A stretch of 64,000 nt of DNA. It comes from an uncultured delta proteobacterium. GTDB lineage: Bacteria > Desulfobacterota > Desulfobulbia > Desulfobulbales > Desulfurivibrionaceae. The translations under genes were made by a program, and so were the position numbers. The notes under the pieces were generated by a model. It saw nothing but the letters and a program-made list of their open reading frames with translations. It was not told the origin of the DNA and made no database searches. Location: the NCBI GenBank assembly GCA_903869265.1, contig CAIPYE010000001.1, positions 186,001 to 250,000 on the forward strand, in the 5' to 3' direction. Shown piece after piece: positions 1 through 64,000 of this stretch. How positions within the stretch are numbered: position 1 is the stretch's first letter; each line of letters opens with the position of its first letter.

Positions 1-2
1 AT

Positions 3-659
3 GCGCTCCTTGTTCTCGACAGCTCCCTGGCCGGGCTTGAATTGCCTTTTTTCCTGAAAGAACGCCACGCCACCCCGCCGGACGGTCTTGCAAATCCGGT
101 CATAATCCTCACTCAGCTCGACACGGAAACAGCCCTTGAAGGCTTCAAGAACTGCCCTGGGATCATCCTTCTGAGCAAGCCGATCAAGCAATCGTACCTG
201 TACGAAACAATTGCCTCCTGCCTCGGAAAAAACCCACCCGCCAGCCCCATTTTTTCTCCGGCGAAAAGCGACAAAAAACAGTTCAAACCCCTGATCGGCA
301 AAAAGGTGCTGGTGGTCGAGGACGAACCGATAAACCAGATGGTGACAAGTCAACTCTTGACAAGAGTCGGCATTCTGGTTGATATAGCGGGCAACGGTCA
401 GGAGGCGCTCAACGCACTGCAAGGCAAAACCTATGATGCAGTGCTGATGGATGTCATGATGCCGGAGATGGACGGGCTGGCCGCGACCCGGGCTATCCGC
501 CAGACCTTGCGGCTTGACCTGCCCATCATCGCCCTCACCGCCAACGCCATTAAAGGCGACCGGGAAAAATGCCTTGAAGCCGGCATGGACGAATATTTGA
601 CCAAACCCACGGAAATAGAGCTCCTGTACCAGACCCTGGAAAGACTGATGGTATCGTAA
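3..659 (+). CDS. Hybrid sensor histidine kinase, C-terminal part with two receiver domains (partial)
   Basis: The reading frame is open back to the first bases of the window, so this is the 3' end of a longer gene and the first ATG (42) is not a true start. The visible part holds the end of one receiver domain (LVLDSS strand, then VIILTQ and the LLSKP segment carrying the conserved Lys-Pro) and a complete second receiver domain beginning at KVLVVEDEP, with phospho-acceptor Asp in VLMDVMMPEMDG, Thr in IALTANA and Lys-Pro in YLTKP. Two tandem receivers at the C-terminus are typical of BarA/TorS-like hybrid kinases. The kinase core lies outside the window, so signal and partners are unknown. A strong hairpin follows the stop. 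Confidence 0.85.
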   Translation, partial: ALLVLDSSLAGLELPFFLKERHATPPDGLANPVIILTQLDTETALEGFKNCPGIILLSKPIKQSYLYETIASCLGKNPPASPIFSPAKSDKKQFKPLIGKKVLVVEDEPINQMVTSQLLTRVGILVDIAGNGQEALNALQGKTYDAVLMDVMMPEMDGLAATRAIRQTLRLDLPIIALTANAIKGDREKCLEAGMDEYLTKPTEIELLYQTLERLMVS

Positions 660-724
660 AAATGAAAAGCAGCCACAGGTCCGCGACACGAAATTGAAAA
701 CTTACAGTACACCAACCGTCTCCG

Positions 725-760
725 GTCGCGATGCTTCCTGCTGCAATCGCGACTCTTTTT
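725..760 (+). terminator. Rho-independent terminator after the hybrid kinase
   Basis: An 8-bp perfect stem (GTCGCGAT at 725-732, ATCGCGAC at 746-753) with a 13-nt loop is followed by TCTTTTT. It lies 66 bp after the kinase stop and ahead of the acyl-CoA ligase gene, so it probably separates the two transcripts. Confidence 0.7.
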
Positions 761-795
761 GAGCAATTCAAACAAAAATTAACCGCCATGCGACC

Positions 796-2481
796 ATGAT
801 CTCCACCGTCATAACAACCTTGAACCTGCTCCTGGAGGAAAGCGCCCGATCTTTCGGAGGTCGGCCCGCCGCGGGCTTTGCCTTCCAGCCGCCCATGCGT
901 TATGGGGAGTTCCACAAAAAAGCACTGGATGTCGCGGCCCTGCTCAAGGAACGCGGCATCAAAAAAGGCGACCGGGTGGCAATCCTCGCCGACAACTCCC
1001 CCCAGTGGGGCATGGCCTATTTCGGCATTGTCCGCCTGGGAGCGATCGCCGTCCCGATCCTGCCCGATTTTCCAGAGGCCGATGTCAAACACATCCTGAA
1101 CGAGACCGGGGCAAAGATTCTTTTCACCGCCCAACGCCAGTTGGAAAAACTCTATGAGCTTCCCGGCAGCAGACTGAAAACCGTCATCACCCTGGATGAC
1201 GCCGTCGATCAAAACAACCTCGTGGCCACCCTCCCATTCAGCCAATTTCTTGCCTCAGCCGAGGATTTGCCGGAAAAGAAAAAAGCCCTGGCCACAGATC
1301 TGGCCGATCCGGACGACCTCGCCTCGATCATCTATACCTCCGGCACCTCGGGCCACGCCAAGGCGGTGATGCTGAGCCATAAAAACTTTCTCAGCAACGT
1401 CCGCGCCACCCTGGGGATCTTTCCCGATGAGCCGATACAGGGCTGGACCTTCCTCTCCATTCTGCCCATGTCCCACGCCTATGAATTCACCACCAGTTTC
1501 CTGGTGCCCCTGGCCACGGGCTCCCGCATCGTCTATGCGGGCAAGACCCCGACCCCGACCGTCCTTGAACGGATCTGCAAACAGGAACAGCCCACCATCA
1601 TGTGCATGGTGCCCATGGTCATGGAAAAGATTTACAAAAAGAAGGTCCTGCCGGTCATCACCGCCAATGTTTTTATGCGGGCGGCCATGAAGCTGCCCCT
1701 GGTCCGCCGGAAGATTCTGCAAAAAATCGGCCAAAAATTGCAGTTGTTTTTCGGGGGCAAGCTAAAATTTATCGCCATTGGCGGTGCCGCCCTCAATATC
1801 GAGGTGGAACGATTCCTGGCCGAAGCCGGATTCCCCTACCTGGTGGGCTACGGCCTGACCGAGGCCTCGCCCCTGGTCAGCGCCGGGCCATGCGGCGACC
1901 CGAATATCGCCCTAGGCTCGGCGGGCAAGCCGGTGAAGGATGTGGAGGTCCAGATCAGCAAGCCCAACCCTGAAACGGGCTTGGGCGAAATCCTGGTCAA
2001 AGGGCCCAACGTGATGCAGGGGTACCGCGGCAATCCCGAGGCAACTGCGGAAGTCCTCGACCCGAACGGCTGGCTGGCCACCGGCGATCTCGGCTTTCTG
2101 GACCCACAGGGCAATCTTCATATCAAGGGACGCTCCAAAAGCGTGATTGTCCTCTCCCACGGAGAAAACATCTACCCCGAGACCATTGAGGAAAAGATCA
2201 ACGCCTTCCAGCATGTTGTGGAATCGCTGGTGCGCGAACGCAACGACCGCCTGGAAGCCTTGGTCTATCTCGATTACGAGCTGATCGATGCGGAAACCCG
2301 GGGCAAGGATCAGACCCGACAACTGGAGCATATCGCCGAGATTCTCGCAGAAATCAAAACACAGGTAAACCAGCAGCTGCCCCAGTATGCGCAGCTTGTC
2401 CTGGTAAGCGAACACCGCGAACCATTCACCAAAACCGCGACCCACAAAATAAAACGCTATCTCTACACCAATACCCCCTGA
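796..2481 (+). CDS. Long-chain acyl-CoA synthetase (AMP-dependent, FadD/FACL family)
   Basis: A 561-residue ANL-superfamily adenylating enzyme that should activate fatty acids to acyl-CoA through an acyl-adenylate. The phosphate-binding loop YTSGTSGHAKAVMLSH lies near residue 180, the GYGLTEASPLVS motif near 352, the GDLGFLD hinge region near 435, and the C-terminal lysine region THKIKRYLY at the end. Length fits the FadD15-like bacterial/mycobacterial class. No clear Shine-Dalgarno precedes the ATG; another ATG 8 bp upstream is closed by an immediate stop. The next gene is a FadL-family outer-membrane protein, so import and activation of hydrophobic substrates may be linked. Chain-length specificity cannot be read from sequence. 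Confidence 0.9.
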   Translation: MISTVITTLNLLLEESARSFGGRPAAGFAFQPPMRYGEFHKKALDVAALLKERGIKKGDRVAILADNSPQWGMAYFGIVRLGAIAVPILPDFPEADVKHILNETGAKILFTAQRQLEKLYELPGSRLKTVITLDDAVDQNNLVATLPFSQFLASAEDLPEKKKALATDLADPDDLASIIYTSGTSGHAKAVMLSHKNFLSNVRATLGIFPDEPIQGWTFLSILPMSHAYEFTTSFLVPLATGSRIVYAGKTPTPTVLERICKQEQPTIMCMVPMVMEKIYKKKVLPVITANVFMRAAMKLPLVRRKILQKIGQKLQLFFGGKLKFIAIGGAALNIEVERFLAEAGFPYLVGYGLTEASPLVSAGPCGDPNIALGSAGKPVKDVEVQISKPNPETGLGEILVKGPNVMQGYRGNPEATAEVLDPNGWLATGDLGFLDPQGNLHIKGRSKSVIVLSHGENIYPETIEEKINAFQHVVESLVRERNDRLEALVYLDYELIDAETRGKDQTRQLEHIAEILAEIKTQVNQQLPQYAQLVLVSEHREPFTKTATHKIKRYLYTNTP

Positions 2482-2512
2482 CCTGATGACCACGAAAAAA
2501 AGGAGAGAGGAG

Positions 2513-3745
2513 ATGAAAAAGAAAATCGCTGTTGTCGCCCTGACCGGAATCCTGGCCGCTGGCCCCGCCTTTGCTTCGGGCTATCGGATCCCGGAGCAGT
2601 CCGTCAATTCCACTGCTCTGAGTGGCGCCTATGTGGCCAACACCCCGGGAGCAGATGCGAGCTACTACAACCCGGCCAACATGAGCTGGCTTGAAAACAA
2701 ATGGCAGACCGAGGCAAGTATTACCTGGATCAACCTGGCCAGCATTGAGTATACGGATAGCAACCCCGCCAATGCCTCGCGCAACAGCGGCTCCAGGACT
2801 GAAGATTTCGCCATGCCCAACCTGCATGTCGTCTCTCCTGAGTACAACAACTTTCGTTTTGGTCTTTCCGTGATTTCCCCTTATGGCCTTTCAAAGCGTT
2901 GGGACAACTCCTTTCCGAAAACGACAGCAGAGGAGTTTACCCTGAAAACCTACGAGCTGAACCCCACGGTTTCTTATAAGATAAACGAGAAACTCTCCAT
3001 TGGCGGCGGGGTGCGGGTTCTCTATGCCGAAGGAGTGGTGAAGAGCAACGGAAACGTCGGCTTCATCGTTGCTCGAGACATGGAGGGCGACACCACCGAG
3101 TACGGCTACAATCTGGCAATGACCTACCGGCCAGTCGACAACATCTCCCTGGCCGCCACCTATCGTTCCAAAATTGATCTGGACATTGAGGGTAATGCCA
3201 AACTTTCCCTGAACGGAAATCCATTATATGATAACTTCGCAGCCGTATCAGTCCCCGCCCCTGCGGTACTGACTTTGGCAGCCGCCTATACCTGCAACAG
3301 CGGCAAGACTACTGCCGAGTTCACCTATGACAAGACCTTTTGGAATGCTTACGATCAGCTGGATTTTAATTATAGCACCACTTTAAATCCTATTTTAACC
3401 GCCGTATTTGACAACCCAAAAGCCAAAAACTGGTCCAACTCCGATGCCTTTCGCTTCGGCCTAACCCATAAACTCAACACCCAATGGACCGTCATGGCAG
3501 GATTTGCCATCGACAAAACCCCGATTCCCGACCAGACCCTGGGCTTCGAACTGCCTGATTCCAACGCCAAAATCTACTCCTGCGGCGTACGCTATCAGGC
3601 AACTGAGAACCTCAACATTGGCACGGCCTATCTCTTTGACGACAAGGAAAGCCGCACCGTTGCCAATGCTACCCCGAATCCCAACGGCACCTTCGACAAC
3701 TCCGCAGCCCATCTTGTCACCGCCGGGCTGCAATACCGCTTCTAA
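2513..3745 (+). CDS. FadL/OmpP1/TodX family outer-membrane transport protein
   Basis: A 410-residue beta-barrel protein for uptake of hydrophobic compounds such as long-chain fatty acids. The start at 2513 is preferred over the upstream ATG at 2486 because it directly follows the purine-rich AGGAGAGAGG and opens a clean signal peptide (MKKKIAVVALTGILAAGPAFA). The mature protein begins SGYRIPEQSVNSTALSGAY, the FadL-family N-terminal hatch signature, followed by ASYYNPANMSWL, and ends in a terminal Phe (GLQYRF) as barrel proteins do for BAM recognition. It lies 31 bp after the acyl-CoA ligase in the same orientation, so co-expression is likely. Confidence 0.92.
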   Translation: MKKKIAVVALTGILAAGPAFASGYRIPEQSVNSTALSGAYVANTPGADASYYNPANMSWLENKWQTEASITWINLASIEYTDSNPANASRNSGSRTEDFAMPNLHVVSPEYNNFRFGLSVISPYGLSKRWDNSFPKTTAEEFTLKTYELNPTVSYKINEKLSIGGGVRVLYAEGVVKSNGNVGFIVARDMEGDTTEYGYNLAMTYRPVDNISLAATYRSKIDLDIEGNAKLSLNGNPLYDNFAAVSVPAPAVLTLAAAYTCNSGKTTAEFTYDKTFWNAYDQLDFNYSTTLNPILTAVFDNPKAKNWSNSDAFRFGLTHKLNTQWTVMAGFAIDKTPIPDQTLGFELPDSNAKIYSCGVRYQATENLNIGTAYLFDDKESRTVANATPNPNGTFDNSAAHLVTAGLQYRF

Positions 3746-3758
3746 TGTGATCTAAAAC

Positions 3759-4955
3759 ATGACTGAACCCATGGCGGATTCCGCCCCCAATTACCCCCCG
3801 GACGTCCATTGCCTCAGGCTGGGCGACCGGGAGATTTTTCTCATCGGCACGGCCCATATCTCCAAGGAGTCCGTGGAACTGGTCCGCCAGGTCATTGCCG
3901 GCGAAAGGCCGGACTGCGTCTGCGTGGAGCTTGACGAGAAGCGCTACGAGGCCCTGGCCAAGCGCAAGACCTGGGAGCTGCTCGACCTGCGGGAGATCAT
4001 CCGCAAGAAACAGCTCTCCACCCTGTTGATCAACATGGTCCTGGCCTCTTACCAAAAGAGACTGGGGGACCAAATGGGGGTCAAGCCGGGCACCGAACTG
4101 CTGGAAGCGGTGCAGGAGGCGGAGAAACACGGGATTCCCGTGGCGCTCTGCGACCGGGATGTGCGGGTCACCCTGCGTCGGGCCTGGAATTCCACCTCGT
4201 TCTGGCGCAAGAACTACATGCTGGCAAGCATCCTCACCAGCATGTTCGAGAAAACAGAGATCACCGAGGACAAGCTGCGGGAGCTGAAAGAGAGCGATGT
4301 TCTCTCCGAGTTGCTCAATGAAATGGGCCAGGCCATGCCCGAGCTCAAACGGGTGCTTATCGATGAACGGGACACCTATCTGTCCGAAAAAATCAAAGAA
4401 GCCAAAGGCAGGCGGCTGGTGGCCGTGGTGGGAGCCGGGCATGTGGCAGGAATTAAGGAGGCGCTTGGCGAAGACCGCAGTAACCAAATGGCAGCCATCA
4501 ACCAAATTCCGACCGTGCCCCCGATCTGGAAGATTGTTGGCTGGACCCTCTCCGCCATCATCGTGGTAGCTCTGATCCTGATTGCCATTAAAAAGGGATC
4601 GGCAGTGGCTGGCGACAACCTGATCTTCTGGATCCTGGCAACCGGCACCCCCTCCGCCATCGGGGCCTGCCTGGCGCTGGCCCATCCCCTCACCATCCTT
4701 GGCGCCTTTATTGGCGCACCTCTCAGAATACTGATCCCAGTGCTCGGCGTGGGACATATCACGGCCTTTATTCAGGTCATGGTCCGGCCGCCGCTGGTCA
4801 TTGAATTTGAAACCGTTCTCCAGGACATGGCCACCTTTCGCGGCTGGTGGCGCAATCGGTTGCTGCGGCTTTTTCTGGCCTTTATCCTGCCTGCCATTGG
4901 CGCCGTAATCGGCATGTGGATCGGCGGCTCAAAAATTATCTCCAACCTCTTTTAG
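3759..4955 (+). CDS. TraB/PrgY family protein
   Basis: A 398-residue protein of the TraB/PrgY family. The N-terminal half carries the family core: GTAHISKESVELVRQVI, then the acidic VCVELDEKRYEAL segment and a second conserved block VVGAGHVAGIKEAL near residue 225. The C-terminal third is hydrophobic with several predicted membrane segments (from WKIVGWTLSAIIVVALILIAI to the end). PrgY of Enterococcus reduces sex-pheromone activity and eukaryotic TRABD2/Tiki relatives are metalloproteases, but the role in Gram-negative bacteria is unsettled. It starts 13 bp after the fadL-type gene, so it may be the third gene of that transcript. No strong ribosome site is visible. Confidence 0.85.
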   Translation: MTEPMADSAPNYPPDVHCLRLGDREIFLIGTAHISKESVELVRQVIAGERPDCVCVELDEKRYEALAKRKTWELLDLREIIRKKQLSTLLINMVLASYQKRLGDQMGVKPGTELLEAVQEAEKHGIPVALCDRDVRVTLRRAWNSTSFWRKNYMLASILTSMFEKTEITEDKLRELKESDVLSELLNEMGQAMPELKRVLIDERDTYLSEKIKEAKGRRLVAVVGAGHVAGIKEALGEDRSNQMAAINQIPTVPPIWKIVGWTLSAIIVVALILIAIKKGSAVAGDNLIFWILATGTPSAIGACLALAHPLTILGAFIGAPLRILIPVLGVGHITAFIQVMVRPPLVIEFETVLQDMATFRGWWRNRLLRLFLAFILPAIGAVIGMWIGGSKIISNLF

Positions 4956-5006
4956 GAGCTGTTACGAAACAACCTCTCCACTACTGAGCATTTCGTTACG
5001 GCTCCT
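4954..5006. repeat. Imperfect inverted repeat between traB-like gene and yhbY
   Basis: Arms AGGAGCTGTTACGAAA (4954-4969) and its near reverse complement at 4991-5006 match at 14 of 16 positions with a 21-nt loop. The left arm overlaps the stop codon of the TraB-family gene. There is no T-run after it, so it may be an mRNA-stabilising or Rho-dependent termination structure, or a dispersed repeat. Confidence 0.5.
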
Positions 5007-5070
5007 TATGCTGTCTCTGATATCAGGACGGCGATATTATCTTAAACCACAACGGCCTAAGGCAAAAATC

Positions 5071-5394
5071 ATGAGCAAAACATTGTATCTCTCTGGCAAA
5101 CAAGGCCGCCACCTCCGCGGCCTGGGACACCACCTTTCACCCCTGGTCATGATCGGCAAGGAAGGCGTTACCGACAATCTCACCGCCGCGCTGGACGAAG
5201 TGCTGACCGCGCACGAACTGGTCAAGGTCAAGATCCAGGACGGCTGCCCCTACGCCAGGGTTGAGGCGGCCGAATTGCTGGCTCAAAAGTCCAAAAGCCG
5301 GATCGCCCAGATCATCGGCAAGACCTTCCTGCTCTTCCGCGAGAACAAAGAGCTGAAAGAGGACAAGAAGATCAAAATGCCGTCCGGCAAGTAG
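5071..5394 (+). CDS. yhbY: YhbY-family (CRM domain) ribosome assembly RNA-binding protein
   Basis: A 107-residue single CRM-domain protein. The start MSKTLYLSGKQGRHLRGLGHHL matches the usual N-terminus of the family; an in-frame ATG at 5008 would add a 21-residue non-conserved leader. The core LSPLVMIGKEGVTDNLTAALDEVL and the second half KVKIQDG...IIGKTFLLFREN are characteristic. In E. coli YhbY binds pre-50S particles and assists large-subunit assembly. The end is a lysine-rich tail. It sits just ahead of cmoB, another translation-related gene, with 20 bp between them. Confidence 0.9.
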   Translation: MSKTLYLSGKQGRHLRGLGHHLSPLVMIGKEGVTDNLTAALDEVLTAHELVKVKIQDGCPYARVEAAELLAQKSKSRIAQIIGKTFLLFRENKELKEDKKIKMPSGK

Positions 5395-5414
5395 CGTACG
5401 CCGCAGATTCAGAT

Positions 5415-6374
5415 ATGAACGATTATCTTGACCTGCTGAAAACCGCAAACAAGGATGCCATCCGTGCCCGGCGGGCAGACACGGCCACCCGGTTGGCCCA
5501 GCCCAAAAAAGGATTTTTGCGCTTCCGCGGACCTTACGAGGCATTGCACCATCTCCAGGCACAGTTCACCGATTTCAGCCAGGATGCGGTGACCATCGGC
5601 TTAGCCGATGAATTGAACGAAGCGGACCGTTGCCTGGTGCATGAGACAATGCGGGGTTTCATGCCGTGGCGCAAGGGGCCTTACAATGTATTCGGGGTTG
5701 AAATCGATGCGGAATGGCAGAGCTGGCGCAAGTGGAACCGGTTGTTGCCAGTCCTGCCCGACCTTACCGGCAAGGTCGTGGCCGACCTGGGCTGCAACAA
5801 CGGCTACTACATGTTTCGCATGCTGCCGCATAAGCCGCACTGCGTTGTCGGCCTGGAGCCATTTCTCCAGCATTATTACTGCTTCAAGACTCTCCGCCGC
5901 CTGGCCAAAGCCGACGAGCTGTTCATTGAGCTCATGGGAGTGGAAGATATTCCCCTCTTCCCATCCTGTTTTGATGTAATATTCCTGATGGGCATCATCT
6001 ACCACCGCATCTCACCGGTGGAGATGCTGCGGGAAATCCGGGCGGCCATGCAGCCTGGCGGCGTGCTGATTATAGAATCCCAGGCCATTCCGGGCGAGGA
6101 GCCCATGGCCCTTTTCCCGGAGGAGCGCTACGCCAAGGTGCCGGGCACCTATTTTGTGCCCACGGCCAGTTGCCTGCGCAACTGGCTTATGCGCACCGGT
6201 TTTACCGAGGTGGAAATATTTTGCAGCCACCCCATGAGCAGCGACGAACAGCGCAAAACAGCATGGATGACCTTTGAATCCTACGAGGATTTTCTCGACC
6301 CACGCAATCCGGCCCTAACCGTGGAAGGCTACCCGGCCCCCTTGCGGGTGTTTCTCCGGGCGATGAATCCCTGA
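5415..6374 (+). CDS. cmoB: tRNA U34 carboxymethyltransferase CmoB
   Basis: A 319-residue SAM-family enzyme that uses carboxy-S-adenosylmethionine to turn 5-hydroxyuridine-34 into 5-oxyacetyluridine in wobble tRNAs. The match to CmoB runs the whole length: RGFMPWRKGPYNVFGVEID with EWQSWRKWNRLLP, the SAM-type loop DLGCNNGYYMFRML, MGIIYHRISPVEML, YFVPTASCLRNWL, SSDEQRKTAWM and the tail VEGYPAPLRVFL. CmoA, which makes the cofactor, is not in the window. Start chosen at the only ATG before the conserved region; no strong ribosome site. Confidence 0.93.
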   Translation: MNDYLDLLKTANKDAIRARRADTATRLAQPKKGFLRFRGPYEALHHLQAQFTDFSQDAVTIGLADELNEADRCLVHETMRGFMPWRKGPYNVFGVEIDAEWQSWRKWNRLLPVLPDLTGKVVADLGCNNGYYMFRMLPHKPHCVVGLEPFLQHYYCFKTLRRLAKADELFIELMGVEDIPLFPSCFDVIFLMGIIYHRISPVEMLREIRAAMQPGGVLIIESQAIPGEEPMALFPEERYAKVPGTYFVPTASCLRNWLMRTGFTEVEIFCSHPMSSDEQRKTAWMTFESYEDFLDPRNPALTVEGYPAPLRVFLRAMNP

Positions 6375-6416
6375 ACGGTCAATACAGATTAACCCTCTAC
6401 AAAAAATGGTGGCAAC

Positions 6417-6566
6417 ATGGCAAAACCGAACTATCAATATGAAAAACGACAACGTGAGCTGGCAAAGAAAAAGAAAAAAGAAGAAAAGAAGCAGCTCTTG
6501 CTTGAAAAAAAGGGGCTCCCAACAGAAGATGAGACAGATCAGCCTTCGGATGCAGGGACGGACTGA
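6417..6566 (+). CDS. Small highly charged conserved protein (49 aa)
   Basis: ATG at 6417, TGA at 6564-6566, 49 residues starting MAKPNYQYEKRQRELAKKKK and ending in an acidic tail (PTEDETDQPSDAGTD). The N-terminal half is basic and heptad-like, probably a single charged helix. The opening xKPxxxFEKRQREL...KKKEEK resembles a small hypothetical protein I recall from many proteobacteria, of unknown function; that family memory is not checked here. It follows cmoB by 42 bp in the same orientation and may share its transcript. An overlapping 94-residue frame beginning at 6406 has no sensible composition and was not called. Confidence 0.7.
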   Translation: MAKPNYQYEKRQRELAKKKKKEEKKQLLLEKKGLPTEDETDQPSDAGTD

Positions 6567-6663
6567 AGCCGTTCTTTTTGTCCGACATCAGACTTTCCAC
6601 GCATCTGACAGGATTGACAACGCGCATCTCCTCAAGTTCATGGTTTTATTTCCAGTTCCCCCC

Positions 6664-6693
6664 TTGACTTCCAGCGGCACATCCGCATAGTAT
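6664..6693 (+). promoter_or_regulatory. Possible sigma-70-like promoter upstream of flagellin
   Basis: TTGACT (6664-6669), 18 bp, TAGTAT (6688-6693). The implied start near 6700 would leave only a few bases before the ribosome site AAGGAGG (6703-6709), which is tight. No match to a sigma-28 or sigma-54 site with correct spacing was seen. Tentative. Confidence 0.3.
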
Positions 6694-6715
6694 GGGGTAT
6701 ACAAGGAGGCATGCC

Positions 6716-7558
6716 ATGGCTATCACGATCAACAGCAACAGCAGTAGTTCTTTCGCCGTAAGCCAGCTGGGGCGCAGCCAGAAAAACCTCTCCTCATCCC
6801 TGGAAAAGATCGCTTCCGGACGACGCATCAACAAGGCGGCGGATGATGCCGCCGGAATGGCCATCGCCGACAGCCTGCTCAGCCAGGCTCGAGGAACGGG
6901 ACAGGCCCTGCGCAATGCCAACGATGCCATATCCATGGCCCAGGTGGCGGACAGCGCCCTGGGCCAGTCAACGGCCCTGGTGCAATCCATCCGCGAAAAA
7001 GCGATGCAGGCCGCGAACGCCAGCCAGACCGCGGAAACCCGTCAGGCTCTCCAGGACGACATCAACAAATCCTTGGCCCAACTCGACAAAATAGCTCAAG
7101 AAACGACCTACAACGGGCAACAGTTGCTCTCCGGCGCCTTTGCCGGCAAAGAGGTGCAAACGGGCGCGAACAGCGGGCAAACTACCAAATTGTCCATCCC
7201 CTCGGCAGCAGCGGACAAACTCGGCAGCCCAACCCTGGGCAATCTCTCCGAGGTCAATGTCCTGAGCCAGGAGAGCGCCCAGACCGCCATCAAAATTGCC
7301 GATGCTGCCCTAGGGCAGATCGATGCCTCCCGGGCCGACATCGGCTCCACCCAGCAACAGCTTACCTCCACCATCAACAACCTGACCACCACGGGGAGCA
7401 ATCTGCTGTCCGCCGCCTCGACCACAGCCGATGTGGACCTGGCGGAAGAAACCATCAACTTCACCACCATGAAGGTTCTGACCGAGGCAAAATCATTTGC
7501 CCTGGCCCAGACCAAAAACATGAACAAACAGAACGTCCTGAGCCTGTTGCAGGGCTAG
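6716..7558 (+). CDS. Short flagellin
   Basis: A 280-residue flagellin, at the small end for the family, made mostly of the conserved D0/D1 helices. The start at 6716 has an ideal ribosome site (AAGGAGG, 6-bp spacing). N-terminal flagellin domain about residues 1-140: LEKIASGRRINKAADDAAG, ANDAISMAQVADSAL, TYNGQQLLSG. The centre is a short linker (about 140-185) instead of a surface domain. C-terminal domain about 190-280 ends in NVLSLLQG. The very N-terminus (MAITINSNSSSSFAVSQLG) is Ser-rich and differs from the common NTN...LNAQ form. No other flagellar gene is nearby, so it is an isolated flagellin locus. It is closed by a strong terminator. Confidence 0.9.
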   Translation: MAITINSNSSSSFAVSQLGRSQKNLSSSLEKIASGRRINKAADDAAGMAIADSLLSQARGTGQALRNANDAISMAQVADSALGQSTALVQSIREKAMQAANASQTAETRQALQDDINKSLAQLDKIAQETTYNGQQLLSGAFAGKEVQTGANSGQTTKLSIPSAAADKLGSPTLGNLSEVNVLSQESAQTAIKIADAALGQIDASRADIGSTQQQLTSTINNLTTTGSNLLSAASTTADVDLAEETINFTTMKVLTEAKSFALAQTKNMNKQNVLSLLQG

Positions 7559-7608
7559 ACCTCCTGTTTTCAGCAGAGGAAATGGCCAAGGTTTCCCCGC
7601 AGCAAATA

Positions 7609-7653
7609 AAAAAAGCCCGAATCGCCATCCCAGCCGATTCGGGCTTTTTTTTT
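7609..7653. terminator. Bidirectional Rho-independent terminator
   Basis: Perfect 11-bp stem AGCCCGAATCG (7614-7624) and CGATTCGGGCT (7635-7645) with a 10-nt loop, preceded by an A-run and followed by a run of nine Ts. It serves the flagellin on the plus strand and the converging 4Fe-4S gene on the minus strand. Confidence 0.92.
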
Positions 7654-7674
7654 AGGAAAAAACAACGGAAAAAT

Positions 7675-8364
7675 CTATTTTTCAGCTGAGACCTCGACGG
7701 TTACGCAGGACGCTTGGCGTTGCCCCACAAAAGAAAGGGCCTGAGTTGGGCAATTCACCACGCAGTTACCACAGCGCATGCAATCGGCACTTTTTACAAG
7801 TCCGACGCTTTTGAACATACCGGGACTGGTTTCGATGGGACAGACCTTCTCGCACAGGCCGCACTCGCGACACTCGTCTCCAATCTGCAGCCGATAAGCC
7901 CGGAGCCCGATAAGCCCCTGAAACATCCCCATGGGACAGATGCTGCACCAGGAGCGTGGTTTCCAGACAAGACCGATTCCGATGGCCAGCCCGGTGGCGA
8001 TGCTCCACATCATAACAAAGGCCGCGCCGATCTTTTCCGGATCTCCGCCAGACAGTAACAGCCGTGAGGTCAGCAACCCCATCATCAGGACAAAGACAGT
8101 CCACCGGAACCATTGCGCCTTAAAAACCTGCAGCATCTTCTTTTTACGGCTAACCAGAGAGAGAACCCGCTCATGGAAAGAACCCATGGCGCAGAACCAG
8201 CCGCAATAATAACGCCCACGGAACAGGGCAAGGGTAAGCATGAACAGCAGCATAATTATCGCAATATACCCCAGATATGGCCAGAAATATCCCCCGATCA
8301 CCACAAGAGGCACAAGGGGCGCAAGGGCAATCTGCCAATATCTACGATTCTTCTCTTCTTTCAT
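7675..8364 (-). CDS. NapH-like membrane protein with two 4Fe-4S clusters
   Basis: About 229 residues. The start at 8364 (MKEEKNRRYW) is preferred because AAGGTGG lies 5 bp upstream; an ATG at 8394 gives ten extra residues. There are about four membrane segments. The first Cys motif YCGWFCAMGSFHERVL after a Tyr-rich loop is the NapH/NosR/RdxA-type CxxxC sequence, and a second WCSICPMGMFQG follows the fourth segment. The cytoplasmic tail has two ferredoxin motifs, CRECGLCEKVCP and CMRCGNCVVNCP. Family members pass electrons between quinol or ferredoxin and periplasmic reductases. No nap, nos or other reductase partner is adjacent, so the partner is unknown. Confidence 0.85.
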   Translation of the reverse strand: MKEEKNRRYWQIALAPLVPLVVIGGYFWPYLGYIAIIMLLFMLTLALFRGRYYCGWFCAMGSFHERVLSLVSRKKKMLQVFKAQWFRWTVFVLMMGLLTSRLLLSGGDPEKIGAAFVMMWSIATGLAIGIGLVWKPRSWCSICPMGMFQGLIGLRAYRLQIGDECRECGLCEKVCPIETSPGMFKSVGLVKSADCMRCGNCVVNCPTQALSFVGQRQASCVTVEVSAEK

Positions 8365-8476
8365 CCTCACCACCTTCCGGACCATGGACATCAATTTTCA
8401 CCATATTACTATCCGGAGATACCCCTACCCATGACAACAACAAAAGATTAAGAATATAATTAAAAAATTCATATCC

Positions 8477-8505
8477 TAAATAGAAAAAAGCTTACCCTTT
8501 GTCAA
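8477..8505 (-). promoter_or_regulatory. Candidate promoter for the 4Fe-4S membrane protein
   Basis: Reading the minus strand: perfect TTGACA (8505-8500), 17 bp, then TATTTA (8482-8477), about 110 bp upstream of the chosen start, in an AT-rich stretch. The -10 is weak. The rest of the gap 8365-8621 shows no gene. Confidence 0.4.
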
Positions 8506-8621
8506 GCGATAATCTTTCCACCGCCCTCTTACCCAAAGACTACCAGGAAAAGAAGAGGAGGTCTTCGCTTTAACAAGAACGACCGAGAACAGGAGCTTCG
8601 CAAAAAACGGGAGGTGGTCAT

Positions 8622-9329
8622 TCAGACCCGGGGCTTTAGCCCGGCCTCAAGCCGCAATACCATTCTGGCAAGTTTCTGATTATGCGCGACCTGGTCGACC
8701 ATATTCGCCTTGAAATTCTCCCTGGCGAATTGGGCTGCGGTTCTGCCATCTCCCGCAACAAGCCGCGGGTCCGCTCCACGGTCAAGAAGCAGATTGACAA
8801 CCTCAATCCGCCCATTTTTTGCCGCCGCCATGAGCGGGGTCAGCCGGTTTTTTCCCACCCGGCAATTCGGATCCGCCTTGTAATCAAGAAGAAGGGCGGC
8901 GATCCGGGCATCTTCTTTGTGAGCCGCAAGCCAGAGCGGCGTCCTGCCGTCATTGTCGGCAACATTGGGATGCGCGCCAAAGTCCAACAATCTGGAAACA
9001 ATAGCCGGATTGCCCGGAGCAATGGCGCAGTGGAGCGCGGTGGTGCCGTCATCCGTGGCAGAGTTGACCGCTTCAGCACTGGCCTTGACCAAAACATGAT
9101 CAAGCCCCTCCTCAAAACCCTGGGCAACCGCCTGCATGAGAATGGTCTTGCCGGTTCCATCGACCACAAAAAAATCATCCTGGCCATGGAACCGCCCAAA
9201 AATCCCCATGGTGTCGTCATCGCCTTCTTCATCCGGTAAGTCCCTGGACCTGCTCACCCTTACCAGAAAAAAAATGACGATTGCCACAAGGACAAAGAGA
9301 GCGAAGATGGCTGTATATCCCTCGGGCAT
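8622..9329 (-). CDS. Membrane-anchored ankyrin repeat protein
   Basis: A 235-residue protein with one N-terminal membrane segment (residues about 6-24, AIFALFVLVAIVIFFLV) followed by an acidic linker and about four ankyrin repeats between residues 58 and 205: DGTGKTILMQAVAQG, DDGTTALHCAIAPGN, NDGRTPLWLAAHKED, NRLTPLMAAAKNGRI and DGRTAAQFAREN. The repeats probably face the cytoplasm and bind a protein partner. Expressed divergently from kup, with a 235-bp gap between them. No catalytic domain is visible. Confidence 0.85.
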   Translation of the reverse strand: MPEGYTAIFALFVLVAIVIFFLVRVSRSRDLPDEEGDDDTMGIFGRFHGQDDFFVVDGTGKTILMQAVAQGFEEGLDHVLVKASAEAVNSATDDGTTALHCAIAPGNPAIVSRLLDFGAHPNVADNDGRTPLWLAAHKEDARIAALLLDYKADPNCRVGKNRLTPLMAAAKNGRIEVVNLLLDRGADPRLVAGDGRTAAQFARENFKANMVDQVAHNQKLARMVLRLEAGLKPRV

Positions 9330-9517
9330 TGACTGCTACTCCTCTGTTCTGCTTCGGTTCTCCCAAATCAGAAAGCATACGACGGAGACCACACAAGTCG
9401 CTGCATTCTCAGAGGGACTGAAACACGATACCGTCAGCATAGCATTGAAAGCCGGGGAGGCAAAGGGCAAAGCCAGGAGGGCGCACTCAACTGAATTTTT
9501 GTTGCTCTTTTGCAGAC

Positions 9518-9537
9518 AATCGCCAATAGTGGCGATT
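9518..9537. repeat. Perfect inverted repeat upstream of kup
   Basis: AATCGCC (9518-9524), 6-nt spacer, GGCGATT (9531-9537), 27 bp before the kup start and just ahead of its ribosome site AAGGAAG. It could be a regulator site or a small hairpin in the leader. The remaining upstream gap (9330-9517) shows no gene. Confidence 0.4.
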
Positions 9538-9564
9538 TATTGATACACAAAGGAAGAGTGCGGC

Positions 9565-11451
9565 ATGAACATCCCCTCCAAAAAAATACACGGCAAGCAA
9601 CTGACAGCCCTATCGTTGGCGGCCTTGGGCGTTGTCTTTGGCGATATCGGCACCAGCCCCCTCTACACCATGCAGGAATGTTTTTACGGCGAATATGGCA
9701 TCACGGCCTCTGCCGACAATGTGCTCGGCGTATTGTCCCTCATCTTCTGGGCTCTGCTGCTCATTGTCAGCGTCAAATACCTCGGCTTCATCCTCCGGGC
9801 GGACAACGAAGGCGAAGGCGGAGTCCTGGCCCTGACCGCCCTGATCAAACCAAAAAACGTCAAACCGCGCACTCTCCAGTGGGCTCTGGTGGGAATCGGA
9901 CTCTTTGCCGCCTGCCTGCTTTATGGCGACGGCATGATCACCCCTGCCATCTCGGTATTAAGTGCCGTCGAAGGGGTGAAACACATTACCCCGTTGCTTG
10001 AGCCCTATATCCTCCCGGCCACCATTATCATCCTGGCCGGGCTGTTTCTTCTGCAAAAACGGGGCACCGCCAAGGTGGGCCGCCTGTTCGGGCCAGTCAT
10101 GCTCCTCTGGTTCTGCGTACTTGCCGTCCTCGGCATTGCCCAGATCGTGAACTGCCCGCGGGTTCTCGCTGCCGTTTTCCCCTGGTATGGCCTCAGTTTT
10201 CTTCTCGTAAACAAGGTGCACGGCTTCATCGTGCTGGGCGCTGTTTTCCTGGCGGTTACAGGGGCCGAGGCAATCTATGCCGACATGGGCCACTTCGGAA
10301 AACGGCCCATCCGACTGGTCTGGTTTCTGGTCGCTTTTCCGGCGCTGGTCCTGAACTATTTCGGCCAGGGCGCCCTCCTGCTTGCCAATCCGGAAAAAGG
10401 AACCAACCCCTTCTACGCCCTGGTTCCAGACTGGGCCATGATTCCCATGGTGCTCCTGGCCACTTGTGCCACCATCATCGCCTCCCAGGCCGTGATCACC
10501 GGCTCCTTCTCCCTCTCCCGCCAGGCGATTCAGCTGGGATATCTCCCGCGAATGCGGATCACCCACACTTCCTCCGCCCACATGGGCCAAATTTATGTGG
10601 GCCCGGTGAACTGGGCCCTGATGCTCTGCACCATCGGCCTTGTCCTGGGTTTCCAATCGTCAAGCAAACTGGCCGCCGCCTATGGCGTGGCTGTCAGCGC
10701 CACCATGCTGATCACCACCACCCTCTTTTTTGTGGTCGCCAGCAAACGCTGGGGCTGGAACCGGCTGACAGCCGGAGTGCTCACCGCCATTTTCTTTGCG
10801 GTTGACCTTCCCTTTTTCGGGGCGAACATGAGCAAAATCTTCCATGGCGCCTGGTTCGCCTTGGCCATTGGCGGGTTCTTTTTCCTCATTATGCTGACCT
10901 GGGAACAGGGCCGTGAAATCCTTGGCAACAAGATGCGAAGCCTGACCCCAAAACTGGACGAATTCAAGGAGATGCTGGCAAACAATCCCCCGCAGAGGAT
11001 CAACGGCCAGGCCGTGTTCCTGACCCGGGGCCATGATATTGTCCCCGCCGCACTGATGCACAACCTCAAGCACAACAAGATTCTGCACTCCGAGGTGGTT
11101 TTTCTCAATATCCGCACCGAGGAAATCCCCCGGGTTCCAAATTTCGAAAAAATCGAGGCCGAAAAACTGGGGGCGGGCCTGTACCGTATCATTGCCCACT
11201 ACGGCTTCATGGAAGAACCAAAGATCGACACCATTTTTGCCCTATCCCGCAGCAAAGGGCTCAACCTGGACATGAAAGAGGCCAGCTTTTTCCTGGGTCG
11301 GGAAAAACTCTCCATCGGTGAACACCCGGAGATGTGGCGCTGGCGCTCACAGCTTTTCCTTTTTCTGGCACGCAACGCCATGGATGCTGCGGCGTTTTTT
11401 GACATCCCCTCGGACCAGGTCATCGAGGTTGGCGTTCAGCTGGAGCTGTAA
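9565..11451 (+). CDS. kup: Kup-type low-affinity potassium uptake transporter
   Basis: A 628-residue K+ (probably K+/H+) symporter of the KUP/HAK family in the inner membrane. The N-terminus shows the family signature ALGVVFGDIGTSPLYT, then ADNEGEGGVLALTAL and GDGMITPAISVLSAVEG. About twelve membrane segments occupy residues 15-440; a cytosolic C-terminal domain follows (GQAVFLTRGHDIVPAALMHNLKHNK). Length equals E. coli Kup (622). The start has ribosome site AAGGAAG at suitable spacing. It stands alone with no trk or ktr genes nearby. Confidence 0.95.
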   Translation: MNIPSKKIHGKQLTALSLAALGVVFGDIGTSPLYTMQECFYGEYGITASADNVLGVLSLIFWALLLIVSVKYLGFILRADNEGEGGVLALTALIKPKNVKPRTLQWALVGIGLFAACLLYGDGMITPAISVLSAVEGVKHITPLLEPYILPATIIILAGLFLLQKRGTAKVGRLFGPVMLLWFCVLAVLGIAQIVNCPRVLAAVFPWYGLSFLLVNKVHGFIVLGAVFLAVTGAEAIYADMGHFGKRPIRLVWFLVAFPALVLNYFGQGALLLANPEKGTNPFYALVPDWAMIPMVLLATCATIIASQAVITGSFSLSRQAIQLGYLPRMRITHTSSAHMGQIYVGPVNWALMLCTIGLVLGFQSSSKLAAAYGVAVSATMLITTTLFFVVASKRWGWNRLTAGVLTAIFFAVDLPFFGANMSKIFHGAWFALAIGGFFFLIMLTWEQGREILGNKMRSLTPKLDEFKEMLANNPPQRINGQAVFLTRGHDIVPAALMHNLKHNKILHSEVVFLNIRTEEIPRVPNFEKIEAEKLGAGLYRIIAHYGFMEEPKIDTIFALSRSKGLNLDMKEASFFLGREKLSIGEHPEMWRWRSQLFLFLARNAMDAAAFFDIPSDQVIEVGVQLEL

Positions 11452-11487
11452 CTGCATTCCTCCGCCCCCTTCCCCTGAATCCATCGC

Positions 11488-11754
11488 TCATTCCCCGAGA
11501 TGATCAAGCTTCCGGTTTCGGAAGTACAGGAAGATATCTCCCGCCACCATAATCCCGTTCAGGATATACAGACCGATCACCAGATCAGGGCTAAAAAATA
11601 TCTTGTGCAGGATTCCAGAAACATACCCCAGAAAGACCACGCCCAAAAAAAAGAGGCTCTTGCCGGCATTGGTCCGTGATCTGTAGGACCGGTACAGGGA
11701 AAATGGCCAGGCCGCGCCAAAGCAGACCAACATGGCAATTTCAAAAATACTCAT
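11488..11754 (-). CDS. Small PQ-loop-like membrane protein
   Basis: An 88-residue protein with three predicted membrane segments. The start at 11754 (MSIFEIAMLVCFGAAWPF) follows GGGAGA and gives a natural hydrophobic N-terminus; a longer frame starting at 11862 adds a basic leader with no membrane logic. The segment AAWPFSLYRSYRSRTNAGKS followed by FLGYVSGILHK resembles the P(Q/F)-loop half-transporters related to SemiSWEET proteins, which work as dimers in sugar or metabolite movement. Assignment rests on this motif and topology only. Confidence 0.6.
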   Translation of the reverse strand: MSIFEIAMLVCFGAAWPFSLYRSYRSRTNAGKSLFFLGVVFLGYVSGILHKIFFSPDLVIGLYILNGIMVAGDIFLYFRNRKLDHLGE

Positions 11755-11931
11755 GTTTCTCCCAATCATTTTCTGGCGGGGGTGCCGGCCAACAATATTG
11801 CGCCGACCGAAAAAGAGCAGTACTATTTTGCAGTATGGCAGAACCAACGCGCCCCAGCGCAACTCGTTGACGAAGCACCCCTGGCCAACATTACCAAGGC
11901 CCTCACCTTCTCAATATAGAGCACTTTACCC

Positions 11932-12909
11932 ATGGCAAAAAAACCTATTCACCCCGCACGGCTCATCTTCTGCGTGGGCCTATTCCTGGTTCTTTTCCCG
12001 GCTCCTTCAGCCCTTGCCCTAAAAAACAACATGGTGTTCCGGGGCGGTCCGTTCGGGGGCACATTCCAACAGGTAGCCGAAGCCATCGAGGCATATCCAG
12101 AGGTCAACGCCCTCGAAAGCTTAAGCATCACGGCCCAGTCATCCGCAGGCTCCGTGGAAAACCTCCGCGAAGTCCATGCCGGCCAAGCCGATTTCGGCCT
12201 GGTTTACTCCGGCCATGCCTATCTTGGCCGAAACGGGCTGCTGCAAAACGACAGCTTCACCTATGACAAGGCCCTGGCCGTGGCCTCCCTCTATGGCGTC
12301 CCGGCCCAGCTCGTTGTCCGCAAAGGCGCAGGAATACACAGCGTTAAAGATCTCAAGGGAAAAAGGGTATGGGTCGGCAGCCCCGGCTCAGGATCCTTTG
12401 CCAACTGCGAGCTTTTCTTCAGACATCTGGGCGTCTGGGACGCCATCATCCCTGTTCACATCGGGTACAGTGAGGTACCCTTTGCTTTTGCCAACAAACA
12501 ACTCGACGCCTTCTGGCTGTTTACCGCCGCTCCAAGCAGCGCCATCACCCTGGCCGCAAAAATTAGCAAGATCGACCTCCTCAATCTCGACACCGAAGCC
12601 AGAGCCAGCGGCTTCTATAAAAAATATCCCTATTTCACCGCCCGCACCCTGCCTGCCGGAACCTACCGGGGGGTAACTCACAACACCCCGTCCTTCCAAG
12701 ACTCCACCCTTTTAGTGGCCAACGCAGAGGTGCCGGATGAGGTCGTCTACCGCCTGCTTTCCACCATCTACAGCAAAAAAAGCCTACGCTACTTGAAAAA
12801 AGAGAATCGTGTCTTAAAAGACATGACCCCACACTCCGGTCCCAGGGGTGTCATCGTCCCCATGCATCCCGGGGCTATCAGATTCTGGAAGGAAAAAGGT
12901 CTTCTCTGA
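11932..12909 (+). CDS. TAXI-family TRAP transporter substrate-binding protein
   Basis: A 325-residue periplasmic binding protein with an N-terminal signal peptide (residues about 1-29, LIFCVGLFLVLFPAPSALA). The TAXI-family fold is shown by FRGGPFGGTFQQVAEAI, SSAGSVENLREVHAGQADFGLVYSG and GKRVWVGSPGSGSFANCELF, and by the later YPYFTARTLPAGTYRG. Such proteins feed a fused DctQM/TRAP permease. None is encoded in this window, so this is an orphan binding protein, possibly a sensor input or served by a distant permease. A 12-bp perfect hairpin follows the stop. Confidence 0.88.
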   Translation: MAKKPIHPARLIFCVGLFLVLFPAPSALALKNNMVFRGGPFGGTFQQVAEAIEAYPEVNALESLSITAQSSAGSVENLREVHAGQADFGLVYSGHAYLGRNGLLQNDSFTYDKALAVASLYGVPAQLVVRKGAGIHSVKDLKGKRVWVGSPGSGSFANCELFFRHLGVWDAIIPVHIGYSEVPFAFANKQLDAFWLFTAAPSSAITLAAKISKIDLLNLDTEARASGFYKKYPYFTARTLPAGTYRGVTHNTPSFQDSTLLVANAEVPDEVVYRLLSTIYSKKSLRYLKKENRVLKDMTPHSGPRGVIVPMHPGAIRFWKEKGLL

Positions 12910-12910
12910 A

Positions 12911-12939
12911 ATTGTGCCCCGGAATCACCGGGGCACAAT
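12911..12939. terminator. Hairpin between convergent TAXI and malic enzyme genes
   Basis: Perfect 12-bp stem ATTGTGCCCCGG (12911-12922) and CCGGGGCACAAT (12928-12939), 5-nt loop. It starts 2 bp after the TAXI stop and overlaps the last codons of the malic enzyme gene on the other strand. No T-run on either side, so termination strength is uncertain. Confidence 0.55.
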
Positions 12940-14661
12940 CGGCAGATACTTAGGCTGCCAGCCCATCATCTCCACCAGGCGCAGCAAGCGATCCCGCTTG
13001 TAATCATGCTGATACGTGCTGTACACACAGGGCTTGGCCACACCCCGGCCAATGGCCCCCTCACCCACGGCTAGGGCCACGGCCAGACTCACCTCGCGCA
13101 GCTTAGTCACCGGAGGCAAAAGGATGCCCTTCTTGAGGTCTGCGGCTGGCACCTGCTCCGCCACCGCCTGGGCCGCAGCGGTGAAAAACTGGGGCAGCAC
13201 TTCCTGGACGCCCGAGGCCATGACTCCCAACCCCACCCCCGGAAAGATAAAAACATTGTTGCACTGCCCGACCCTGACCGGCAAACCCCCGATGACCACC
13301 GGTTCAAAAGGGCTACCCGTGGCGACCAAGGCGCTGCCGGAGGTCCATTTATAAATATCAGCAGGATGTGCCTCGGCCTGGGCCGTGGGATTGCTGAGCG
13401 GCAGAATGACGGGCTGTCGACTATTGCCCTGCATGGCCTGGACAATATACCTGCTGAAAGCGCCGGGCTGGCCGGAGGTGCCGATCAACACCGTAACCCG
13501 TGCCTTCTGGATCACGTTCAACAGATTGCCGTCCGTTTTCGCTCCATACCAGTCCAGGGCTGCCGGATCCTTGGCAAACTTCTTCTTGTAAGGTTCAAGA
13601 TCGCGCTCTGTGGTGACCAGCCCTTTGCTGTCCACAGTGAAAATCCTGGCTCTCGCTTCTTCCGGGCCAAGCCCACCCTCGACAAGCGCGGTCTCGATCT
13701 GCTCGGCAATGCCAACCCCGCCAGCGCCTGCGCCATAAACCAGATAGACTTGCTGGGCAAGCGGTTCCTTCTTGATCTTCATGGCGGAGATGAGCGCCGC
13801 CAGGGTCACTGCCCCGGTGCCCTGGATATCGTCATTGAACGAGACCAGATCATGCAGATAGGTATCGCGAATGGCAAAGGCCTTCTGTTTGGAAAAATCC
13901 TCCCACTGGCAGAGGGCATGGGGGAACACCGCCTTGAACGCCTTGGCAAAACGCCGGACAAAATCCAGATACTCCTCTCCGACCAGCCGGGGATGCCACC
14001 AGCCAAGGTAGTTCGGATCGTTCAAGAGCGCGGCGTTGTCCGTCCCCACGTCAAGGGAGATGGGCAGACAATGCCAGGGCGCGATTCCGGCTCCCTGGGT
14101 ATAGAGCATAAGTTTGCCAAGACAGATGGAAATCCCGCCCACACCCTGATCGCCGATGCCGAGAATACCCTGGTTGTCGGTGACCACCGCCACCCTGATC
14201 TGCCTGGTTTTGAACCGGCGCAGAATCTCCTCGGCCCGGTCGATGTTGCCGGGAAAAAAATGCAGGCCGTTTGCCCTGCGAAACATGGAAGAATACTGAC
14301 GGCAGGCCTCGCCCACCGTGGGCGTATAGATGATCCGCATGAAGCGCTCGATGTCGCTGGCAATCACGGCATGGGCCAGGGTCACATTCCGATCGTAGAG
14401 GGAACGGAGATAGACAAACTGCTCCAGGTCGCTGGTCTGCCGCGCAAGAGCCTCCAAGCAGTTGTCCACCTGCTGCTCCAGGGTGCGGACGCTGGGCGGC
14501 AGGGTGCCTTCCAACTGGAGCTGCTCCCGTTCCTCCCTGGTAAAAGCGGTTCCCTTGTTGGTGAACTGGTTGTCATAGACCCCGAGCCAGCGGCTGAAGA
14601 CCTCGATAACCTTGGTATTGCCATAGGGATCGTACTGAAAACGAAAACTGTTCTGGGGCAT
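12925..14661 (-). CDS. maeA: NAD-type malic enzyme (oxaloacetate-decarboxylating)
   Basis: A 578-residue enzyme converting malate to pyruvate, CO2 and NAD(P)H. Start at 14661 (MPQNSFRFQYDPYG) follows AAGGTAG by 7 bp; an upstream in-frame ATG at 14733 would add 24 basic residues. Family motifs: MRIIYTPTVGEACRQYS with the catalytic Tyr, EDFSKQKAF, FNDDIQGTGAVTLAAL (metal and NAD region) and GAGAGGVGIAEQI (Rossmann loop). The size and the malic N-terminal domain place it with the large eukaryote-like/SfcA class, not the MaeB type. Cofactor choice is not fixed by what I can see. Divergent from the next gene over a 280-bp gap holding no gene. Confidence 0.94.
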   Translation of the reverse strand: MPQNSFRFQYDPYGNTKVIEVFSRWLGVYDNQFTNKGTAFTREEREQLQLEGTLPPSVRTLEQQVDNCLEALARQTSDLEQFVYLRSLYDRNVTLAHAVIASDIERFMRIIYTPTVGEACRQYSSMFRRANGLHFFPGNIDRAEEILRRFKTRQIRVAVVTDNQGILGIGDQGVGGISICLGKLMLYTQGAGIAPWHCLPISLDVGTDNAALLNDPNYLGWWHPRLVGEEYLDFVRRFAKAFKAVFPHALCQWEDFSKQKAFAIRDTYLHDLVSFNDDIQGTGAVTLAALISAMKIKKEPLAQQVYLVYGAGAGGVGIAEQIETALVEGGLGPEEARARIFTVDSKGLVTTERDLEPYKKKFAKDPAALDWYGAKTDGNLLNVIQKARVTVLIGTSGQPGAFSRYIVQAMQGNSRQPVILPLSNPTAQAEAHPADIYKWTSGSALVATGSPFEPVVIGGLPVRVGQCNNVFIFPGVGLGVMASGVQEVLPQFFTAAAQAVAEQVPAADLKKGILLPPVTKLREVSLAVALAVGEGAIGRGVAKPCVYSTYQHDYKRDRLLRLVEMMGWQPKYLPIVPR

Positions 14662-14941
14662 GGTTACGCTACCTTGGCTGAGATTTGGCTGCGTTGCATT
14701 CAAGAAACGCAGCCGCCGTTTTCTGGCGGCCAAACCAACTCAATTTCTTACCACTTCCGCCTCCGTCCTGACCAGTATTTTTCTCCTGCCGGATTTTTTG
14801 AAACACGCTGGGCCAGAAAAATCACCCAAAATATCTTGAAGCGGTCCTGTCTTTGCGATAAAGGTCCATTGCGACGCCACCCGATCTTGGGTAAGCTCTA
14901 CCACGCTGTTTCTTTCTCTTTTTTTTTACCGGATTTTGCTG

Positions 14942-15985
14942 ATGACACACTGGAACAACCTGCTGGCCCGCAGCATAACCACCCCCGAACAGCTGGGCCG
15001 ACATTTCAACTCCGATTGTTCGGACTTAAACGGTGTGGCCGAGCAATTCCCCATGCGGATCAACCCCTATTACCTGGGGCTGATCAAGGCCCCCGGAGAT
15101 CCCCTCTGGCGTCAGGCCGTGCCCGACCCCCTGGAGCTTGAGGACGGAATCTGCCTTGCCGACCCCCTGGATGAGGAAAACCGCTCGCCGGTGGAAAACC
15201 TGGTCCACACCTACCCTGACCGCGCCCTCTTTCTGGTGGCCAGCCAATGCGCCATGTACTGCCGGTTTTGCACCAGAAAAAGAAAGGTGGGCACCGACCG
15301 GATGATCGTCAACCGGGAAACCATGCAAGCCGCCTTTGCCTATCTGCGCAAAAACAAACAAATCCGCGATGTCCTCATTTCCGGCGGCGATCCGCTGCTC
15401 TTGAGCGATGAAACCCTTACCTGGCTGTTGGACAACCTGCGGGCCATCCCCTCGATCCAGATCATCCGCATCGGCAGCCGAATCCCCTGCACCCTGCCCA
15501 TGCGGATCACCACCCGGCTGGCCGGTATCCTCAAGCGATATCACCCGCTGTACATCAACACCCATTTCAACCACCCCGACGAGATAACGCCCGAGGCCAC
15601 CAAGGCCTGCGCCCGTCTGGCCGGGGCAGGAATCCCCCTGGGCAACCAGACCGTTCTGCTCAAAGGCGTCAACGACAACGCCGCAACCATCTCCGAACTC
15701 ATGCATAAACTGCTCATGATCCGGGTAAAACCGTATTATCTTTTTCAGGCGGACATGACCCGGGGCACCAACCATTTCCGAACCAAGGTGGAGAAGGGCC
15801 TTGAGATCATGCAATCCCTGATCGGCTACACCTCCGGCCTGGCCGTGCCGACCTTCGCCATCGACGCGCCCGGCGGCGCGGGCAAGATCCCGCTGACCCC
15901 CAACTACCTCACCAGCCTGGGCACGACCGTCATCTTAAAAAATTATCTCGGCGCCCCGTGCAGCTACCACAACGATCTTGACTAA
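14942..15985 (+). CDS. KamA-family radical SAM enzyme, short form (EpmB-like lysine 2,3-aminomutase)
   Basis: A 347-residue radical SAM/PLP enzyme. The cluster motif CAMYCRFCTRKR sits at Cys103, Cys107 and Cys110; LISGGDPLLL is the SAM-binding GGD block and the late DAPGGAGKIPL holds the candidate PLP lysine. True clostridial KamA enzymes are about 415 residues with an extra C-terminal dimer domain; this protein lacks it and matches EpmB in length (342). EpmB makes beta-lysine for EF-P modification, but its partners epmA and efp are not in the window, so substrate stays open. ATG at 14942 chosen; TTG at 14936 is an alternative. No clear ribosome site. Confidence 0.85.
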   Translation: MTHWNNLLARSITTPEQLGRHFNSDCSDLNGVAEQFPMRINPYYLGLIKAPGDPLWRQAVPDPLELEDGICLADPLDEENRSPVENLVHTYPDRALFLVASQCAMYCRFCTRKRKVGTDRMIVNRETMQAAFAYLRKNKQIRDVLISGGDPLLLSDETLTWLLDNLRAIPSIQIIRIGSRIPCTLPMRITTRLAGILKRYHPLYINTHFNHPDEITPEATKACARLAGAGIPLGNQTVLLKGVNDNAATISELMHKLLMIRVKPYYLFQADMTRGTNHFRTKVEKGLEIMQSLIGYTSGLAVPTFAIDAPGGAGKIPLTPNYLTSLGTTVILKNYLGAPCSYHNDLD

Positions 15986-16020
15986 AAGAAAAAAGTTCAC
16001 CCTTATTTTATTCATGGCGA

Positions 16021-16049
16021 TTGCCTCTCCCTGCCAGGTTTGATACCAT
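16021..16049 (+). promoter_or_regulatory. Weak candidate promoter for the universal stress gene
   Basis: TTGCCT (16021-16026), 17 bp, TACCAT (16044-16049); each box matches consensus at 4 of 6 positions. It lies about 35 bp upstream of the ribosome site AAGGAG of the next gene. Confidence 0.25.
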
Positions 16050-16082
16050 TTAAATAAGAACCATGGCACAAGGAGTCCACGC

Positions 16083-17018
16083 ATGCTGAAAAAAATCCTC
16101 ATTGCCGTTGACGGCTCGCCATACAGCACCCATTCCCTCCGTTACCTCGGCCAGCTTTTTCACGATCTTCCCGATATCCATTTCCATCTTCTTTCCATTG
16201 TCCCGGCAAGCAGCACCGGTTCCGCGGCCAAAGACTGGCTGACTGAAGCGGAATTGCTCAACACCGTAAGTCCGGCCACCCGCAACCAACTGGCTGTCCA
16301 GAAAAAATACATACTCCAGGCCACAGACACCCTCAAACGGCTCGGCATTGCCGAAGAACAAGTCCACACCACCGTCAAGCTTTCCCAGCGGAGCGTGGCC
16401 CTCGACATCATCCATGAAGCCCGCCAGGGAAAATACGACGCTCTGCTCATCGGTCGCCGGGGCATCGGCAAGCTGGAAGAGATGATCATGGGCAGTGTTT
16501 CCGCAACCATTCTGGAAAAATGCCATGACGTTCCCCTGTGGATCATCGATGGCCAGGTCAACTCCTTCAAATTTTTGGTGCCGGTGGACGGCACCAGCCA
16601 TTCCTTGAAAGCCATTGACCATCTGGCCTTTATCCTTGCCGACAATCCCTGCGCCGAAGTGACCCTCTTCTACTCAAAAGCCCTGCTGGGCAGCCATCCT
16701 GTGATCGAGCCCCAGGATTTCTATGCCCTCTGGGGCGAAGAGTGGTGTGAAGCGCATCTGCGCAGACCGGACAGCCTTTTCCATGCGCCCAAGCAACTCC
16801 TGATTGATAGCGGCTTTCCGGCGGAACGTATATTCTGGCTGGAAACATTCATGGGCATCGACCCCAGCCGCCAGATTCTTCGCCAGGCCCTGATCGATGA
16901 TTTCGGCACCATCGTCATGGGTCGTCGGGGAGAGGAGGTCAGCAAGGGCATCTTCCGAGGCGTTTCGGACCGGGTCTTGCTCATGGCCGAAGGGGTGGCG
17001 ATCTGGATTATCGGCTAA
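16083..17018 (+). CDS. Tandem universal stress protein (UspA family)
   Basis: A 311-residue cytoplasmic protein with two Usp domains, about residues 1-155 and 156-311. The first has the ATP-binding GRRGIGKLEEMIMGSVS pattern (G-2x-G-9x-G-S). The second keeps a similar GRRGEEVSKGIFRGVSD. The N-terminus MLKKILIAVDGSPYSTHSLRYL is typical. It has a good ribosome site, AAGGAG, 8 bp upstream. Tandem Usp proteins bind nucleotides and respond to starvation or redox stress; specific function is unknown. The next gene, a diguanylate cyclase, starts 85 bp later on the same strand. Confidence 0.88.
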   Translation: MLKKILIAVDGSPYSTHSLRYLGQLFHDLPDIHFHLLSIVPASSTGSAAKDWLTEAELLNTVSPATRNQLAVQKKYILQATDTLKRLGIAEEQVHTTVKLSQRSVALDIIHEARQGKYDALLIGRRGIGKLEEMIMGSVSATILEKCHDVPLWIIDGQVNSFKFLVPVDGTSHSLKAIDHLAFILADNPCAEVTLFYSKALLGSHPVIEPQDFYALWGEEWCEAHLRRPDSLFHAPKQLLIDSGFPAERIFWLETFMGIDPSRQILRQALIDDFGTIVMGRRGEEVSKGIFRGVSDRVLLMAEGVAIWIIG

Positions 17019-17103
17019 ACAGCAAACGATACCAGTTGACAGGCAAGACATTTACAAATACAAAACAGAGAGTTGCACTAGAAAATCCAAGGCTGGGGGG
17101 ACC

Positions 17104-19305
17104 ATGACCTTAAAAGTTCTTGTGGTGGACAACCACCCGATGATCCTGAAGCTCCTGGCCAATTTTCTAGAAAAGGAAGGCCACGAAGTGATGACGGCCA
17201 GCGATGGCCTGGCAGCCCTGAGTGTGCTGGAAGTCTATACGCCGGACGTCATCTTTGTTGATCTGGTCATGCCCAACATCGGCGGCGACAAACTCTGCCG
17301 AATTATCCGCAACATCCCCAGGTTTGCCGAACTTTTCATCGTCATCCTTTCCGCCATTGCCGCTGAGGATAACGTCGATTGCACAAAGTTCGGCGCCAAC
17401 GCTTGCATCGCCAAGGGTTCAATCAAATCCATCCAAAAACACGTTCTTGAAGTCATCCACCATCTGGCAGACAAATCCCTGGCCAGCTTTGAGCCTGTGG
17501 CAAATCTTGAAGACATCCAGTACCGCACCATCACCAGGGAACTGCTTTCCTCAAAGAATCATTTCGAAGCCCTCCTCAACAACATGTCCGAGGCGGTTTT
17601 CGAACTGACCCCGGACGGCACCATAATCTTTGTCAATCTGGCCGCCCTGACCCTGTGCAACCTTGCCGAGGAAAAACTGCTGGCCGCGAACCTTGTCGGG
17701 CTTTTCGCCGAGGATGAGCAGGAAAATCTCTCGAGCCTGCTGGCACACCCGGAACTTTTGCCCCAACTTATCGAAGACAACCCACCCACGCTGTTAAACG
17801 GCAAACATGTCGCCCTGCATTTCCTGGAACTCCGCCAGAACGACCAAACCAGCATAATCCTGATCGCCAAGGACATCAGCGAACGGTACGAGGCGGAACA
17901 GGCATTGCTCACCAGTGAAACGCGCTTCCGGGAACTGTTCAACAACATGAGCTCCGGGGTCGCTGTCTACGAGGCAAAAAATCTCGGGGCCAGCGATTTT
18001 GTTTTTGTGGATTTTAATCGGGCCGCCGAACGCATCGAAAAAATACGCAAGGATCAAGTCATCGGCAGATCACTCCTCGATGTCTTTCCCGGCGCAAAAA
18101 ATTTCGGCATTCTTGCCGTGCTGCAACGGGTCTGGCAGACGGGCAAACCGGAACAACACCCGGTTTCACTGTACAAAGACAAGCGCCTGACCGGCTGGCG
18201 GGAAAATTACCTGTACAAGCTGCCATCCGGCGAGGTTGTCACCATCTTTGAGGATGTCACCGCCAGAAAACAAGCAGGAAACAAGCTGGCCTTCGAGTCG
18301 GCCATGAACGGGGCCGTGGCCAGAATTTCCCAACTGATCATTTCCTCCGATTCCCTGAAGGATATTTCCGCAGCCCTGCTTGAAGAGATTCTGGCCCTGA
18401 CCGGCAGCAAGCATGGAATTATCGACCTGGTGGACCCAAAAACATACAACCTGGTTGCCATGGCTTTTTCCCCGGAGATCCAGTCCATATGCGCCTTGCA
18501 CGAGGAAGGCGCCGCCTTTGTTCATACCCCCCAGGGGTTGGCCAGCTGGGTTCTGGAAAACAAAACCAGTCTCCTGTCAAACTCTCCGCATACCGACTAC
18601 AGAGCAAAGGGCCTTGCCGACGCCCCGGCGACCCTCACCCGCCTCCTGTCGGTTCCGGCTATGTTCAACAACGAGCTTCTTGGCCTCATCACCGTGGCCG
18701 ACAACCCCGACAATTATGAAAAACGGGATCTCGACACCGTTGAACAGTTCGCCTCCCTGTTCGCCCTGGCCGCGCAAAAAAAACAGGCCCAGGACCACAT
18801 TGCCCACCTGGCCCATCATGACCCCCTCACCGGCCTGATCAACAGGCATCTTTTCCCGGACCGCCTTGCCCAGGCCATGATTTTAAGCCAGCGCCACCGC
18901 AAAAAAATCGCCCTCTTCTATGTGGATCTGGACAAATTCAAGCAGATCAACGACGCACACGGACACCTGGCTGGAGACGCCGTCCTTAAAGAGGTCGCAT
19001 CCAGGCTACGCGGTCTGTTACGCGATTCCGACACGGTCGCCCGCATGGGCGGGGATGAATTCGTGGTGATTCTCCACGATATTGCCAGCAAAACCGCAGT
19101 GAAAAATGTGGCGAAAAAAATTATCGACGCCCTGGCCGAGCCCATTTTCTTTCACGATACACAATTCACAGTCATGGCCAGCGTTGGCATCAGCATCTAT
19201 CCTGACGATGACAAACAGATTGACGCCCTGCTCCAGAAGGCCGACAAGGCCATGTATCAGGCCAAGAAATCCAGCACGACCAGCCACCTATTTTACGAAG
19301 GATAG
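17104..19305 (+). CDS. Response regulator diguanylate cyclase (REC-PAS-PAS-GAF-GGDEF)
   Basis: A 733-residue signalling protein. The start at 17104 (MTLKVLVVDNHPMILK) is where receiver homology begins, behind a G-run; upstream in-frame sequence overlaps the stress-protein gene and is unrelated. Receiver domain 1-120 with phospho-acceptor Asp53 in IFVDLVMP; two PAS domains about 150-262 and 275-390; GAF about 405-550 (SKHGIIDLV...GLASWVLENKTSLL); GGDEF about 560-725. The active loop GGDEF is intact at 649-653, with an RDSD inhibitory I-site five residues upstream, so it should make c-di-GMP under product control. No EAL domain. The cognate kinase is not identifiable. Confidence 0.92.
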   Translation: MTLKVLVVDNHPMILKLLANFLEKEGHEVMTASDGLAALSVLEVYTPDVIFVDLVMPNIGGDKLCRIIRNIPRFAELFIVILSAIAAEDNVDCTKFGANACIAKGSIKSIQKHVLEVIHHLADKSLASFEPVANLEDIQYRTITRELLSSKNHFEALLNNMSEAVFELTPDGTIIFVNLAALTLCNLAEEKLLAANLVGLFAEDEQENLSSLLAHPELLPQLIEDNPPTLLNGKHVALHFLELRQNDQTSIILIAKDISERYEAEQALLTSETRFRELFNNMSSGVAVYEAKNLGASDFVFVDFNRAAERIEKIRKDQVIGRSLLDVFPGAKNFGILAVLQRVWQTGKPEQHPVSLYKDKRLTGWRENYLYKLPSGEVVTIFEDVTARKQAGNKLAFESAMNGAVARISQLIISSDSLKDISAALLEEILALTGSKHGIIDLVDPKTYNLVAMAFSPEIQSICALHEEGAAFVHTPQGLASWVLENKTSLLSNSPHTDYRAKGLADAPATLTRLLSVPAMFNNELLGLITVADNPDNYEKRDLDTVEQFASLFALAAQKKQAQDHIAHLAHHDPLTGLINRHLFPDRLAQAMILSQRHRKKIALFYVDLDKFKQINDAHGHLAGDAVLKEVASRLRGLLRDSDTVARMGGDEFVVILHDIASKTAVKNVAKKIIDALAEPIFFHDTQFTVMASVGISIYPDDDKQIDALLQKADKAMYQAKKSSTTSHLFYEG

Positions 19306-19449
19306 CTGCCTGCGGCCATGCAGAACATCGCCTTGGGAAAGGCTTGACCGATTGTCTTTTCCGGCCTGCGCGTTTTTTGCAATCGGCCAGTCCCCTAAAA
19401 AACTGGGCATACACGCCCAAAACACATACAAATCTGCCCGGAGCCAACC

Positions 19450-20973
19450 ATGCTTGCCAAGGTTATCAGTGGAACGGTGTTGGGCGTTGACGGACATCTC
19501 GTTGACGTGGAGATCGATATCGCCATGGGGTTGCCGACCTTCACCATTGTCGGCCTTGCCGAAGGCGCGGTGCGGGAGAGCAAGGACCGCGTCAAGGCGG
19601 CCATCAAGAACAGCGGCTATGATTTCCCCAATCGGCGCATCACCGTGAACCTCGCCCCGGCTGATCTCAAAAAATCCGGCACCGGCTTTGATCTGCCCAT
19701 CGCTCTCGGCATCCTGGCCTCCACAGGAATGATCAACACGGAAATACTCGCCCGGACCTGCGTCACCGGGGAGCTTTCCCTTGATGGCGGCCTGCGCCCC
19801 ACCCCGGGCATTCTGCCCATTGCCCTGGCCGCGCGAAACGCGGGCTTGGCCTACTACCTGGTGCCCGAGGCCAATGGTGCGGAAGGGGCGGTGGTGGCAG
19901 GGATCAACACGCTGAGTGTTGCCACCCTACATGAAGCAGTGGAACTCCTGGCCGGGAAGAAGGAACTCTCCCCGATAACCATATGCCATGCCGATCTGTT
20001 CCGCCAAGCAGAGACGCCGGAAAACGATTTTTCCGAGGTCAAGGGACACGCCCATGTAAAGCGGGCGCTGGAAGTTGCTGCGGCCGGAAGGCACAACATT
20101 CTGCTTTCCGGCCCGCCTGGTTCGGGAAAAACCATGCTGGCCCGAAGACTCCCCTCGATCCTGCCTGATCTTTCCTTTGCCGAGGCGCTGGAAACCACGA
20201 AAATCTATTCCACCATGGGGCTTATCCCCAAGGACAGGAGCCTGATTACCACCAGGCCTTTTCGAGCGCCGCACCATACTATTTCCGATGCCGGGCTGAT
20301 CGGCGGCGGGCAAATTCCTCGGCCCGGCGAGGTCTCCCTGGCCCACAATGGCGTCCTCTTTCTTGATGAGCTGCCTGAATTCAAACGCAATGTCCTGGAG
20401 GTTCTGCGACAGCCCCTGGAAGATGGCCAAGTTACCATTGCACGGGCCTCGCAATCACTCCGCTTCCCTGCGGACTTCATGCTGGTTTCGGCAATGAACC
20501 CCTGCCCCTGTAGCTTTCTGGGTTCGGAAAAGGACTGCCTCTGCACCCCCCCACAAATCCAGCGGTATCGCAGCAAACTCTCCGGCCCACTGCTGGACAG
20601 AATCGATATCCATCTTGAGGTGCCTGCCGTGAAGGTGCATGAACTCACCGCCACGCAGGCCGGTGAGACCTCGGCAACAATCAAGGCCCGGGTGAGCAAA
20701 GCCCATACCATCCAACAGGCACGGTTTGCCGGGAGAACCGCGGTGTACTTCAACAGCCAGATGGGCCCCAAGGATCTCAAGCGCCACTGCCCTCTTGACC
20801 CCCAGGGACAGACGCTGCTGGTTCAGGCCACCACCCGACTGGGCCTGTCCGCAAGAGCGTATCACCGCATTCTGAAGATCGCCAGAACCATTGCCGACCT
20901 GGAAGAAAGCCCAAACATTCTCTCTAACCACCTTGCCGAGGCCATCCAATACCGACGCTTGCCCAACCAATAA
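19450..20973 (+). CDS. comM: YifB/ComM family Mg-chelatase-like AAA+ ATPase
   Basis: A 507-residue protein of the ComM family, a hexameric helicase that promotes branch migration during natural transformation and recombination. It begins with the family N-terminal domain (MLAKVISGTVLGVDGHLVDVE, GLAEGAVRESKDRVKAAIKNSG) and has the Walker A loop GPPGSGKTM near residue 221, VLFLDELPEF as Walker B, the AMNPCPC cysteine segment and the LLDRIDIHLEV sensor region. Full length for the family. It follows the diguanylate cyclase after 144 bp; no competence genes are nearby. Confidence 0.94.
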   Translation: MLAKVISGTVLGVDGHLVDVEIDIAMGLPTFTIVGLAEGAVRESKDRVKAAIKNSGYDFPNRRITVNLAPADLKKSGTGFDLPIALGILASTGMINTEILARTCVTGELSLDGGLRPTPGILPIALAARNAGLAYYLVPEANGAEGAVVAGINTLSVATLHEAVELLAGKKELSPITICHADLFRQAETPENDFSEVKGHAHVKRALEVAAAGRHNILLSGPPGSGKTMLARRLPSILPDLSFAEALETTKIYSTMGLIPKDRSLITTRPFRAPHHTISDAGLIGGGQIPRPGEVSLAHNGVLFLDELPEFKRNVLEVLRQPLEDGQVTIARASQSLRFPADFMLVSAMNPCPCSFLGSEKDCLCTPPQIQRYRSKLSGPLLDRIDIHLEVPAVKVHELTATQAGETSATIKARVSKAHTIQQARFAGRTAVYFNSQMGPKDLKRHCPLDPQGQTLLVQATTRLGLSARAYHRILKIARTIADLEESPNILSNHLAEAIQYRRLPNQ

Positions 20974-21121
20974 TTGCACAAGAATCACACAGACAGCCTC
21001 ACCGGGAAGCAAGGGATAACCCTCAATAGACTTGCGAAAGCCAAGAAAACATTTTAGGGTGGGCTAGAGAGACCTTGGGGACGAAAGAAATTCACATTTT
21101 TTAATCCAGCACTGAATTCAC

Positions 21122-22081
21122 ATGACAGAGACACAAGATAATCAGACCCGCCAACGGCTGCTGGAAATATTTGCCATGGTCAACATGGACTCCCTGCCAG
21201 CCATGTCCGAACATGTAACGGAACTCATCTCGTTACTGGGCAGCAGCCGCGCCACTGCCCAGGAAGTCGCCAACACCATTCTCAAGGATTACTCACTTAC
21301 CACCAGAATTCTGCAGGTGGTAAACTCCGCCTACTATTCGCGGGGAACCCCGGTCAGCACCATATCGCGGGCCATAACCGTGGTTGGTTTTGACGCCCTG
21401 CGCCAACTGGCCGCCACCATGGCGCTGTTTGAAGAATTCATGCGAACCGGCACCGAAAAAGATGAAATCGCCGGAACCTTTACCATGTCCCTCATCAGCG
21501 CCACTCAAAGCAGAATCTACTGTGAACTGAAAAAGAGCCGCATCTGCGCAGAAGAGGCATACGTTTGCAGCCTGCTGCACAGACTGGGAAAACTTGTGGT
21601 TCTGGTCTATCTGCCTGCCCAGTATCAAGCCGTTGAGCAACACATGCAAAAAGGATACTCAGAAGAGCATTCGAGCCGCATCGTGCTCAAAGGGTTGACC
21701 TACAGCCAGATTGGCCGGGAAATTTCGACCTTCTGGAACTTCTCCAAAAGAATTGTCGATTGCATGGATACAGAGCCACCAAAACCCGACAAAAAACAGG
21801 ACTCTTTTCTCTTTCTCCAGAACCTTGTTGTTTTCAACAACAAGCTGACATACGCCTTTTTCAACGGAACCAGAATGGAGCTTGCCGACCTCATTTACAA
21901 ATATGGCGGAATCCTCGACCTTGGTCAGGAGGAAGCCCTAGCCCTTGTGGATAGAAGCATCGGTGTCTGTGAAAATTACTCGGCAGCCATGCGCGACGGC
22001 CTGAGCAAAATCCAAAAAGGCCGCTCCAACCAAATCACCGTATCCAAAGATCCATCCGGTCGCTGGGTCCGTCTGAACTGA
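21122..22081 (+). CDS. HDOD-domain signalling protein
   Basis: A 319-residue cytoplasmic protein whose residues about 15-215 form an HDOD domain: LPAMSEHVTELISLLGSSRA, ANTILKDYSLTTRILQVVNSAYYS, ISRAITVVGFDALRQLA, and the degenerate HD region with EEAYVCSLLHRLGKLVVLVYLP. The catalytic HD metal ligands of HD-GYP proteins are not retained as a pair, so it is likely a protein-interaction or regulatory domain. The C-terminal 100 residues are uncharacterised. HDOD proteins often act with c-di-GMP or chemotaxis systems; a diguanylate cyclase lies 1.8 kb upstream. Confidence 0.85.
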   Translation: MTETQDNQTRQRLLEIFAMVNMDSLPAMSEHVTELISLLGSSRATAQEVANTILKDYSLTTRILQVVNSAYYSRGTPVSTISRAITVVGFDALRQLAATMALFEEFMRTGTEKDEIAGTFTMSLISATQSRIYCELKKSRICAEEAYVCSLLHRLGKLVVLVYLPAQYQAVEQHMQKGYSEEHSSRIVLKGLTYSQIGREISTFWNFSKRIVDCMDTEPPKPDKKQDSFLFLQNLVVFNNKLTYAFFNGTRMELADLIYKYGGILDLGQEEALALVDRSIGVCENYSAAMRDGLSKIQKGRSNQITVSKDPSGRWVRLN

Positions 22082-22182
22082 AGGCCAGGCACGTCCCAGA
22101 ACCCTTTCCGCAAGCTGCCTCTACCAGCGTACACGGTAACAATCCCAGCCTCCGCATTTACAATAATCTGAGCATTCTCCCC

Positions 22183-22213
22183 TTGACAATCCACTACCAC
22201 CCCGTGGTACTAT
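22183..22213 (+). promoter_or_regulatory. Candidate promoter with internal palindromic operator
   Basis: Consensus TTGACA (22183-22188) is followed by TACTAT (22208-22213) at a long 19-bp spacing. Between them lies the perfect palindrome TACCAC-ccc-GTGGTA (22195-22209). The site is about 50 bp upstream of an HTH regulator gene, so autoregulation is plausible but inferred. Confidence 0.4.
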
Positions 22214-22263
22214 TATTATAACAACAGACACTCCATTCTTGTTTTTTCTGCCAGGAGCAGCCG

Positions 22264-22641
22264 ATGGACAAACAGAATTTTTTGTTGGTGCGCAAGCGAC
22301 TTGGCAAAACCCAAAAACAACTTGCCGAGCTCCTGGGTTCGTCGACAAAGGCTATCCAGGGCTACGAACAGGGCTGGCGCTCCGTGCCCCCCCACGTCGA
22401 ACGGCAGGTTTTCTTCCTACTCTCCCGCCAGCGGCAGAAAAACAAATGTAGCCTTTCTCCTTGCTGGGAGATAAAAAAATGCCCGCCGGAGAGACGGGAG
22501 CAGTGCCCGGCCTGGGAATTTCAGGCCGGAGACTTATGCTGGTTCATCAACGGCACCATTTGCGAGTGCAAGGCCCAGAAAGACTGGAAGGGAAAAATGA
22601 CTATCTGTCGAGATTGTGAAGTGCTCACCCCGTTTCTTTAA
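22264..22641 (+). CDS. HTH regulator with C-terminal two-CW (cysteine-rich) domain
   Basis: A 125-residue protein. Residues 1-60 form a short XRE-like helix-turn-helix ([19 protein letters not shown]...IQGYEQGWR). Residues 62-125 are Cys/Trp-rich: [32 protein letters not shown] and CRDCEVL, matching the two-CW domain pattern found in Desulfobacterota and Geobacter sensory proteins, likely a metal- or redox-binding module. The combination suggests a small redox- or metal-responsive repressor. A palindrome overlaps its own predicted promoter. The downstream gene is a cysteine synthase, so a link to sulfur or cysteine status is possible but speculative. Confidence 0.75.
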
Positions 22642-22738
22642 TTTTTCTCTCTTTCAAGGTGGGGAAAAACCCATCCCCGGCTTTTTCAACCACCAAGCCA
22701 AGCAAGACTTTTCCCCATTCATCGCAGGAGGATGCCCC

Positions 22739-23668
22739 ATGCCACAAATTTCCCCTGACATCACCGCAATCATAGGCAATACCCCCTTGCTCAGACTGTC
22801 TCGACTCGGGTCAGGGCTGGAGGCCCAACTACTTGCCAAGCTGGAATTCCAGAACCCACTGGGGAGCGTCAAGGATCGTATCGGCCTGGCCATGGTCAAC
22901 GCCGCCGAGGAGCAAGGACTGCTTAATCCGACCACCACCATCATCGAGCCAACCAGCGGCAATACCGGCATCGCCCTGGCCTTTGTCTGTGCCGCCAGAA
23001 AATACCGGCTTGTCCTGACCATGCCGGAAACCATGAGCCTGGAACGGCGGACCCTTCTCAAGCACCTGGGCGCCGAACTGATTCTCACCCCGGGCAGCGA
23101 AGGAATGAAAGGGGCAATCGCCAAGGCGGAAGAGCTTCTCGCCAAGACCCCGAACAGCTTCATGCCCAACCAGTTTACCAACCCGGCAAACCCGGAGATC
23201 CATCGCCGAACCACAGCCAAAGAGATATGGGAGGACACGGATGGCACCATCGATATTTTTGTGGCCGGGGTGGGCACCGGCGGCACCATCACCGGAGTTG
23301 GCGAGGCGATCAAGGCACAAAAATCGTCTCTGTATGTGGTGGCGGTGGAGCCTGCCGCTTCTCCGGTTTTATCCGGGGGAAAACCAGGCCCCCACAAGAT
23401 TCAGGGCATCGGCGCAGGCTTTATCCCAAAAATCCTCAACCTTGAAATTATTGACGAAATCATCACGGTGAGCAACGAACAGGCCATGGAAACCGCCCGC
23501 AGAATCGCCAAGGAAGAAGGCGTCCTCTGCGGGATTTCCTCGGGAGCCAACGCCTGGGCCGCCATGCAGATCGCCAGCCGCCCGGAAAACCGGGGCAAAC
23601 AGATCGTTTTTCCGCTCTGCGATACAGGGGAGCGATACTTGAGCACCGAACTGGTAAAGACTCTTTGA
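22739..23668 (+). CDS. cysK: Cysteine synthase (O-acetylserine sulfhydrylase)
   Basis: A 309-residue PLP enzyme making cysteine from O-acetylserine and sulfide. Start at 22739 has AGGAGG at 7-bp spacing; an in-frame extension to 22616 overlaps the previous gene and is not conserved. Lys45 in [11 protein letters not shown] is the PLP lysine; [13 protein letters not shown] binds substrate, [12 protein letters not shown] holds the PLP phosphate and [11 protein letters not shown] is the C-terminal signature. Length fits CysK; separation from CysM is not certain. It ends before an AT-rich 148-bp gap that starts the glycan locus. Confidence 0.93.
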
Positions 23669-23704
23669 GCTCCCGGAATCCTGCTGGCATTTACCAACAT
23701 TTAT

Positions 23705-23731
23705 TTGACAAACAGTCTGGCATCATATAGT
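23705..23731 (+). promoter_or_regulatory. Candidate promoter for the galE-msbA glycan arm
   Basis: Perfect TTGACA (23705-23710), 15 bp, TATAGT (23726-23731, 5 of 6 matches). The spacing is short; an alternative -10 TAGTAA sits at 17 bp. Located about 85 bp upstream of galE. Confidence 0.45.
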
Positions 23732-23816
23732 AATTGCGCTGCATCTTTAGTTAACATCGCCTCCCCGAATGCAACACAGAGGGATTCGAAACACTATTCT
23801 TCCATCAAGAAATTCC

Positions 23817-24854
23817 ATGTCCGCCTTAAGTCTTTTGAAAAATAGAAATATCCTCGTCACCGGAGGAGCGGGCTATATCGGATCTCATACGAGCCGACAG
23901 CTGGTCAATGCTGGCTGCAATGTGGTCGTGGTCGACAATTTCTATTCCGGCAACCGTTGGGCTGTCCCAAAAGAAGCGATCCTCATCGAGGGCGACGCGG
24001 GAGACCTTGGTTTGATTTCCCGGTTGCTATCCGAGCATCGCATCGAGGCAGTGATCCACTTTGCCGGCCATATTGTTGTGCCGGAATCCGTTGCCGACCC
24101 CCTCAAATATCACCAAAATAATACATGCTGTTCGCTTAACCTCATCACAGCATGCATACGTCGTGGAATTCACAACTTCGTCTTCTCATCTTCCGCAGCG
24201 GTATATGGCATTCCAACACAAATTCCTGCAGAGGAAACGGCCCAAACCGCGCCTATAAATCCCTATGGCAGATCAAAACTGATGACCGAGTGGATGCTGG
24301 AGGACACGGCCAACAGTTTTTCATCGGTACCTGGAAACGCCACACCACAGCAAGACCGCTTCCGTTATGTTGCGTTACGATACTTCAATGTTGCCGGGGC
24401 CAGCCAGGACGGCGCCCTGGGACAAGCAACTCCCGACGCCACCCATCTTATTAAGGTTGCCTGCGAAGCAGCATGCGGCAAACGAGAGAGTATTCAAATC
24501 TATGGCACGGATTACCCCACCCCGGATGGGACTTGCATTCGTGACTATATCCATGTTGAAGATCTGGCCCAGGCCCATCTTTTAGCCCTTGCGCATCTTT
24601 TTGCAGGGGGATCTTCAGAAATACTCAATTGCGGCTACGGCATAGGCTTCAGCGTCCGGGAGATCCTTGATGCCGTCAAAAAAGTAAGTGGCGTAAATTT
24701 CAGAATTATTGAAACAGAGCGACGCCTCGGCGACCCGCCAGCTCTCATTTCGGATCCTCAGCGCATCAAAAAACTGTTTGCATGGCGACCGATGTTGCAG
24801 GATATCCATCTGATCTGCGAGTCCGCTTACAAATGGGAAAAACGGCTTAATTAA
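23817..24854 (+). CDS. galE: UDP-glucose 4-epimerase
   Basis: A 345-residue short-chain dehydrogenase/reductase-family epimerase interconverting UDP-glucose and UDP-galactose (or the N-acetyl forms) for surface glycans. GGAGYIGSHT is the NAD-binding loop, SSSAAVYG the catalytic Ser region, and YGRSKLMTE supplies the Tyr-x-x-x-Lys pair. ALRYFNVAGA and GDPPALISDP complete the GalE pattern. Start at 23817 is chosen near the usual position ahead of NILVTGG; an ATG at 23769 would add 16 residues. msbA begins one base after the stop, so the two are co-transcribed. Confidence 0.92.
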   Translation: MSALSLLKNRNILVTGGAGYIGSHTSRQLVNAGCNVVVVDNFYSGNRWAVPKEAILIEGDAGDLGLISRLLSEHRIEAVIHFAGHIVVPESVADPLKYHQNNTCCSLNLITACIRRGIHNFVFSSSAAVYGIPTQIPAEETAQTAPINPYGRSKLMTEWMLEDTANSFSSVPGNATPQQDRFRYVALRYFNVAGASQDGALGQATPDATHLIKVACEAACGKRESIQIYGTDYPTPDGTCIRDYIHVEDLAQAHLLALAHLFAGGSSEILNCGYGIGFSVREILDAVKKVSGVNFRIIETERRLGDPPALISDPQRIKKLFAWRPMLQDIHLICESAYKWEKRLN

Positions 24855-24855
24855 C

Positions 24856-26613
24856 ATGCACGACAAAAAACTCGTATTGCGACTTCTTTGCTTTCTTAAG
24901 CCCCATAAAGTTAAAATCGGTATTGCCATATCCTGCATGATAATGGTGTCCGCCATGGGCTCTGCTCAGGCGTACATGATCAAACCGCTTCTTGACGAAA
25001 TCTTTGTCAAAAAAGATCGTTGGATGCTCGACATTATTCCTTTCGTATTAATCCTGGTTTTTGTCTTGAAAGGAGTATTTAATTATTTTGCCAATTCGCT
25101 TCTCGACATCCTGGGGCAAGGTATTATTAGCGATCTGCGCAAAAATATCTTTGCCCATATCCACTCCCTCCCCATATCCTTCTTCCACAACACGCCGACA
25201 GGAGAACTCATTTCCAGGGTGATCAGCGATTCAATGCTCATCCAAATGGCCGTCTCGCGTGCCTTGGCTGGTGTATTCAAGGATCTCTTTCAGGTTTTCG
25301 GCCTTGTTTGCGTTGTTATGTACCTCAACTGGAAGCTCGCCATCATTGCTCTTGTTTTTCTTCCCCTTGCCTTCATTCCGGTTTCGCATTTCGCCAGAAA
25401 ATTTCGGAAACTGAGCACCACGAACCAACAGACCGTAGCCCAGGTTTCAAACATTCTTCACGAAACAATTACAGGGCACAAAATCGTTAAAGCATTCGGA
25501 ATGGAGCAGTACGAGATAAATAGATTCTCAGAAACAGTGGATAAGCTGTTTGGGATCATTAAAAAAGATATAAAAAATAATAGCCTCCAGGGGCCGATCA
25601 TGGAACTCATGGGCGGTCTTGGGATTACGGCCATTATCTGGTACGGCGGTCATCAGGTAATCACCGGCCAATCAACTCCCGGCGTTTTCTTTGCTTTTCT
25701 TACCTCAATCATCATGATTTACAACCCCATAAAGGGGATAAGTAATATCAACAGCGCAATCCAGCAGGGGCTCGCAGCGGCAACTCGTATTTTCACCCTT
25801 CTTGACACCAAATCCACGATTCAAGACAAACCCGGAGCGATCCTTTTACCTCCCTTTAAAAAGCACATAGAGTTCAAAAATGTTTCCTTCAGCTATGACG
25901 GAAATACCGATATTCTCAAAGATATCAATCTGAACGTCCGATACGGAGAAATGCTTGCGCTGGTTGGCACCAGCGGTGGAGGAAAAACAACCCTGGTCAA
26001 CCTCATCCCAAGGTTTTTTGAAGTGACAAAGGGCAGCATTCAAATAGACGGCCATGATTTGCGTGACGTTACGATGAAATCTCTTCGCGACCAGTTGGCA
26101 ATTGTCTCCCAGCAAACCATTCTGTTCAATGACACGGTCAAAAACAATATAGCCTACGGAGATTTGAACCGAAGTGATGAAGAAATAATTGCCGCGGCAA
26201 AAGCAGCACACGCCTATGATTTTATCAAGGAGCTGCCCGATGGCTTTGATACGATTGTGGGGGAATCAGGAGCGCGCCTCTCCGGCGGTCAACAGCAACG
26301 CCTCTCCATCGCACGGGCACTCTTGAAAAACGCGCCAATCCTCATTTTGGACGAAGCGACCTCCGCGCTGGATACGGAATCGGAGCGGGAGGTGCAAAAA
26401 GCCTTGGAAAATCTGATGCAAAACCGTACAACCTTTGTCATCGCGCACAGATTGTCAACAGTCCGAAACGCGGATCGGATCGTTGTAATCCAGGAAGGAC
26501 GGATTGTGGAAGAGGGAAGACACGACCAGTTACTCGCTTCCGAGGGAGCGTACACCACTCTTCACAACATGCAGTTCGACCAACCCCGAAGTGTCGGGGA
26601 TAACTCGCTGTAA
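24856..26613 (+). CDS. msbA: Lipid A export ABC transporter MsbA
   Basis: A 585-residue half-transporter with six membrane segments (residues about 20-310) and a C-terminal ATPase domain (about 330-575). Walker A GTSGGGKTT is near residue 371, the signature LSGGQQQR near 475 and Walker B ILILDEATSALD near 495, followed by an H-loop His in VIAHRLSTV. MsbA homodimers flip lipid A-core across the inner membrane. The gene abuts galE and opens an AT-richer stretch. Location in the glycan locus supports MsbA over a drug exporter, though the families are hard to separate. Confidence 0.9.
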   Translation: MHDKKLVLRLLCFLKPHKVKIGIAISCMIMVSAMGSAQAYMIKPLLDEIFVKKDRWMLDIIPFVLILVFVLKGVFNYFANSLLDILGQGIISDLRKNIFAHIHSLPISFFHNTPTGELISRVISDSMLIQMAVSRALAGVFKDLFQVFGLVCVVMYLNWKLAIIALVFLPLAFIPVSHFARKFRKLSTTNQQTVAQVSNILHETITGHKIVKAFGMEQYEINRFSETVDKLFGIIKKDIKNNSLQGPIMELMGGLGITAIIWYGGHQVITGQSTPGVFFAFLTSIIMIYNPIKGISNINSAIQQGLAAATRIFTLLDTKSTIQDKPGAILLPPFKKHIEFKNVSFSYDGNTDILKDINLNVRYGEMLALVGTSGGGKTTLVNLIPRFFEVTKGSIQIDGHDLRDVTMKSLRDQLAIVSQQTILFNDTVKNNIAYGDLNRSDEEIIAAAKAAHAYDFIKELPDGFDTIVGESGARLSGGQQQRLSIARALLKNAPILILDEATSALDTESEREVQKALENLMQNRTTFVIAHRLSTVRNADRIVVIQEGRIVEEGRHDQLLASEGAYTTLHNMQFDQPRSVGDNSL

Positions 26614-26722
26614 TTTTTCTCACAACTCATGGAAAGTACTTCTAACCCGTGATCAAAAAGAAATTGACACAAGTCTCAATTCGCAGATCGCAGATGAATC
26701 CAACCAAGGAGTAACCGCACTG

Positions 26723-27472
26723 ATGGCTCTTCGTCTATCTGAAAGATTCAAAAACAGGCTAAAATTTTACCGGCACTATTGGCAATTCAAAAAACAAAAA
26801 GCTGTTTCGTCTCACGAATTTGCTTTGGCAAATTTCTATCCATGCATGAAGGACTGGGATGCCCCTAGCGGCAATGCCTCTGGTCATTATTTCCATCAAG
26901 ATTTACTCGTTGCCCAAAAAATATATTTGGCAAATCCTGCAACCCATGTTGACGTCGGTTCACGTATTGATGGTTTTGTTACCCATGTTGCTTCTTTCCG
27001 AAAGATCGAAATATTTGATGTGCGACCACTACAACAAAGTCCTTACCCAAACATCATATTCGTCCAAGCCGATTTCATGGGAGACTGTTCAAAGCTAAAA
27101 AACTATTGTGATTCGCTATCCTGCCTGCATGCATTGGAACATTTTGGGCTTGGGCGATATGGTGATGACGTTGACTATGAAGGACACCTGAAAGGGTTAA
27201 AGAACTTGGCTGGCATGATAAAATTAGGAGGGAAATTTTATTTTTCCGTCCCCATCGGTCCGCAACGGGTGGAATTTAATGCCCACAGAGTATTTGAGCT
27301 TCGATATTTAGACAGCCTTTTAAAGAGATGGTTCAGAATAGACTCACTTTCATATGTGGATGATAAGGGAGATATCCATCAAAATGTCCCCACTTCCGGC
27401 GCGTCATTCGACAACAATTTCTCTTGCGCCTATGGTTGTGGAATTTTTGAATTAACTAAGGTTGCTGATTGA
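26723..27472 (+). CDS. DUF268-family, methyltransferase-like protein
   Basis: A 249-residue protein with a Rossmann methyltransferase-like core: THVDVGSRIDGFVTHVASF in place of the SAM loop, IEIFDVRP, CDSLSCLHALEHFGLGRYGD and LAGMIKLGGKFYFSVPIG. These are hallmarks of the DUF268 family, common in LPS and capsule clusters, usually presumed to act on sugars or nucleotide sugars. Start at 26723 is preceded by AAGGAG at 12 bp; the longer frame from 26504 overlaps msbA and is unrelated. The gene is AT-rich compared with the flanks. Confidence 0.75.
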   Translation: MALRLSERFKNRLKFYRHYWQFKKQKAVSSHEFALANFYPCMKDWDAPSGNASGHYFHQDLLVAQKIYLANPATHVDVGSRIDGFVTHVASFRKIEIFDVRPLQQSPYPNIIFVQADFMGDCSKLKNYCDSLSCLHALEHFGLGRYGDDVDYEGHLKGLKNLAGMIKLGGKFYFSVPIGPQRVEFNAHRVFELRYLDSLLKRWFRIDSLSYVDDKGDIHQNVPTSGASFDNNFSCAYGCGIFELTKVAD

Positions 27473-27483
27473 CGACCAATATT

Positions 27484-28398
27484 ATGCCGAAAGCTCCTAA
27501 AGAAAATTCGCCTTATGGCCCCAAGTTGGACCTCCAACAACACCGTTCTTGGACGCAAAAAATCAGCAAGGCGCTTTCCCGCTTACCTGGACCTAACGCC
27601 TTGCCGTTCCTTCAACGTAAACCGTCACCGATGGACAACATCCCAATGCTCAGCATCGGCATCACCACCTTTGTCCACCGTTTTGAGGACTATTTCATTC
27701 CTCTCCTTACCAAGATTCGAGAATTTGACAAGGAAACCGAAATTGTTGTGGCCATCAATGGCGAACATCAGCAACCATTTGACGAAGAATTCCGGGCCAA
27801 AATTCTGCATTTCCTTGCCGACCATCCCAGAGTGTTTCCTGTTGTCTTCCCCGAATTTCACGGCGTGTCCAGGCTCTGGAACTCCATCATCACCCATGCC
27901 TCCCATGAGTTCATCCTGATGCTAGGGGACGACATCATGATCACCGATCCCAGATTCCTTACCACCATCAAACAGCACATCAATCAAAACCAAGGAAAGT
28001 CCTTCACCATCAATAAATCCTTTGCCCACTTCGTGTTGAGCCGAAAGGAAATCGATCGCCTGGGCTACTTTGACGAACGGCTGCTCGGTATCGGGGAGGA
28101 AGATGGCGACATCACCTGGCGTTATCATCAGGAATTTCGCCAGGAACTGGCCAATTACAAAATAAAGAGCTTTAAAAACTTTTCGGATCACAGTGTCCGA
28201 ACCTACAAACCAACGAACATCCAATGCCATTCCGGCACCAAGTACAGCCTGTTCAACAGGAATCTCATGGAGCAGAAATACCAACCTGACCCGCAAGGAT
28301 TCTGCGGCATGTTCGAACAACCAGTACGACTCATCGACCCAGGCCCCGAGCAGTATCCCAACGAACGGTTCTACCGCGAAAACAGGGATAAACTTTAA
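27484..28398 (+). CDS. Glycosyltransferase, GT-A fold (family 2-like)
   Basis: About 304 residues. After a basic, poorly conserved N-terminal 55 residues comes a GT-A type domain: MLSIGITTFVHRFEDYFIPLL, TEIVVAINGEHQ, then HEFILMLGDDIMI with an Asp-Asp that would serve as the metal-binding DxD. The segment LLGIGEEDGDITWRYH near the end is the acidic GT2 C-terminal region. A sugar transferred to LPS or another surface glycan is likely; donor and linkage are not readable. ATG at 27484 is chosen; a TTG at 27469 overlapping the previous stop is an alternative. GT10- and GT2-type genes follow closely. Confidence 0.75.
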   Translation: MPKAPKENSPYGPKLDLQQHRSWTQKISKALSRLPGPNALPFLQRKPSPMDNIPMLSIGITTFVHRFEDYFIPLLTKIREFDKETEIVVAINGEHQQPFDEEFRAKILHFLADHPRVFPVVFPEFHGVSRLWNSIITHASHEFILMLGDDIMITDPRFLTTIKQHINQNQGKSFTINKSFAHFVLSRKEIDRLGYFDERLLGIGEEDGDITWRYHQEFRQELANYKIKSFKNFSDHSVRTYKPTNIQCHSGTKYSLFNRNLMEQKYQPDPQGFCGMFEQPVRLIDPGPEQYPNERFYRENRDKL

Positions 28399-28406
28399 GA
28401 GAATTT

Positions 28407-29366
28407 ATGACACTGGTACGGATCGTCAAGGACTGGGACTGGCCCGACTTGCTTCGACAAACTCCGGGAGGCACAGGGCGATGGGAAGATATCGACTTCG
28501 TCTTGTCAGAGTCGGAAGAGTGTGATTTCCTAGTGGTTCTCAACAACCGACTCAAAGAACCGGCAGCGTCCTTATGTCCACCAGAACATGTATGGATGGT
28601 GGTCCAGGAGCCATACTACCCCGGCCTAACAGACTGGGTGATAGAGCATCACACTCCTTTCGCCAGAGTATACACCCATCATCCTCAGGCGAACACGGCC
28701 ACAACCCGCTATTTCACCGCACCTCCGGCCATTCCATGGTACATCAACAAAGACTATGATGAACTTGCGCAAGCCCAAGTGCCGAAAAAAACAAAGAATA
28801 TTTCCTGGGTCGTGGGGTCCGGCAGCGACTTACCCGGTCATCTCGAGCGTGCGCGTTTCCTGCATTTTATTCAACAAACGGACCTGGAAATTGATCTTTG
28901 GGGGAGAGCGGTTCGCCCAATTGATGACAAATGGGACGGACTTGCCCCTTATCGCTTTTCCATTGCCGTGGAAAATAACTCCGGCCCGGACATGTGGACC
29001 GAAAAACTGGCGGACTGCTTCTTGAGTTGGAACATCCCCTTCTACCACGGTTGTACTAACCTGGAAAAATATTTTCCCCAGGAGGCATTCATCCCCATAG
29101 ACATCAACAATCCGACAGAAGCGCTCGCGACAATCCGCCGCGAGGCGACACCGGAAAGTTGGCAGGCAAGGCTCCCCGCTTTAGCCAAGGCGCGTCAACT
29201 CGTGCTCGATAAATACCAACTTTTTCCTTTTCTGGTCGAACAAATCAAAAGGGAACTTCCTGCTGAGAACACGGCCAAAAGGCTTGTGACCATACCTCCC
29301 TATCACCGTAGCCCTTTAGCACGCTGCCGCAGAATTTTCTACAAAGCAAAACGACGTTTTTTTTGA
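28407..29366 (+). CDS. GT10-family (fucosyltransferase-like) glycosyltransferase
   Basis: A 319-residue GT-B type enzyme. The C-terminal half shows the alpha-1,3-fucosyltransferase-type donor signature: YRFSIAVENNSGPDMWTEKL, then FYHGCTNLEKYFPQEAFIPIDI. The N-terminal acceptor domain has CDFLVVLNNRL and VWMVVQEPYY. GT10 enzymes use GDP-fucose or related sugars. No GDP-fucose genes are in this window, so the donor is uncertain. It starts 8 bp after the preceding glycosyltransferase and ends 6 bp before the next, so the three belong to one operon. Confidence 0.75.
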   Translation: MTLVRIVKDWDWPDLLRQTPGGTGRWEDIDFVLSESEECDFLVVLNNRLKEPAASLCPPEHVWMVVQEPYYPGLTDWVIEHHTPFARVYTHHPQANTATTRYFTAPPAIPWYINKDYDELAQAQVPKKTKNISWVVGSGSDLPGHLERARFLHFIQQTDLEIDLWGRAVRPIDDKWDGLAPYRFSIAVENNSGPDMWTEKLADCFLSWNIPFYHGCTNLEKYFPQEAFIPIDINNPTEALATIRREATPESWQARLPALAKARQLVLDKYQLFPFLVEQIKRELPAENTAKRLVTIPPYHRSPLARCRRIFYKAKRRFF

Positions 29367-29372
29367 GGGTCT

Positions 29373-30179
29373 ATGCCACATATCAGTATCATTATCTCTT
29401 TTTACGAGCGACTCTCTCACCTCCGGTGCTGTTTAGACTCACTCGTTTTTTCCAAGAACGATTTTTCCGAAGTAATCATTGCGGATGACGGCTCTTCACC
29501 TGCGACAGTTGAGCAACTGAGAGAGCATCTCAAGAAATACCATTATCCCATCCGACATATTTGGCAGCCAAAAGACGGTTTCCGGCTGGCAGCCTCCCGT
29601 AATAATGGCATAAGGGCTGCACAGGGGGATTATCTTATCTTCCTAGACTGTGATTTTGCCGTTGTTCCAGGTGCAATCTCCCAACACGCCAGAGCGGCGA
29701 AGCCTGGACGGTATGTGGCCGGCCTATGCAAATATCTCCCGCAAGCAGAGACAGAACATTTCATGCAGGCTGAAATAACACCCGAGCTATTGACCACCCA
29801 CTACCATAATCTGCCAGAGCATCCCATCCGCCGCGAACATTTCAAGTTCAACAAATATGCTTTGTTACGGGCGTTACGTCTCGTCGGCCCCCACAAACCT
29901 CAATGCAGCAGCCATTTCTCCATTTACAAGCAAGATTTAGAATTCGTTAACGGGTATGACGAGAACTTCGTTGGCTGGGGCGGAGAGGATGAAGATTTAT
30001 CGGTGCGACTCAATATGGCGGGGTTCTCGGGACATTCGCTCATCACGACGGCCAAGGTGCTTCACCTATGGCACCGCCACGAACTAAAAACCGCGGACTG
30101 GCGAGAAGGAGCGAATGTTGCCTATCTCAAGCGGAAACAAATCTGTTACCGTTGCGCAAACGGACTCGCGCGTCCTTAG
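29373..30179 (+). CDS. Family 2 glycosyltransferase with galactosyltransferase-type C-terminal domain
   Basis: A 268-residue enzyme. The GT2 domain opens with PHISIIISFYERLSHLRCCLDSL, has VIIADDGSS and DYLIFLDCDFAVVPG (metal-binding acidic motif). The C-terminal segment GYDENFVGWGGEDEDLSVRL is the chondroitin-synthase/N-terminal galactosyltransferase signature, with the likely catalytic Glu-Asp. Role: adding a hexose to LPS core or O-chain. It is the last plus-strand gene of the glycan locus and overlaps the 3' end of the minus-strand operon by 4 bp. Confidence 0.85.
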   Translation: MPHISIIISFYERLSHLRCCLDSLVFSKNDFSEVIIADDGSSPATVEQLREHLKKYHYPIRHIWQPKDGFRLAASRNNGIRAAQGDYLIFLDCDFAVVPGAISQHARAAKPGRYVAGLCKYLPQAETEHFMQAEITPELLTTHYHNLPEHPIRREHFKFNKYALLRALRLVGPHKPQCSSHFSIYKQDLEFVNGYDENFVGWGGEDEDLSVRLNMAGFSGHSLITTAKVLHLWHRHELKTADWREGANVAYLKRKQICYRCANGLARP

Positions 30180-31033
30180 CCCAATCGTTTTCTCAAAAAC
30201 GCGGCAGCACCAGGAAGCCAATTGAGCTTACTCCGTTTGGCATTGTGGCAGTAACGGCACAAAACATCCTCCCTGTCATCAAGAAGGCTTTTCCGCAATT
30301 GCCTTGCGACTGGAGAAGTCAACATCTCATCATAGGTCATTTCGGCGAGATTCCCTAAAACGTAGTTCATGCCGTAATCCATGCCACATAAAATGACATC
30401 CCCGTTCGGAAGAAGCACGTTGTGGTCCAATCGGGTGTCACAACTTTTGCAGTGTACAATTCCTCTCAGCCGCTCTTGTTTGGTAATTCCAGGAAATTCG
30501 GTAAGGTTTCCTGCCCGGTCAACGACATCATGGCAGTTTATTCCGTCGCCAATAACCTTTTGCACCGTCGGAAGAATTTCACCAATGGTCATAAAGGTCA
30601 GAGCCTGGATATTGCATTCTCTCACCCTGGCAAGCTTATCCAGATAAACCGAATCCACCTTGATCTGCGTCATGTTGTTTGCATCAGGCAGATGGACCTC
30701 AAATACCCGGAATGGAAGATCCTTGATTGCCTCGATATCTTCTTTTTCCATGCCGACAAGTGTCGTATACACTGCCAAACTGTATCCTTTACTATGAGCA
30801 TACAGCAGCATTTCCGTACATTGCCTGTTCAACCATGGTTCAGCCATCCCGGAAAAATCGATACGAACATGTTTAGGCACCTTGTCCAAACATTTTTTAA
30901 AAAGGTCAAAAGGCATCTCAAAAAGATCGCTTCTGGCCTTATAAGCTTTGACAAAGGCATCCTGCGGACAATAACTACACGCATTTTTGCAACCGATCCT
31001 GGTCGTAATTTCCATCGTACTCATTCTACTCAC
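30176..31033 (-). CDS. Radical SAM/SPASM-like enzyme in the LPS operon
   Basis: A 285-residue radical SAM protein. The cluster motif CKNACSYCPQD gives Cys15, Cys19 and Cys22 very close to the N-terminus, and VRIDFSGMAEPWLN is the SAM-binding region. The C-terminal part carries more cysteines, CKSCDTRLDHNVLLPNGDVILCGMDYG and CRYCHNA, as in SPASM auxiliary-cluster domains. Substrate is unknown. It is the last gene of the 11-gene rfb/core operon, overlapping the upstream glycosyltransferase by 8 bp, which suggests a role in LPS or a linked metabolite rather than peptide maturation. No precursor-peptide gene was seen beside it. Confidence 0.8.
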   Translation of the reverse strand: MSRMSTMEITTRIGCKNACSYCPQDAFVKAYKARSDLFEMPFDLFKKCLDKVPKHVRIDFSGMAEPWLNRQCTEMLLYAHSKGYSLAVYTTLVGMEKEDIEAIKDLPFRVFEVHLPDANNMTQIKVDSVYLDKLARVRECNIQALTFMTIGEILPTVQKVIGDGINCHDVVDRAGNLTEFPGITKQERLRGIVHCKSCDTRLDHNVLLPNGDVILCGMDYGMNYVLGNLAEMTYDEMLTSPVARQLRKSLLDDREDVLCRYCHNAKRSKLNWLPGAAAFLRKRLG

Positions 31034-32177
31034 CTCTGTTGCGAGAAATACTCAAATGATCGTAAATGGCCTGGACCTTTTCAGCAACTTTTGACCAACG
31101 CTGATCGGCTACGGCTAATTTGGCAACTCGTCCCATTGCAATCCGACGAGGCGCATCCAGCGCCAACCCTGCAATAATCTCTGTTGCCCGTTCGATATCA
31201 TCACGCTCCACCACGAATCCGTTTTCCCCTTCCCTGACCAAGTCACAGGCGCCAACCGAGGGACTCACCATGACGGGCAATTCAGCCGCCATGGCCTCGC
31301 TAACCACCATGCCAAAGGTATCAAACCCGGAGAGCAACGCCAAAAGATCGGCGGAACGATATATGGCGGGCATATCATCCCGGACCCCGAGAAAACGTAT
31401 TTGCGCTCCCACCCCAAGGGCATCGGCTAATTCTTGATATTTCCGTTGATTGCCCTTCCCAACAACCAACAGGCAAAGGGTTCGCCCCGATTTCTTCTGC
31501 CGCAACCGAGCAAGAATGGCCAACAAGCGATCAAGCCCCTTGAGCTCAAAATTCATGCTGACAAAAAGCAAAACAAACAAATCTGAGGCAAGATCCAACT
31601 CCGCTCGTGTGCGATCGCGTTCCTGCTGGCCTGCCTGAAAAAAACAATCATCAACGCCTGGATGCATCACCTCCACTTTGCAGGCAGCTGCGGGGTAGGC
31701 TTGGCGAAATTTGCGTGCCGCCAGATTAGAAACCGGGAGCAATTGCCGGCAGTTACCAGGGACAGCCAACATTCGGCGCTCCAGGGCAATCGTGGCAAGA
31801 TCAAACAGGCTGAAAATCTTTTTTCGGCGCACTTCCCGAACCCAGATCGCATGGGGGATAAAATGCATGGAACAGAGATCCGCTTGGAAAAGGCGATCGT
31901 GGGCATGAACAAGGTCAAACCCCATGGACATGATCTTGCGCTGGGCAAACCAGGCGAAACTCAGCGTGGTCAACCACTTGGGAAAAGTGATTTGCCGTAC
32001 CTTGTGGAAGGTAACAGGCTCCGGTCCTGTCCGCCATTGATTGGCAAACACATGGATATCATTGTGTGGGTTTTCGGCAAGCCGCGCGGTTAGTTCAGCG
32101 GCAAAGCGTTCTCCACCGCCCACCAGGCCATACTTTGGAACCACCACGGCAATTTTTTTCCTGCCAGGGGTATTCAT
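31026..32177 (-). CDS. Family 4 glycosyltransferase (WaaG/RfaG-like)
   Basis: A 383-residue GT-B enzyme. N-terminal domain: KIAVVVPKYGLVGGGERFAAEL, with the Gly-rich acceptor loop, and FDLVHAHDRLFQADLCSMHF. C-terminal donor domain: LLFVSMNFELKGLDRLLAIL, FLGVRDDMPAIYRSADLLAL and the GT4 motif GFDTFGMVVSEAMAAELPV (EX7E type). The overall pattern resembles LPS core glucosyltransferase I. It overlaps the O-antigen ligase gene by 4 bp upstream and the radical SAM gene by 8 bp downstream. Confidence 0.88.
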   Translation of the reverse strand: MNTPGRKKIAVVVPKYGLVGGGERFAAELTARLAENPHNDIHVFANQWRTGPEPVTFHKVRQITFPKWLTTLSFAWFAQRKIMSMGFDLVHAHDRLFQADLCSMHFIPHAIWVREVRRKKIFSLFDLATIALERRMLAVPGNCRQLLPVSNLAARKFRQAYPAAACKVEVMHPGVDDCFFQAGQQERDRTRAELDLASDLFVLLFVSMNFELKGLDRLLAILARLRQKKSGRTLCLLVVGKGNQRKYQELADALGVGAQIRFLGVRDDMPAIYRSADLLALLSGFDTFGMVVSEAMAAELPVMVSPSVGACDLVREGENGFVVERDDIERATEIIAGLALDAPRRIAMGRVAKLAVADQRWSKVAEKVQAIYDHLSISRNRGE

Positions 32178-33451
32178 CCTTTCCTGCTCAGGGCTAAACC
32201 GTCGGAAGACTGGGCAAAGCGACCTGCGGCGGTGCTTACGGCAAAGCCAAGATAGAGCAAGGCCTCAAGGAAATGCACGCAGACCACATTAAAAAGACCA
32301 TAGATAGAATAGAGAAGGAGGATTGCAATTCCCAACCGCCCCAACATTCGCACCTCTTCATTTGCCGCTTTCCGAATCACCTGAACATTCATCCAGAGCC
32401 AGGTTCCCCAAATCCAACAAAATAGTAACAGGCCGGGCAACCCTGTACGGGTGGCTATTCCCATCCACAGGCTGTGTTGAATGTTTGTCTGGACGGAAGA
32501 ACGAATTTTCTCGGGTACTTGGGCACGATAATACTCAGGATCAACAACTTCTGGCTTACCGAACGAATCAATGCCGTAGCCGATACCGAACAAGGGATGA
32601 TCCTTTAACACCAACAGCGAAATATAATTGAGCGTCAACCGTGGGTTGTCAGGGTGTGTCAAGTCATGTCCGCGTTTCGTCTTCAGTAATAACCCGCCAG
32701 ACACCAATACAACGACCAAAAGAATAAGGAGCCATTTTTTATAGTCCCAAAACATGCCCAACAGGACAAAAGGGATTGCAACCCAGATAGAACGCATTTG
32801 GGTGCCAAACACAGTGAGAAGAAGCGGCAGCATACAGGCCAACACGATGTTGCGCCACAGGTGACGTTGTTCAACCATCCACAAATAAAAAGAGGCCAAC
32901 AAGGCGTAAAGCGCCATGAATCCCACTGCCCCAACAGTACTGGCATAATTCAAGAGAAGCATGCGGCTGTCCCAAGGTTGCCCCATCTTCCAGTACCAGA
33001 AATACAATTCATAGCACGAGGAGATAGCCAGAGAAATCACAAGGACTCTGAGCAACAATCGCACTCGCCCACAATCCCGAAGAAAGGTCAGGTAACAAAC
33101 GAAAAGCAAAATATAATCCAAGAGGTGCCGCCGAAAGTCATGGATGCTCCCCGTCCTATCCAGGGTAAAAAAAAGCCCGACAAAAGCCCAAAAGGTAAAC
33201 AAGGCTACCGGCAAGGTGAGAGGCGTTTTGAAAGGAGAAAGATCTTTGCTCCGAAACAAGATAACGGCATAACACGCCACGGCCAGATAATAACTCACCT
33301 CCCGGATCGTGGAGAGATGGGGGTATGGGTTTATAAAAGTATAGACCAGCAAGAAAAAGCCAGCGACGGAGCTCAGGCGACCATCCAAATGGTTCCCGAC
33401 CTCCGAAAAAAACGTCTCTTTCCCAATCGCACAAACTCGCATATATTTCAC
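32174..33451 (-). CDS. O-antigen ligase family protein (WaaL-like)
   Basis: A 425-residue polytopic inner-membrane protein with about ten to twelve membrane segments. The Wzy_C-type region includes MRSIWVAIPFVLLGM followed by a periplasmic loop with HPLFGIGYGIDSFGKPE and TNIQHSLWMGIATRTGLPGLL, where the Arg and His residues typical of WaaL/Wzy polymerase-ligase proteins occur. Position between core glycosyltransferases favours ligation of O-chain to lipid A-core, but O-antigen polymerase cannot be excluded. A second in-frame ATG lies 9 bp downstream of 33451. It is separated from the upstream GT9 gene by 198 bp with no visible gene. Confidence 0.8.
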   Translation of the reverse strand: MKYMRVCAIGKETFFSEVGNHLDGRLSSVAGFFLLVYTFINPYPHLSTIREVSYYLAVACYAVILFRSKDLSPFKTPLTLPVALFTFWAFVGLFFTLDRTGSIHDFRRHLLDYILLFVCYLTFLRDCGRVRLLLRVLVISLAISSCYELYFWYWKMGQPWDSRMLLLNYASTVGAVGFMALYALLASFYLWMVEQRHLWRNIVLACMLPLLLTVFGTQMRSIWVAIPFVLLGMFWDYKKWLLILLVVVLVSGGLLLKTKRGHDLTHPDNPRLTLNYISLLVLKDHPLFGIGYGIDSFGKPEVVDPEYYRAQVPEKIRSSVQTNIQHSLWMGIATRTGLPGLLLFCWIWGTWLWMNVQVIRKAANEEVRMLGRLGIAILLLYSIYGLFNVVCVHFLEALLYLGFAVSTAAGRFAQSSDGLALSRKG

Positions 33452-33649
33452 ATAAACTTAAGGATTTGATAACCGCATTGCTGGTTCCCATAAGGGGACA
33501 AAAAAGATCAGGAAAAATTCCCTCGGCCATTCACAGGTAGCCAGCCCCTGTCATGAGACTCCACTTAATACGAAGACGCAGATAGACTTTCCAGAAAACT
33601 CTCCAAAACCAAGGCATTGGGTAGGAGAGATAAATCTTGCCGATTATGT

Positions 33650-34852
33650 TCAATGGCACATGATGAAAATTTTCCATTTATTACGAGACAAGACGGGAGA
33701 CTCCTCCGTATCTTTGCGAAGCCCTTTATCCAGGGAAACATTCGGTTGGACAATCTTCCTTCCAGCCAGTTGTTGCACCGCCTCAAGAATCTCATCCACT
33801 GTCAATTCATCGAGGCATCGACTCCGCATGCTTCTTTGACAGCCGGTTTCCTTGCATGGTACACATTCCCATTTTTTGCGCACCACCAAATGATTCTCGC
33901 CCCTCGGCGCCCAAGTTTCAGGAACAGAAGGCCCATATATCGCCACAGTGGATGTGCCCGCTGCCGCAGCAATGTGAATGCCTGCGCTATCTACCCCAAT
34001 GAACAGAGAACATCTGCTGACCAGGGCACCGAGATCGGCCAAATCCGTACTGCCAGCCAAATTATGCACGCCTTTATCGAAGGCCTCGGCTATACGACGG
34101 CAAGAAGCGTGGTCCGCCTGAGAACCGACAAGAAGAATCTCGGCTCCAAATCTTTTCTGGAGTTGGCCAATAAGATCAATATATTTCCCTTCGGACAAAT
34201 CCTTATATCCCCACAACGAAAATGGGTGGAGCGCCATCAGGGGAGAATTTTCGCCAATCCCAATCGTCGCCAACAACTCAATAACACGCGCCCTTTGCCC
34301 TGAGGTTACCTCAAGCTTTGGATCAAGAAACGGGGTGGCAAAGCCATAGGCCGCGAGCATGTCATGGTAATATTCGGCAATGTACTGATTCTTTCCATTA
34401 GGTCCGGCAGGCGATACCATATGGGTGAACATCCAGTTGCGCCACATTTCTCCACAGGGAGTATATCGGCTGACTCGCACACGCGCGCCCGACAACCAAG
34501 CCATGACGGCCCCTCTCGAACTCGTGCGCAGGTCTACGGCCAAGTCAAACCCGATCCGGCGCAGTCGCTGCCAAAATTTAAGCTGATAGGTAACTTGCGA
34601 AAAAAGAGATCGTTTTTCTTTGTCCACAATCACAACTTCGTCCACCCACGGACAACAGGCCAAGAGGCCCGCAGCTTTCTTTTGAACAGCCATCGCCACC
34701 ATGATATCGGGACGGGTTTCCTTGACCGCCCGCGCACAGGGAAAGGTATAGAGCACATCTCCGATGTCGCCAAGCTGGATAAGCAACACACGAGAAACTT
34801 GGGCCATGTTTACTTGGCCGCCTTTTATATAGGTAAAGTACTCTGTTTTCAT
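33650..34852 (-). CDS. GT9 heptosyltransferase (ADP-heptose:LPS, WaaF-like)
   Basis: A 400-residue GT-B enzyme of family 9. The N-terminal VLLIQLGDIGDVLYTFPCARAV has the Asp of the acceptor loop; the C-terminal donor site shows LFIGVDSAGIHIAAAAGTSTVAIYGPS, the conserved heptosyltransferase signature. CVPCKETGC near residue 325 recalls WaaF/WaaQ cysteines. The start at 34852 overlaps the previous stop as ATGA; a second candidate at 34807 (MAQVSRVLLIQ) has AAGGCGG upstream and would sit at the usual family position, so the N-terminal 15 residues are uncertain. Confidence 0.88.
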   Translation of the reverse strand: MKTEYFTYIKGGQVNMAQVSRVLLIQLGDIGDVLYTFPCARAVKETRPDIMVAMAVQKKAAGLLACCPWVDEVVIVDKEKRSLFSQVTYQLKFWQRLRRIGFDLAVDLRTSSRGAVMAWLSGARVRVSRYTPCGEMWRNWMFTHMVSPAGPNGKNQYIAEYYHDMLAAYGFATPFLDPKLEVTSGQRARVIELLATIGIGENSPLMALHPFSLWGYKDLSEGKYIDLIGQLQKRFGAEILLVGSQADHASCRRIAEAFDKGVHNLAGSTDLADLGALVSRCSLFIGVDSAGIHIAAAAGTSTVAIYGPSVPETWAPRGENHLVVRKKWECVPCKETGCQRSMRSRCLDELTVDEILEAVQQLAGRKIVQPNVSLDKGLRKDTEESPVLSRNKWKIFIMCH

Positions 34853-36054
34853 ATTACGAATTCAATCTCATTATCACCCAGGAATGGGGCCAGCAAGGCC
34901 CTGCGATAGGAAGCCCGGTCGCAGGTGGCGGCATACCTCTGGCCCGCTTCTTGATACTGTCCACGCTGTTCTGGACTCAACCCTGCCACATCAAGCAAGG
35001 CCGACTTGAGGGAGGAAACGTTGTGCGGAACAAAAAGCAGGCCCAGGCCATATTGCCTTACCCTACGACCAAGAAGCTCTTGGTCGGATGCGATCACAGG
35101 CTTCCCGGCTGCAGCAGCTCTAGACAGAACCCCGCTTGAACCAAAATGATCCACATATGCCAACGAAACGGCATCGCAGGCAGCAAAGCTCTCTTCTTCC
35201 TCTGGTTGACCAACATGACGATTGATAACCCGGGCCATGCCCCGCCGCTCAAGCTCGGCAAGCCCTTCTGCAATCTCCGAATCACCAGCCAATTGGCCAA
35301 CACAGAGCAAATACAAGCCTGACTTTTCCATGCCAGGCTCGCTTAACGCGCGAACGAGCACATGCAACCCCTTGCGCCGACTGCCTAAACCATAATGCAA
35401 AACAACCACTCGATCAGTCGGCACCCCCAACCGTAGCCTTGCCGAGGTGGTATCACGGTGATAATTGCCACTCCACGTATCCGGCAAAAAGAAGGATTTT
35501 GTAAGAGGGAAACGTTGGCGCGCCACATCAAGCAAAGATTCGTCTAAAAAGTACACATGTTCAAACCATCCCGAACGACTCAATCGCGCAAATCCTATCC
35601 CTTTCAACAGGTTACCCGGAGGCCACATGGAAGAGGCAAGGAACCGAGGCCGAAAATAAATGCCGCTCATGCGGCCACGGAGTTCCGGAGGCGGAAAGAA
35701 CCCCAGAGCAACCTTCCGTAGACAGGATGGTGCGATCTCGTCAAGGTTGGGCAAAAATATATGGTCCGCACCGCTGCTCTGGAAACAAGAAACAAGCGCT
35801 GCCATCTTCGAACCGTGAAGATATCGACCATTATTGCCAAAGACAGAAACAAGATTCACCTCAGTTGCAAGAGGGCCAAGATGGTCGTAAACCATTTCCC
35901 TGCTCCCCGGACGGAGATCGACCGCCAGGGTAAGCCGAAAACCGGCTTGAAGAAAATCCTCGCACACATAGGTGAGCCAAGGCAAATGATGCCCTTGGAC
36001 CCTGGGGTCGAAAATAAACAAATGGCGACCAGCCGGAAAAGACATCCGCATCAT
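34849..36054 (-). CDS. Family 4 glycosyltransferase
   Basis: About 401 residues from the ATG at 36054, which overlaps the heptosyltransferase stop (ATGA) behind the ribosome-site-like AAGGGGA; a longer frame to 36180 lies wholly inside the upstream gene. GT-B layout: FIFDPRVQGHHLPWLTYVC at the N-terminus, VVVLHYGLGSRRKGLHVLVRAL at the start of the donor domain and a GT1-type motif AACDAVSLAYVDHFGSSGVLSRAAAAGKPV. The N-terminal domain is less typical of GT4, so sugar specificity is open. Embedded between two heptosyltransferase genes, it should act on the inner core or its substituents. Confidence 0.78.
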   Translation of the reverse strand: MMRMSFPAGRHLFIFDPRVQGHHLPWLTYVCEDFLQAGFRLTLAVDLRPGSREMVYDHLGPLATEVNLVSVFGNNGRYLHGSKMAALVSCFQSSGADHIFLPNLDEIAPSCLRKVALGFFPPPELRGRMSGIYFRPRFLASSMWPPGNLLKGIGFARLSRSGWFEHVYFLDESLLDVARQRFPLTKSFFLPDTWSGNYHRDTTSARLRLGVPTDRVVVLHYGLGSRRKGLHVLVRALSEPGMEKSGLYLLCVGQLAGDSEIAEGLAELERRGMARVINRHVGQPEEEESFAACDAVSLAYVDHFGSSGVLSRAAAAGKPVIASDQELLGRRVRQYGLGLLFVPHNVSSLKSALLDVAGLSPEQRGQYQEAGQRYAATCDRASYRRALLAPFLGDNEIEFVI

Positions 36055-37121
36055 TCCCCTTTCCCGCTTCCGGGCGCAGACAACAATGGGTTGACCGCCG
36101 CGACAACATCTTCCACCATAATTTGCTTCATGCAGGCCGTAGTCCCCAACGGACATTCCTTTTTCAAACATGGACTGCACGATATGGCGAGACGAATCAC
36201 TCGGTTTTTATCGCCATAAGGTCCGGTGCGCCAAGGAGCGGTCGGACCGAACAGAGCCACAACAGGGGTGCCGACCGCAGCCGCAATATGCATGGGCCCG
36301 GTATCGGTCGTGATCAGTGCTTTTGCCAGCCCATAGAGCGCTGCCAACTCCTTCAAAGAGGTTTGCCCAGCCAAATTCGGCACCTCATTGCGCATCATGG
36401 CACAAATACTTCCAATTGCCTGCCGGTCGTTTTCTCCCCCAGTAAAAACAACGGTGTTCCCCTCATCCACCAACCGGTCCGCCAGAAGAGCAAATTTTTC
36501 ATCTTGCCAGTGTTTGGTCGGCCAGGTAGTCATGGGGTTGATCGCCACAAGAGGCCGCCCCGATGACGCTCCGCTTGTTCGCAACAGATCCAAAGCACTG
36601 TGACGGGAGCCATTGCTGACAGGCAAATCAAAGACAACATCCTTGCAGTCTATCTTGATTGAGCGTAAGAGTTGCAACTCCCTATCCACCGCATGTTGAT
36701 CCATGCTCACTGCCGGAATTCTTTCGTTCAGGAAGACATAACTCATCTCCGAGTGATCCATACCCGATCCATAGCCGATTTTTCGCTTGGCATGCGCCAA
36801 TGCCACCCAGATGCTGCTTTTAAGAAGATTCTGAAAGTCGATGAGCAGATCATAGCGGGTGTCGCGCACCGTTTGCGCAAAACGCAGGGCCTGCTGCAGT
36901 GCAGCCAACCTCTGCCCCTGGCGCCACATCCTAATCCATTCCTTACGCCTGACTATCAACACGCGGTCAAGGGCAGGATGCCCCTGGACGATATCCACGG
37001 CAGCCTCCTCAATCAACCAGGTTATATGAGCTTCAGGGAAATGCTGGCGCAGGCAATTCAAGGCGGGCAGCGTATGGATCACATCACCGATGGCGCTGGT
37101 TTTGACGATCAGAATATTCAC
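36051..37121 (-). CDS. GT9 heptosyltransferase I-like (WaaC-like)
   Basis: A 356-residue family 9 enzyme. MNILIVKTSAIGDVIHTLPAL is the WaaC-type N-terminus (acceptor Asp), followed by YDLLIDFQNLLKSS. The donor site ALITTDTGPMHIAAAVGTPVVALFGPTAPWRTGPYG is highly characteristic, and the Cys-rich SCSPCLKKECPLG segment follows. WaaC adds the first heptose to Kdo of the LPS inner core. It starts 27 bp after the WaaE-like gene; the next gene overlaps by 4 bp. Confidence 0.9.
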   Translation of the reverse strand: MNILIVKTSAIGDVIHTLPALNCLRQHFPEAHITWLIEEAAVDIVQGHPALDRVLIVRRKEWIRMWRQGQRLAALQQALRFAQTVRDTRYDLLIDFQNLLKSSIWVALAHAKRKIGYGSGMDHSEMSYVFLNERIPAVSMDQHAVDRELQLLRSIKIDCKDVVFDLPVSNGSRHSALDLLRTSGASSGRPLVAINPMTTWPTKHWQDEKFALLADRLVDEGNTVVFTGGENDRQAIGSICAMMRNEVPNLAGQTSLKELAALYGLAKALITTDTGPMHIAAAVGTPVVALFGPTAPWRTGPYGDKNRVIRLAISCSPCLKKECPLGTTACMKQIMVEDVVAAVNPLLSAPGSGKGE

Positions 37122-37148
37122 GCGGCAAACCTGCTATCAATACACACA

Positions 37149-37925
37149 TCACCGCCCATGGTTCTGCTCATTGCGAGTCATTTCCCACAGTTTTGCGTAT
37201 TTGAAAAAAATGTTGGTAGCATCACAGACCGCTTGAACAAACCCCTCCCATCCATCAAGAAACCCAAGCCTAAACAAATAATTATACATAAAAGCCCAAC
37301 TGGAACGGGATATCGCCTTCAGTAACGAACCGTTCACTCCTGTTCTGTGGAGTTCCACGGCACCGGCCGTGGAATAGCTATTCATCTTGGCCATGGTCTG
37401 GGCAAGGTTGCGGTTCGTATGATGAAAAATTGCCGCCTGGAGCTTTCCCACGGATCCATCCACAACCAACCCCTCATGCACAAGCCGGTCTGATATCCGG
37501 GCCTTTCCCGCTTGAAAAAAGCGGACAATGCGGTCCGGCCACCAGCCCGCATGCCGGATCCAACGGCCGCAAAAAAAATTCTTACGCGGCATCGAATATG
37601 CCGCATTATGCACTCCGCTCTCGACAACAGCTTGCAACTCAACGGCAAGTTCGGGAGAAACCCTTTCGTCCGCATCCAGCACCAAAATCCAAGGCTGGCT
37701 GCAGTGGTCGATGGCAAGCTGTTTCTGGCGGCCAAATCCCTGCCAGGCCTCGACAAAAACCTTTGCCCCAAACGACGTGGCAATATCCACAGTCTTGTCC
37801 GTGCTACCCGAGTCGATTACCACAACTTCCCGGGCAAAGTCGACACTCGCAAGGCACCCGGGAAGGCGTTCCTCCTCGTTCAAAGCGATAATAGCGACAG
37901 AAATAGGAAGATTACGATCAGGCAT
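37149..37925 (-). CDS. WaaE/KdtX-like core glycosyltransferase (family 2)
   Basis: A 258-residue enzyme. The N-terminal ISVAIIALNEEERLPGCLASV and EVVVIDSGSTDKTVDIA are GT2 signatures, with WILVLDADERVSPEL as the metal-binding motif. CGRWIRHAGWWPDRIVRFF and HEGLVVDG continue the WaaE family pattern (LPS core beta-1,4-glucosyltransferase acting on heptose I). It overlaps rfbB by 8 bp, so the dTDP-rhamnose genes and core assembly are in one transcript. Confidence 0.88.
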   Translation of the reverse strand: MPDRNLPISVAIIALNEEERLPGCLASVDFAREVVVIDSGSTDKTVDIATSFGAKVFVEAWQGFGRQKQLAIDHCSQPWILVLDADERVSPELAVELQAVVESGVHNAAYSMPRKNFFCGRWIRHAGWWPDRIVRFFQAGKARISDRLVHEGLVVDGSVGKLQAAIFHHTNRNLAQTMAKMNSYSTAGAVELHRTGVNGSLLKAISRSSWAFMYNYLFRLGFLDGWEGFVQAVCDATNIFFKYAKLWEMTRNEQNHGR

Positions 37926-39012
37926 AATGTCGAACTATCCACTCCCGGTAACTGCCGTTCATGACGGCACGCCACCACTCTTCGTTTGCAAGATACCAGG
38001 CGATGGTTTTCCGGATTCCGGTTTCGAAGGACTCGAGCGGTTCATACCCCAGTTCCTTTCCGCTTTTGCCTGCGTCTATGGCATAGCGCCGGTCATGTCC
38101 TGGCCTGTCCTTCACAAAAGTGATCAGATTTTCGGCCTTTCCGCCAGTCACGACAGGGGCGACAGGGAAGCGTTCCTGCAACTTGCCATCTGCCGAAACA
38201 GCCTCGTCGACCAGTTGACAAACCAGTCTCACGATATCGATATTCTTCCACTCATTGTTGCCTCCGATATTGTACACCTCTCCGACCCTGCCTTTTTCTA
38301 AGACCAAATCGATGCCCCGGCAATGGTCCTCCACATAGAGCCAATCGCGGATATTCAGGCCGTCGCCGTAGATGGGCAGATGTTTTGCCTCCAGAATATT
38401 GAGGATGATCAACGGGATCAGCTTTTCCGGAAACTGGTAGGGGCCATAATTATTGGAGCAGTTGCTGGTAGTGACCTCCAGTCCGTAGGTATGGTGGTAC
38501 GCCCGCACCAGATGGTCGGAGGCCGCCTTGCTCGCCGAATAGGGCGAGTTGGGGGCATAGGGTGAGGCCTCCGTGAAGGGCGGCGCTTCCGAGGTGAGCG
38601 AGCCATAGACCTCATCGGTGGAAACGTGGTGGAAGCGGTGCGATCGCCCCCCCCGGGCCAGCCAGACCTTTTTCGCCGCCTTGAGCAGGCTGTGGGTGCC
38701 GACCACATTGGTGGTCACGAAGGGGTCCGGTCCATGGATGGAGCGGTCCACATGGGATTCGGCGGCAAAGTTGACCACGGTGTCAAGACCCTCATCAACC
38801 AACAGGGTTTCGACCAAGTCTTGATCCCCGATGTCTCCATGGACAAAACGAAAATTATCCTGCTCCAAACACCCCGCGAGACTGGCCATGTTTCCGGCAT
38901 AGGTCAGGGCATCGAGCACCACCAGCCGATCCTGCGGATGGTGGGCCAGCCAGTAGTGGACAAAATTGGCCCCGATAAACCCCGCCCCGCCGGTAACCAG
39001 CAGCTTATGCAC
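37918..39012 (-). CDS. rfbB: dTDP-glucose 4,6-dehydratase
   Basis: A 364-residue extended short-chain dehydrogenase/reductase enzyme, second step of dTDP-L-rhamnose synthesis. The start is probably the GTG at 39012: it has AAGGAG 7 bp upstream and puts the NAD loop VTGGAGFIGANFV at the normal position, while the ATG at 39033 lies deep in rfbD. Motifs: STDEVYGSL (active Thr/Asp), YSASKAASDHLVRAY (Tyr-x-x-x-Lys), SNNYGPYQFPEKLIPL and YVEDHCRGIDLVL. It overlaps the end of rfbD by 8 bp. Confidence 0.93.
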   Translation of the reverse strand: MHKLLVTGGAGFIGANFVHYWLAHHPQDRLVVLDALTYAGNMASLAGCLEQDNFRFVHGDIGDQDLVETLLVDEGLDTVVNFAAESHVDRSIHGPDPFVTTNVVGTHSLLKAAKKVWLARGGRSHRFHHVSTDEVYGSLTSEAPPFTEASPYAPNSPYSASKAASDHLVRAYHHTYGLEVTTSNCSNNYGPYQFPEKLIPLIILNILEAKHLPIYGDGLNIRDWLYVEDHCRGIDLVLEKGRVGEVYNIGGNNEWKNIDIVRLVCQLVDEAVSADGKLQERFPVAPVVTGGKAENLITFVKDRPGHDRRYAIDAGKSGKELGYEPLESFETGIRKTIAWYLANEEWWRAVMNGSYREWIVRHYA

Positions 39013-39880
39013 CACGGTTCTCCTTATATTCAAGCAACATCCGCCGCAGAGCCTGCCGCCAATGGCTGGGCGTCATCTCCAAGGCCGCCCAGGTCTCGGT
39101 CTTGTCCAACACGCTGTAGGCTGGCCGCTTGGCCGGAGTCGGATAATCAACGGTACTGATGGGACGGATGGGGATTTCCCGTTCAAGCAGCCCACAGCCA
39201 AGCCCCTCTTCCTGGATGGCCACGGCAAAATCATACCAGCTGGCCACCCCGGCATCGGTCCAGTGCCAGATTCCCTTTGGCTGCACTCGACACATCTGCC
39301 ATAAAGCCTCTGCCAGACTATGTGCCCAGGTTGGGGTGCCGACCTGATCCGCCACCACCCCGATGGTTTCCCGCTCAGCCATGAGCCGTAGCATGGTGGT
39401 GACAAAATTATTGCCGAAAGCGGAATAGAGCCAGGCGGTACGAACAACAGCTACCCCCTCCGGATAGGCCGCAAGCGCCAGCTGCTCACCGGCCAGCTTG
39501 CTGGCCCCGTAAACACCCAAGGGGTTTGCCTGGTCCATGGGCAGATAGGGGCGGGACTGCGCGCCGTCAAAGACAAAATCCGTAGATACCTGAATACAGT
39601 AAGCGCCAACCGACCGGGCCGACTGGGCAAGATTTGCCGCACCTTGGCCATTAACGGCAAAAGCAGCCTCCTGCTCCCTTTCTGCCCGGTCCACCGCAGT
39701 GTAGGCGGCGGCATTGATAATCACCTGGGGATGAAAGGCATCCACCCTGGCCGCCACAAGTCGTGCCTCCCGAAGATCAAGCTCCTGGGATCCCAAAGCC
39801 AGCAGCTCCATATCGGCCGGTTTGCAATGCTGCAGTTCCCTGCCCAGCTGGCCGCTGCCGCCGACAAGCAAAACCCTCAT
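39005..39880 (-). CDS. rfbD: dTDP-4-dehydrorhamnose reductase
   Basis: A 291-residue NADPH-dependent reductase giving dTDP-L-rhamnose. [16 protein letters not shown] is the cofactor loop, INAAAYTAVDRAE the family signature, STDFVFDG the active-site segment, YGASKLAGE the Tyr-x-x-x-Lys pair and RTAWLYSAFGNNFV completes the match. It overlaps rfbC by 4 bp and rfbB by 8 bp, and the ribosome site of rfbB lies inside its last codons. Confidence 0.93.
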   Translation of the reverse strand: MRVLLVGGSGQLGRELQHCKPADMELLALGSQELDLREARLVAARVDAFHPQVIINAAAYTAVDRAEREQEAAFAVNGQGAANLAQSARSVGAYCIQVSTDFVFDGAQSRPYLPMDQANPLGVYGASKLAGEQLALAAYPEGVAVVRTAWLYSAFGNNFVTTMLRLMAERETIGVVADQVGTPTWAHSLAEALWQMCRVQPKGIWHWTDAGVASWYDFAVAIQEEGLGCGLLEREIPIRPISTVDYPTPAKRPAYSVLDKTETWAALEMTPSHWRQALRRMLLEYKENRGA

Positions 39881-40422
39881 GGATATAACTCCGCCTCAGC
39901 CAGTGAGACCCCGGCCAAATCCTTAGCCGACAACAGAGGCGCCTGAGCCAACAACCGCCAGGCGATGCCCAGTTCAGGATCATCCCAGCGGATACAACGC
40001 TCATGCTCCGGGGCGTACAACTCCGTGCACTTGTAGACAAATTCAGCCTCGGGGCTCAGCACGTAAAAACCATGGCCAAAACCCGGCGGCACCCAGAGCA
40101 TCTTCTTGTTTTCCGCAGAGAGGATATCCCCAATCCATTTACCAAAAGTGGGAGAACTTTTTCGCAGGTCAACGGCCACATCAAACACCTCGCCGCTGAT
40201 CACCCGCACCAGCTTGCCCTGGGGCTTTTCGATCTGGTAATGCAACCCGCGCAGTGTTCCCTGCACAGACTTGCTGTGGTTATCCTGAACAAAGTGAAGA
40301 TCTAGTCCCGCAGCGGCAAACTTTACGGCATGCCAGGTCTCCATAAAAAACCCCCGGGAATCCCCAAAAACCTGGGGCTCAATGAGCAACACATCGGGAA
40401 TCTCTGTGGGCAGAAACCTCAT
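39877..40422 (-). CDS. rfbC: dTDP-4-dehydrorhamnose 3,5-epimerase
   Basis: A 181-residue cupin-fold epimerase. [40 protein letters not shown] with the catalytic His, [18 protein letters not shown] and [24 protein letters not shown] are the complete set of RfbC motifs. Length is normal. It overlaps its neighbours rfbA and rfbD by 4 bp each. Confidence 0.94.
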
Positions 40423-41297
40423 TGACCCTGCTCCTCGTCGAGAATCTGGAGCAGATACTGGCCATAGCCGTTTTTCTTCAGAGGCTCGGCCAACTGCGCC
40501 AGTTGGGCGCCATCGATGTACCCCATCCTGAAGGCGATCTCCTCAAGGCAGGCAATCTTCAAGCCCTGCCGGTCTTCCATGACCTTGATGAAATTGGCCG
40601 CATCCAGCAAGGAATTATGGGTGCCGGTGTCAAGCCAGGCCGTTCCCCGCCCCAAAAGTTCGACCTGCAACTTCCCCTTGGCAAGATAGACCTTGTTGAC
40701 ATCGGTTATCTCAAGCTCCCCACGGGCCGAAGGCTTAAGATTTCTGGCAATCTCCACCACCTGGCTGTCATAGAAATAAAGACCGGTCACTGCGTAACGG
40801 GATTTTGGCTTGGCCGGTTTTTCCTCGATATCAAGCACGGTTCGATCCGAGGCAAAGGAGATCACCCCATAGCGTTCAGGGTCACGCACATAGTAGCCGA
40901 AAACCATCCCGCCTTTGGGATCAGCCGCTTTGTCCTGAAGGGTCTTGGCAAGGCCGGGGCCATAAAAAATGTTATCCCCGAGAATCAGACAGACCGGCGC
41001 ATTGCCGATGAACTGTTCCCCGATCACAAAGGCTTGGGCAATGCCCTCGGGCCTGGGTTGCACCGCGTACTCCAGGCCAATGCCCCACTGGCTGCCATCG
41101 CCAAGCAACTGCATGAACTGCCCCTGGTCCTCCGGGGTGGTGATGAGCAAAACCTCCCGAATCCCTGCCAGCATGAGGGTGGAGAGGGGGTAATAAATCA
41201 TGGGTTTGTCATAGACCGGCAGCAGTTGTTTGCTCACCGACCGGGTCAGCGGATACAACCGCGTACCGGAACCACCTGCCAGGATTATTCCTTTCAC
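40419..41297 (-). CDS. rfbA: Glucose-1-phosphate thymidylyltransferase
   Basis: A 292-residue nucleotidyltransferase, the first enzyme of dTDP-rhamnose synthesis. The start is the GTG at 41297: it yields [17 protein letters not shown] at the exact family position and normal length, with GGAG about 10 bp upstream; there is no ATG in the short upstream extension. Motifs [28 protein letters not shown] and the C-terminal [10 protein letters not shown] are diagnostic. It is the first gene of an operon running through rfbC, rfbD, rfbB and the core glycosyltransferases. Confidence 0.94.
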
Positions 41298-41528
41298 TTT
41301 CGCTCTTCTCCCAAACAAACGCCGCGCCTACGGAAAGGCTTGCTTTTCTTGGCGGGTCATTTTATCTTCACACAAGATTTAGCCAACAAAATCCGACTAC
41401 CTAAAAAGGTCCGTTATCCTAGCGCATTTTGCAAGAAATAGAAAGTTATTAGATAGTGCCGACGCCTGTGTTGTTTGCCATACGAACAACCCCATCCACC
41501 CCCGATTATCATCAGCCGGAGCCGTGCC

Positions 41529-41699
41529 ATGATCAGCCAGGAACTGCTTGACATCCTTGCCTGCCCCAAATGCAAAGGGGAGCTTATGCTCACCGAAAAA
41601 AAAGACGGGCTTGTTTGCGCGAACTGTAAGCTTCTCTACGAGATTCGTGAAGACATCCCCATCATGCTCATCGACGAGGCCAAAAAGCTGGATGATTGA
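41529..41699 (+). CDS. Trm112-family (YcaR-like) zinc-ribbon protein
   Basis: A 56-residue protein with two CxxC pairs, CPKC and CANC, and the family ending LLYEIREDIPIMLIDEA. Start at 41529 (MISQELLDILACPKCKGEL) has GGAG 8 bp upstream; the longer frame from 41475 is not conserved. Trm112 proteins activate methyltransferases in eukaryotes and archaea; bacterial homologues often neighbour lipid A (lpxK/kdsB) genes. Here it is next to the LPS locus, divergent from rfbA across a 231-bp gap that should hold both promoters. Confidence 0.88.
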   Translation: MISQELLDILACPKCKGELMLTEKKDGLVCANCKLLYEIREDIPIMLIDEAKKLDD

Positions 41700-41720
41700 T
41701 GCACGCCGGACGGTGAACAA

Positions 41721-42509
41721 ATGACGTACCCGCACATCACCTCGCGCTGTTTTATCAACTTCCCCTTTCGTCGGCTCCAGCAGGAGCTGGATTTTGTTCT
41801 CAGCCACCGTATCCAGCCGGAAATCGGCCTGGAAGGCGATACGCTGTACACCGCCACCGGGGCCGAATACCGGGAGGTTGCCGAAGCGCTAGCCAAGACC
41901 GAGCTTGGCTGCACCCTGCACGCCCCTTTTTTCGATCTTGCTCCGGGCGCCCTTGATGAGCACATCCTGGCGGCCAGCCGCAACAAACTGGGCAAGGCAT
42001 TCGACCTCATTGCGGTATTTCGGCCGGCTGCGGTGGTCTGCCATCTGAACTACGAAGAGAACAAACACGACCACAAGCAATCTGACTGGTTCAACGCTTC
42101 CCTGACTACCTGGCAGGAATTGCTGGCAAAAGCCGCCCAGCATCAGGTACCGCTGATGCTGGAAAACACCTACGAAACAGGACCGGAGCAACATAAAAAA
42201 ATGCTCGCGGCCCTTGACTCGCCCCTTGCCAGGTTCTGCCTCGACGTGGGCCATGTCGCCGCCTTTGCCAAAAACACCTGGCAGGATTGGCTGCCAGCCC
42301 TTGCCCCCTGGCTCGGCCATATCCATTTGCACGACAACCACGGAGACCGGGACGCCCACCTTGCCCCGGGGAGGGGGAGCTTTGATTTTTCCGGCCTGTT
42401 CAGCTATCTTAAGGAGCAGGGGCTGCACCCCCTCGTCACCCTGGAGCCCCACACAGAGGATGACCTGTGGGAAAGCCTGGCCGCCCTGGACCGGATGCAG
42501 TTTTTTTAG
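41721..42509 (+). CDS. TIM-barrel protein of the AP-endonuclease-2/sugar isomerase superfamily (CbiR-like)
   Basis: A 262-residue xylose-isomerase-like TIM barrel. Metal ligands are suggested by LHAPFFDL, CHLNYEE, LMLENTYE, FCLDVGHVAAF, HIHLHDNHGDRDAHLAPGRGSFDF and VTLEPHTEDD, the usual E/D/H set for this superfamily. Relatives include sugar-phosphate isomerases and CbiR, a cobamide-remodelling phosphodiesterase found in some anaerobes; I cannot separate these by eye. It begins 21 bp after the Trm112-type gene, so the two likely share a transcript. Confidence 0.75.
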   Translation: MTYPHITSRCFINFPFRRLQQELDFVLSHRIQPEIGLEGDTLYTATGAEYREVAEALAKTELGCTLHAPFFDLAPGALDEHILAASRNKLGKAFDLIAVFRPAAVVCHLNYEENKHDHKQSDWFNASLTTWQELLAKAAQHQVPLMLENTYETGPEQHKKMLAALDSPLARFCLDVGHVAAFAKNTWQDWLPALAPWLGHIHLHDNHGDRDAHLAPGRGSFDFSGLFSYLKEQGLHPLVTLEPHTEDDLWESLAALDRMQFF

Positions 42510-42530
42510 CACGGAACAAACCCTGAACGC

Positions 42531-42627
42531 CCCCTTCGACAGGCTCAGGGCGAACGGAAATCATGTCTGAATCATTGCCCTTTTTCCGTCGCCGTTAACA
42601 CTGCTCGTGGTGAGCCTGTCGAACCAC
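42531..42627. repeat. Dispersed inverted repeat (REP/MITE-like) upstream of dnaE
   Basis: Arms TTCGACAGGCTCA (42535-42547) and its perfect reverse complement (42611-42623) flank 63 bp. The left side reads in frame as PFDRLRANG and the right as VVSLSNHK, two peptides I recall as recurrent artefacts of the same repeat type in many genomes. It lies between the TIM-barrel gene and dnaE and creates a false N-terminal extension of dnaE. Confidence 0.75.
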
Positions 42628-42669
42628 AAATTAAACTTTTGCAATAATCTCCTCTACCTGGAACTACCC

Positions 42670-45600
42670 ATGCCGGAAACCCCGCCAGCCAATTTCGTCC
42701 ACCTCCATGTCCACACCCAGTACAGCCTGCTCGACGGCGCCATCCGGGTCGGCGACCTGCTGGCCAAGTGCAAGGAATACGGGATGGACTCCGTGGCCAT
42801 CACCGATCACGGCTCCATGTTCGGAGCCCTGGAATTCTATGTCCAGGCCAAAAAGGCAGGAATCAAGCCCATCATCGGCTGCGAATTTTACGTTTCTCCC
42901 AGCCACCGCTTCGACAAGTCGGCAAAAAGCGCAGGCAAAGCCGCCTTCCACCTCGTGCTCCTGGCCATGAACAACACCGGCTACCAGAACCTGCTCAAGC
43001 TTGCCAGCCTGGCCCAGCTGGAAGGGTTCCACTACAAGCCGCGCATCGATCTCGAGGTGCTAGGCGCCCATGCCGAGGGGCTCATCGCCCTCACCGCCTG
43101 CCTGCACGGCGGCATCCCCATGCGCATCACCGCCGGCGACATGGAAGGAGCCCGAGAAGAGGCCCGCCAGCTCCTGGCCCTGTTCGGCGACCGCCTGTAT
43201 CTTGAGATGCAGGAAAACAATATCCCGGAACAGGCGGTGGTCAACCAGGGGCTCAAAGAACTCTCAAAGGAGATGGGCATCCCGCTGGTCGCCACCAACG
43301 ACTGCCATTACCTCAACAGGGAAGAGGCCCAGGCCCACGAGGTACTGCTCTGCATCCAGACCGGCAAAACCATGCACGACGCAAGCCGCTTCCGCTTTTC
43401 CACCGACGAACTCTTCTTCAAGTCGCCCGACGAGATGAAAAAGGCCTTTGCCCATTCGCCCAAAGCCATCGCCGAGACGGTCCGCTTGTCTGAGCGCTGC
43501 AATGTGGAGCTGAGCTTTGGGGAGTCCCACTTCCCCATCTTCCCGGCACCCGAGGGCGAGACCCTCGACTCCCTGTTCGAAAAATCCGCCCTGGCGGGGC
43601 TTGAAGAGCGGTTCAACGACATGCGGGAAATCGACCAGCTCACCCCGGAGATTGAAAAAACCTACCGGGAACGGCTCACCCACGAGATCGACGTCATCCA
43701 AACGATGGGCTTTCCCGGATACTTTCTCATCGTGGCCGATTTCATCAACTGGGCCAAGGATCATGATATCCCCGTCGGCCCGGGACGCGGCTCCGGCGCC
43801 GGCAGTCTTGCCGCCTATTCCCTGCGGATCACCGATATCGACCCCATCCCCTACGGGTTGATCTTCGAGCGGTTCCTCAACATCGAGCGCAAGTCCATGC
43901 CCGACTTCGACGTGGATTTCTGCCAGGAACGACGCGGCGAGGTCATCGAATACGTGCAGCAACGCTACGGCGGCGAGGCGCATGTGGCCCAGATCGTCAC
44001 CTACGGCTCCATGAAGGCCCGCGCCGTTATCCGCGACGTGGGGAGGGCCCTGGGCATGGCCTATGGCGATGTGGACCGCATCGCCAAGCTCATCCCGGAA
44101 GAGCTGAAGATCACGATCAAGAAGGCCATCGATGCCGAACCCCGCCTCCAGGAGCTGATAAAACGCGACCCCCAGGTGGAGGAGCTGCTGCGCGTCGCCC
44201 AGACCCTGGAGGGCCTCAACCGCCACACCTCCATCCATGCCGCGGGCGTGGTGATCTCGCCGAGACCCATGGTGGAATACCTGCCGGTCTGCAAGGGGCC
44301 AAAGGGCGAGGTGTTGACCCAGTACGACATGATCCACACCGAGATGACCGGGTTGATCAAGTTCGACTTCTTGGGCCTTAAAACCCTCACCGTCATCGAC
44401 CGGGCCCTCAAGCTGATCGCGGCGGATATCGGGCATAAACCCGACATCAACCGCATCCCCCTGGACGACACCAAGACCTACGACCTGCTGGCCAAGGGCG
44501 ATGCCCTGGGGGTGTTCCAGCTGGAAAGCTCCGGCATGCGCGGGTTGCTGATGAAGATGAAGCCCGAGGTGTTCTCCGACCTCATCGCCCTGGTGGCTCT
44601 CTACCGCCCCGGCCCGCTGGAATCCGGCATGGTGGATCAGTTCGTGGACACCAAGCACGGCAGGATGCAGGCCATCTACCCGCTTCCCCAGTTGGAGCCG
44701 ATCCTCAAGGAGACTTACGGGGTTATCGTCTACCAGGAACAGGTGATGAAGATCGCCAACGTCCTGGCGGGCTACTCCCTGGGCGATGCCGACAACCTGC
44801 GGAGGGCCATGGGCAAGAAGAAGGCCGAGGTCATGGAGGCGGAAAAGGAAAAATTCCTGGCCGGGGCCAAGAAAAACTCCATCCTCCCGGACAAGGCCGA
44901 ATACGTCTTCGATCTGATGGCCAAGTTTGCTGGCTACGGCTTCAACAAGAGCCACAGCGCGGCCTACGCCCTGATCGCCTACCAGACCGCCTGGCTCAAG
45001 GCCCACTATCCGGCCCAGTTCATGGCCGCCCTGCTCTCCTGCGACGTGGGCAACACCGACAAGGTGGTGCGCTACATCACCGAGTGCCGAGACCACGAGA
45101 TCGAGGTGCTGCCGCCGGACATCAACGAGTCGGACAAGGACTTTGCCGTGGTCAACGACCGCATCCGCTTTGGTCTGGCAGCGGTCAAGAACGTTGGCGG
45201 CGCTGCCCTGGACTCCATCATGGAGGTGCGGGCCGCAAACGGCCCTTACGGCGGGCTGGAGGATTTCTGCGACCGGGTGGATTCCCGCAAGGTGAACCGG
45301 CGGGTCATCGAAAGCCTGATCAAAGCCGGAGCCTTCGATTCCCTTGGGGCCAAGCGCTCCCAGCTCTTCGCCGTCCTCGATATGGCCCTGGAACAGGCCC
45401 AATCCGCGCAGCGGGATCGCTTAAGCGGCCAGATCTCGCTCTTCTCGGCCATGCCCCAGGCCCAGAGCAGCAAGGCCAACACCATCGACCTGCCCGACAT
45501 CTCGGAATGGACCGAAAAAGAGCGGCTCGGTTTTGAAAAGGAGACCGTGGGCTTCTACCTCACCGGCCACCCCCTGGACAACTTCCACCAGGAAATCATG

Positions 45601-46215
45601 GCCGTAGCCGACACCGACCTCACCAGCCTTGGCGATTGGGGCGATAACCAGCCGGTGCGGGTGGGCGGGCTGGTCCGCGAGTACAAAGACCATCGCAGCA
45701 AAAAAGGCGACCGCATGGCCTTCATCGTTCTGGAGGACCGGGCCGGAGCCGTCGAGGTGGTCGTCTTCCCGGAGGCCTTTGCCAAATGCGGCCATCTCCT
45801 GACCAGCGATGAGCCGATCATCGTCCTGGGCACGGTCAAACAGGAAGAACAGGGTGCCAAGATCATTGCCGAATCGGTAGACAGCTTGAGCGAGGCGCGG
45901 AGCAAATACACCAACGGCGCCCGCATCCTGCTCAAGTCTGACCAGGTGAGCAGGCAGAAGCTGGAAAGCCTGAAAAACAAGGTACGCGAGTACCACGGCA
46001 CCTGCCCGGTTTCCCTGACCATGCAATTTACCGGGCGGGGCGAGGTGGATATCGAACCGCCCTCGGATTTTACTGTAAGGCCCTGCAAGGAATTCGATGC
46101 GGAGGTGGAAGGGCTGCTGGGCTATAGCGCGGTGATGTACCTGAAAACCAAGGCGGAGATTCAGCCCCGGACTGGCGGCAAGGGTGGGCGTTGGCGGCAG
46201 AATGGGCAGGGATAA
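42670..46215 (+). CDS. dnaE: DNA polymerase III alpha subunit
   Basis: A 1181-residue replicative polymerase. Start at 42670 gives MPETPPANFVHLHVHTQYSL, the normal DnaE1 N-terminus; an ATG at 42607 lies inside the repeat element and would add 21 spurious residues. PHP domain residues 1-280; polymerase core with GPGRGSGAGSLAAY and the catalytic DFDVDF at 412-417; the fingers and beta-binding region QLESSGMRGLL, YRPGPLESGMVD and GYGFNKSHSAAYA; an OB fold about residues 990-1070 (VRVGGLVREYKDH...VEVVVFPEAF). Full length. Confidence 0.96.
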   Translation: MPETPPANFVHLHVHTQYSLLDGAIRVGDLLAKCKEYGMDSVAITDHGSMFGALEFYVQAKKAGIKPIIGCEFYVSPSHRFDKSAKSAGKAAFHLVLLAMNNTGYQNLLKLASLAQLEGFHYKPRIDLEVLGAHAEGLIALTACLHGGIPMRITAGDMEGAREEARQLLALFGDRLYLEMQENNIPEQAVVNQGLKELSKEMGIPLVATNDCHYLNREEAQAHEVLLCIQTGKTMHDASRFRFSTDELFFKSPDEMKKAFAHSPKAIAETVRLSERCNVELSFGESHFPIFPAPEGETLDSLFEKSALAGLEERFNDMREIDQLTPEIEKTYRERLTHEIDVIQTMGFPGYFLIVADFINWAKDHDIPVGPGRGSGAGSLAAYSLRITDIDPIPYGLIFERFLNIERKSMPDFDVDFCQERRGEVIEYVQQRYGGEAHVAQIVTYGSMKARAVIRDVGRALGMAYGDVDRIAKLIPEELKITIKKAIDAEPRLQELIKRDPQVEELLRVAQTLEGLNRHTSIHAAGVVISPRPMVEYLPVCKGPKGEVLTQYDMIHTEMTGLIKFDFLGLKTLTVIDRALKLIAADIGHKPDINRIPLDDTKTYDLLAKGDALGVFQLESSGMRGLLMKMKPEVFSDLIALVALYRPGPLESGMVDQFVDTKHGRMQAIYPLPQLEPILKETYGVIVYQEQVMKIANVLAGYSLGDADNLRRAMGKKKAEVMEAEKEKFLAGAKKNSILPDKAEYVFDLMAKFAGYGFNKSHSAAYALIAYQTAWLKAHYPAQFMAALLSCDVGNTDKVVRYITECRDHEIEVLPPDINESDKDFAVVNDRIRFGLAAVKNVGGAALDSIMEVRAANGPYGGLEDFCDRVDSRKVNRRVIESLIKAGAFDSLGAKRSQLFAVLDMALEQAQSAQRDRLSGQISLFSAMPQAQSSKANTIDLPDISEWTEKERLGFEKETVGFYLTGHPLDNFHQEIMAVADTDLTSLGDWGDNQPVRVGGLVREYKDHRSKKGDRMAFIVLEDRAGAVEVVVFPEAFAKCGHLLTSDEPIIVLGTVKQEEQGAKIIAESVDSLSEARSKYTNGARILLKSDQVSRQKLESLKNKVREYHGTCPVSLTMQFTGRGEVDIEPPSDFTVRPCKEFDAEVEGLLGYSAVMYLKTKAEIQPRTGGKGGRWRQNGQG

Positions 46216-46256
46216 AGGAGAACAACAACACCGCCCCAGATTGCAAATTCATAACT

Positions 46257-47642
46257 TCACCGCCTGGGTCGATCCCTGTCGTCACGGTCGCCCCTGTCGT
46301 CATTGTCCGAATGATCTTTGTCGAGAGGGCCCTCATCCCGGGGTTGCCGGTTCACGCGACCACGCTCACTTGATTCACGTTCCACCCTGCCGCTGTCGCC
46401 TCTTTTGATGCCCTGGTCAGGGCTTTGGTCCGGCATCCTCTCTTTTGGGACGGCATTGCCGCGCTCGATTCGTTCCCGTTCCTGACGATCTCGGTCTATT
46501 TTCGCCCGCTCTTTCAGATCACGTTCAGCCCGTTGGCGCTCCTGCTCATCGTTTTCAGCCTGTTCGCGTTCCTTCTTTTTGAGCTCGACACGTTCCCGTT
46601 CCTGACGGTCGCGGTCGATTCTTGCCCGCTGCTCTTTCAAATCACGTTCAACCCGGTCGCGTTCCTGTTCATCGTGGTCAGTCCGTTCACGCTCCTGCTC
46701 GACACGTTCCCGTTCCTGACGGTCGCGGTCGATTCTTATCGGGGTATCCCCGCGCATACCTGGGGTAATAGTGGTATGGTCGCCACCGCGCTGATCACGA
46801 TTCCAATCCGGACGCTCTGGAGAACCATGGGGGACATGCCGCCAGCGGCCAGGTTGATCGATCCACCGGTCTTGCCTGACAAATATTGGACGCCTATGGG
46901 CATCGATATAAATATAGTGGCGATGCCAATCAAAATAGCTCCACGTGCCGAACTCAAAACCTAAATACAAGCCGGGCCAGTATGACATGCGGCCCCTGAT
47001 GCTTACCCCTGGGGGCCCCCAATAATAAGGCGGATAGGCGGGATACCACCACGGACCATAGATAGCGAAGGGATCATAGTACGGCACATTGATGACATTG
47101 GGGTCAACCGGCTGGATGATGATCGTCTCCCTTTCGGCAATGACTTTATGCTGGGGGGTAGTGACGAGATTGCCTTCGGCGTAGGCCTTGACCCGGAGTT
47201 CCTGGATCATGTCCATAACTTCGGCCTCTTGAGCGAGAAATGCGTTGCCAAGTTTGGTGGTTTCAGCGATCCGCTCACTCATCAAGGCCAAGATTGCCGG
47301 GAAGTGACAGATCGCCGTGACGCTGGGGCTCCAGTCTTTGTCCAAAAGCGCCGCATCAAGGGCCTTGCCCATCAGCTCCGGATTTTTTTTGATCCAGCGG
47401 TCGGCCTCGACAATTTCTATGGGATAGGTCGCTGCCATGAGTATCTGGGACAGAACCGTATCGGGATAGAGGGCGATGGGCGCCAACATTTGGGCGAGCT
47501 CCTCCCGACTGTATTTTTCAGCCCCCTCCACATAACCGCGGTCCTGGGCTTGAGCAAGCTGTGGCGGCACGACAAGGCAGGAAAGCGAAAGTGGGACAAG
47601 AAACAGTCCGAGGACGAGATGGAATATGGTCGCTGTCTTCAT
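46257..47642 (-). CDS. Exported DUF3300 protein with charged C-terminal repeats
   Basis: A 461-residue secreted protein with a signal peptide (residues about 1-32). Residues 40-240 match DUF3300: LAQMLAPIALYPDTVLSQILMAATYPIEIVEADRW, then VINVPYYDPFAIYGPWWYP and a Tyr/Trp/Pro-rich stretch. From residue 290 the protein is almost wholly Arg/Glu/Asp/Gln, with three copies of a 38-40 residue repeat starting IDRDRQERER. Function is unknown; the tail may form a charged helix. Convergent with dnaE, 41 bp apart. Confidence 0.82.
   Translation of the reverse strand: MKTATIFHLVLGLFLVPLSLSCLVVPPQLAQAQDRGYVEGAEKYSREELAQMLAPIALYPDTVLSQILMAATYPIEIVEADRWIKKNPELMGKALDAALLDKDWSPSVTAICHFPAILALMSERIAETTKLGNAFLAQEAEVMDMIQELRVKAYAEGNLVTTPQHKVIAERETIIIQPVDPNVINVPYYDPFAIYGPWWYPAYPPYYWGPPGVSIRGRMSYWPGLYLGFEFGTWSYFDWHRHYIYIDAHRRPIFVRQDRWIDQPGRWRHVPHGSPERPDWNRDQRGGDHTTITPGMRGDTPIRIDRDRQERERVEQERERTDHDEQERDRVERDLKEQRARIDRDRQERERVELKKKEREQAENDEQERQRAERDLKERAKIDRDRQERERIERGNAVPKERMPDQSPDQGIKRGDSGRVERESSERGRVNRQPRDEGPLDKDHSDNDDRGDRDDRDRPRR
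46458..46736 (-). repeat. Tandem repeats coding the charged tail of the DUF3300 protein
   Basis: Three units beginning IDRDRQERER at residues 303, 341 and 381 (periods 38 and 40, the last unit cut short). The DNA shows matching direct repeats containing CGTTCCCGTTCCTGACG on the plus strand. Confidence 0.8.
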
Positions 47643-47695
47643 GCTGCATCCGCATAGTGAGGCCGGAGTGGCCTATTTTAGTGCGATGTGGAAAC

Positions 47696-48188
47696 CCTTG
47701 CCCTAAGGGCAAGGTACAGGTTCAGAGGCTTATGCCCTCTGAACGACTCAGTGGTACTCCTAGATGAGGTTGTCCCCGCAACTTCAAAACTAGGAGTAGC
47801 CAATGAGTCGATTTCGAAAACTATCACAAACAATCTGGCCTTGCCAATATCATCTTGTATGGGTACCAAAATACAGCTTTCGGATACTGACTGGCGAGAT
47901 TGGCGAAGAAGTATCAAGATGCATCAGGGTGTTTTCAAAACGAGCGGAAGTTGAAGTAGTTGAGCTGAGCATCCAGGCGGATCATGTGCATTTGTTGGCG
48001 ATGGTTCCGCCGAAGCTGTCAATCTCCGATTATGTAGGGATTATAAAGGGCCGAACGGCAATCAACATTTTGAACAAGTTCCGCAAGTTGAAGAAAAACG
48101 GCAGGAACAATTAAAGTTGTTCTGATATTCAAGCCGGGGACAACATACCCCTTATAGGGGTGACCAAAGCCGGGCGCTCAGCGCCCGG
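47696..48188 (+). mobile_element. IS200/IS605-type element, internally deleted
   Basis: Left hairpins CCTTGCCC-TAA-GGGCAAGG (47696-47714) and TTCAGAGG/CCTCTGAA (47721-47743) precede a tnpA remnant; right hairpins ACCCCT-TAT-AGGGGT (48147-48161) and CCGGGCGC-TCA-GCGCCCGG (48170-48188) follow it. Subterminal hairpins without inverted-repeat ends fit this family. Exact cleavage ends are not determined. Confidence 0.7.
47803..48125 (+). pseudogene. Truncated IS200-type Y1 transposase (tnpA)
   Basis: The open frame 47803-48114 gives 103 residues: SQTIWPCQYHLVWVPKYSF, the HUH motif in QADHVHLLAMVPPK, and GIIKGRTAINILNKFRKLK. Normal proteins run to about 140-150 residues with a catalytic Tyr near 125. 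Here the frame switches after FRKLK and the usual C-terminal tail (EEKRQEQLKLF, stop 48123-48125) is found in another frame right away, so an internal deletion removed the tyrosine segment. It should be inactive, though it could be mobilised by another transposase. Confidence 0.8.
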
Positions 48189-48208
48189 ATATTTACAGGG
48201 GTTTACTG

Positions 48209-48242
48209 GGCCGCAACAGGGAAACCGTCCTGGGTTGCGGCC
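48209..48242. repeat. GC-rich hairpin beside the IS200-type element
   Basis: GGCCGCAAC (48209-48217) and GTTGCGGCC (48234-48242), perfect 9-bp stem, 16-nt loop. It may belong to the element's right end or be an older palindrome. The stretch 48246-48425 that follows has no recognisable gene. Confidence 0.5.
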
Positions 48243-48425
48243 GGAACATGTTTCGCCCTTCGTGGGTGGAACTGTATAAATATACCATCTTCCCGAGGTT
48301 ATCAGTCAAAATATTGCGACCACATTGTGCATGCGATGCGGGAGATCGACCGGCGTAATTGGAGCAGGTTCGGCACCAAGATCTGGACGCAGGAAAATCA
48401 GGGGGTGATGGGGGAATGGGGCGGG

Positions 48426-49127
48426 TTATTGCCGGATGACAACTTCAGTGCCAACGGTGACACCCTTGAATAACTCCTCGATGTCTTTGTTGCGCAGAGC
48501 CACGCAGCCATAGGTCCAGTCCCAGGTTTCGCCACCGCCATGGATAAAAATCTCGCCGCCCAAGGGAGTGTCCCACGGGGGGATTGATTTCTTGGTGACT
48601 CTCTGGATAATCCGGTCGTGGTCTCCCTTGGTGATGAGCTTCTGCTCAAGGCCCCGTTTGGCGTCCTCAATGCTCGGATAGCTCAAGCCCAAAGACAGGT
48701 GGTACTTGCTGCGCGGATTTTTCATGCAGACATAATAATGTCCTGCAGGGGTGCGCATGTCGCCCTGGCGAATTTTATCACCGACCGGATTCTGGCCAAG
48801 CTTGACCGGATAGATGCGGAGCAACTTTTCCTCGGAATAGAGGAAAAGTTTTTTTTGGGCCTTCTCGATAATTATCTTTGCGGCCTTGAGGGGAGAAGTA
48901 ACCGGGAGGCCTGGGTCAACAACATCTTCATCATTATTCATTTCTTCCGACTGTTCAGCGTTCTGCGGAGCGCAGGGAATCTTAGTCGGCGGGAGTTGTG
49001 CGCTTGGCGAAAGAGTTTTTGTGGCGCAGCCGCTTTGCAGGAAGGAAAAGGAAAGGATGAGAAGCAAAAAGAGGGAAACAGGCGAGGCAGATGAGCCCAT
49101 AACCGAAAATCGCGATCTCCAGGTCAT
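48426..49127 (-). CDS. L,D-transpeptidase (YkuD family) lipoprotein
   Basis: About 233 residues. Start at 49127 (MTWRSRFSVMGSS) has GGAG 8 bp upstream; other ATGs at 49148 and 49100 are possible. A signal peptide ends in the lipobox LQSGC, so it should be a lipoprotein. The YkuD domain (about residues 85-233) has KKLFLYSEEKLLRIYPV, GDMRTPAGHYYVC, FIHGGGETWDWTYGCVALRN with the catalytic His and Cys. These enzymes make 3-3 peptidoglycan cross-links or attach proteins to the wall. Confidence 0.85.
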   Translation of the reverse strand: MTWRSRFSVMGSSASPVSLFLLLILSFSFLQSGCATKTLSPSAQLPPTKIPCAPQNAEQSEEMNNDEDVVDPGLPVTSPLKAAKIIIEKAQKKLFLYSEEKLLRIYPVKLGQNPVGDKIRQGDMRTPAGHYYVCMKNPRSKYHLSLGLSYPSIEDAKRGLEQKLITKGDHDRIIQRVTKKSIPPWDTPLGGEIFIHGGGETWDWTYGCVALRNKDIEELFKGVTVGTEVVIRQ

Positions 49128-49620
49128 AACGCGAACTCCATCACACATGTTAACTCAATGGCATAGGGCATCAGGGTGCTGACGGCCCTCTTGGGGGTCA
49201 TTGCTTTCTCCCCATTTTCGGTTGCCTTGCTTTCCATAAGTAATGCAATAAGCGGGCCACAACTTATTGCATTGAAATTTCCATCGTCCTTTCAGCAGGT
49301 TGCCAGACTACAAGAAGAAATAATTCGCAAATCATCGCGGAAAGCAGAACGGAAATATTGGGAATTTCACCATCTTGACGGAATGGGATTGGGAAAAATG
49401 GGAGATGGTACGACCGGAACCAAAAACGAAGAACTGCCAGCTAGAAATATCTTTTTTACAGAATGCGATCAAAACAGGACTCTGCACCCACTTTTTTCGC
49501 AGCCAACGGCACAGAGAGGATTTCGGACAGAGGTTAAAGCCTAAGCATGGAAGACCAGGTCCAGAGCGGATTGTAATCCTGATACAGTCTATAAAAAAGG
49601 CAAACTAAACGAGCCTGCGA
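49128..49620. other. Intergenic stretch without a recognisable gene
   Basis: About 490 bp between the transpeptidase gene and the chimeric frame. Short open frames here (for example 49375-49608 on the plus strand) have no motif and poor composition. The only clear structure is a perfect 11-bp dyad at 49242-49273, listed separately. Confidence 0.5.
49242..49273. repeat. Perfect 11-bp dyad
   Basis: AATGCAATAAG (49242-49252) and CTTATTGCATT (49263-49273) with a 10-bp spacer, about 115 bp upstream of the transpeptidase start. Half-site spacing near two helical turns would suit a dimeric regulator; no downstream T-run is present. Confidence 0.55.
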
Positions 49621-49989
49621 TCACTTCGCAAAAGCATCTTCCCCCTCACAACCCCCCACCGTCTCCCTGTCCGGCTCGGGCGGCGCGTCCGTCACCACAC
49701 TGAAATCATGCGTAACAACCGTACGGCCATTTTCTGTTTCCACATGCACTCTCCATTCCTCTGGGGTCAGATCCTGCTTGTAGGTGTAGCCGCGAAAACC
49801 GCCATTGCGCCCCAGACGTTCGTCCAATGCCTTTTTGATCTCACCAACCACCAGAATGCCGCCTGATGCTGCCTTGTCCAGAAAAGGCGCCAAAAAGGCC
49901 TTCTCTTCCTCCATTGTCATATTCTCTCGACGTCGCCCGCCCCGTTGTCGTTTCTCCTCCTTGCTGCCGCCAGAGCGGATGAATTGCAT
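49621..49989 (-). pseudogene. Chimeric frame: IS630-type transposase piece fused to DUF2914 tail
   Basis: A 122-residue open frame made of two unrelated parts. Residues 1-61 (SGGSKEEKRQRGGRRRENM, then EEEKAFLAPFLDKAASGGILV and IKKALDERLGR) match the linker and second HTH of IS630-type transposases. Residues 62-122 (GGFRGYTYKQDLTPEEWRV...FSVVTDAPPEPD) are nearly identical to the C-terminus of the DUF2914 gene at 54791-55867. The junction lies near 49808. It looks like the result of a transposition or recombination event rather than a designed protein; whether it is translated is unknown. Confidence 0.75.
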
Positions 49990-50171
49990 GCGTAACTACA
50001 AGCCCAACTCAGCAATGTGCCGATGATGCCAGCCACCTCTTCCCTGGAAAAGCCAAATTCCAGCGGCAAGATCACCGCCTGCGCCTACCGCACATCTTCC
50101 GCAGTCCGCGCTTTCCGGAGAATTTCATTCGCGCTATCCAATACTTCCCTGCCGCTTGCCGGTCGCCCCAT
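49808..50171 (-). mobile_element. 5' remnant of an IS630-type transposase gene
   Basis: From the ATG at 50171 the frame reads MGRPASGREVLDSANEILRK then RTAEDVR and a TAG stop (50085-50087), continues as AQAVILPLEFGFSREEVAGIIG, and shifts frame before MQFIRSGGSKEEKRQRGG. All three parts align in order with the N-terminal half of IS630-family transposases as I know them. The DDE catalytic half is missing, replaced by DUF2914 sequence. Clearly dead. Confidence 0.75.
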
Positions 50172-50232
50172 ATGCCCACCCCCTTAGTGGCGGACATATA
50201 TATCATGTTTGATTTAGAAATGGAGTCACCCA

Positions 50233-50441
50233 CCACCGGCAAAGCCGGTGGCTTGGCGGTTGCTGGCCCCTCAAAGGGGCCTGATCGCAACCGGTTGAAA
50301 AACAAAAGCTCCTGGCTCATAACAACAGAGGGGGCACAAACCTTTTTCTGGTCTGAACCGCACGTTTCTTCCCCGGCACACAGCTTTAGGGGAGCATTCC
50401 GGAACTGTCAAACTTTGTGAGTCCCCCGGCAGAGCCGGGGG
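50233..50441. mobile_element. Palindrome-bounded noncoding element (IS200/IS605 end-like)
   Basis: Left hairpins CCACCGGC-AAA-GCCGGTGG (50233-50251) and GGCCCC/GGGGCC (50265-50281); right hairpin CCCCCGGC-AGA-GCCGGGGG (50423-50441) followed by TTTACC. No coding frame between them. The layout mimics a small non-autonomous element mobilised by an IS200/IS605 transposase. The ends and any target site are not proved. Confidence 0.5.
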
Positions 50442-50594
50442 TTTACCTGTTTGTTATTAGACCCGGTATCCTGGCGGCTATTGACGGCACCTCTATTTCT
50501 GTTTATCCTTATTTTATAGGCTCGAAAGAGTATTGTACCCCCTGAGTCTGCTCCGCAAAAAGGGAAGACAACCTCCCGGAGATGGAGAAAAGAC

Positions 50595-51695
50595 ATGCCG
50601 GTTGATAGCATTAACAATACAAATCCCGTCTTGCCAACGGCCCTACAGAGTCACGTTCAAACCTCTGTCCCCCTTGCCGGCTCCCCGCTTGACACCGTTA
50701 AGAATCCTGTTGCCGTAGCGACGGCCGCAACGCAAAATTTGACCCCTGCCCAACAAGCGGCCTTGCTGGGCAGCAACGCAGTGCAAGCCTTGAACCTCCA
50801 GCCAACAGCCCCAGCCGAACCTCTGTTAGCCAACAACACAACTCCTGATGCAACAACGATCCTTGAATCCCAGGGCCTGAGTCCCGCTCAAGAAGCGGCC
50901 TTGGCGGTTAACGAAACGGTTCAGACCGCTCTGGAGACCCAAAATCTAACCCCTGCCCAACAAGCTGCTTTGGCGGCTAATCAAGCGACCCAAACCCTGG
51001 TCTCTCCCCAGGCAGCGCCGGAAACCACGATTCCCGCCGCGACCGGGGTTGTCGGGCAAACTCCGGCCCCTGGCCCGGTGGAAACGACACTGCCCGGAAC
51101 CCCGGCGGGGACTATAACCACAGGCGCGACGCCTGCCGCCACAGCGGCAGCAGCAACCGTGGTCACCTCCCCCAGCACGGACATCACTGTTGCAAGCCAG
51201 ATGCAAAATCCCGCCCAGACGACAACAACCCCACCTATTCCCTATCAAAATGCGTTCGCGGTGTATGAGGTCAGAAACCCAACGCCTTCCCCCTCGGATC
51301 CGAGGCCGATTCGGAAAGAAGTCCCTCCGCCGCTGCCCATCGGCAGGGTGCGGCCCGTTGATCCTCTGGTTCTCAGGCAGGAATGGGCCAAGAGAAAAAA
51401 AAACAAGCGGACCGAATCCTCTCCCCGGGAATACATCCAATCCCGTCCGCCTCTGGCGGAAAAATCCATTCGGGAGCTGGTGACACAAACCAATGAAGAC
51501 CTGGCCGCCAGCGGAGTGCCCCTGCACTTGGCCCTGGTCAAGAACGAGGAAGGCTTCACTTTAGACGTCTACGACTGTTCGGATAATACCGTGTGCGAGT
51601 TGTCGCAAGAGGTGCCACTTGACCTCGACAACCTCCTGACCATTCTGGATAACCTGGAACATGAAGACGGGATTATTGTCAATATCAAGACCTGA
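50595..51695 (+). CDS. Ala/Thr/Pro-rich protein with FlaG-like C-terminal domain
   Basis: A 366-residue protein with no signal peptide; GGAG lies 7 bp upstream of the ATG. Residues 1-210 are low-complexity (Ala, Thr, Pro, Gln) with three related repeats of the type NLTPAQQAALxxNxxxQ at about 48, 93 and 115. Residues 225-290 are Pro/Arg-rich. The last 75 residues (IRELVTQTNEDLAASGVPLHLALVKNEEG..VDLDNLLTIL pattern) have the alternating strand-helix layout of FlaG-family proteins. Function not recognised; a flagellar or surface role is a guess. Followed by glycogen phosphorylase. Confidence 0.7.
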   Translation: MPVDSINNTNPVLPTALQSHVQTSVPLAGSPLDTVKNPVAVATAATQNLTPAQQAALLGSNAVQALNLQPTAPAEPLLANNTTPDATTILESQGLSPAQEAALAVNETVQTALETQNLTPAQQAALAANQATQTLVSPQAAPETTIPAATGVVGQTPAPGPVETTLPGTPAGTITTGATPAATAAAATVVTSPSTDITVASQMQNPAQTTTTPPIPYQNAFAVYEVRNPTPSPSDPRPIRKEVPPPLPIGRVRPVDPLVLRQEWAKRKKNKRTESSPREYIQSRPPLAEKSIRELVTQTNEDLAASGVPLHLALVKNEEGFTLDVYDCSDNTVCELSQEVPLDLDNLLTILDNLEHEDGIIVNIKT

Positions 51696-51824
51696 CGGGT
51701 ATTCCTCTCCCTAAGCTTTTTTTATGCTAAAATCAACCTGTGTCCTTCCCGCGACTGCAATAACCTCAGATTTTTCCGCAAACCCATTTCAGTCGACAGT
51801 AAAAAAACCTTGTGGGCAAAACAG

Positions 51825-54371
51825 ATGGCCACAGTCAAAAGAACCAGCAGCCCCATATACACCTTCTTTCCTGCCGAGGTCCAGGGGTTCGATTTACTGG
51901 GTGAACTGGCCCTGGATATGCGTTGGTCCTGGAATCACGCAGCCGACGAAATCTGGGCGCAGCTTGACCCGGACCTCTGGAGCCTCACCCACAATCCCTG
52001 GCTCGTTCTGCAAACCGTTTCGCGGATCCGACTCCAGCAGGCATTGGACGATCCCGTCTTCCAAAAAAAGGTTGACGACCTGGTAAAAACCAAACGGTTT
52101 GAGGCGGAGATGCCGGCCTGGTTTCAGCAGAGCCATCCCCAGAGCGGCTTGACCTCAATCGCTTATTTCAGCATGGAGTTCATGTTGAGTGAGTCGCTCC
52201 CCATTTATTCAGGAGGGCTTGGCAATGTGGCCGGCGACCAGCTCAAAGCGGCGAGCGATCTGGGGGTGCCGGTGGTCGGGGTGGGGCTTTTGTACCAGCA
52301 AGGATATTTCCGGCAGGTGATAGACCGCGCCGGAATGCAGCAAGCTCTCTTTCCCTACAACGATCCCGGTCAATTACCGATTATGCCTGTGCGCGAACCA
52401 AACGGCGAGTGGTTGCGGCTCAAGATCCTGCTGCCCGGCTATTCCCTTTGGATACGTGCCTGGCAGGTCCAGGTGGGAAGAGTGACGCTCTACCTGCTGG
52501 ACAGCAATGACGCGGCAAATTTTCCCACCTATCGGGGGGTGACCAGCGAGCTTTACGGTGGCGGACCGGAACAGCGTCTCTGCCAGGAAATGCTCCTCGG
52601 GATCGGCGGCTGGCGACTGCTCGAAGCGCTCGACATCAAGCCCGAGGTCTGCCACCTCAACGAAGGGCATGCCGCCTTTGCGGTTCTGGAACGCGCCCGC
52701 AGCTTCATGAAAGAAACCGGGCAGCCCTTCAAAGTCGCCCTGGCCGTCACAAAGGCGGGGAACCTCTTCACCACCCATACCCCGGTAGCTGCAGGGTTCG
52801 ACCGTTTTGAGCCCCAGCTTATCGAGCATTACCTCGGCGATTATGCCCGCAACCGTCTCGGCATTTCATCCCGGGAGCTGCTGGCTCTGGGCCGACTCAA
52901 TCCGGGAAATTCCGCAGAAGAATTCAATATGGCCTACCTGGCCGTACACGGGAGCGGAGCGATCAACGGGGTAAGCCGTCTGCACGGGGAAGTAAGCCGA
53001 GCCATCTTCCAACCTCTCTTCCCCCAATGGCCGGAGATTGAGGTGCCAGTCGGCCATGTGACCAACGGCGTCCATGTCCCCAGCTGGAATTCGGCAGAGG
53101 CCGACCTCCTCTGGACTGAGCACTGCGGCAAAGAGCCCTGGCTCGGAACCATCGAAAACCTGGAGGGGCAGATCCGTTGTGTTCCTGACGACAAAATCTG
53201 GCAACTCCGTGCCGATGCCCGCAAATCCCTGGTTGGCTATGTCCGCGAACGCCTTGCCAATCAGTTGCCTGCCTCGGGCGCAACCCCCGAAGAAATTGCG
53301 AACGCCCAGCACATTTTTGATGCCAACACCCTGACGCTGGGGTTCGCACGCCGCTTTGCAACCTACAAGAGACCGAACCTGCTGCTCCACGACCCGGAAA
53401 GACTCCTGCGTATCCTCAACGACCCGCAACGCCCGGTGCAATTCATCATTGCCGGCAAGGCCCACCCGGCCGACCAGGCAGGACAAGCCATGATTCAGGA
53501 ATGGATCCGCTTTATCCAACGGCACGAGGCGGCTAAGCATGTGGTTTTCCTGAGCGACTACGACATGCTGATGACCGAACGCCTGGTGCAAGGCGTGGAT
53601 GTCTGGATCAACACCCCGCGACGCCCTTGGGAGGCTTGCGGCACAAGCGGGATGAAGGTGCTCGTCAACGGAGGACTCAACCTGTCGGAACTGGATGGCT
53701 GGTGGGCTGAGGCCTATACCCCGGAAGTGGGTTGGGCACTGGGGGACGGCAAGGAGCACGACAGTGACCCGGCCTGGGATGGAGCGGAAGCAGAGGCGCT
53801 CTACACGCTCCTTGAACAGGAGGTGGTTCCTGAATTTTACAGCCGCGACAGCAACGGTATTCCGGTTGGTTGGGTGGCACGCATCCGCGAGAGCATGGCG
53901 CGCCTGACCACCCACTTTTCCAGCAACCGCACGGTGCGCCAGTACACCGAACAATACTATCTGCCTGCTGCAGCTGCTTACCAAGAACGCGCGGCCAACA
54001 GACAGGCGGCTGGGACACAGATGGTGGAGTGGCGACATGCCCTGGAACAGGCCTGGGATAATCTGCGCTTCGGCGACAGCAAGGTTGCCCAAGAGGGGAA
54101 CCAGCACCTCTTCGAAATTCAGGTTTATCTGAACGGCTTGGGACCGGATGCGATTTTGGTCGAGTTATATGCGGAAGCAACCAACACCGACGAGCCTGTC
54201 CGGCATGAAATGACACGCGGCCCCAAACTGGTGGGCGCGGAAAATGGTTACTGCTATACGGCACAAATAGAGGCGACGCGACCGGCCACGGATTATACCG
54301 CCAGGGTAATCCCGCACCGCACCGGCATTGCCGTACCTCTGGAAGCCGCCCATATCCTCTGGCAGCGCTGA
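51825..54371 (+). CDS. glgP: Alpha-glucan (glycogen/maltodextrin) phosphorylase
   Basis: An 848-residue GT35 enzyme releasing glucose-1-phosphate from alpha-1,4-glucan. The N-terminal DUF3417 module (about residues 15-110, ALDMRWSWNHAADEIWAQLDP) marks the compact bacterial/archaeal class. Catalytic region: YFSMEFMLSESLPIYSGGLGNVAGD, TTHTPVAAGFDRF, GFARRFATYKRPNLL, and ACGTSGMKVLVNGGLNLSELDGWW, where the Lys of GMKV binds PLP. ATG at 51825 chosen (MATVKRTSSPIYTF); the frame is open to a TTG at 51810. No other glycogen genes in the window. Confidence 0.94.
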   Translation: MATVKRTSSPIYTFFPAEVQGFDLLGELALDMRWSWNHAADEIWAQLDPDLWSLTHNPWLVLQTVSRIRLQQALDDPVFQKKVDDLVKTKRFEAEMPAWFQQSHPQSGLTSIAYFSMEFMLSESLPIYSGGLGNVAGDQLKAASDLGVPVVGVGLLYQQGYFRQVIDRAGMQQALFPYNDPGQLPIMPVREPNGEWLRLKILLPGYSLWIRAWQVQVGRVTLYLLDSNDAANFPTYRGVTSELYGGGPEQRLCQEMLLGIGGWRLLEALDIKPEVCHLNEGHAAFAVLERARSFMKETGQPFKVALAVTKAGNLFTTHTPVAAGFDRFEPQLIEHYLGDYARNRLGISSRELLALGRLNPGNSAEEFNMAYLAVHGSGAINGVSRLHGEVSRAIFQPLFPQWPEIEVPVGHVTNGVHVPSWNSAEADLLWTEHCGKEPWLGTIENLEGQIRCVPDDKIWQLRADARKSLVGYVRERLANQLPASGATPEEIANAQHIFDANTLTLGFARRFATYKRPNLLLHDPERLLRILNDPQRPVQFIIAGKAHPADQAGQAMIQEWIRFIQRHEAAKHVVFLSDYDMLMTERLVQGVDVWINTPRRPWEACGTSGMKVLVNGGLNLSELDGWWAEAYTPEVGWALGDGKEHDSDPAWDGAEAEALYTLLEQEVVPEFYSRDSNGIPVGWVARIRESMARLTTHFSSNRTVRQYTEQYYLPAAAAYQERAANRQAAGTQMVEWRHALEQAWDNLRFGDSKVAQEGNQHLFEIQVYLNGLGPDAILVELYAEATNTDEPVRHEMTRGPKLVGAENGYCYTAQIEATRPATDYTARVIPHRTGIAVPLEAAHILWQR

Positions 54372-54428
54372 GTAGGGGAGGTCGCTATCAACTCAGCACT
54401 CGGCAGAATGATGTAGCCCAAGCGACGC

Positions 54429-54770
54429 ATGGGGTTTATGCTCCTCGCAGTCATGACTGGCGTGATCGATGAAGGCCAGGTCCTAGGCGTCGCCCCACGG
54501 GACTACGCCTCATCGGCCTTCGAAACCGAACGCCTGGGTTGGCGCTCCGTCGCCGACGTGATGCGCCACGATTTCGTCTTCTCCTTCGAGGACGAAAAAC
54601 TGGCCGATATCGTCGCCCGGATGCACCGCCCCCACGCAGCCGTTGCGGTGGTGCTCAATCGCAGCGGGAGAATAGCCGCTGCGGAAGCAGTTGTGGGCAT
54701 CATCACTTGGGAGCACGTCGCCGAGGTGCTTGAAGAGGCTGTCGATTTGTTTTCCGAATACCGGGAATAG
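54429..54770 (+). pseudogene. CBS-domain fragment
   Basis: A 113-residue frame with a stop a few codons upstream of its first ATG. Residues 38-105 form the second half of a CBS pair: WRSVADVMRHDFVFSFEDEKLADIVARM, then AVAVVLNRSG and VVGIITWEHVAEVLEEAVDLF. The first part (FMLLAVMTGVIDEGQVLGV) reads like the remains of a preceding segment. In this form it resembles the cytoplasmic tail of a ClC-type chloride channel or another CBS-regulated transporter whose membrane part is missing. It may still be translated as a small CBS protein. Confidence 0.6.
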
Positions 54771-54790
54771 GAGTCCATCGGCACCTCCCC

Positions 54791-55867
54791 TCACAAACCC
54801 CGTACCGTCTCGCTGTCCGGCTCAGGCGGTGCATCCGTGACCACACTGAAAGCATGCGTCACAACCGTGCGGCCATTTTCCGTTTCCACATGAACCTTCC
54901 ATTCCCCTGGGGCCAGATCCTGCTTGTAGGTGTAACCGCGAAACCCGCCATGGCGACCGCCGGAAAGACCGAAACCCATGCGGGAGGTGGTCTGCCAACC
55001 GCGTTTGGCATCGTAATGCTCCCAGCGATGATAGAGGCGAGTATTTAAGCAACCTGGAGCGAATACCGAGGAAACGCAGTACAGCCGCTCACCGGGCGCA
55101 ATATGGACCTCGTCGGAAAACTCCCGCCAGAATACCCACCAAGGGGCCTTTTCCAGGGTGAGGCGATACTCGCCTGCCGCACGTTCAAAATTTTTCCCCA
55201 CCTGAATATCCCGCTTCACCAGAGGAACCGGGGGGATAAAATCCAGGGAATACGCCAGCGCCAGCAGGGCTGCGATAATCCAGATCGGCGCCGCCCGCCC
55301 CGGGCACCCAGGCGTTTGCTTGCGCAACCACAGGGTGAGTCCCGCCCCTGCCAAGGTGCTGAGGTAAAACCAGACCATGCCGATGCTGCCGACCAAAAAC
55401 GGCAGCAAAAAATTAAACAGCAGCATGGCGCACAGCCCGAACAAGGCCCAGGTAAGGGTGAAACGATGGTACTTGTCCTCGATAAACTCATTGACGATCA
55501 GCAAGCCGCCAAGTCCCAGGGACCACAGCACGGCGGTCAGATGGCCGGAGCTTATGAAGTAGAGAACGAAAAGTTTACAGAAAAGCCCGCCGAACAGGAA
55601 TTGAAGCACCAGGAAAGGAGCCCGTTCCCGCCAGGTTGTTGGCAGAGCCGTAGTCTGCGCACCATCTTCGGACGCAATCGCAGCCAGAGCGTGACGTCGA
55701 TGCCCCAACCACCACAGAAGACCGGCCGCACAAACGAGATAGCCGGACAGGATCCACAGATCCAAAGACTCCACCGACCGACCAATGGTGAATACTTCCC
55801 ACAAAAAACCGCCCAAAAAAGCAAGGGCGGGAAAGTAGGCACGAAGATGTGCAAGCCTGATTTTCAC
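54791..55867 (-). CDS. DUF2914 domain membrane protein
   Basis: A 358-residue inner-membrane protein. Residues 1-215 contain seven or so hydrophobic segments (from YFPALAFLGGFLWEV to IWIIAALLALAYSLDFIPPVPL). A soluble C-terminal domain, residues about 225-350, matches DUF2914: APGERLYCVSSVFAPGCLNTRLYHRWEHYD and YTYKQDLAPGEWKVHVETENGRTV. The family is widespread in Desulfobacterota and gammaproteobacteria; its function is unknown. A degraded partial copy of the last 55 codons lies 5.1 kb away at 49648-49808. Confidence 0.85.
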   Translation of the reverse strand: MKIRLAHLRAYFPALAFLGGFLWEVFTIGRSVESLDLWILSGYLVCAAGLLWWLGHRRHALAAIASEDGAQTTALPTTWRERAPFLVLQFLFGGLFCKLFVLYFISSGHLTAVLWSLGLGGLLIVNEFIEDKYHRFTLTWALFGLCAMLLFNFLLPFLVGSIGMVWFYLSTLAGAGLTLWLRKQTPGCPGRAAPIWIIAALLALAYSLDFIPPVPLVKRDIQVGKNFERAAGEYRLTLEKAPWWVFWREFSDEVHIAPGERLYCVSSVFAPGCLNTRLYHRWEHYDAKRGWQTTSRMGFGLSGGRHGGFRGYTYKQDLAPGEWKVHVETENGRTVVTHAFSVVTDAPPEPDSETVRGL

Positions 55868-55908
55868 AAATTACGTCCTGCGGTAAGGCAAAAGGGTGCA
55901 GATTGTCA

Positions 55909-56679
55909 TTATCGCTTCAACTGGAGGGTGGGCCGATTGCCAAGCACCAGCTTGAGCCAGTCGTAGCCAAAGGTGAGCAGGGCCTCGTCGTCGGTCTCGA
56001 TGAGGCGTTTGCGTGATTTGTCCAACCGGTAGACGTTGAGCATGTTGTGCTCCATCACATACTGGCGAAAGCGGTCGATATTGTAGCAGACCATGAAGGC
56101 CAGTTGCTGCTTGGGCCCGGCCGCACCCTCGCCCTGCCAGGGATTTGAGGCAAAAAGGGTGTCCATCTCGGCCCAGAGGTCGTCCATGGCGTTGTAATAG
56201 ACCAGCTGCTGATCGCGGAGCCAATCCTTCACGGTCCACTCTTTTTTCTCCTGATGCCCCAGGCAGTAAGCGTGATCGGTCATAAAATAATAGGCCCGCG
56301 GCTGGCCGCGCTCGGGGTTACGGTCAACGGCCCGCTCCAGAGGGTAGGTGCGGCAGGCCGAGGGCCGATCCTCATAGACGAGACAGCCTCGTTCCGGGTC
56401 GAGAAACGGGCAAGCGCCTTCCGCGTCATCCCGCATCCGCATGAGAACCGAAGGAAAGAGCGGGTTGGTCCCCTGGGCCACGCCGGTGTAAGTATTGAGA
56501 AACTCCTCCGAGGTGATCCCCAGCCTTTTCTTCAGGCGGATGAGATCGTAGGGGTAGAGAAAAAGGGTGAGCTTTCGGCAGCAGCGGGTAAAACAGGGAA
56601 CCTCGGGGTGGCAGGCAAAGGGAAACAAGGAGTCGCCCAGGGGCTGCATGCCTTCGGGGAATTTTTTTTGGTCCATCAT
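55909..56679 (-). CDS. YkgJ-family cysteine cluster protein
   Basis: About 256 residues. Start at 56679 (MMDQKKFPEGMQPLG) behind AGGA; the longer frame to 56913 is unrelated and overlaps the divergent gene. The Cys pattern is that of the YkgJ/Fe-S oxidoreductase-like family: FACHPEVPCFTRCCRKLTLFLYPYD near the N-terminus, ACPFLDPERGCLVYEDRPSACRTYPLE in the middle and CLGH after. It probably binds a zinc ion or iron-sulfur cluster. Function of the family is poorly known. Confidence 0.85.
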   Translation of the reverse strand: MMDQKKFPEGMQPLGDSLFPFACHPEVPCFTRCCRKLTLFLYPYDLIRLKKRLGITSEEFLNTYTGVAQGTNPLFPSVLMRMRDDAEGACPFLDPERGCLVYEDRPSACRTYPLERAVDRNPERGQPRAYYFMTDHAYCLGHQEKKEWTVKDWLRDQQLVYYNAMDDLWAEMDTLFASNPWQGEGAAGPKQQLAFMVCYNIDRFRQYVMEHNMLNVYRLDKSRKRLIETDDEALLTFGYDWLKLVLGNRPTLQLKR

Positions 56680-56828
56680 TATCTTTTTCCTGGTGCAATA
56701 TGGAGAGGGCTCGGTAACAATGCGGGCAGAGATTATCCCGTAACGGCTTCTAAAAACGTCGCGCAAATTACCATCCTGGCGCGAAAAGGTCAACCAGGAT
56801 GCCAAGATCGCAGCCCCAAGGGAAGAAC

Positions 56829-58685
56829 ATGACCACCCGCCCATATCGTTATTGCCTGTGCTCCCTGCTCCCAGCCCTGGCCCTGCTGCTTCTGATCCCC
56901 GCCTGCGCCCCACGGCTACGGACCTCGGCCTGGATTGTCCGTTTCGACCTGGACAGCCCGGAAGAGGTTGCCACTGTGTGCGCGGAGGCGAAGCAGGCAG
57001 GATTTGACCAACTGCTGGTCCAGGTCCGAGGGAGGGGTGACGCCCTGTACCGAAGCGACATCGCGCCCAGGGCCGAAAACCTGGCTGCGGCCCCGGTGGA
57101 TTTCGACCCTCTGGCGCAACTGCTTGCGGATTGCGCCCCCCTGCCCCTCCATGCCTGGCTCAATGTCTTTTATCTCTGGGGCGGCTCCACCCCGCCGGAA
57201 AACCCACATCACCCCGGGCAGCCGGACCAGCCCTGGATACTCTCCGACAACACCGGACGGTCGGTTTCCAGCTATTCCGAGCGGGAAAAACAGCTGGGCT
57301 GGATCGAAGGCAATTATGCCGACCCGGCCTCTGCGGAATACCGCGGCCTCTTCGTGCAGGTTGTCCAGGAGCTGCTGGCCCGCTACCCGGTGGCCGGAAT
57401 CCATCTTGACTTCATCCGCTACCCCGGCCCTGGCTATGGAAAAAGCGAGGTGCTTGCCGAAAAATTTCAGCAGGTCTGGGGGCTTGATCCCAGGCTGCTG
57501 CCCGAGCGGCTCAGTGCCGAGAGCGTAACCGCCTGGCTCAACGGGACACAAACGCCAGCGGACCGGGTGCTCACCACGGCGGCGCTTTTCTGGAACGAAT
57601 TCCGGGCAGGCCAGGTGACACAACTGCTCCGGGAGGTCCGGCAGGGTGTGGACCAAAGCGACGCACCGGGGACCGTCCTTTCCGTCGCCGTTTTTCCCGA
57701 ACCCTCCGTAGCCTACCTGGAAAACGGCCAGGAATGGCAAGCCTGGGCCTCGGAAGGACTGGTGGATGCCCTGTATCCCATGGCCTATTTCGGGGATACC
57801 GACCGGGTAGAGGCCCAGCTCCGGGAGATCGCCAAAAACACTCCCCGCGCTCCCAAGGTTGCCCTCTGGGCCGGACTGGGTGCCTCCGGCAAAGGCCCGG
57901 AACAGCTCGGGGAAGAAGCGCGGATCGCTGGAGAGTATGGCTACGAAGGGGTCTCCGTGTTCAGCCTGGGGGATCTCCTAAAGAAAGCCGCCGCCACAGC
58001 CTGTGTCGAGGCGGTGCGCGCTCCCCGCCACACGCCCACCCCCAAAACCGAGCCAACCTGGGCCACACCATTCACCACCGCCTCGGCCACGCTCCAGCCC
58101 CCGGATCTGCAGGGACTGAAATCCATCGTGGGCAAGGCCATGGGCGGAACGGTCCAGACAGATGATCTGAAGGGTCGGCTGGCCTTGCGATTACAGGAGT
58201 ATGAACAAGCCAGACAACAGTCCATCCCCAAAGCCCTCAGCCAACTGGAACGCGCCCCGGTCATCTTGCCGGAAAATCTGGAATTGGGCGGCATCTTTCG
58301 CTACGCCAACCCCTTGGACAGCCCGGCACGCTGGCAGGAGCAGGAGTCCCTCTGCGAAAAAGCCCGCCAACGGCTGCTGGCCGGGGAGGATTTAGCCTTG
58401 GTGGCCAAGGAGATGTCCCAGGACGTAACAAAAACCATGGGCGGCCTGCTTGCCCCCCGTTTTCTCGATCCGCTCAATCGCCAGGACCAAGAACTTGCCC
58501 TGCTGGCCCCGCAGGAAATCAGCCGGGTCATACGGATTGCCAACGGCTATTGGTGCTACCGGCTCGAAGGCAGGACCCCCGGCAGACAAAGGGCTTTCAG
58601 CGAAGCCCCCTGGGAGGCGAAGCGCATCCTGTTCCGCCGGGCGCTCTCCGAAATGATGGCAGGCAAGACAGTAAGTGGATTGTAA
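56829..58685 (+). CDS. Lipoprotein fusing a glycoside-hydrolase-like barrel to a parvulin-like domain
   Basis: A 618-residue exported protein; start at 56829 with AGGGAAG upstream and a lipobox-like LIPAC after the hydrophobic signal. Residues 30-380 match the family-10-like glycosyl hydrolase group (GHL10/YngK type): TSAWIVRFDL, AGFDQLLVQVRGRGDALYRSD, LHAWLNVFYLW, PVAGIHLDFIRYPG and DALYPMAYFG. Residues 510-600 resemble a parvulin prolyl isomerase: KARQRLLAGEDLALVAKEMSQD, TKTMGGLLAPRF and LLAPQEISRVIRIANGYWCYRLEGR. The fusion suggests a periplasmic cell-envelope role. Active residues of the isomerase are not verifiable by eye. Confidence 0.8.
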   Translation: MTTRPYRYCLCSLLPALALLLLIPACAPRLRTSAWIVRFDLDSPEEVATVCAEAKQAGFDQLLVQVRGRGDALYRSDIAPRAENLAAAPVDFDPLAQLLADCAPLPLHAWLNVFYLWGGSTPPENPHHPGQPDQPWILSDNTGRSVSSYSEREKQLGWIEGNYADPASAEYRGLFVQVVQELLARYPVAGIHLDFIRYPGPGYGKSEVLAEKFQQVWGLDPRLLPERLSAESVTAWLNGTQTPADRVLTTAALFWNEFRAGQVTQLLREVRQGVDQSDAPGTVLSVAVFPEPSVAYLENGQEWQAWASEGLVDALYPMAYFGDTDRVEAQLREIAKNTPRAPKVALWAGLGASGKGPEQLGEEARIAGEYGYEGVSVFSLGDLLKKAAATACVEAVRAPRHTPTPKTEPTWATPFTTASATLQPPDLQGLKSIVGKAMGGTVQTDDLKGRLALRLQEYEQARQQSIPKALSQLERAPVILPENLELGGIFRYANPLDSPARWQEQESLCEKARQRLLAGEDLALVAKEMSQDVTKTMGGLLAPRFLDPLNRQDQELALLAPQEISRVIRIANGYWCYRLEGRTPGRQRAFSEAPWEAKRILFRRALSEMMAGKTVSGL

Positions 58686-58688
58686 GCC

Positions 58689-58949
58689 TCAACTATGGAT
58701 AAACACATACTCCCCTGCGTTGAAGCTGATCTTCAGCCGCCCGCCGTGGCTCTCGCCGTATACCTCCCAGCCCGGTCTGCCCTTGATCTCGCATTGCACA
58801 CTACCGGGCGATTGTCTTCCCTGCCGCGCATCGGACCAGGCGAGGCAATCCGTCTCCCCATTCTCTTGCTGGGCAATGATCCTGGCCATGTTCCGGGCCA
58901 AATCAAAATCAAGGACCGCCCCGGTGATTGCAATCAAAATGTCTTTCAT
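58689..58949 (-). CDS. Small conserved hypothetical protein (DUF5619/AF1514-like)
   Basis: An 86-residue soluble protein, convergent with the preceding gene and 3 bp from its stop. The middle and end (DCLAWSDARQGRQSPGSVQC, then GWEVYGESHGGRLKISFN and AGEYVFIHS) resemble a small family I recall from sulfate reducers, archaea and Geobacter, annotated as DUF5619 or AF1514. Function unknown. Composition and position (own space between two genes) support a real gene. Confidence 0.6.
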   Translation of the reverse strand: MKDILIAITGAVLDFDLARNMARIIAQQENGETDCLAWSDARQGRQSPGSVQCEIKGRPGWEVYGESHGGRLKISFNAGEYVFIHS

Positions 58950-59033
58950 GCTACTATCCCTCCGTTAAAGAATGATTCTTTTTCTACCAGAAAAACAGGG
59001 TTAGGCAACACTATCCCATAGCCAAGGCATCCC

Positions 59034-61376
59034 ATGCGACTGCGGACCATCATCTTCATCATCCTTCTTGCCCTTGGCATCCTGCCCATCCTCACCCTGG
59101 TCGGGGTCAATCTCCGCTCCCACATCAAGCAGCACGAAACGGTGGAGAAAAAACGGACCGCCGACGGGGCCGAAAGCAGCTTTGTTTCCCTCAACGCCCG
59201 GGTGAAATGCATCCGCAAAAGCATCCTCCAGGCAGCTGCCACCCCCATGACCGCGGGGCTCGCTCCGTCCTCCTTGAATCCTGCCGGACGCCAACGACTG
59301 GCGGACCTGCTCATTGGCCAGATGGACACGGAAAAGGTGATCCTTGGGGTCCGGCTGTTTGATGCCGCAGGCAACCAACTGGTCCAGCTCCGCCGGAATG
59401 GAGATTCTCTGGAAATCGCGTCCGACGAACTGACGGATACTGCGGGGCAAACCCAAGCTCTTCTCTTCCCAAAAGGGCTGGCGCTCAAGGAAAGCGAGGT
59501 CGACACGCTCCTGACCAAAGACCAAAACAGTCCCACTGCCAACCGCCTGAGCCTGACAACCCCGATCCCCGGCGCGGATGGCGCAGTGACGGGCGTGGTC
59601 ATCATGGAAATCGCCCCGGAGCTGTTCCTTGATACCCATGAAAATGGTTGCTGGGCAACGCCGACCGGCGCGATTGTTTATGCCCCGACCACCTTTCCCG
59701 AACTGGACCCGGCGCACCCCATCGCCTCCGGCGCCAACCTCCTTGCCCTCTTCCCCGCTCTTGCCCCCCGCATGGCGGACAACCGCCCCTTTGTCTGGGA
59801 AAGCTCCTCCGGCCACAGCCTTACCTGGCTACCGCTCATTTTCAACGACCATCTTCCCCCAACCCTGTGGCTTGGTTCCCCCGTGGACCGCAGCGCAGCC
59901 AGGGAGTGGAAACTTTCTCTGATCTACAACATTGTCTGGATCGTGATCAGCATTGCCATCATCGTCGCGCTCATCGCCAACGCCATTGCCAAAAAAATCG
60001 ACCGGATCAAGGATGTGATCCTCACCGGCCTGGACGCCATCCTGAACAAGGGGGAGGAAAACGTGCAATTCAGCTGGACCGGCCCCCGTGAGGTGGTCAA
60101 TCTGTCCGAGGAGCTCACCACCCTGGCCCGCCACTATGCGATCACCAGAACCCGACAGCAGGAGGCAGAGGCCGACCTGCGCCAGAGCGAAGACAAGTTC
60201 AGAAACCTCACCGCCTCGGCCCAGGACGCCATCGCCATGATGGACCACCACGGCAATATCTCCTACTGGAACGAAGCCGCCGCCGAGATTTTCGGCTTTT
60301 CCGCCGCCGAAGCGCTGGGCAAGCCGATCCATACCCTGATCTCCCCCCGGCTTTCCGAATCCGGCCAACGGGGCGCAATCGAGGAAAAACCAATAAGCGA
60401 CGGGCCCATCCGTGAAACCATCGAGCTGATCACCCGGCGCAAGGACGGCACGGAATTTCCCATCGAGCTCTCGCTGTCCGAGGCCCGAATCAAGGACCAG
60501 TGGAACTCCATCTGGATCATCCGGGACATCACCGAACGCCGGCGGGCCGAGGACGAGACCAGGCTCCAGCAGCAACAACTCATCCAGGCAGACAAGATGA
60601 TCTCGCTCGGCGTGCTCATCTCCGGGGTAGCCCATGAAATCAACAACCCCAACAGCATCGCCATGCTGAACACCTCCATGCTCTTCAGGGCATGGGAAAG
60701 CGCCAGGCCCATTCTCGACGAATACTCCCGCGAACATGGCGACTTTCTCATTGCCGGCCTGCTCTACAGCGAGATGTGTGAGCAGATTCCCCGCCTTTTT
60801 CTCGAACTGGAAGAAAGCGCCCGACGGATCAAGAACATTGTCCACGATCTCAAGGATTATGCCCGCCAGGACACCACCCGACACATGGAACCGGTAAAGA
60901 TCAACGAGATCGCCAAGGCTGCGGTGCGCCTCAACCACAACAAGATCAAAAACGCCACCCGCAATTTCAGCACCGATCTGGCCCCGAACCTGCCGCCCAT
61001 CCGGGGCAACCGGCAACGGCTGGAGCAGGTGCTGATCAACCTGATCCAGAACAGCTGCGAGGCCCTTGCCAGCCAGGATGGGGCCATACGCCTCGCCTCG
61101 CGCTATGACGCTGTCAGCGACGAGGTGGAGGTATGCGTCCATGACCAGGGCACCGGCATTACCCCGGAGGTCATCAACCAGATCACCGACCCGTTTTTTA
61201 CCACCAAACGGTCATACGGCGGCACGGGCTTAGGCCTCTCGGTTTCCGCCGGGATCATCAAGGAACACCAGGGCCGACTGCGTTTCAGCTCAAGCCCGGA
61301 AGCTGGCACCACCGCGACCATCTCCTTTCCGGTCTGGCGGGAAGAGACGGATGACAAAACAACGCAAGCCGGCTAG
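59034..61376 (+). CDS. Membrane sensor histidine kinase with PAS domain
   Basis: A 780-residue kinase. Membrane segment 1 about residues 3-24, a periplasmic sensor region of about 270 residues, membrane segment 2 about 298-318 (IYNIVWIVISIAIIVALIANAI), a HAMP-like linker, a PAS domain about 385-500 (FRNLTASAQDAIAMMDHHG...IRDITERRRAE), then the kinase core. H534 in GVAHEINNPNS is the phospho-acceptor; LINLIQNSCEAL, DQGTGI and GGTGLGLSVSAGII are the N, G1 and G2 boxes. A sigma-54 response regulator gene follows after 59 bp and is the likely partner. Confidence 0.92.
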   Translation: MRLRTIIFIILLALGILPILTLVGVNLRSHIKQHETVEKKRTADGAESSFVSLNARVKCIRKSILQAAATPMTAGLAPSSLNPAGRQRLADLLIGQMDTEKVILGVRLFDAAGNQLVQLRRNGDSLEIASDELTDTAGQTQALLFPKGLALKESEVDTLLTKDQNSPTANRLSLTTPIPGADGAVTGVVIMEIAPELFLDTHENGCWATPTGAIVYAPTTFPELDPAHPIASGANLLALFPALAPRMADNRPFVWESSSGHSLTWLPLIFNDHLPPTLWLGSPVDRSAAREWKLSLIYNIVWIVISIAIIVALIANAIAKKIDRIKDVILTGLDAILNKGEENVQFSWTGPREVVNLSEELTTLARHYAITRTRQQEAEADLRQSEDKFRNLTASAQDAIAMMDHHGNISYWNEAAAEIFGFSAAEALGKPIHTLISPRLSESGQRGAIEEKPISDGPIRETIELITRRKDGTEFPIELSLSEARIKDQWNSIWIIRDITERRRAEDETRLQQQQLIQADKMISLGVLISGVAHEINNPNSIAMLNTSMLFRAWESARPILDEYSREHGDFLIAGLLYSEMCEQIPRLFLELEESARRIKNIVHDLKDYARQDTTRHMEPVKINEIAKAAVRLNHNKIKNATRNFSTDLAPNLPPIRGNRQRLEQVLINLIQNSCEALASQDGAIRLASRYDAVSDEVEVCVHDQGTGITPEVINQITDPFFTTKRSYGGTGLGLSVSAGIIKEHQGRLRFSSSPEAGTTATISFPVWREETDDKTTQAG

Positions 61377-61435
61377 GCTAGAAACCGACAGCCCCTGGCC
61401 CTGCGCCAGCCCGGAATTTACGGAGGATTACCCAA

Positions 61436-62857
61436 ATGGACAAGCAGCTTTCCCCGTTTCGCCCCATCCTGCTGGTTGACGACGAAGAGGCCTGGCTGCA
61501 CAGCTTCAGCCTGACCCTGCGATCCGTGGGCCTCAGCAATATCCGCTGCTGCGCCGACAGCCGCAAGGTCATGGATATCCTGGCCAGCGAGGAGGTGGGG
61601 GTGATCGTTCTTGATCTCACCATGCCCCATCTCTCCGGGGAAGAGCTGCTGCCTCAGATCGTGCGCGAACACCCGCAGATCCCGGTGATCATCATCACCG
61701 GTCTCGATCTGGTGGACACCGCGGTGCGCTGCATGAAACTCGGGGCTTTTGACTACTACACCAAGGTCAGCGAAGAGACCCGCCTCATCGCCGGGGTGCA
61801 GCGAGCCGTGGATCTCAGCCGGCTGCGCCAGGAAAACGACCTGATGAAGGAACATTTCCTCAAGGACACCCTGGATCATCCCGAGGCCTTCAACCAAATC
61901 ACCACCCACAACAAGGGTATGCGCTCCATCTTCCAGTATGTGGAGTCCATTGCCAACACCAGTGAGCCGGTGCTGATCTCAGGGGAAACCGGAGTGGGCA
62001 AGGAGCTTATCGCCCAGGCCCTGCATGTGTTGAGCAATCGCAAAGGCGAGTTTGTCCCGCTCAATGTGGCGGGCCTTGACGACACCATGTTCGCCGACAC
62101 CCTGTTCGGCCACAAAAAGGGCGCCTTCACCGGAGCCGAGCAGGCCAGGCGGGGGCTCATCGAGCAAGCCGCCGGCGGCACCCTGTTTCTCGATGAGATC
62201 GGCGATCTCTCCCTGCTCTCGCAGACCAAGCTGCTGCGCCTTCTCCAGGAGCGGGAATTTCTGCCCCTGGGCTCGGACATCCCCAAGCGCACCGATTGCC
62301 GGATAATCTTCGCCACCCACCAGAATCTTCAGGAGATGCAGGAAACCGGCGGGTTCCGCAAGGATCTTTACTACCGGCTCCATGCCCACCGCATCCATAT
62401 CCCTCCCCTGCGGGAAAGACTCGACGACCTGCCCCTGCTGGTCGATTATTTCTTTGAGAAAGCAGCAACCCGGCTCAACAAGAAGAAGCCGACCTTCCCC
62501 AAGGAGCTGATTTTCCTCTTGGGCACCTATGATTTCCCCGGCAATGTCCGGGAGCTTAAAAACATGGTGTTTGACGCGGTGAGCACCCATAAAAACCGCA
62601 CCCTGTCCATGGATTCCTTCAAGGAGTATCTCCGGCTCAGGCGGCCTAATCTGGAAGATGAGGTCAAAAGACATCCTGAGTCCAGAACCCCCTTCGCCGA
62701 TCTTGTCCAACTCCCCTCCATCCGCGAAGCTGGCTATCTCCTGGTGCTGGAGGCCCTGAACCGGGCCAAGGGCAACCAGGCCATTGCTGCGGAGATGCTC
62801 GGCATCACCCGGCAGGCCCTCAACTGGCGGCTCAAACAAGCGGATAGGGAAGAGTGA
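61436..62857 (+). CDS. Sigma-54-dependent response regulator (NtrC family)
   Basis: A 473-residue activator. Receiver domain 1-125 with Asp60 in VIVLDLTMP; AAA+ domain about 150-390 with Walker A GETGVGKE, the sigma-54 contact loop GAFTGA (in HKKGAFTGAEQ) and Walker B GGTLFLDEIGDLS; a Fis-type HTH at the end (ALNRAKGNQAIAAEMLGITRQALNWRLKQ). It should be phosphorylated by the upstream kinase and drive sigma-54 promoters; one lies 130 bp downstream. The gene starts just after GGAGG. Confidence 0.94.
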   Translation: MDKQLSPFRPILLVDDEEAWLHSFSLTLRSVGLSNIRCCADSRKVMDILASEEVGVIVLDLTMPHLSGEELLPQIVREHPQIPVIIITGLDLVDTAVRCMKLGAFDYYTKVSEETRLIAGVQRAVDLSRLRQENDLMKEHFLKDTLDHPEAFNQITTHNKGMRSIFQYVESIANTSEPVLISGETGVGKELIAQALHVLSNRKGEFVPLNVAGLDDTMFADTLFGHKKGAFTGAEQARRGLIEQAAGGTLFLDEIGDLSLLSQTKLLRLLQEREFLPLGSDIPKRTDCRIIFATHQNLQEMQETGGFRKDLYYRLHAHRIHIPPLRERLDDLPLLVDYFFEKAATRLNKKKPTFPKELIFLLGTYDFPGNVRELKNMVFDAVSTHKNRTLSMDSFKEYLRLRRPNLEDEVKRHPESRTPFADLVQLPSIREAGYLLVLEALNRAKGNQAIAAEMLGITRQALNWRLKQADREE

Positions 62858-62987
62858 GTATCAATTATCACCCCTAAGCTTTTAGTCTCCAGCGCAAACA
62901 TCCTTGCACCCATTTCCCCAATGCCCCTCCCACGCCACACGCAATATCAATAATTATTTCGGCAAGATACATCTTCCACCCCATCCC

Positions 62988-63003
62988 TGGCACCCATTTT
63001 GCT
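62988..63003 (+). promoter_or_regulatory. Sigma-54 promoter upstream of the receiver-only gene
   Basis: TGGCAC at 62988-62993, then TTGCT at 62999-63003: the GG (62989-62990) and GC (63001-63002) pairs are separated by exactly 10 bp, the strict sigma-54 spacing. Expected transcription start near 63014, 50 bp before the ATG at 63065. It follows directly after a sigma-54 activator gene. Confidence 0.75.
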
Positions 63004-63064
63004 TTACCGAGAGTGCATCAGCAGTAGCACTGTTTTCCAGCAAATTATCTTTACACGCGAGCCC

Positions 63065-63511
63065 ATGGCCAGACAACATATCCTCCTTGCCGAAAGCAGG
63101 CCCAACCTACAGCATAGCCTTGGCCTGATGCTCAAACAGGCTGATTATCGGGTAAGCCTTGCCGAGAGCACGGAAGCGGCCCTGACCCTGGCTGAAGATT
63201 TAAACAATACCCCGGAGGCCGTTGTTCTGCTCATCGTTGACTTGGATTCGGCCTCAATGGATGCGTGCCGCACCTTCATGCAGACTCTGTCCGCCAGTGC
63301 CCTTACCGTCCCCTATTTGATTCTTGCGGAAGAGATCCCCGATCAGACCGTCGATGTCTTGAAAAAAAACGGCTGCCTGGCCTGCATCACCAAGCCATTC
63401 GAGCCGCAAACCTTGCTCAGAAGAGTAGATGAAGCCCTGAATCGGCTATCACCACAAAATAGGCAGTCGCCAGATAGGAAACCAGAAAATACCCGATTCG
63501 AAACCCCGTGA
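63065..63511 (+). CDS. Receiver-only response regulator
   Basis: A 148-residue protein that is essentially one receiver domain (residues 5-120) plus a short polar tail. HILLAESRPNLQHSLGLML replaces the usual acidic pair (Glu at the first position only), VVLLIVDLDSASMDACR has the candidate phospho-acceptor Asp, and CITKPFEPQTLLRRV supplies the Lys-Pro. Start at 63065, because the in-frame alternative at 62999 would lie upstream of the sigma-54 start site. A single-domain regulator of this kind works in a phosphorelay or binds a target protein. Confidence 0.82.
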   Translation: MARQHILLAESRPNLQHSLGLMLKQADYRVSLAESTEAALTLAEDLNNTPEAVVLLIVDLDSASMDACRTFMQTLSASALTVPYLILAEEIPDQTVDVLKKNGCLACITKPFEPQTLLRRVDEALNRLSPQNRQSPDRKPENTRFETP

Positions 63512-63550
63512 GCCAACCCGAACAATCATTATTTTTCAAGGAGGACGATC

Positions 63551-64000
63551 ATGCAAAACAAGCAGTTACGCAAATGGATTCCATTCCTGCTGTTTACCGG
63601 GCTTCTAGTAGGCGGCCCGAGCCTCTCCGGCTCACCCGCCCTTGCTGCGGACCCAGCCCCGCAGGCCGCCCCCCAGAATGCCAACGCCTTTACCGGCAAA
63701 ATCACCGGCAAATCCAACAAGGCCAAGACCATCTCCATCGAGGTGCAGGGCAAGAACGAATTCCTCAAGTTCGATGACAAAACCACCGGTCTTGAACACG
63801 CGATTGAAGGCGAGGCGGCGATCGTCCAGTTCGAAATGCGCGGAGCCGACCGAGTTGCCACCGCTGTCAAGCCCAAGCTCGCCACCCTGCCTGAGGGGGT
63901 AACGGAAATGAAGACGGATGAGCTAGCCTCGCTCATCGCCAAGGGGCCGGAAGAGGGCAACTATGTATTGGTGGACTCCAGGCCTGCGGCACGCTACCAC
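63551..64000 (+). CDS. Exported rhodanese-domain protein (partial, runs off window)
   Basis: Open frame of 150 codons from ATG at 63551 to the window end, with AAGGAGG 7 bp upstream. Signal peptide about residues 1-34 (WIPFLLFTGLLVGGPSLSGS...ALAA), then about 70 residues of an Ala/Lys-rich domain (FTGKITGKSNKAKTISIEVQ), then the start of a rhodanese domain: TEMKTDELASLIAKG and YVLVDSRPAARYH. The catalytic cysteine loop lies beyond the window. Periplasmic sulfur-transfer or sulfur-binding role likely. Confidence 0.8.
   Translation, partial: MQNKQLRKWIPFLLFTGLLVGGPSLSGSPALAADPAPQAAPQNANAFTGKITGKSNKAKTISIEVQGKNEFLKFDDKTTGLEHAIEGEAAIVQFEMRGADRVATAVKPKLATLPEGVTEMKTDELASLIAKGPEEGNYVLVDSRPAARYH

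Follow-up and report, generated by a model that had tools for sequence, protein, structure and literature searches.

The radical SAM gene at the end of a lipopolysaccharide (LPS) operon in this uncultured delta proteobacterium probably encodes a twitch-type enzyme that modifies one sugar in the outer core or O-chain of the LPS, attacking a carbinol C-H bond and leaving the sugar either oxidised or inverted. We call the gene and its product rSAM, and the whole 64,000-nucleotide stretch of DNA that was analysed the window. An earlier note on the window had suggested a sugar or a lipid A-core component as the target. A sugar is the most likely substrate class, since the closest relatives keep glycosyltransferase neighbours, the gene occupies a slot for decorating enzymes, the related enzyme BtrN has a cyclitol substrate and there is no space beside rSAM for a precursor peptide gene; nothing seen points to lipid A.

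The gene is confirmed as real; its open reading frame lies on the minus strand, which the earlier note did not name, and on the plus strand the same interval is broken by stops. The product scores 34.8 bits with Pfam Radical_SAM (PF04055; cut-off 29.5, E 2.4e-8) and 37.6 bits with Pfam SPASM (cut-off 21.5, E 2.7e-9). The locus is laid out as follows.

28407..29366, plus strand: GT10 (fucosyltransferase-like)
29373..30179, plus strand: convergent GT2 glycosyltransferase, bounding the variable slot at its lower end
30176..31033, minus strand: twitch-type radical SAM gene (rSAM), 285 aa from the GTG at 31033
31026..32177, minus strand: GT4 glycosyltransferase, upper edge of the variable slot
32174..33451, minus strand: Wzy_C / O-antigen ligase-like membrane protein
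33650..34852, minus strand: GT9, heptosyltransferase-like
34849..36180, minus strand: GT4 glycosyltransferase
36051..37121, minus strand: GT9 heptosyltransferase, above the heptosyltransferase I and II cut-offs
37149..37925, minus strand: GT2 glycosyltransferase
37918..41318, minus strand: rmlB, rmlD, rmlC and rmlA (dTDP-L-rhamnose genes), rmlA first in the run

Translation of rSAM more likely begins at an ATG at 31024, giving 282 aa, than at the GTG, because a AGAGGTGAG ribosome-binding site lies upstream of the ATG and because it aligns with the first possible starts of the three closest relatives: nine bases past the position of the window's GTG, the first possible start codon is ATG in locus L013 and TTG in L014 and L015. 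Counting rmlA (40419-41318) as the first gene, the run reads rmlA, rmlC, rmlD, rmlB, GT2, GT9, GT4, GT9, Wzy_C-type ligase, GT4, rSAM, which makes rSAM the eleventh gene, as the earlier note had it. The same note called the operon translationally coupled; this holds for most joints, which overlap or abut, and not for those with gaps of 27 nt (37122-37148) and 198 nt (33452-33649). Promoter-like sites around rSAM numbered 4 against a shuffle mean of 4.8, and terminator-like sites 9 against 6.1, from which no conclusion is drawn. Elsewhere in the window (27469-28398 and 26504-27472), a 309-aa ORF matches only part of homologues of 543-554 aa in six loci (L013, L014, L015, L122-L124), those of L013-L015 additionally matching a GT2 profile; the window's ORF may have been shortened or rearranged behind a DUF268 gene.

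The joints on either side of rSAM bear on the possibility that it modifies a peptide or protein, as a RiPP maturase or an enzyme of the sulfatase-activating type, and sits in an LPS locus by chance. A single nucleotide separates the end of the GT4 stop from the rSAM ATG, and the stops of rSAM and the convergent GT2 overlap by 4 nt, which leaves no space for a peptide gene at either joint; the adjacent precursor gene expected of a RiPP maturase is missing among the immediate neighbours in the window, in agreement with the earlier note. Relatives are similar in that 10 of 15 have no gap of at least 100 nt to a called neighbour on their readable sides (such gaps occur in L019, L020, L022, L025 and L026). 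Furthermore, no SPASM enzyme that acts on peptides appears in the profile search described below, as far as E 10, and the seven-cysteine SPASM pattern is absent. We therefore give the peptide reading little credence, while noting that the SPASM/twitch class is rich in peptide enzymes, that the fold matches to anSME, SuiB and SkfB (Z 15.0 to 16.0) rank above those to DesII and BlsE, and that TPR domains lie ahead of several viral fusions of the family.

The class of the protein can be read from its cysteines. A full SPASM domain has seven. The features of rSAM that matter here and for the mechanism are these.

30968..30991, minus strand: CX3CX2C (C15, C19, C22), the radical SAM cluster motif, followed by Pro-Gln
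30692..30694, minus strand: His114, end of a predicted strand (110-114), candidate catalytic residue, in 162 of 162 alignment rows
30515..30517, minus strand: Arg173 of the R-A/G-G motif, candidate base
30449..30451, minus strand: C195, auxiliary-cluster ligand, aligns with BtrN C169
30386..30388, minus strand: C216 in LPNGDVxLC, auxiliary-cluster ligand, aligns with BtrN C187
30248..30259, minus strand: C259 and C262 (CRYC), auxiliary-cluster ligands, align with BtrN C232 and C235

The CX3CX2C motif is intact, as had been claimed, and recurs in 84 of 85 rows (one row is incomplete) and in all 80 viral rows. The label "SPASM-like" is corrected here to twitch: the C-terminal cysteines are intact and Pfam SPASM is matched, but the conserved auxiliary cysteines number four (C195, C216, C259 and C262, kept in 161, 162, 161 and 161 of 162 rows) and the further CX5CX3C ... 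C of the SPASM subfamily is missing. Because these four match the four of BtrN, rSAM is, by cysteine count, a twitch enzyme with one predicted auxiliary Fe-S cluster; two such clusters are typical of SPASM and one of twitch, according to the excerpted text of PMC9012708. No NCBIfam model reached its cut-off for the protein. Partial matches to spiro-SPASM TIGR04321 (34.2 bits, cut-off 250) and twitch NF033640 (20.4, cut-off 170) do not make it a member of either, a tungsten-oxidoreductase maturase name scored far under its cut-off, and PHROGs gave weak matches only (E 0.0039 and above).

Among solved structures, BtrN is the nearest relative by sequence profile and by fold. A profile built from 30 relatives ranked BtrN first (E 1.5e-12), followed by DesII (0.0021), a lipid enzyme from archaea (0.0093) and BlsE (0.019); the substrates of BtrN, DesII and BlsE are cyclitols or sugars. 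The predicted rSAM model (mean pLDDT 93.6, pTM 0.91) likewise had BtrN 4m7t as its best Foldseek match (E 8.8e-11) and its best VIA-align match (Z 18.9, rmsd 3.2, 224 of 246 residues aligned, 20% identity), ahead of anSME (Z 16.0), SuiB (15.8), DesII (14.8), BlsE (13.0) and SpeY (12.0). BtrN (2-deoxy-scyllo-inosamine dehydrogenase; PDB 4m7t, 4m7s) and rSAM have in common the CX3CX2C motif, the four aligned auxiliary cysteines and small size, and the predicted model shares the BtrN fold over most of its length. They differ in that identity is only about 20% and in that BtrN belongs to butirosin biosynthesis whereas rSAM lies in an LPS operon: the rSAM neighbours are rmlACDB, GT9, GT4, GT2 and a ligase, with no aminocyclitol gene recognised among them, and so lack the aminocyclitol context that would go with BtrN identity. 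The excerpted PMC9012708 describes a two-electron oxidation of 2-deoxy-scyllo-inosamine by BtrN, with the auxiliary cluster proposed as electron acceptor. One point against the sugar reading also comes from the predicted fold, in which the peptide-acting SPASM enzymes anSME and SuiB stand directly behind BtrN and above DesII and BlsE.

DesII and BlsE raise a further alternative, namely that rSAM carries out some other radical chemistry on a sugar: deamination or dehydration as in DesII, decarboxylation of a uronic acid as in BlsE, or a rearrangement. In the profile search they belong to the solved structures ranked next below BtrN, but both align over the radical SAM half only and with weak E-values, and we regard this alternative as improbable. 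SpeY (PDB 7wzv), a twitch dehydrogenase by its title, was matched by fold and is absent from the profile list up to E 10. HygY is reportedly a twitch radical SAM sugar epimerase. NeoN, also a radical SAM sugar epimerase, uses Cys249 as hydrogen donor (PMC10991966, in excerpt); the likeness of HygY and NeoN to rSAM is one of description, whereas the rSAM family shows no identifiable conserved donor cysteine. On our reading of these partial sources, removal of hydrogen from a sugar or cyclitol carbon may be the common ground of BtrN, HygY, NeoN and SpeY.

Conservation suggests which residues could carry out such a reaction. The alignment comprises 162 rows (80 viral and 82 cellular, including the window; 3 rows were dropped), which are not independent, the 80 viral segments representing 64 different sequences. 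Invariant throughout are the three radical SAM cysteines, Q24, E65 and H114, and position 173 is R in 158 rows, K in 3 and T in 1. Given this conservation, and the place of H114 at the end of a predicted strand, H114 and R173 would be the best catalytic candidates. In BtrN the substrate-binding residue is Arg152; the profile alignment of the rSAM family to BtrN leaves the middle of the chain unaligned, including the region where R173 would be compared with Arg152. Sequence marks of the family are a CPQ that follows CX3CX2C, then FxGxxEPW, R[AG]G and LPNGDVxLC. Across the 162 rows there is no invariant non-ligand cysteine that could serve as hydrogen donor: Cys72, just after the FSGMAEPW loop, is kept in 146, and Cys48 is mostly lost in the viral rows. 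Position 217 (the motif CCMD in many rows) was considered as a donor and rejected, since cellular rows carry C, S or G there and the protein of the window itself has Gly.

In the mechanism that we propose, cleavage of SAM at the CX3CX2C cluster would generate a 5'-deoxyadenosyl radical, which would take a hydrogen from a carbinol carbon (H-C-OH) of the sugar, with Arg173 and His114 holding the sugar hydroxyl and deprotonating it. Two branches could follow. In one, the ketyl radical would give an electron to the auxiliary cluster (C195, C216, C259, C262), producing a keto sugar as proposed for BtrN; in the other, the radical would be quenched by a hydrogen from the other face, producing an epimer as in HygY and NeoN. 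The convergent GT2 is probably the partner, either adding or receiving the altered sugar.

The second branch is a sub-case in its own right, whose odds overlap with those of the preferred reading: rSAM would invert one stereocentre of an in-chain sugar, redox-neutrally and with no need of a partner enzyme, Cys72 being the best donor candidate. We consider it a possible outcome but on balance the less likely one. Twitch sugar epimerases are known in HygY and NeoN (the latter from the excerpted PMC10991966), and the retention of Cys72 in most rows fits. Inversion also fits because the slot gene can stand alone and because no recurrent ketone user is seen: the 140 neighbour proteins at 14 loci fall into 132 families, and the 25 commonest of these (the last having 2 members) include no aminotransferase. 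Set against this are the variability of every non-ligand cysteine (Cys72, Cys48 and position 217 alike) and the fact that BtrN is a dehydrogenase. We lean slightly to oxidation over inversion, since the family has no invariant non-ligand cysteine and matches BtrN closely.

Comparison of the locus among relatives places rSAM in a variable slot between the GT4 and the convergent GT2. The three closest relatives (L013, L014 and L015; 56-64% identity) all keep the convergent GT2 and the GT10 beside rSAM. On L014 (the same as L005, and the longest contig) GT4, ligase, GT9, GT4 and GT2 are present too, arranged as in the window except that the second GT9 is missing, while at L013 (64% identity) rSAM, GT2 and GT10 are seen and the contig ends before the GT4. 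In five genomes of the same genus (L110-L113 and L122), the flanks (the rml genes and 19450-23668) are kept at 82-95% identity where covered, and the region between them differs. The window's slot holds rSAM alone. In L014 rSAM shares it with a dehydratase-type SDR, a methyltransferase and a 405-aa protein, and in L015 the 405-aa protein (90% identical to the L014 copy) and rSAM are visible. Without rSAM, the slot contains a dehydratase (Pfam GDP_Man_Dehyd), a methyltransferase and a 405-aa-type protein in L123, two WcbI genes in L122, an FkbM methyltransferase and a 252-aa protein in L124, and one 98-aa ORF in L125; in L112 and L113 the slot and the GT2 are gone and the GT4 faces the GT10. 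The sugar made by the L123 SDR is not fixed by its family, because rmlB matches GDP_Man_Dehyd too. Judged by sequence family, the recognised slot fillers are predicted sugar-decorating or sugar-making enzymes. The slot protein of 405-444 aa (L014:8270-9487, L123:7128-8462) is paired with a dehydratase-type SDR and a methyltransferase; it has no Pfam match, and the L014 copy has no NCBIfam match either.

The gene is rare in its order, being found in 3 of 193 sampled genomes at E < 1e-30 and in 1 of 17 of the genus (by the family profile, in 3 of 395 genomes of the phylum sample). The other two genomes of the order with rSAM belong to another family, and in each of them the succession GT10, GT2, rSAM is preserved. 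The convergent GT2 occurs in 7 of the 193 genomes, namely all 3 with rSAM and 4 without, a co-occurrence with a hypergeometric probability of 3e-5 when relatedness is ignored. Such patchiness could also mean that rSAM is cargo, a mobile gene brought by chance into a variable island and having no glycan role, and the existence of a rhizobial-type cluster of relatives away from glycosyltransferases would agree with this. However, none of the cluster cysteines, nor H114 or R173, has been lost from the window protein, the gene directly adjoins the preceding one, and across two families of the order it occupies the same position, at 56-58% identity. Cargo thus seems a remote prospect, and a role in decorating an LPS sugar remains the reading that we prefer.

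Within the window genome, 2 of 40 radical SAM hits lie within 5 kb of a GT2 or GT4 hit, rSAM among them; another radical SAM gene of this genome (G000:C14:271259-271675, L114) lies inside a GT4 gene cluster.

How closely the wider family is tied to glycan loci depends on how it is counted. A scan covering the genomes of 84,980 species, seeded with two short peptide patterns and so blind to relatives lacking both, gave 117 relatives, of which 80 were kept. The earlier note had stated that homologues mostly outside glycan loci would speak against its proposal, and by raw count that is where they are: only 14 of the 80 loci have a GT2, GT4, GT9 or GT10 within 5 kb. The raw count comes out this way because 56 of the 80 form a single rhizobial-type cluster (among them Sinorhizobium, Bradyrhizobium and Mesorhizobium) in which glycosyltransferases are absent from the surrounding 5 kb. 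When the sequences are clustered at 50% identity, a glycosyltransferase lies within that distance in 9 of the 17 clusters, and the closest relatives are inside glycan loci. Against a background of 6.5% (the share of the window genome's bases within 5 kb of one of 23 GT2/GT4 hits, and so a background from one genome only), the chance of 9 in 17 is about 3e-7 and that of 14 in 80 is 6e-4. A separate count found a glycosyltransferase within 5 kb at 16 of 27 loci, including an unreliable label at L078 that rests on an ORF antisense to rSAM. The 80-locus count, made with fewer seed profiles, scores neither L078 nor L022 as linked, and L022 has a GT2 by a second GT2 seed together with an FkbM gene. 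Two further relatives from the phylum sample adjoin GT2 genes or a methyltransferase-GT2 protein. Neighbours at the glycan loci include Wzx, GtrA proteins, a pyruvyl transferase, a UDP-sugar dehydrogenase, a UDP-GlcNAc 2-epimerase and FkbM. L016 (48% identity) and L017 (47%) have no glycosyltransferase nearby, so even rather close relatives can lie elsewhere. That the family is not confined to glycan loci, and that the GT2 partner occurs in 4 genomes without rSAM, both count against the sugar reading.

Two branches of the family deserve separate mention. The rhizobial-type branch (L029, L032, L034-L047 and others; plasmid loci L008-L011) includes a Cupriavidus pSym, and nif or hydrogenase genes lie beside rSAM in 3 of 4 related plasmid records with annotation. 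A strict sigma-54 -24/-12 match lies upstream in 14 of 56 rhizobial-type loci and in 23 of 1120 random same-locus stretches (the loci are related and not independent), and some of these members may be regulated with nitrogen fixation. Family members also occur in DPANN (Pacearchaeota) archaea, beside GT2 or FkbM genes (L018, L022).

Viruses carry the family as well. A scan of viral contigs gave 274 relatives, of which 80 were kept as a redundant set, and in 52 of the 80 the ORF is longer than 380 aa. An FkbM methyltransferase domain precedes the radical SAM part in 8 of 10 chosen viral proteins, and an FkbM or glycosyltransferase match occurs in 66 of the 80 viral loci by profiles trained partly on the same set. 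In Synechococcus phage DSL-LC02, such an FkbM-rSAM fusion adjoins a gene annotated as a beta-mannosyltransferase. FkbM-twitch fusions are seen at L138, L146, L151, L154, L166, L173 and other viral loci, and also at L093:8669-10822; several of the viral fusions carry TPR-like stretches in front, and some viral loci have glycosyltransferases.

A comparable genetic setting has been tabulated before. The 36-kb plasmid of Brachyspira hyodysenteriae has radical SAM genes beside glycosyltransferase and rhamnose genes, for which the excerpted report suggests a role in lipo-oligosaccharide (LOS) biosynthesis and/or glycosylation and shows none (PMC4267127); we liken this setting to that of rSAM by description only. 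No Brachyspira appears among the 22 records that match the rSAM protein in 72,556 plasmid records (E up to 10), a collection that may not include the 36-kb plasmid. Radical SAM genes among rfb genes are thus already on record, at least in that source, and twitch sugar chemistry is already known; what would be new is its place, an LPS operon, and the wide, little-studied family behind it. The titles and opening lines of abstracts listed by open-access literature searches mentioned no demonstrated activity for such a gene in an LPS locus.

The editing of bacterial surface sugars is known mostly at the nucleotide-sugar stage, ahead of transfer, or as O-modification afterwards, and antigens diversified by radical rewriting of a carbon in an LPS sugar would have arisen in another way. 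Comparison of the slots illustrates what this could look like, with one order and the same glycosyltransferases but rSAM, a WcbI pair or a methyltransferase set in the same place. Tentatively, and stopping short of calling it probable, we suggest that rSAM belongs to a large family of glycan-tailoring twitch radical SAM enzymes that oxidise or invert carbons of surface sugars in bacteria, DPANN archaea and viruses, often as fusions to FkbM O-methyltransferases. The FkbM fusions suggest that viruses carry the same sugar-editing chemistry. If this is true, radical C-H editing would be a common and overlooked way to diversify LPS, capsules and virus-encoded glycans.
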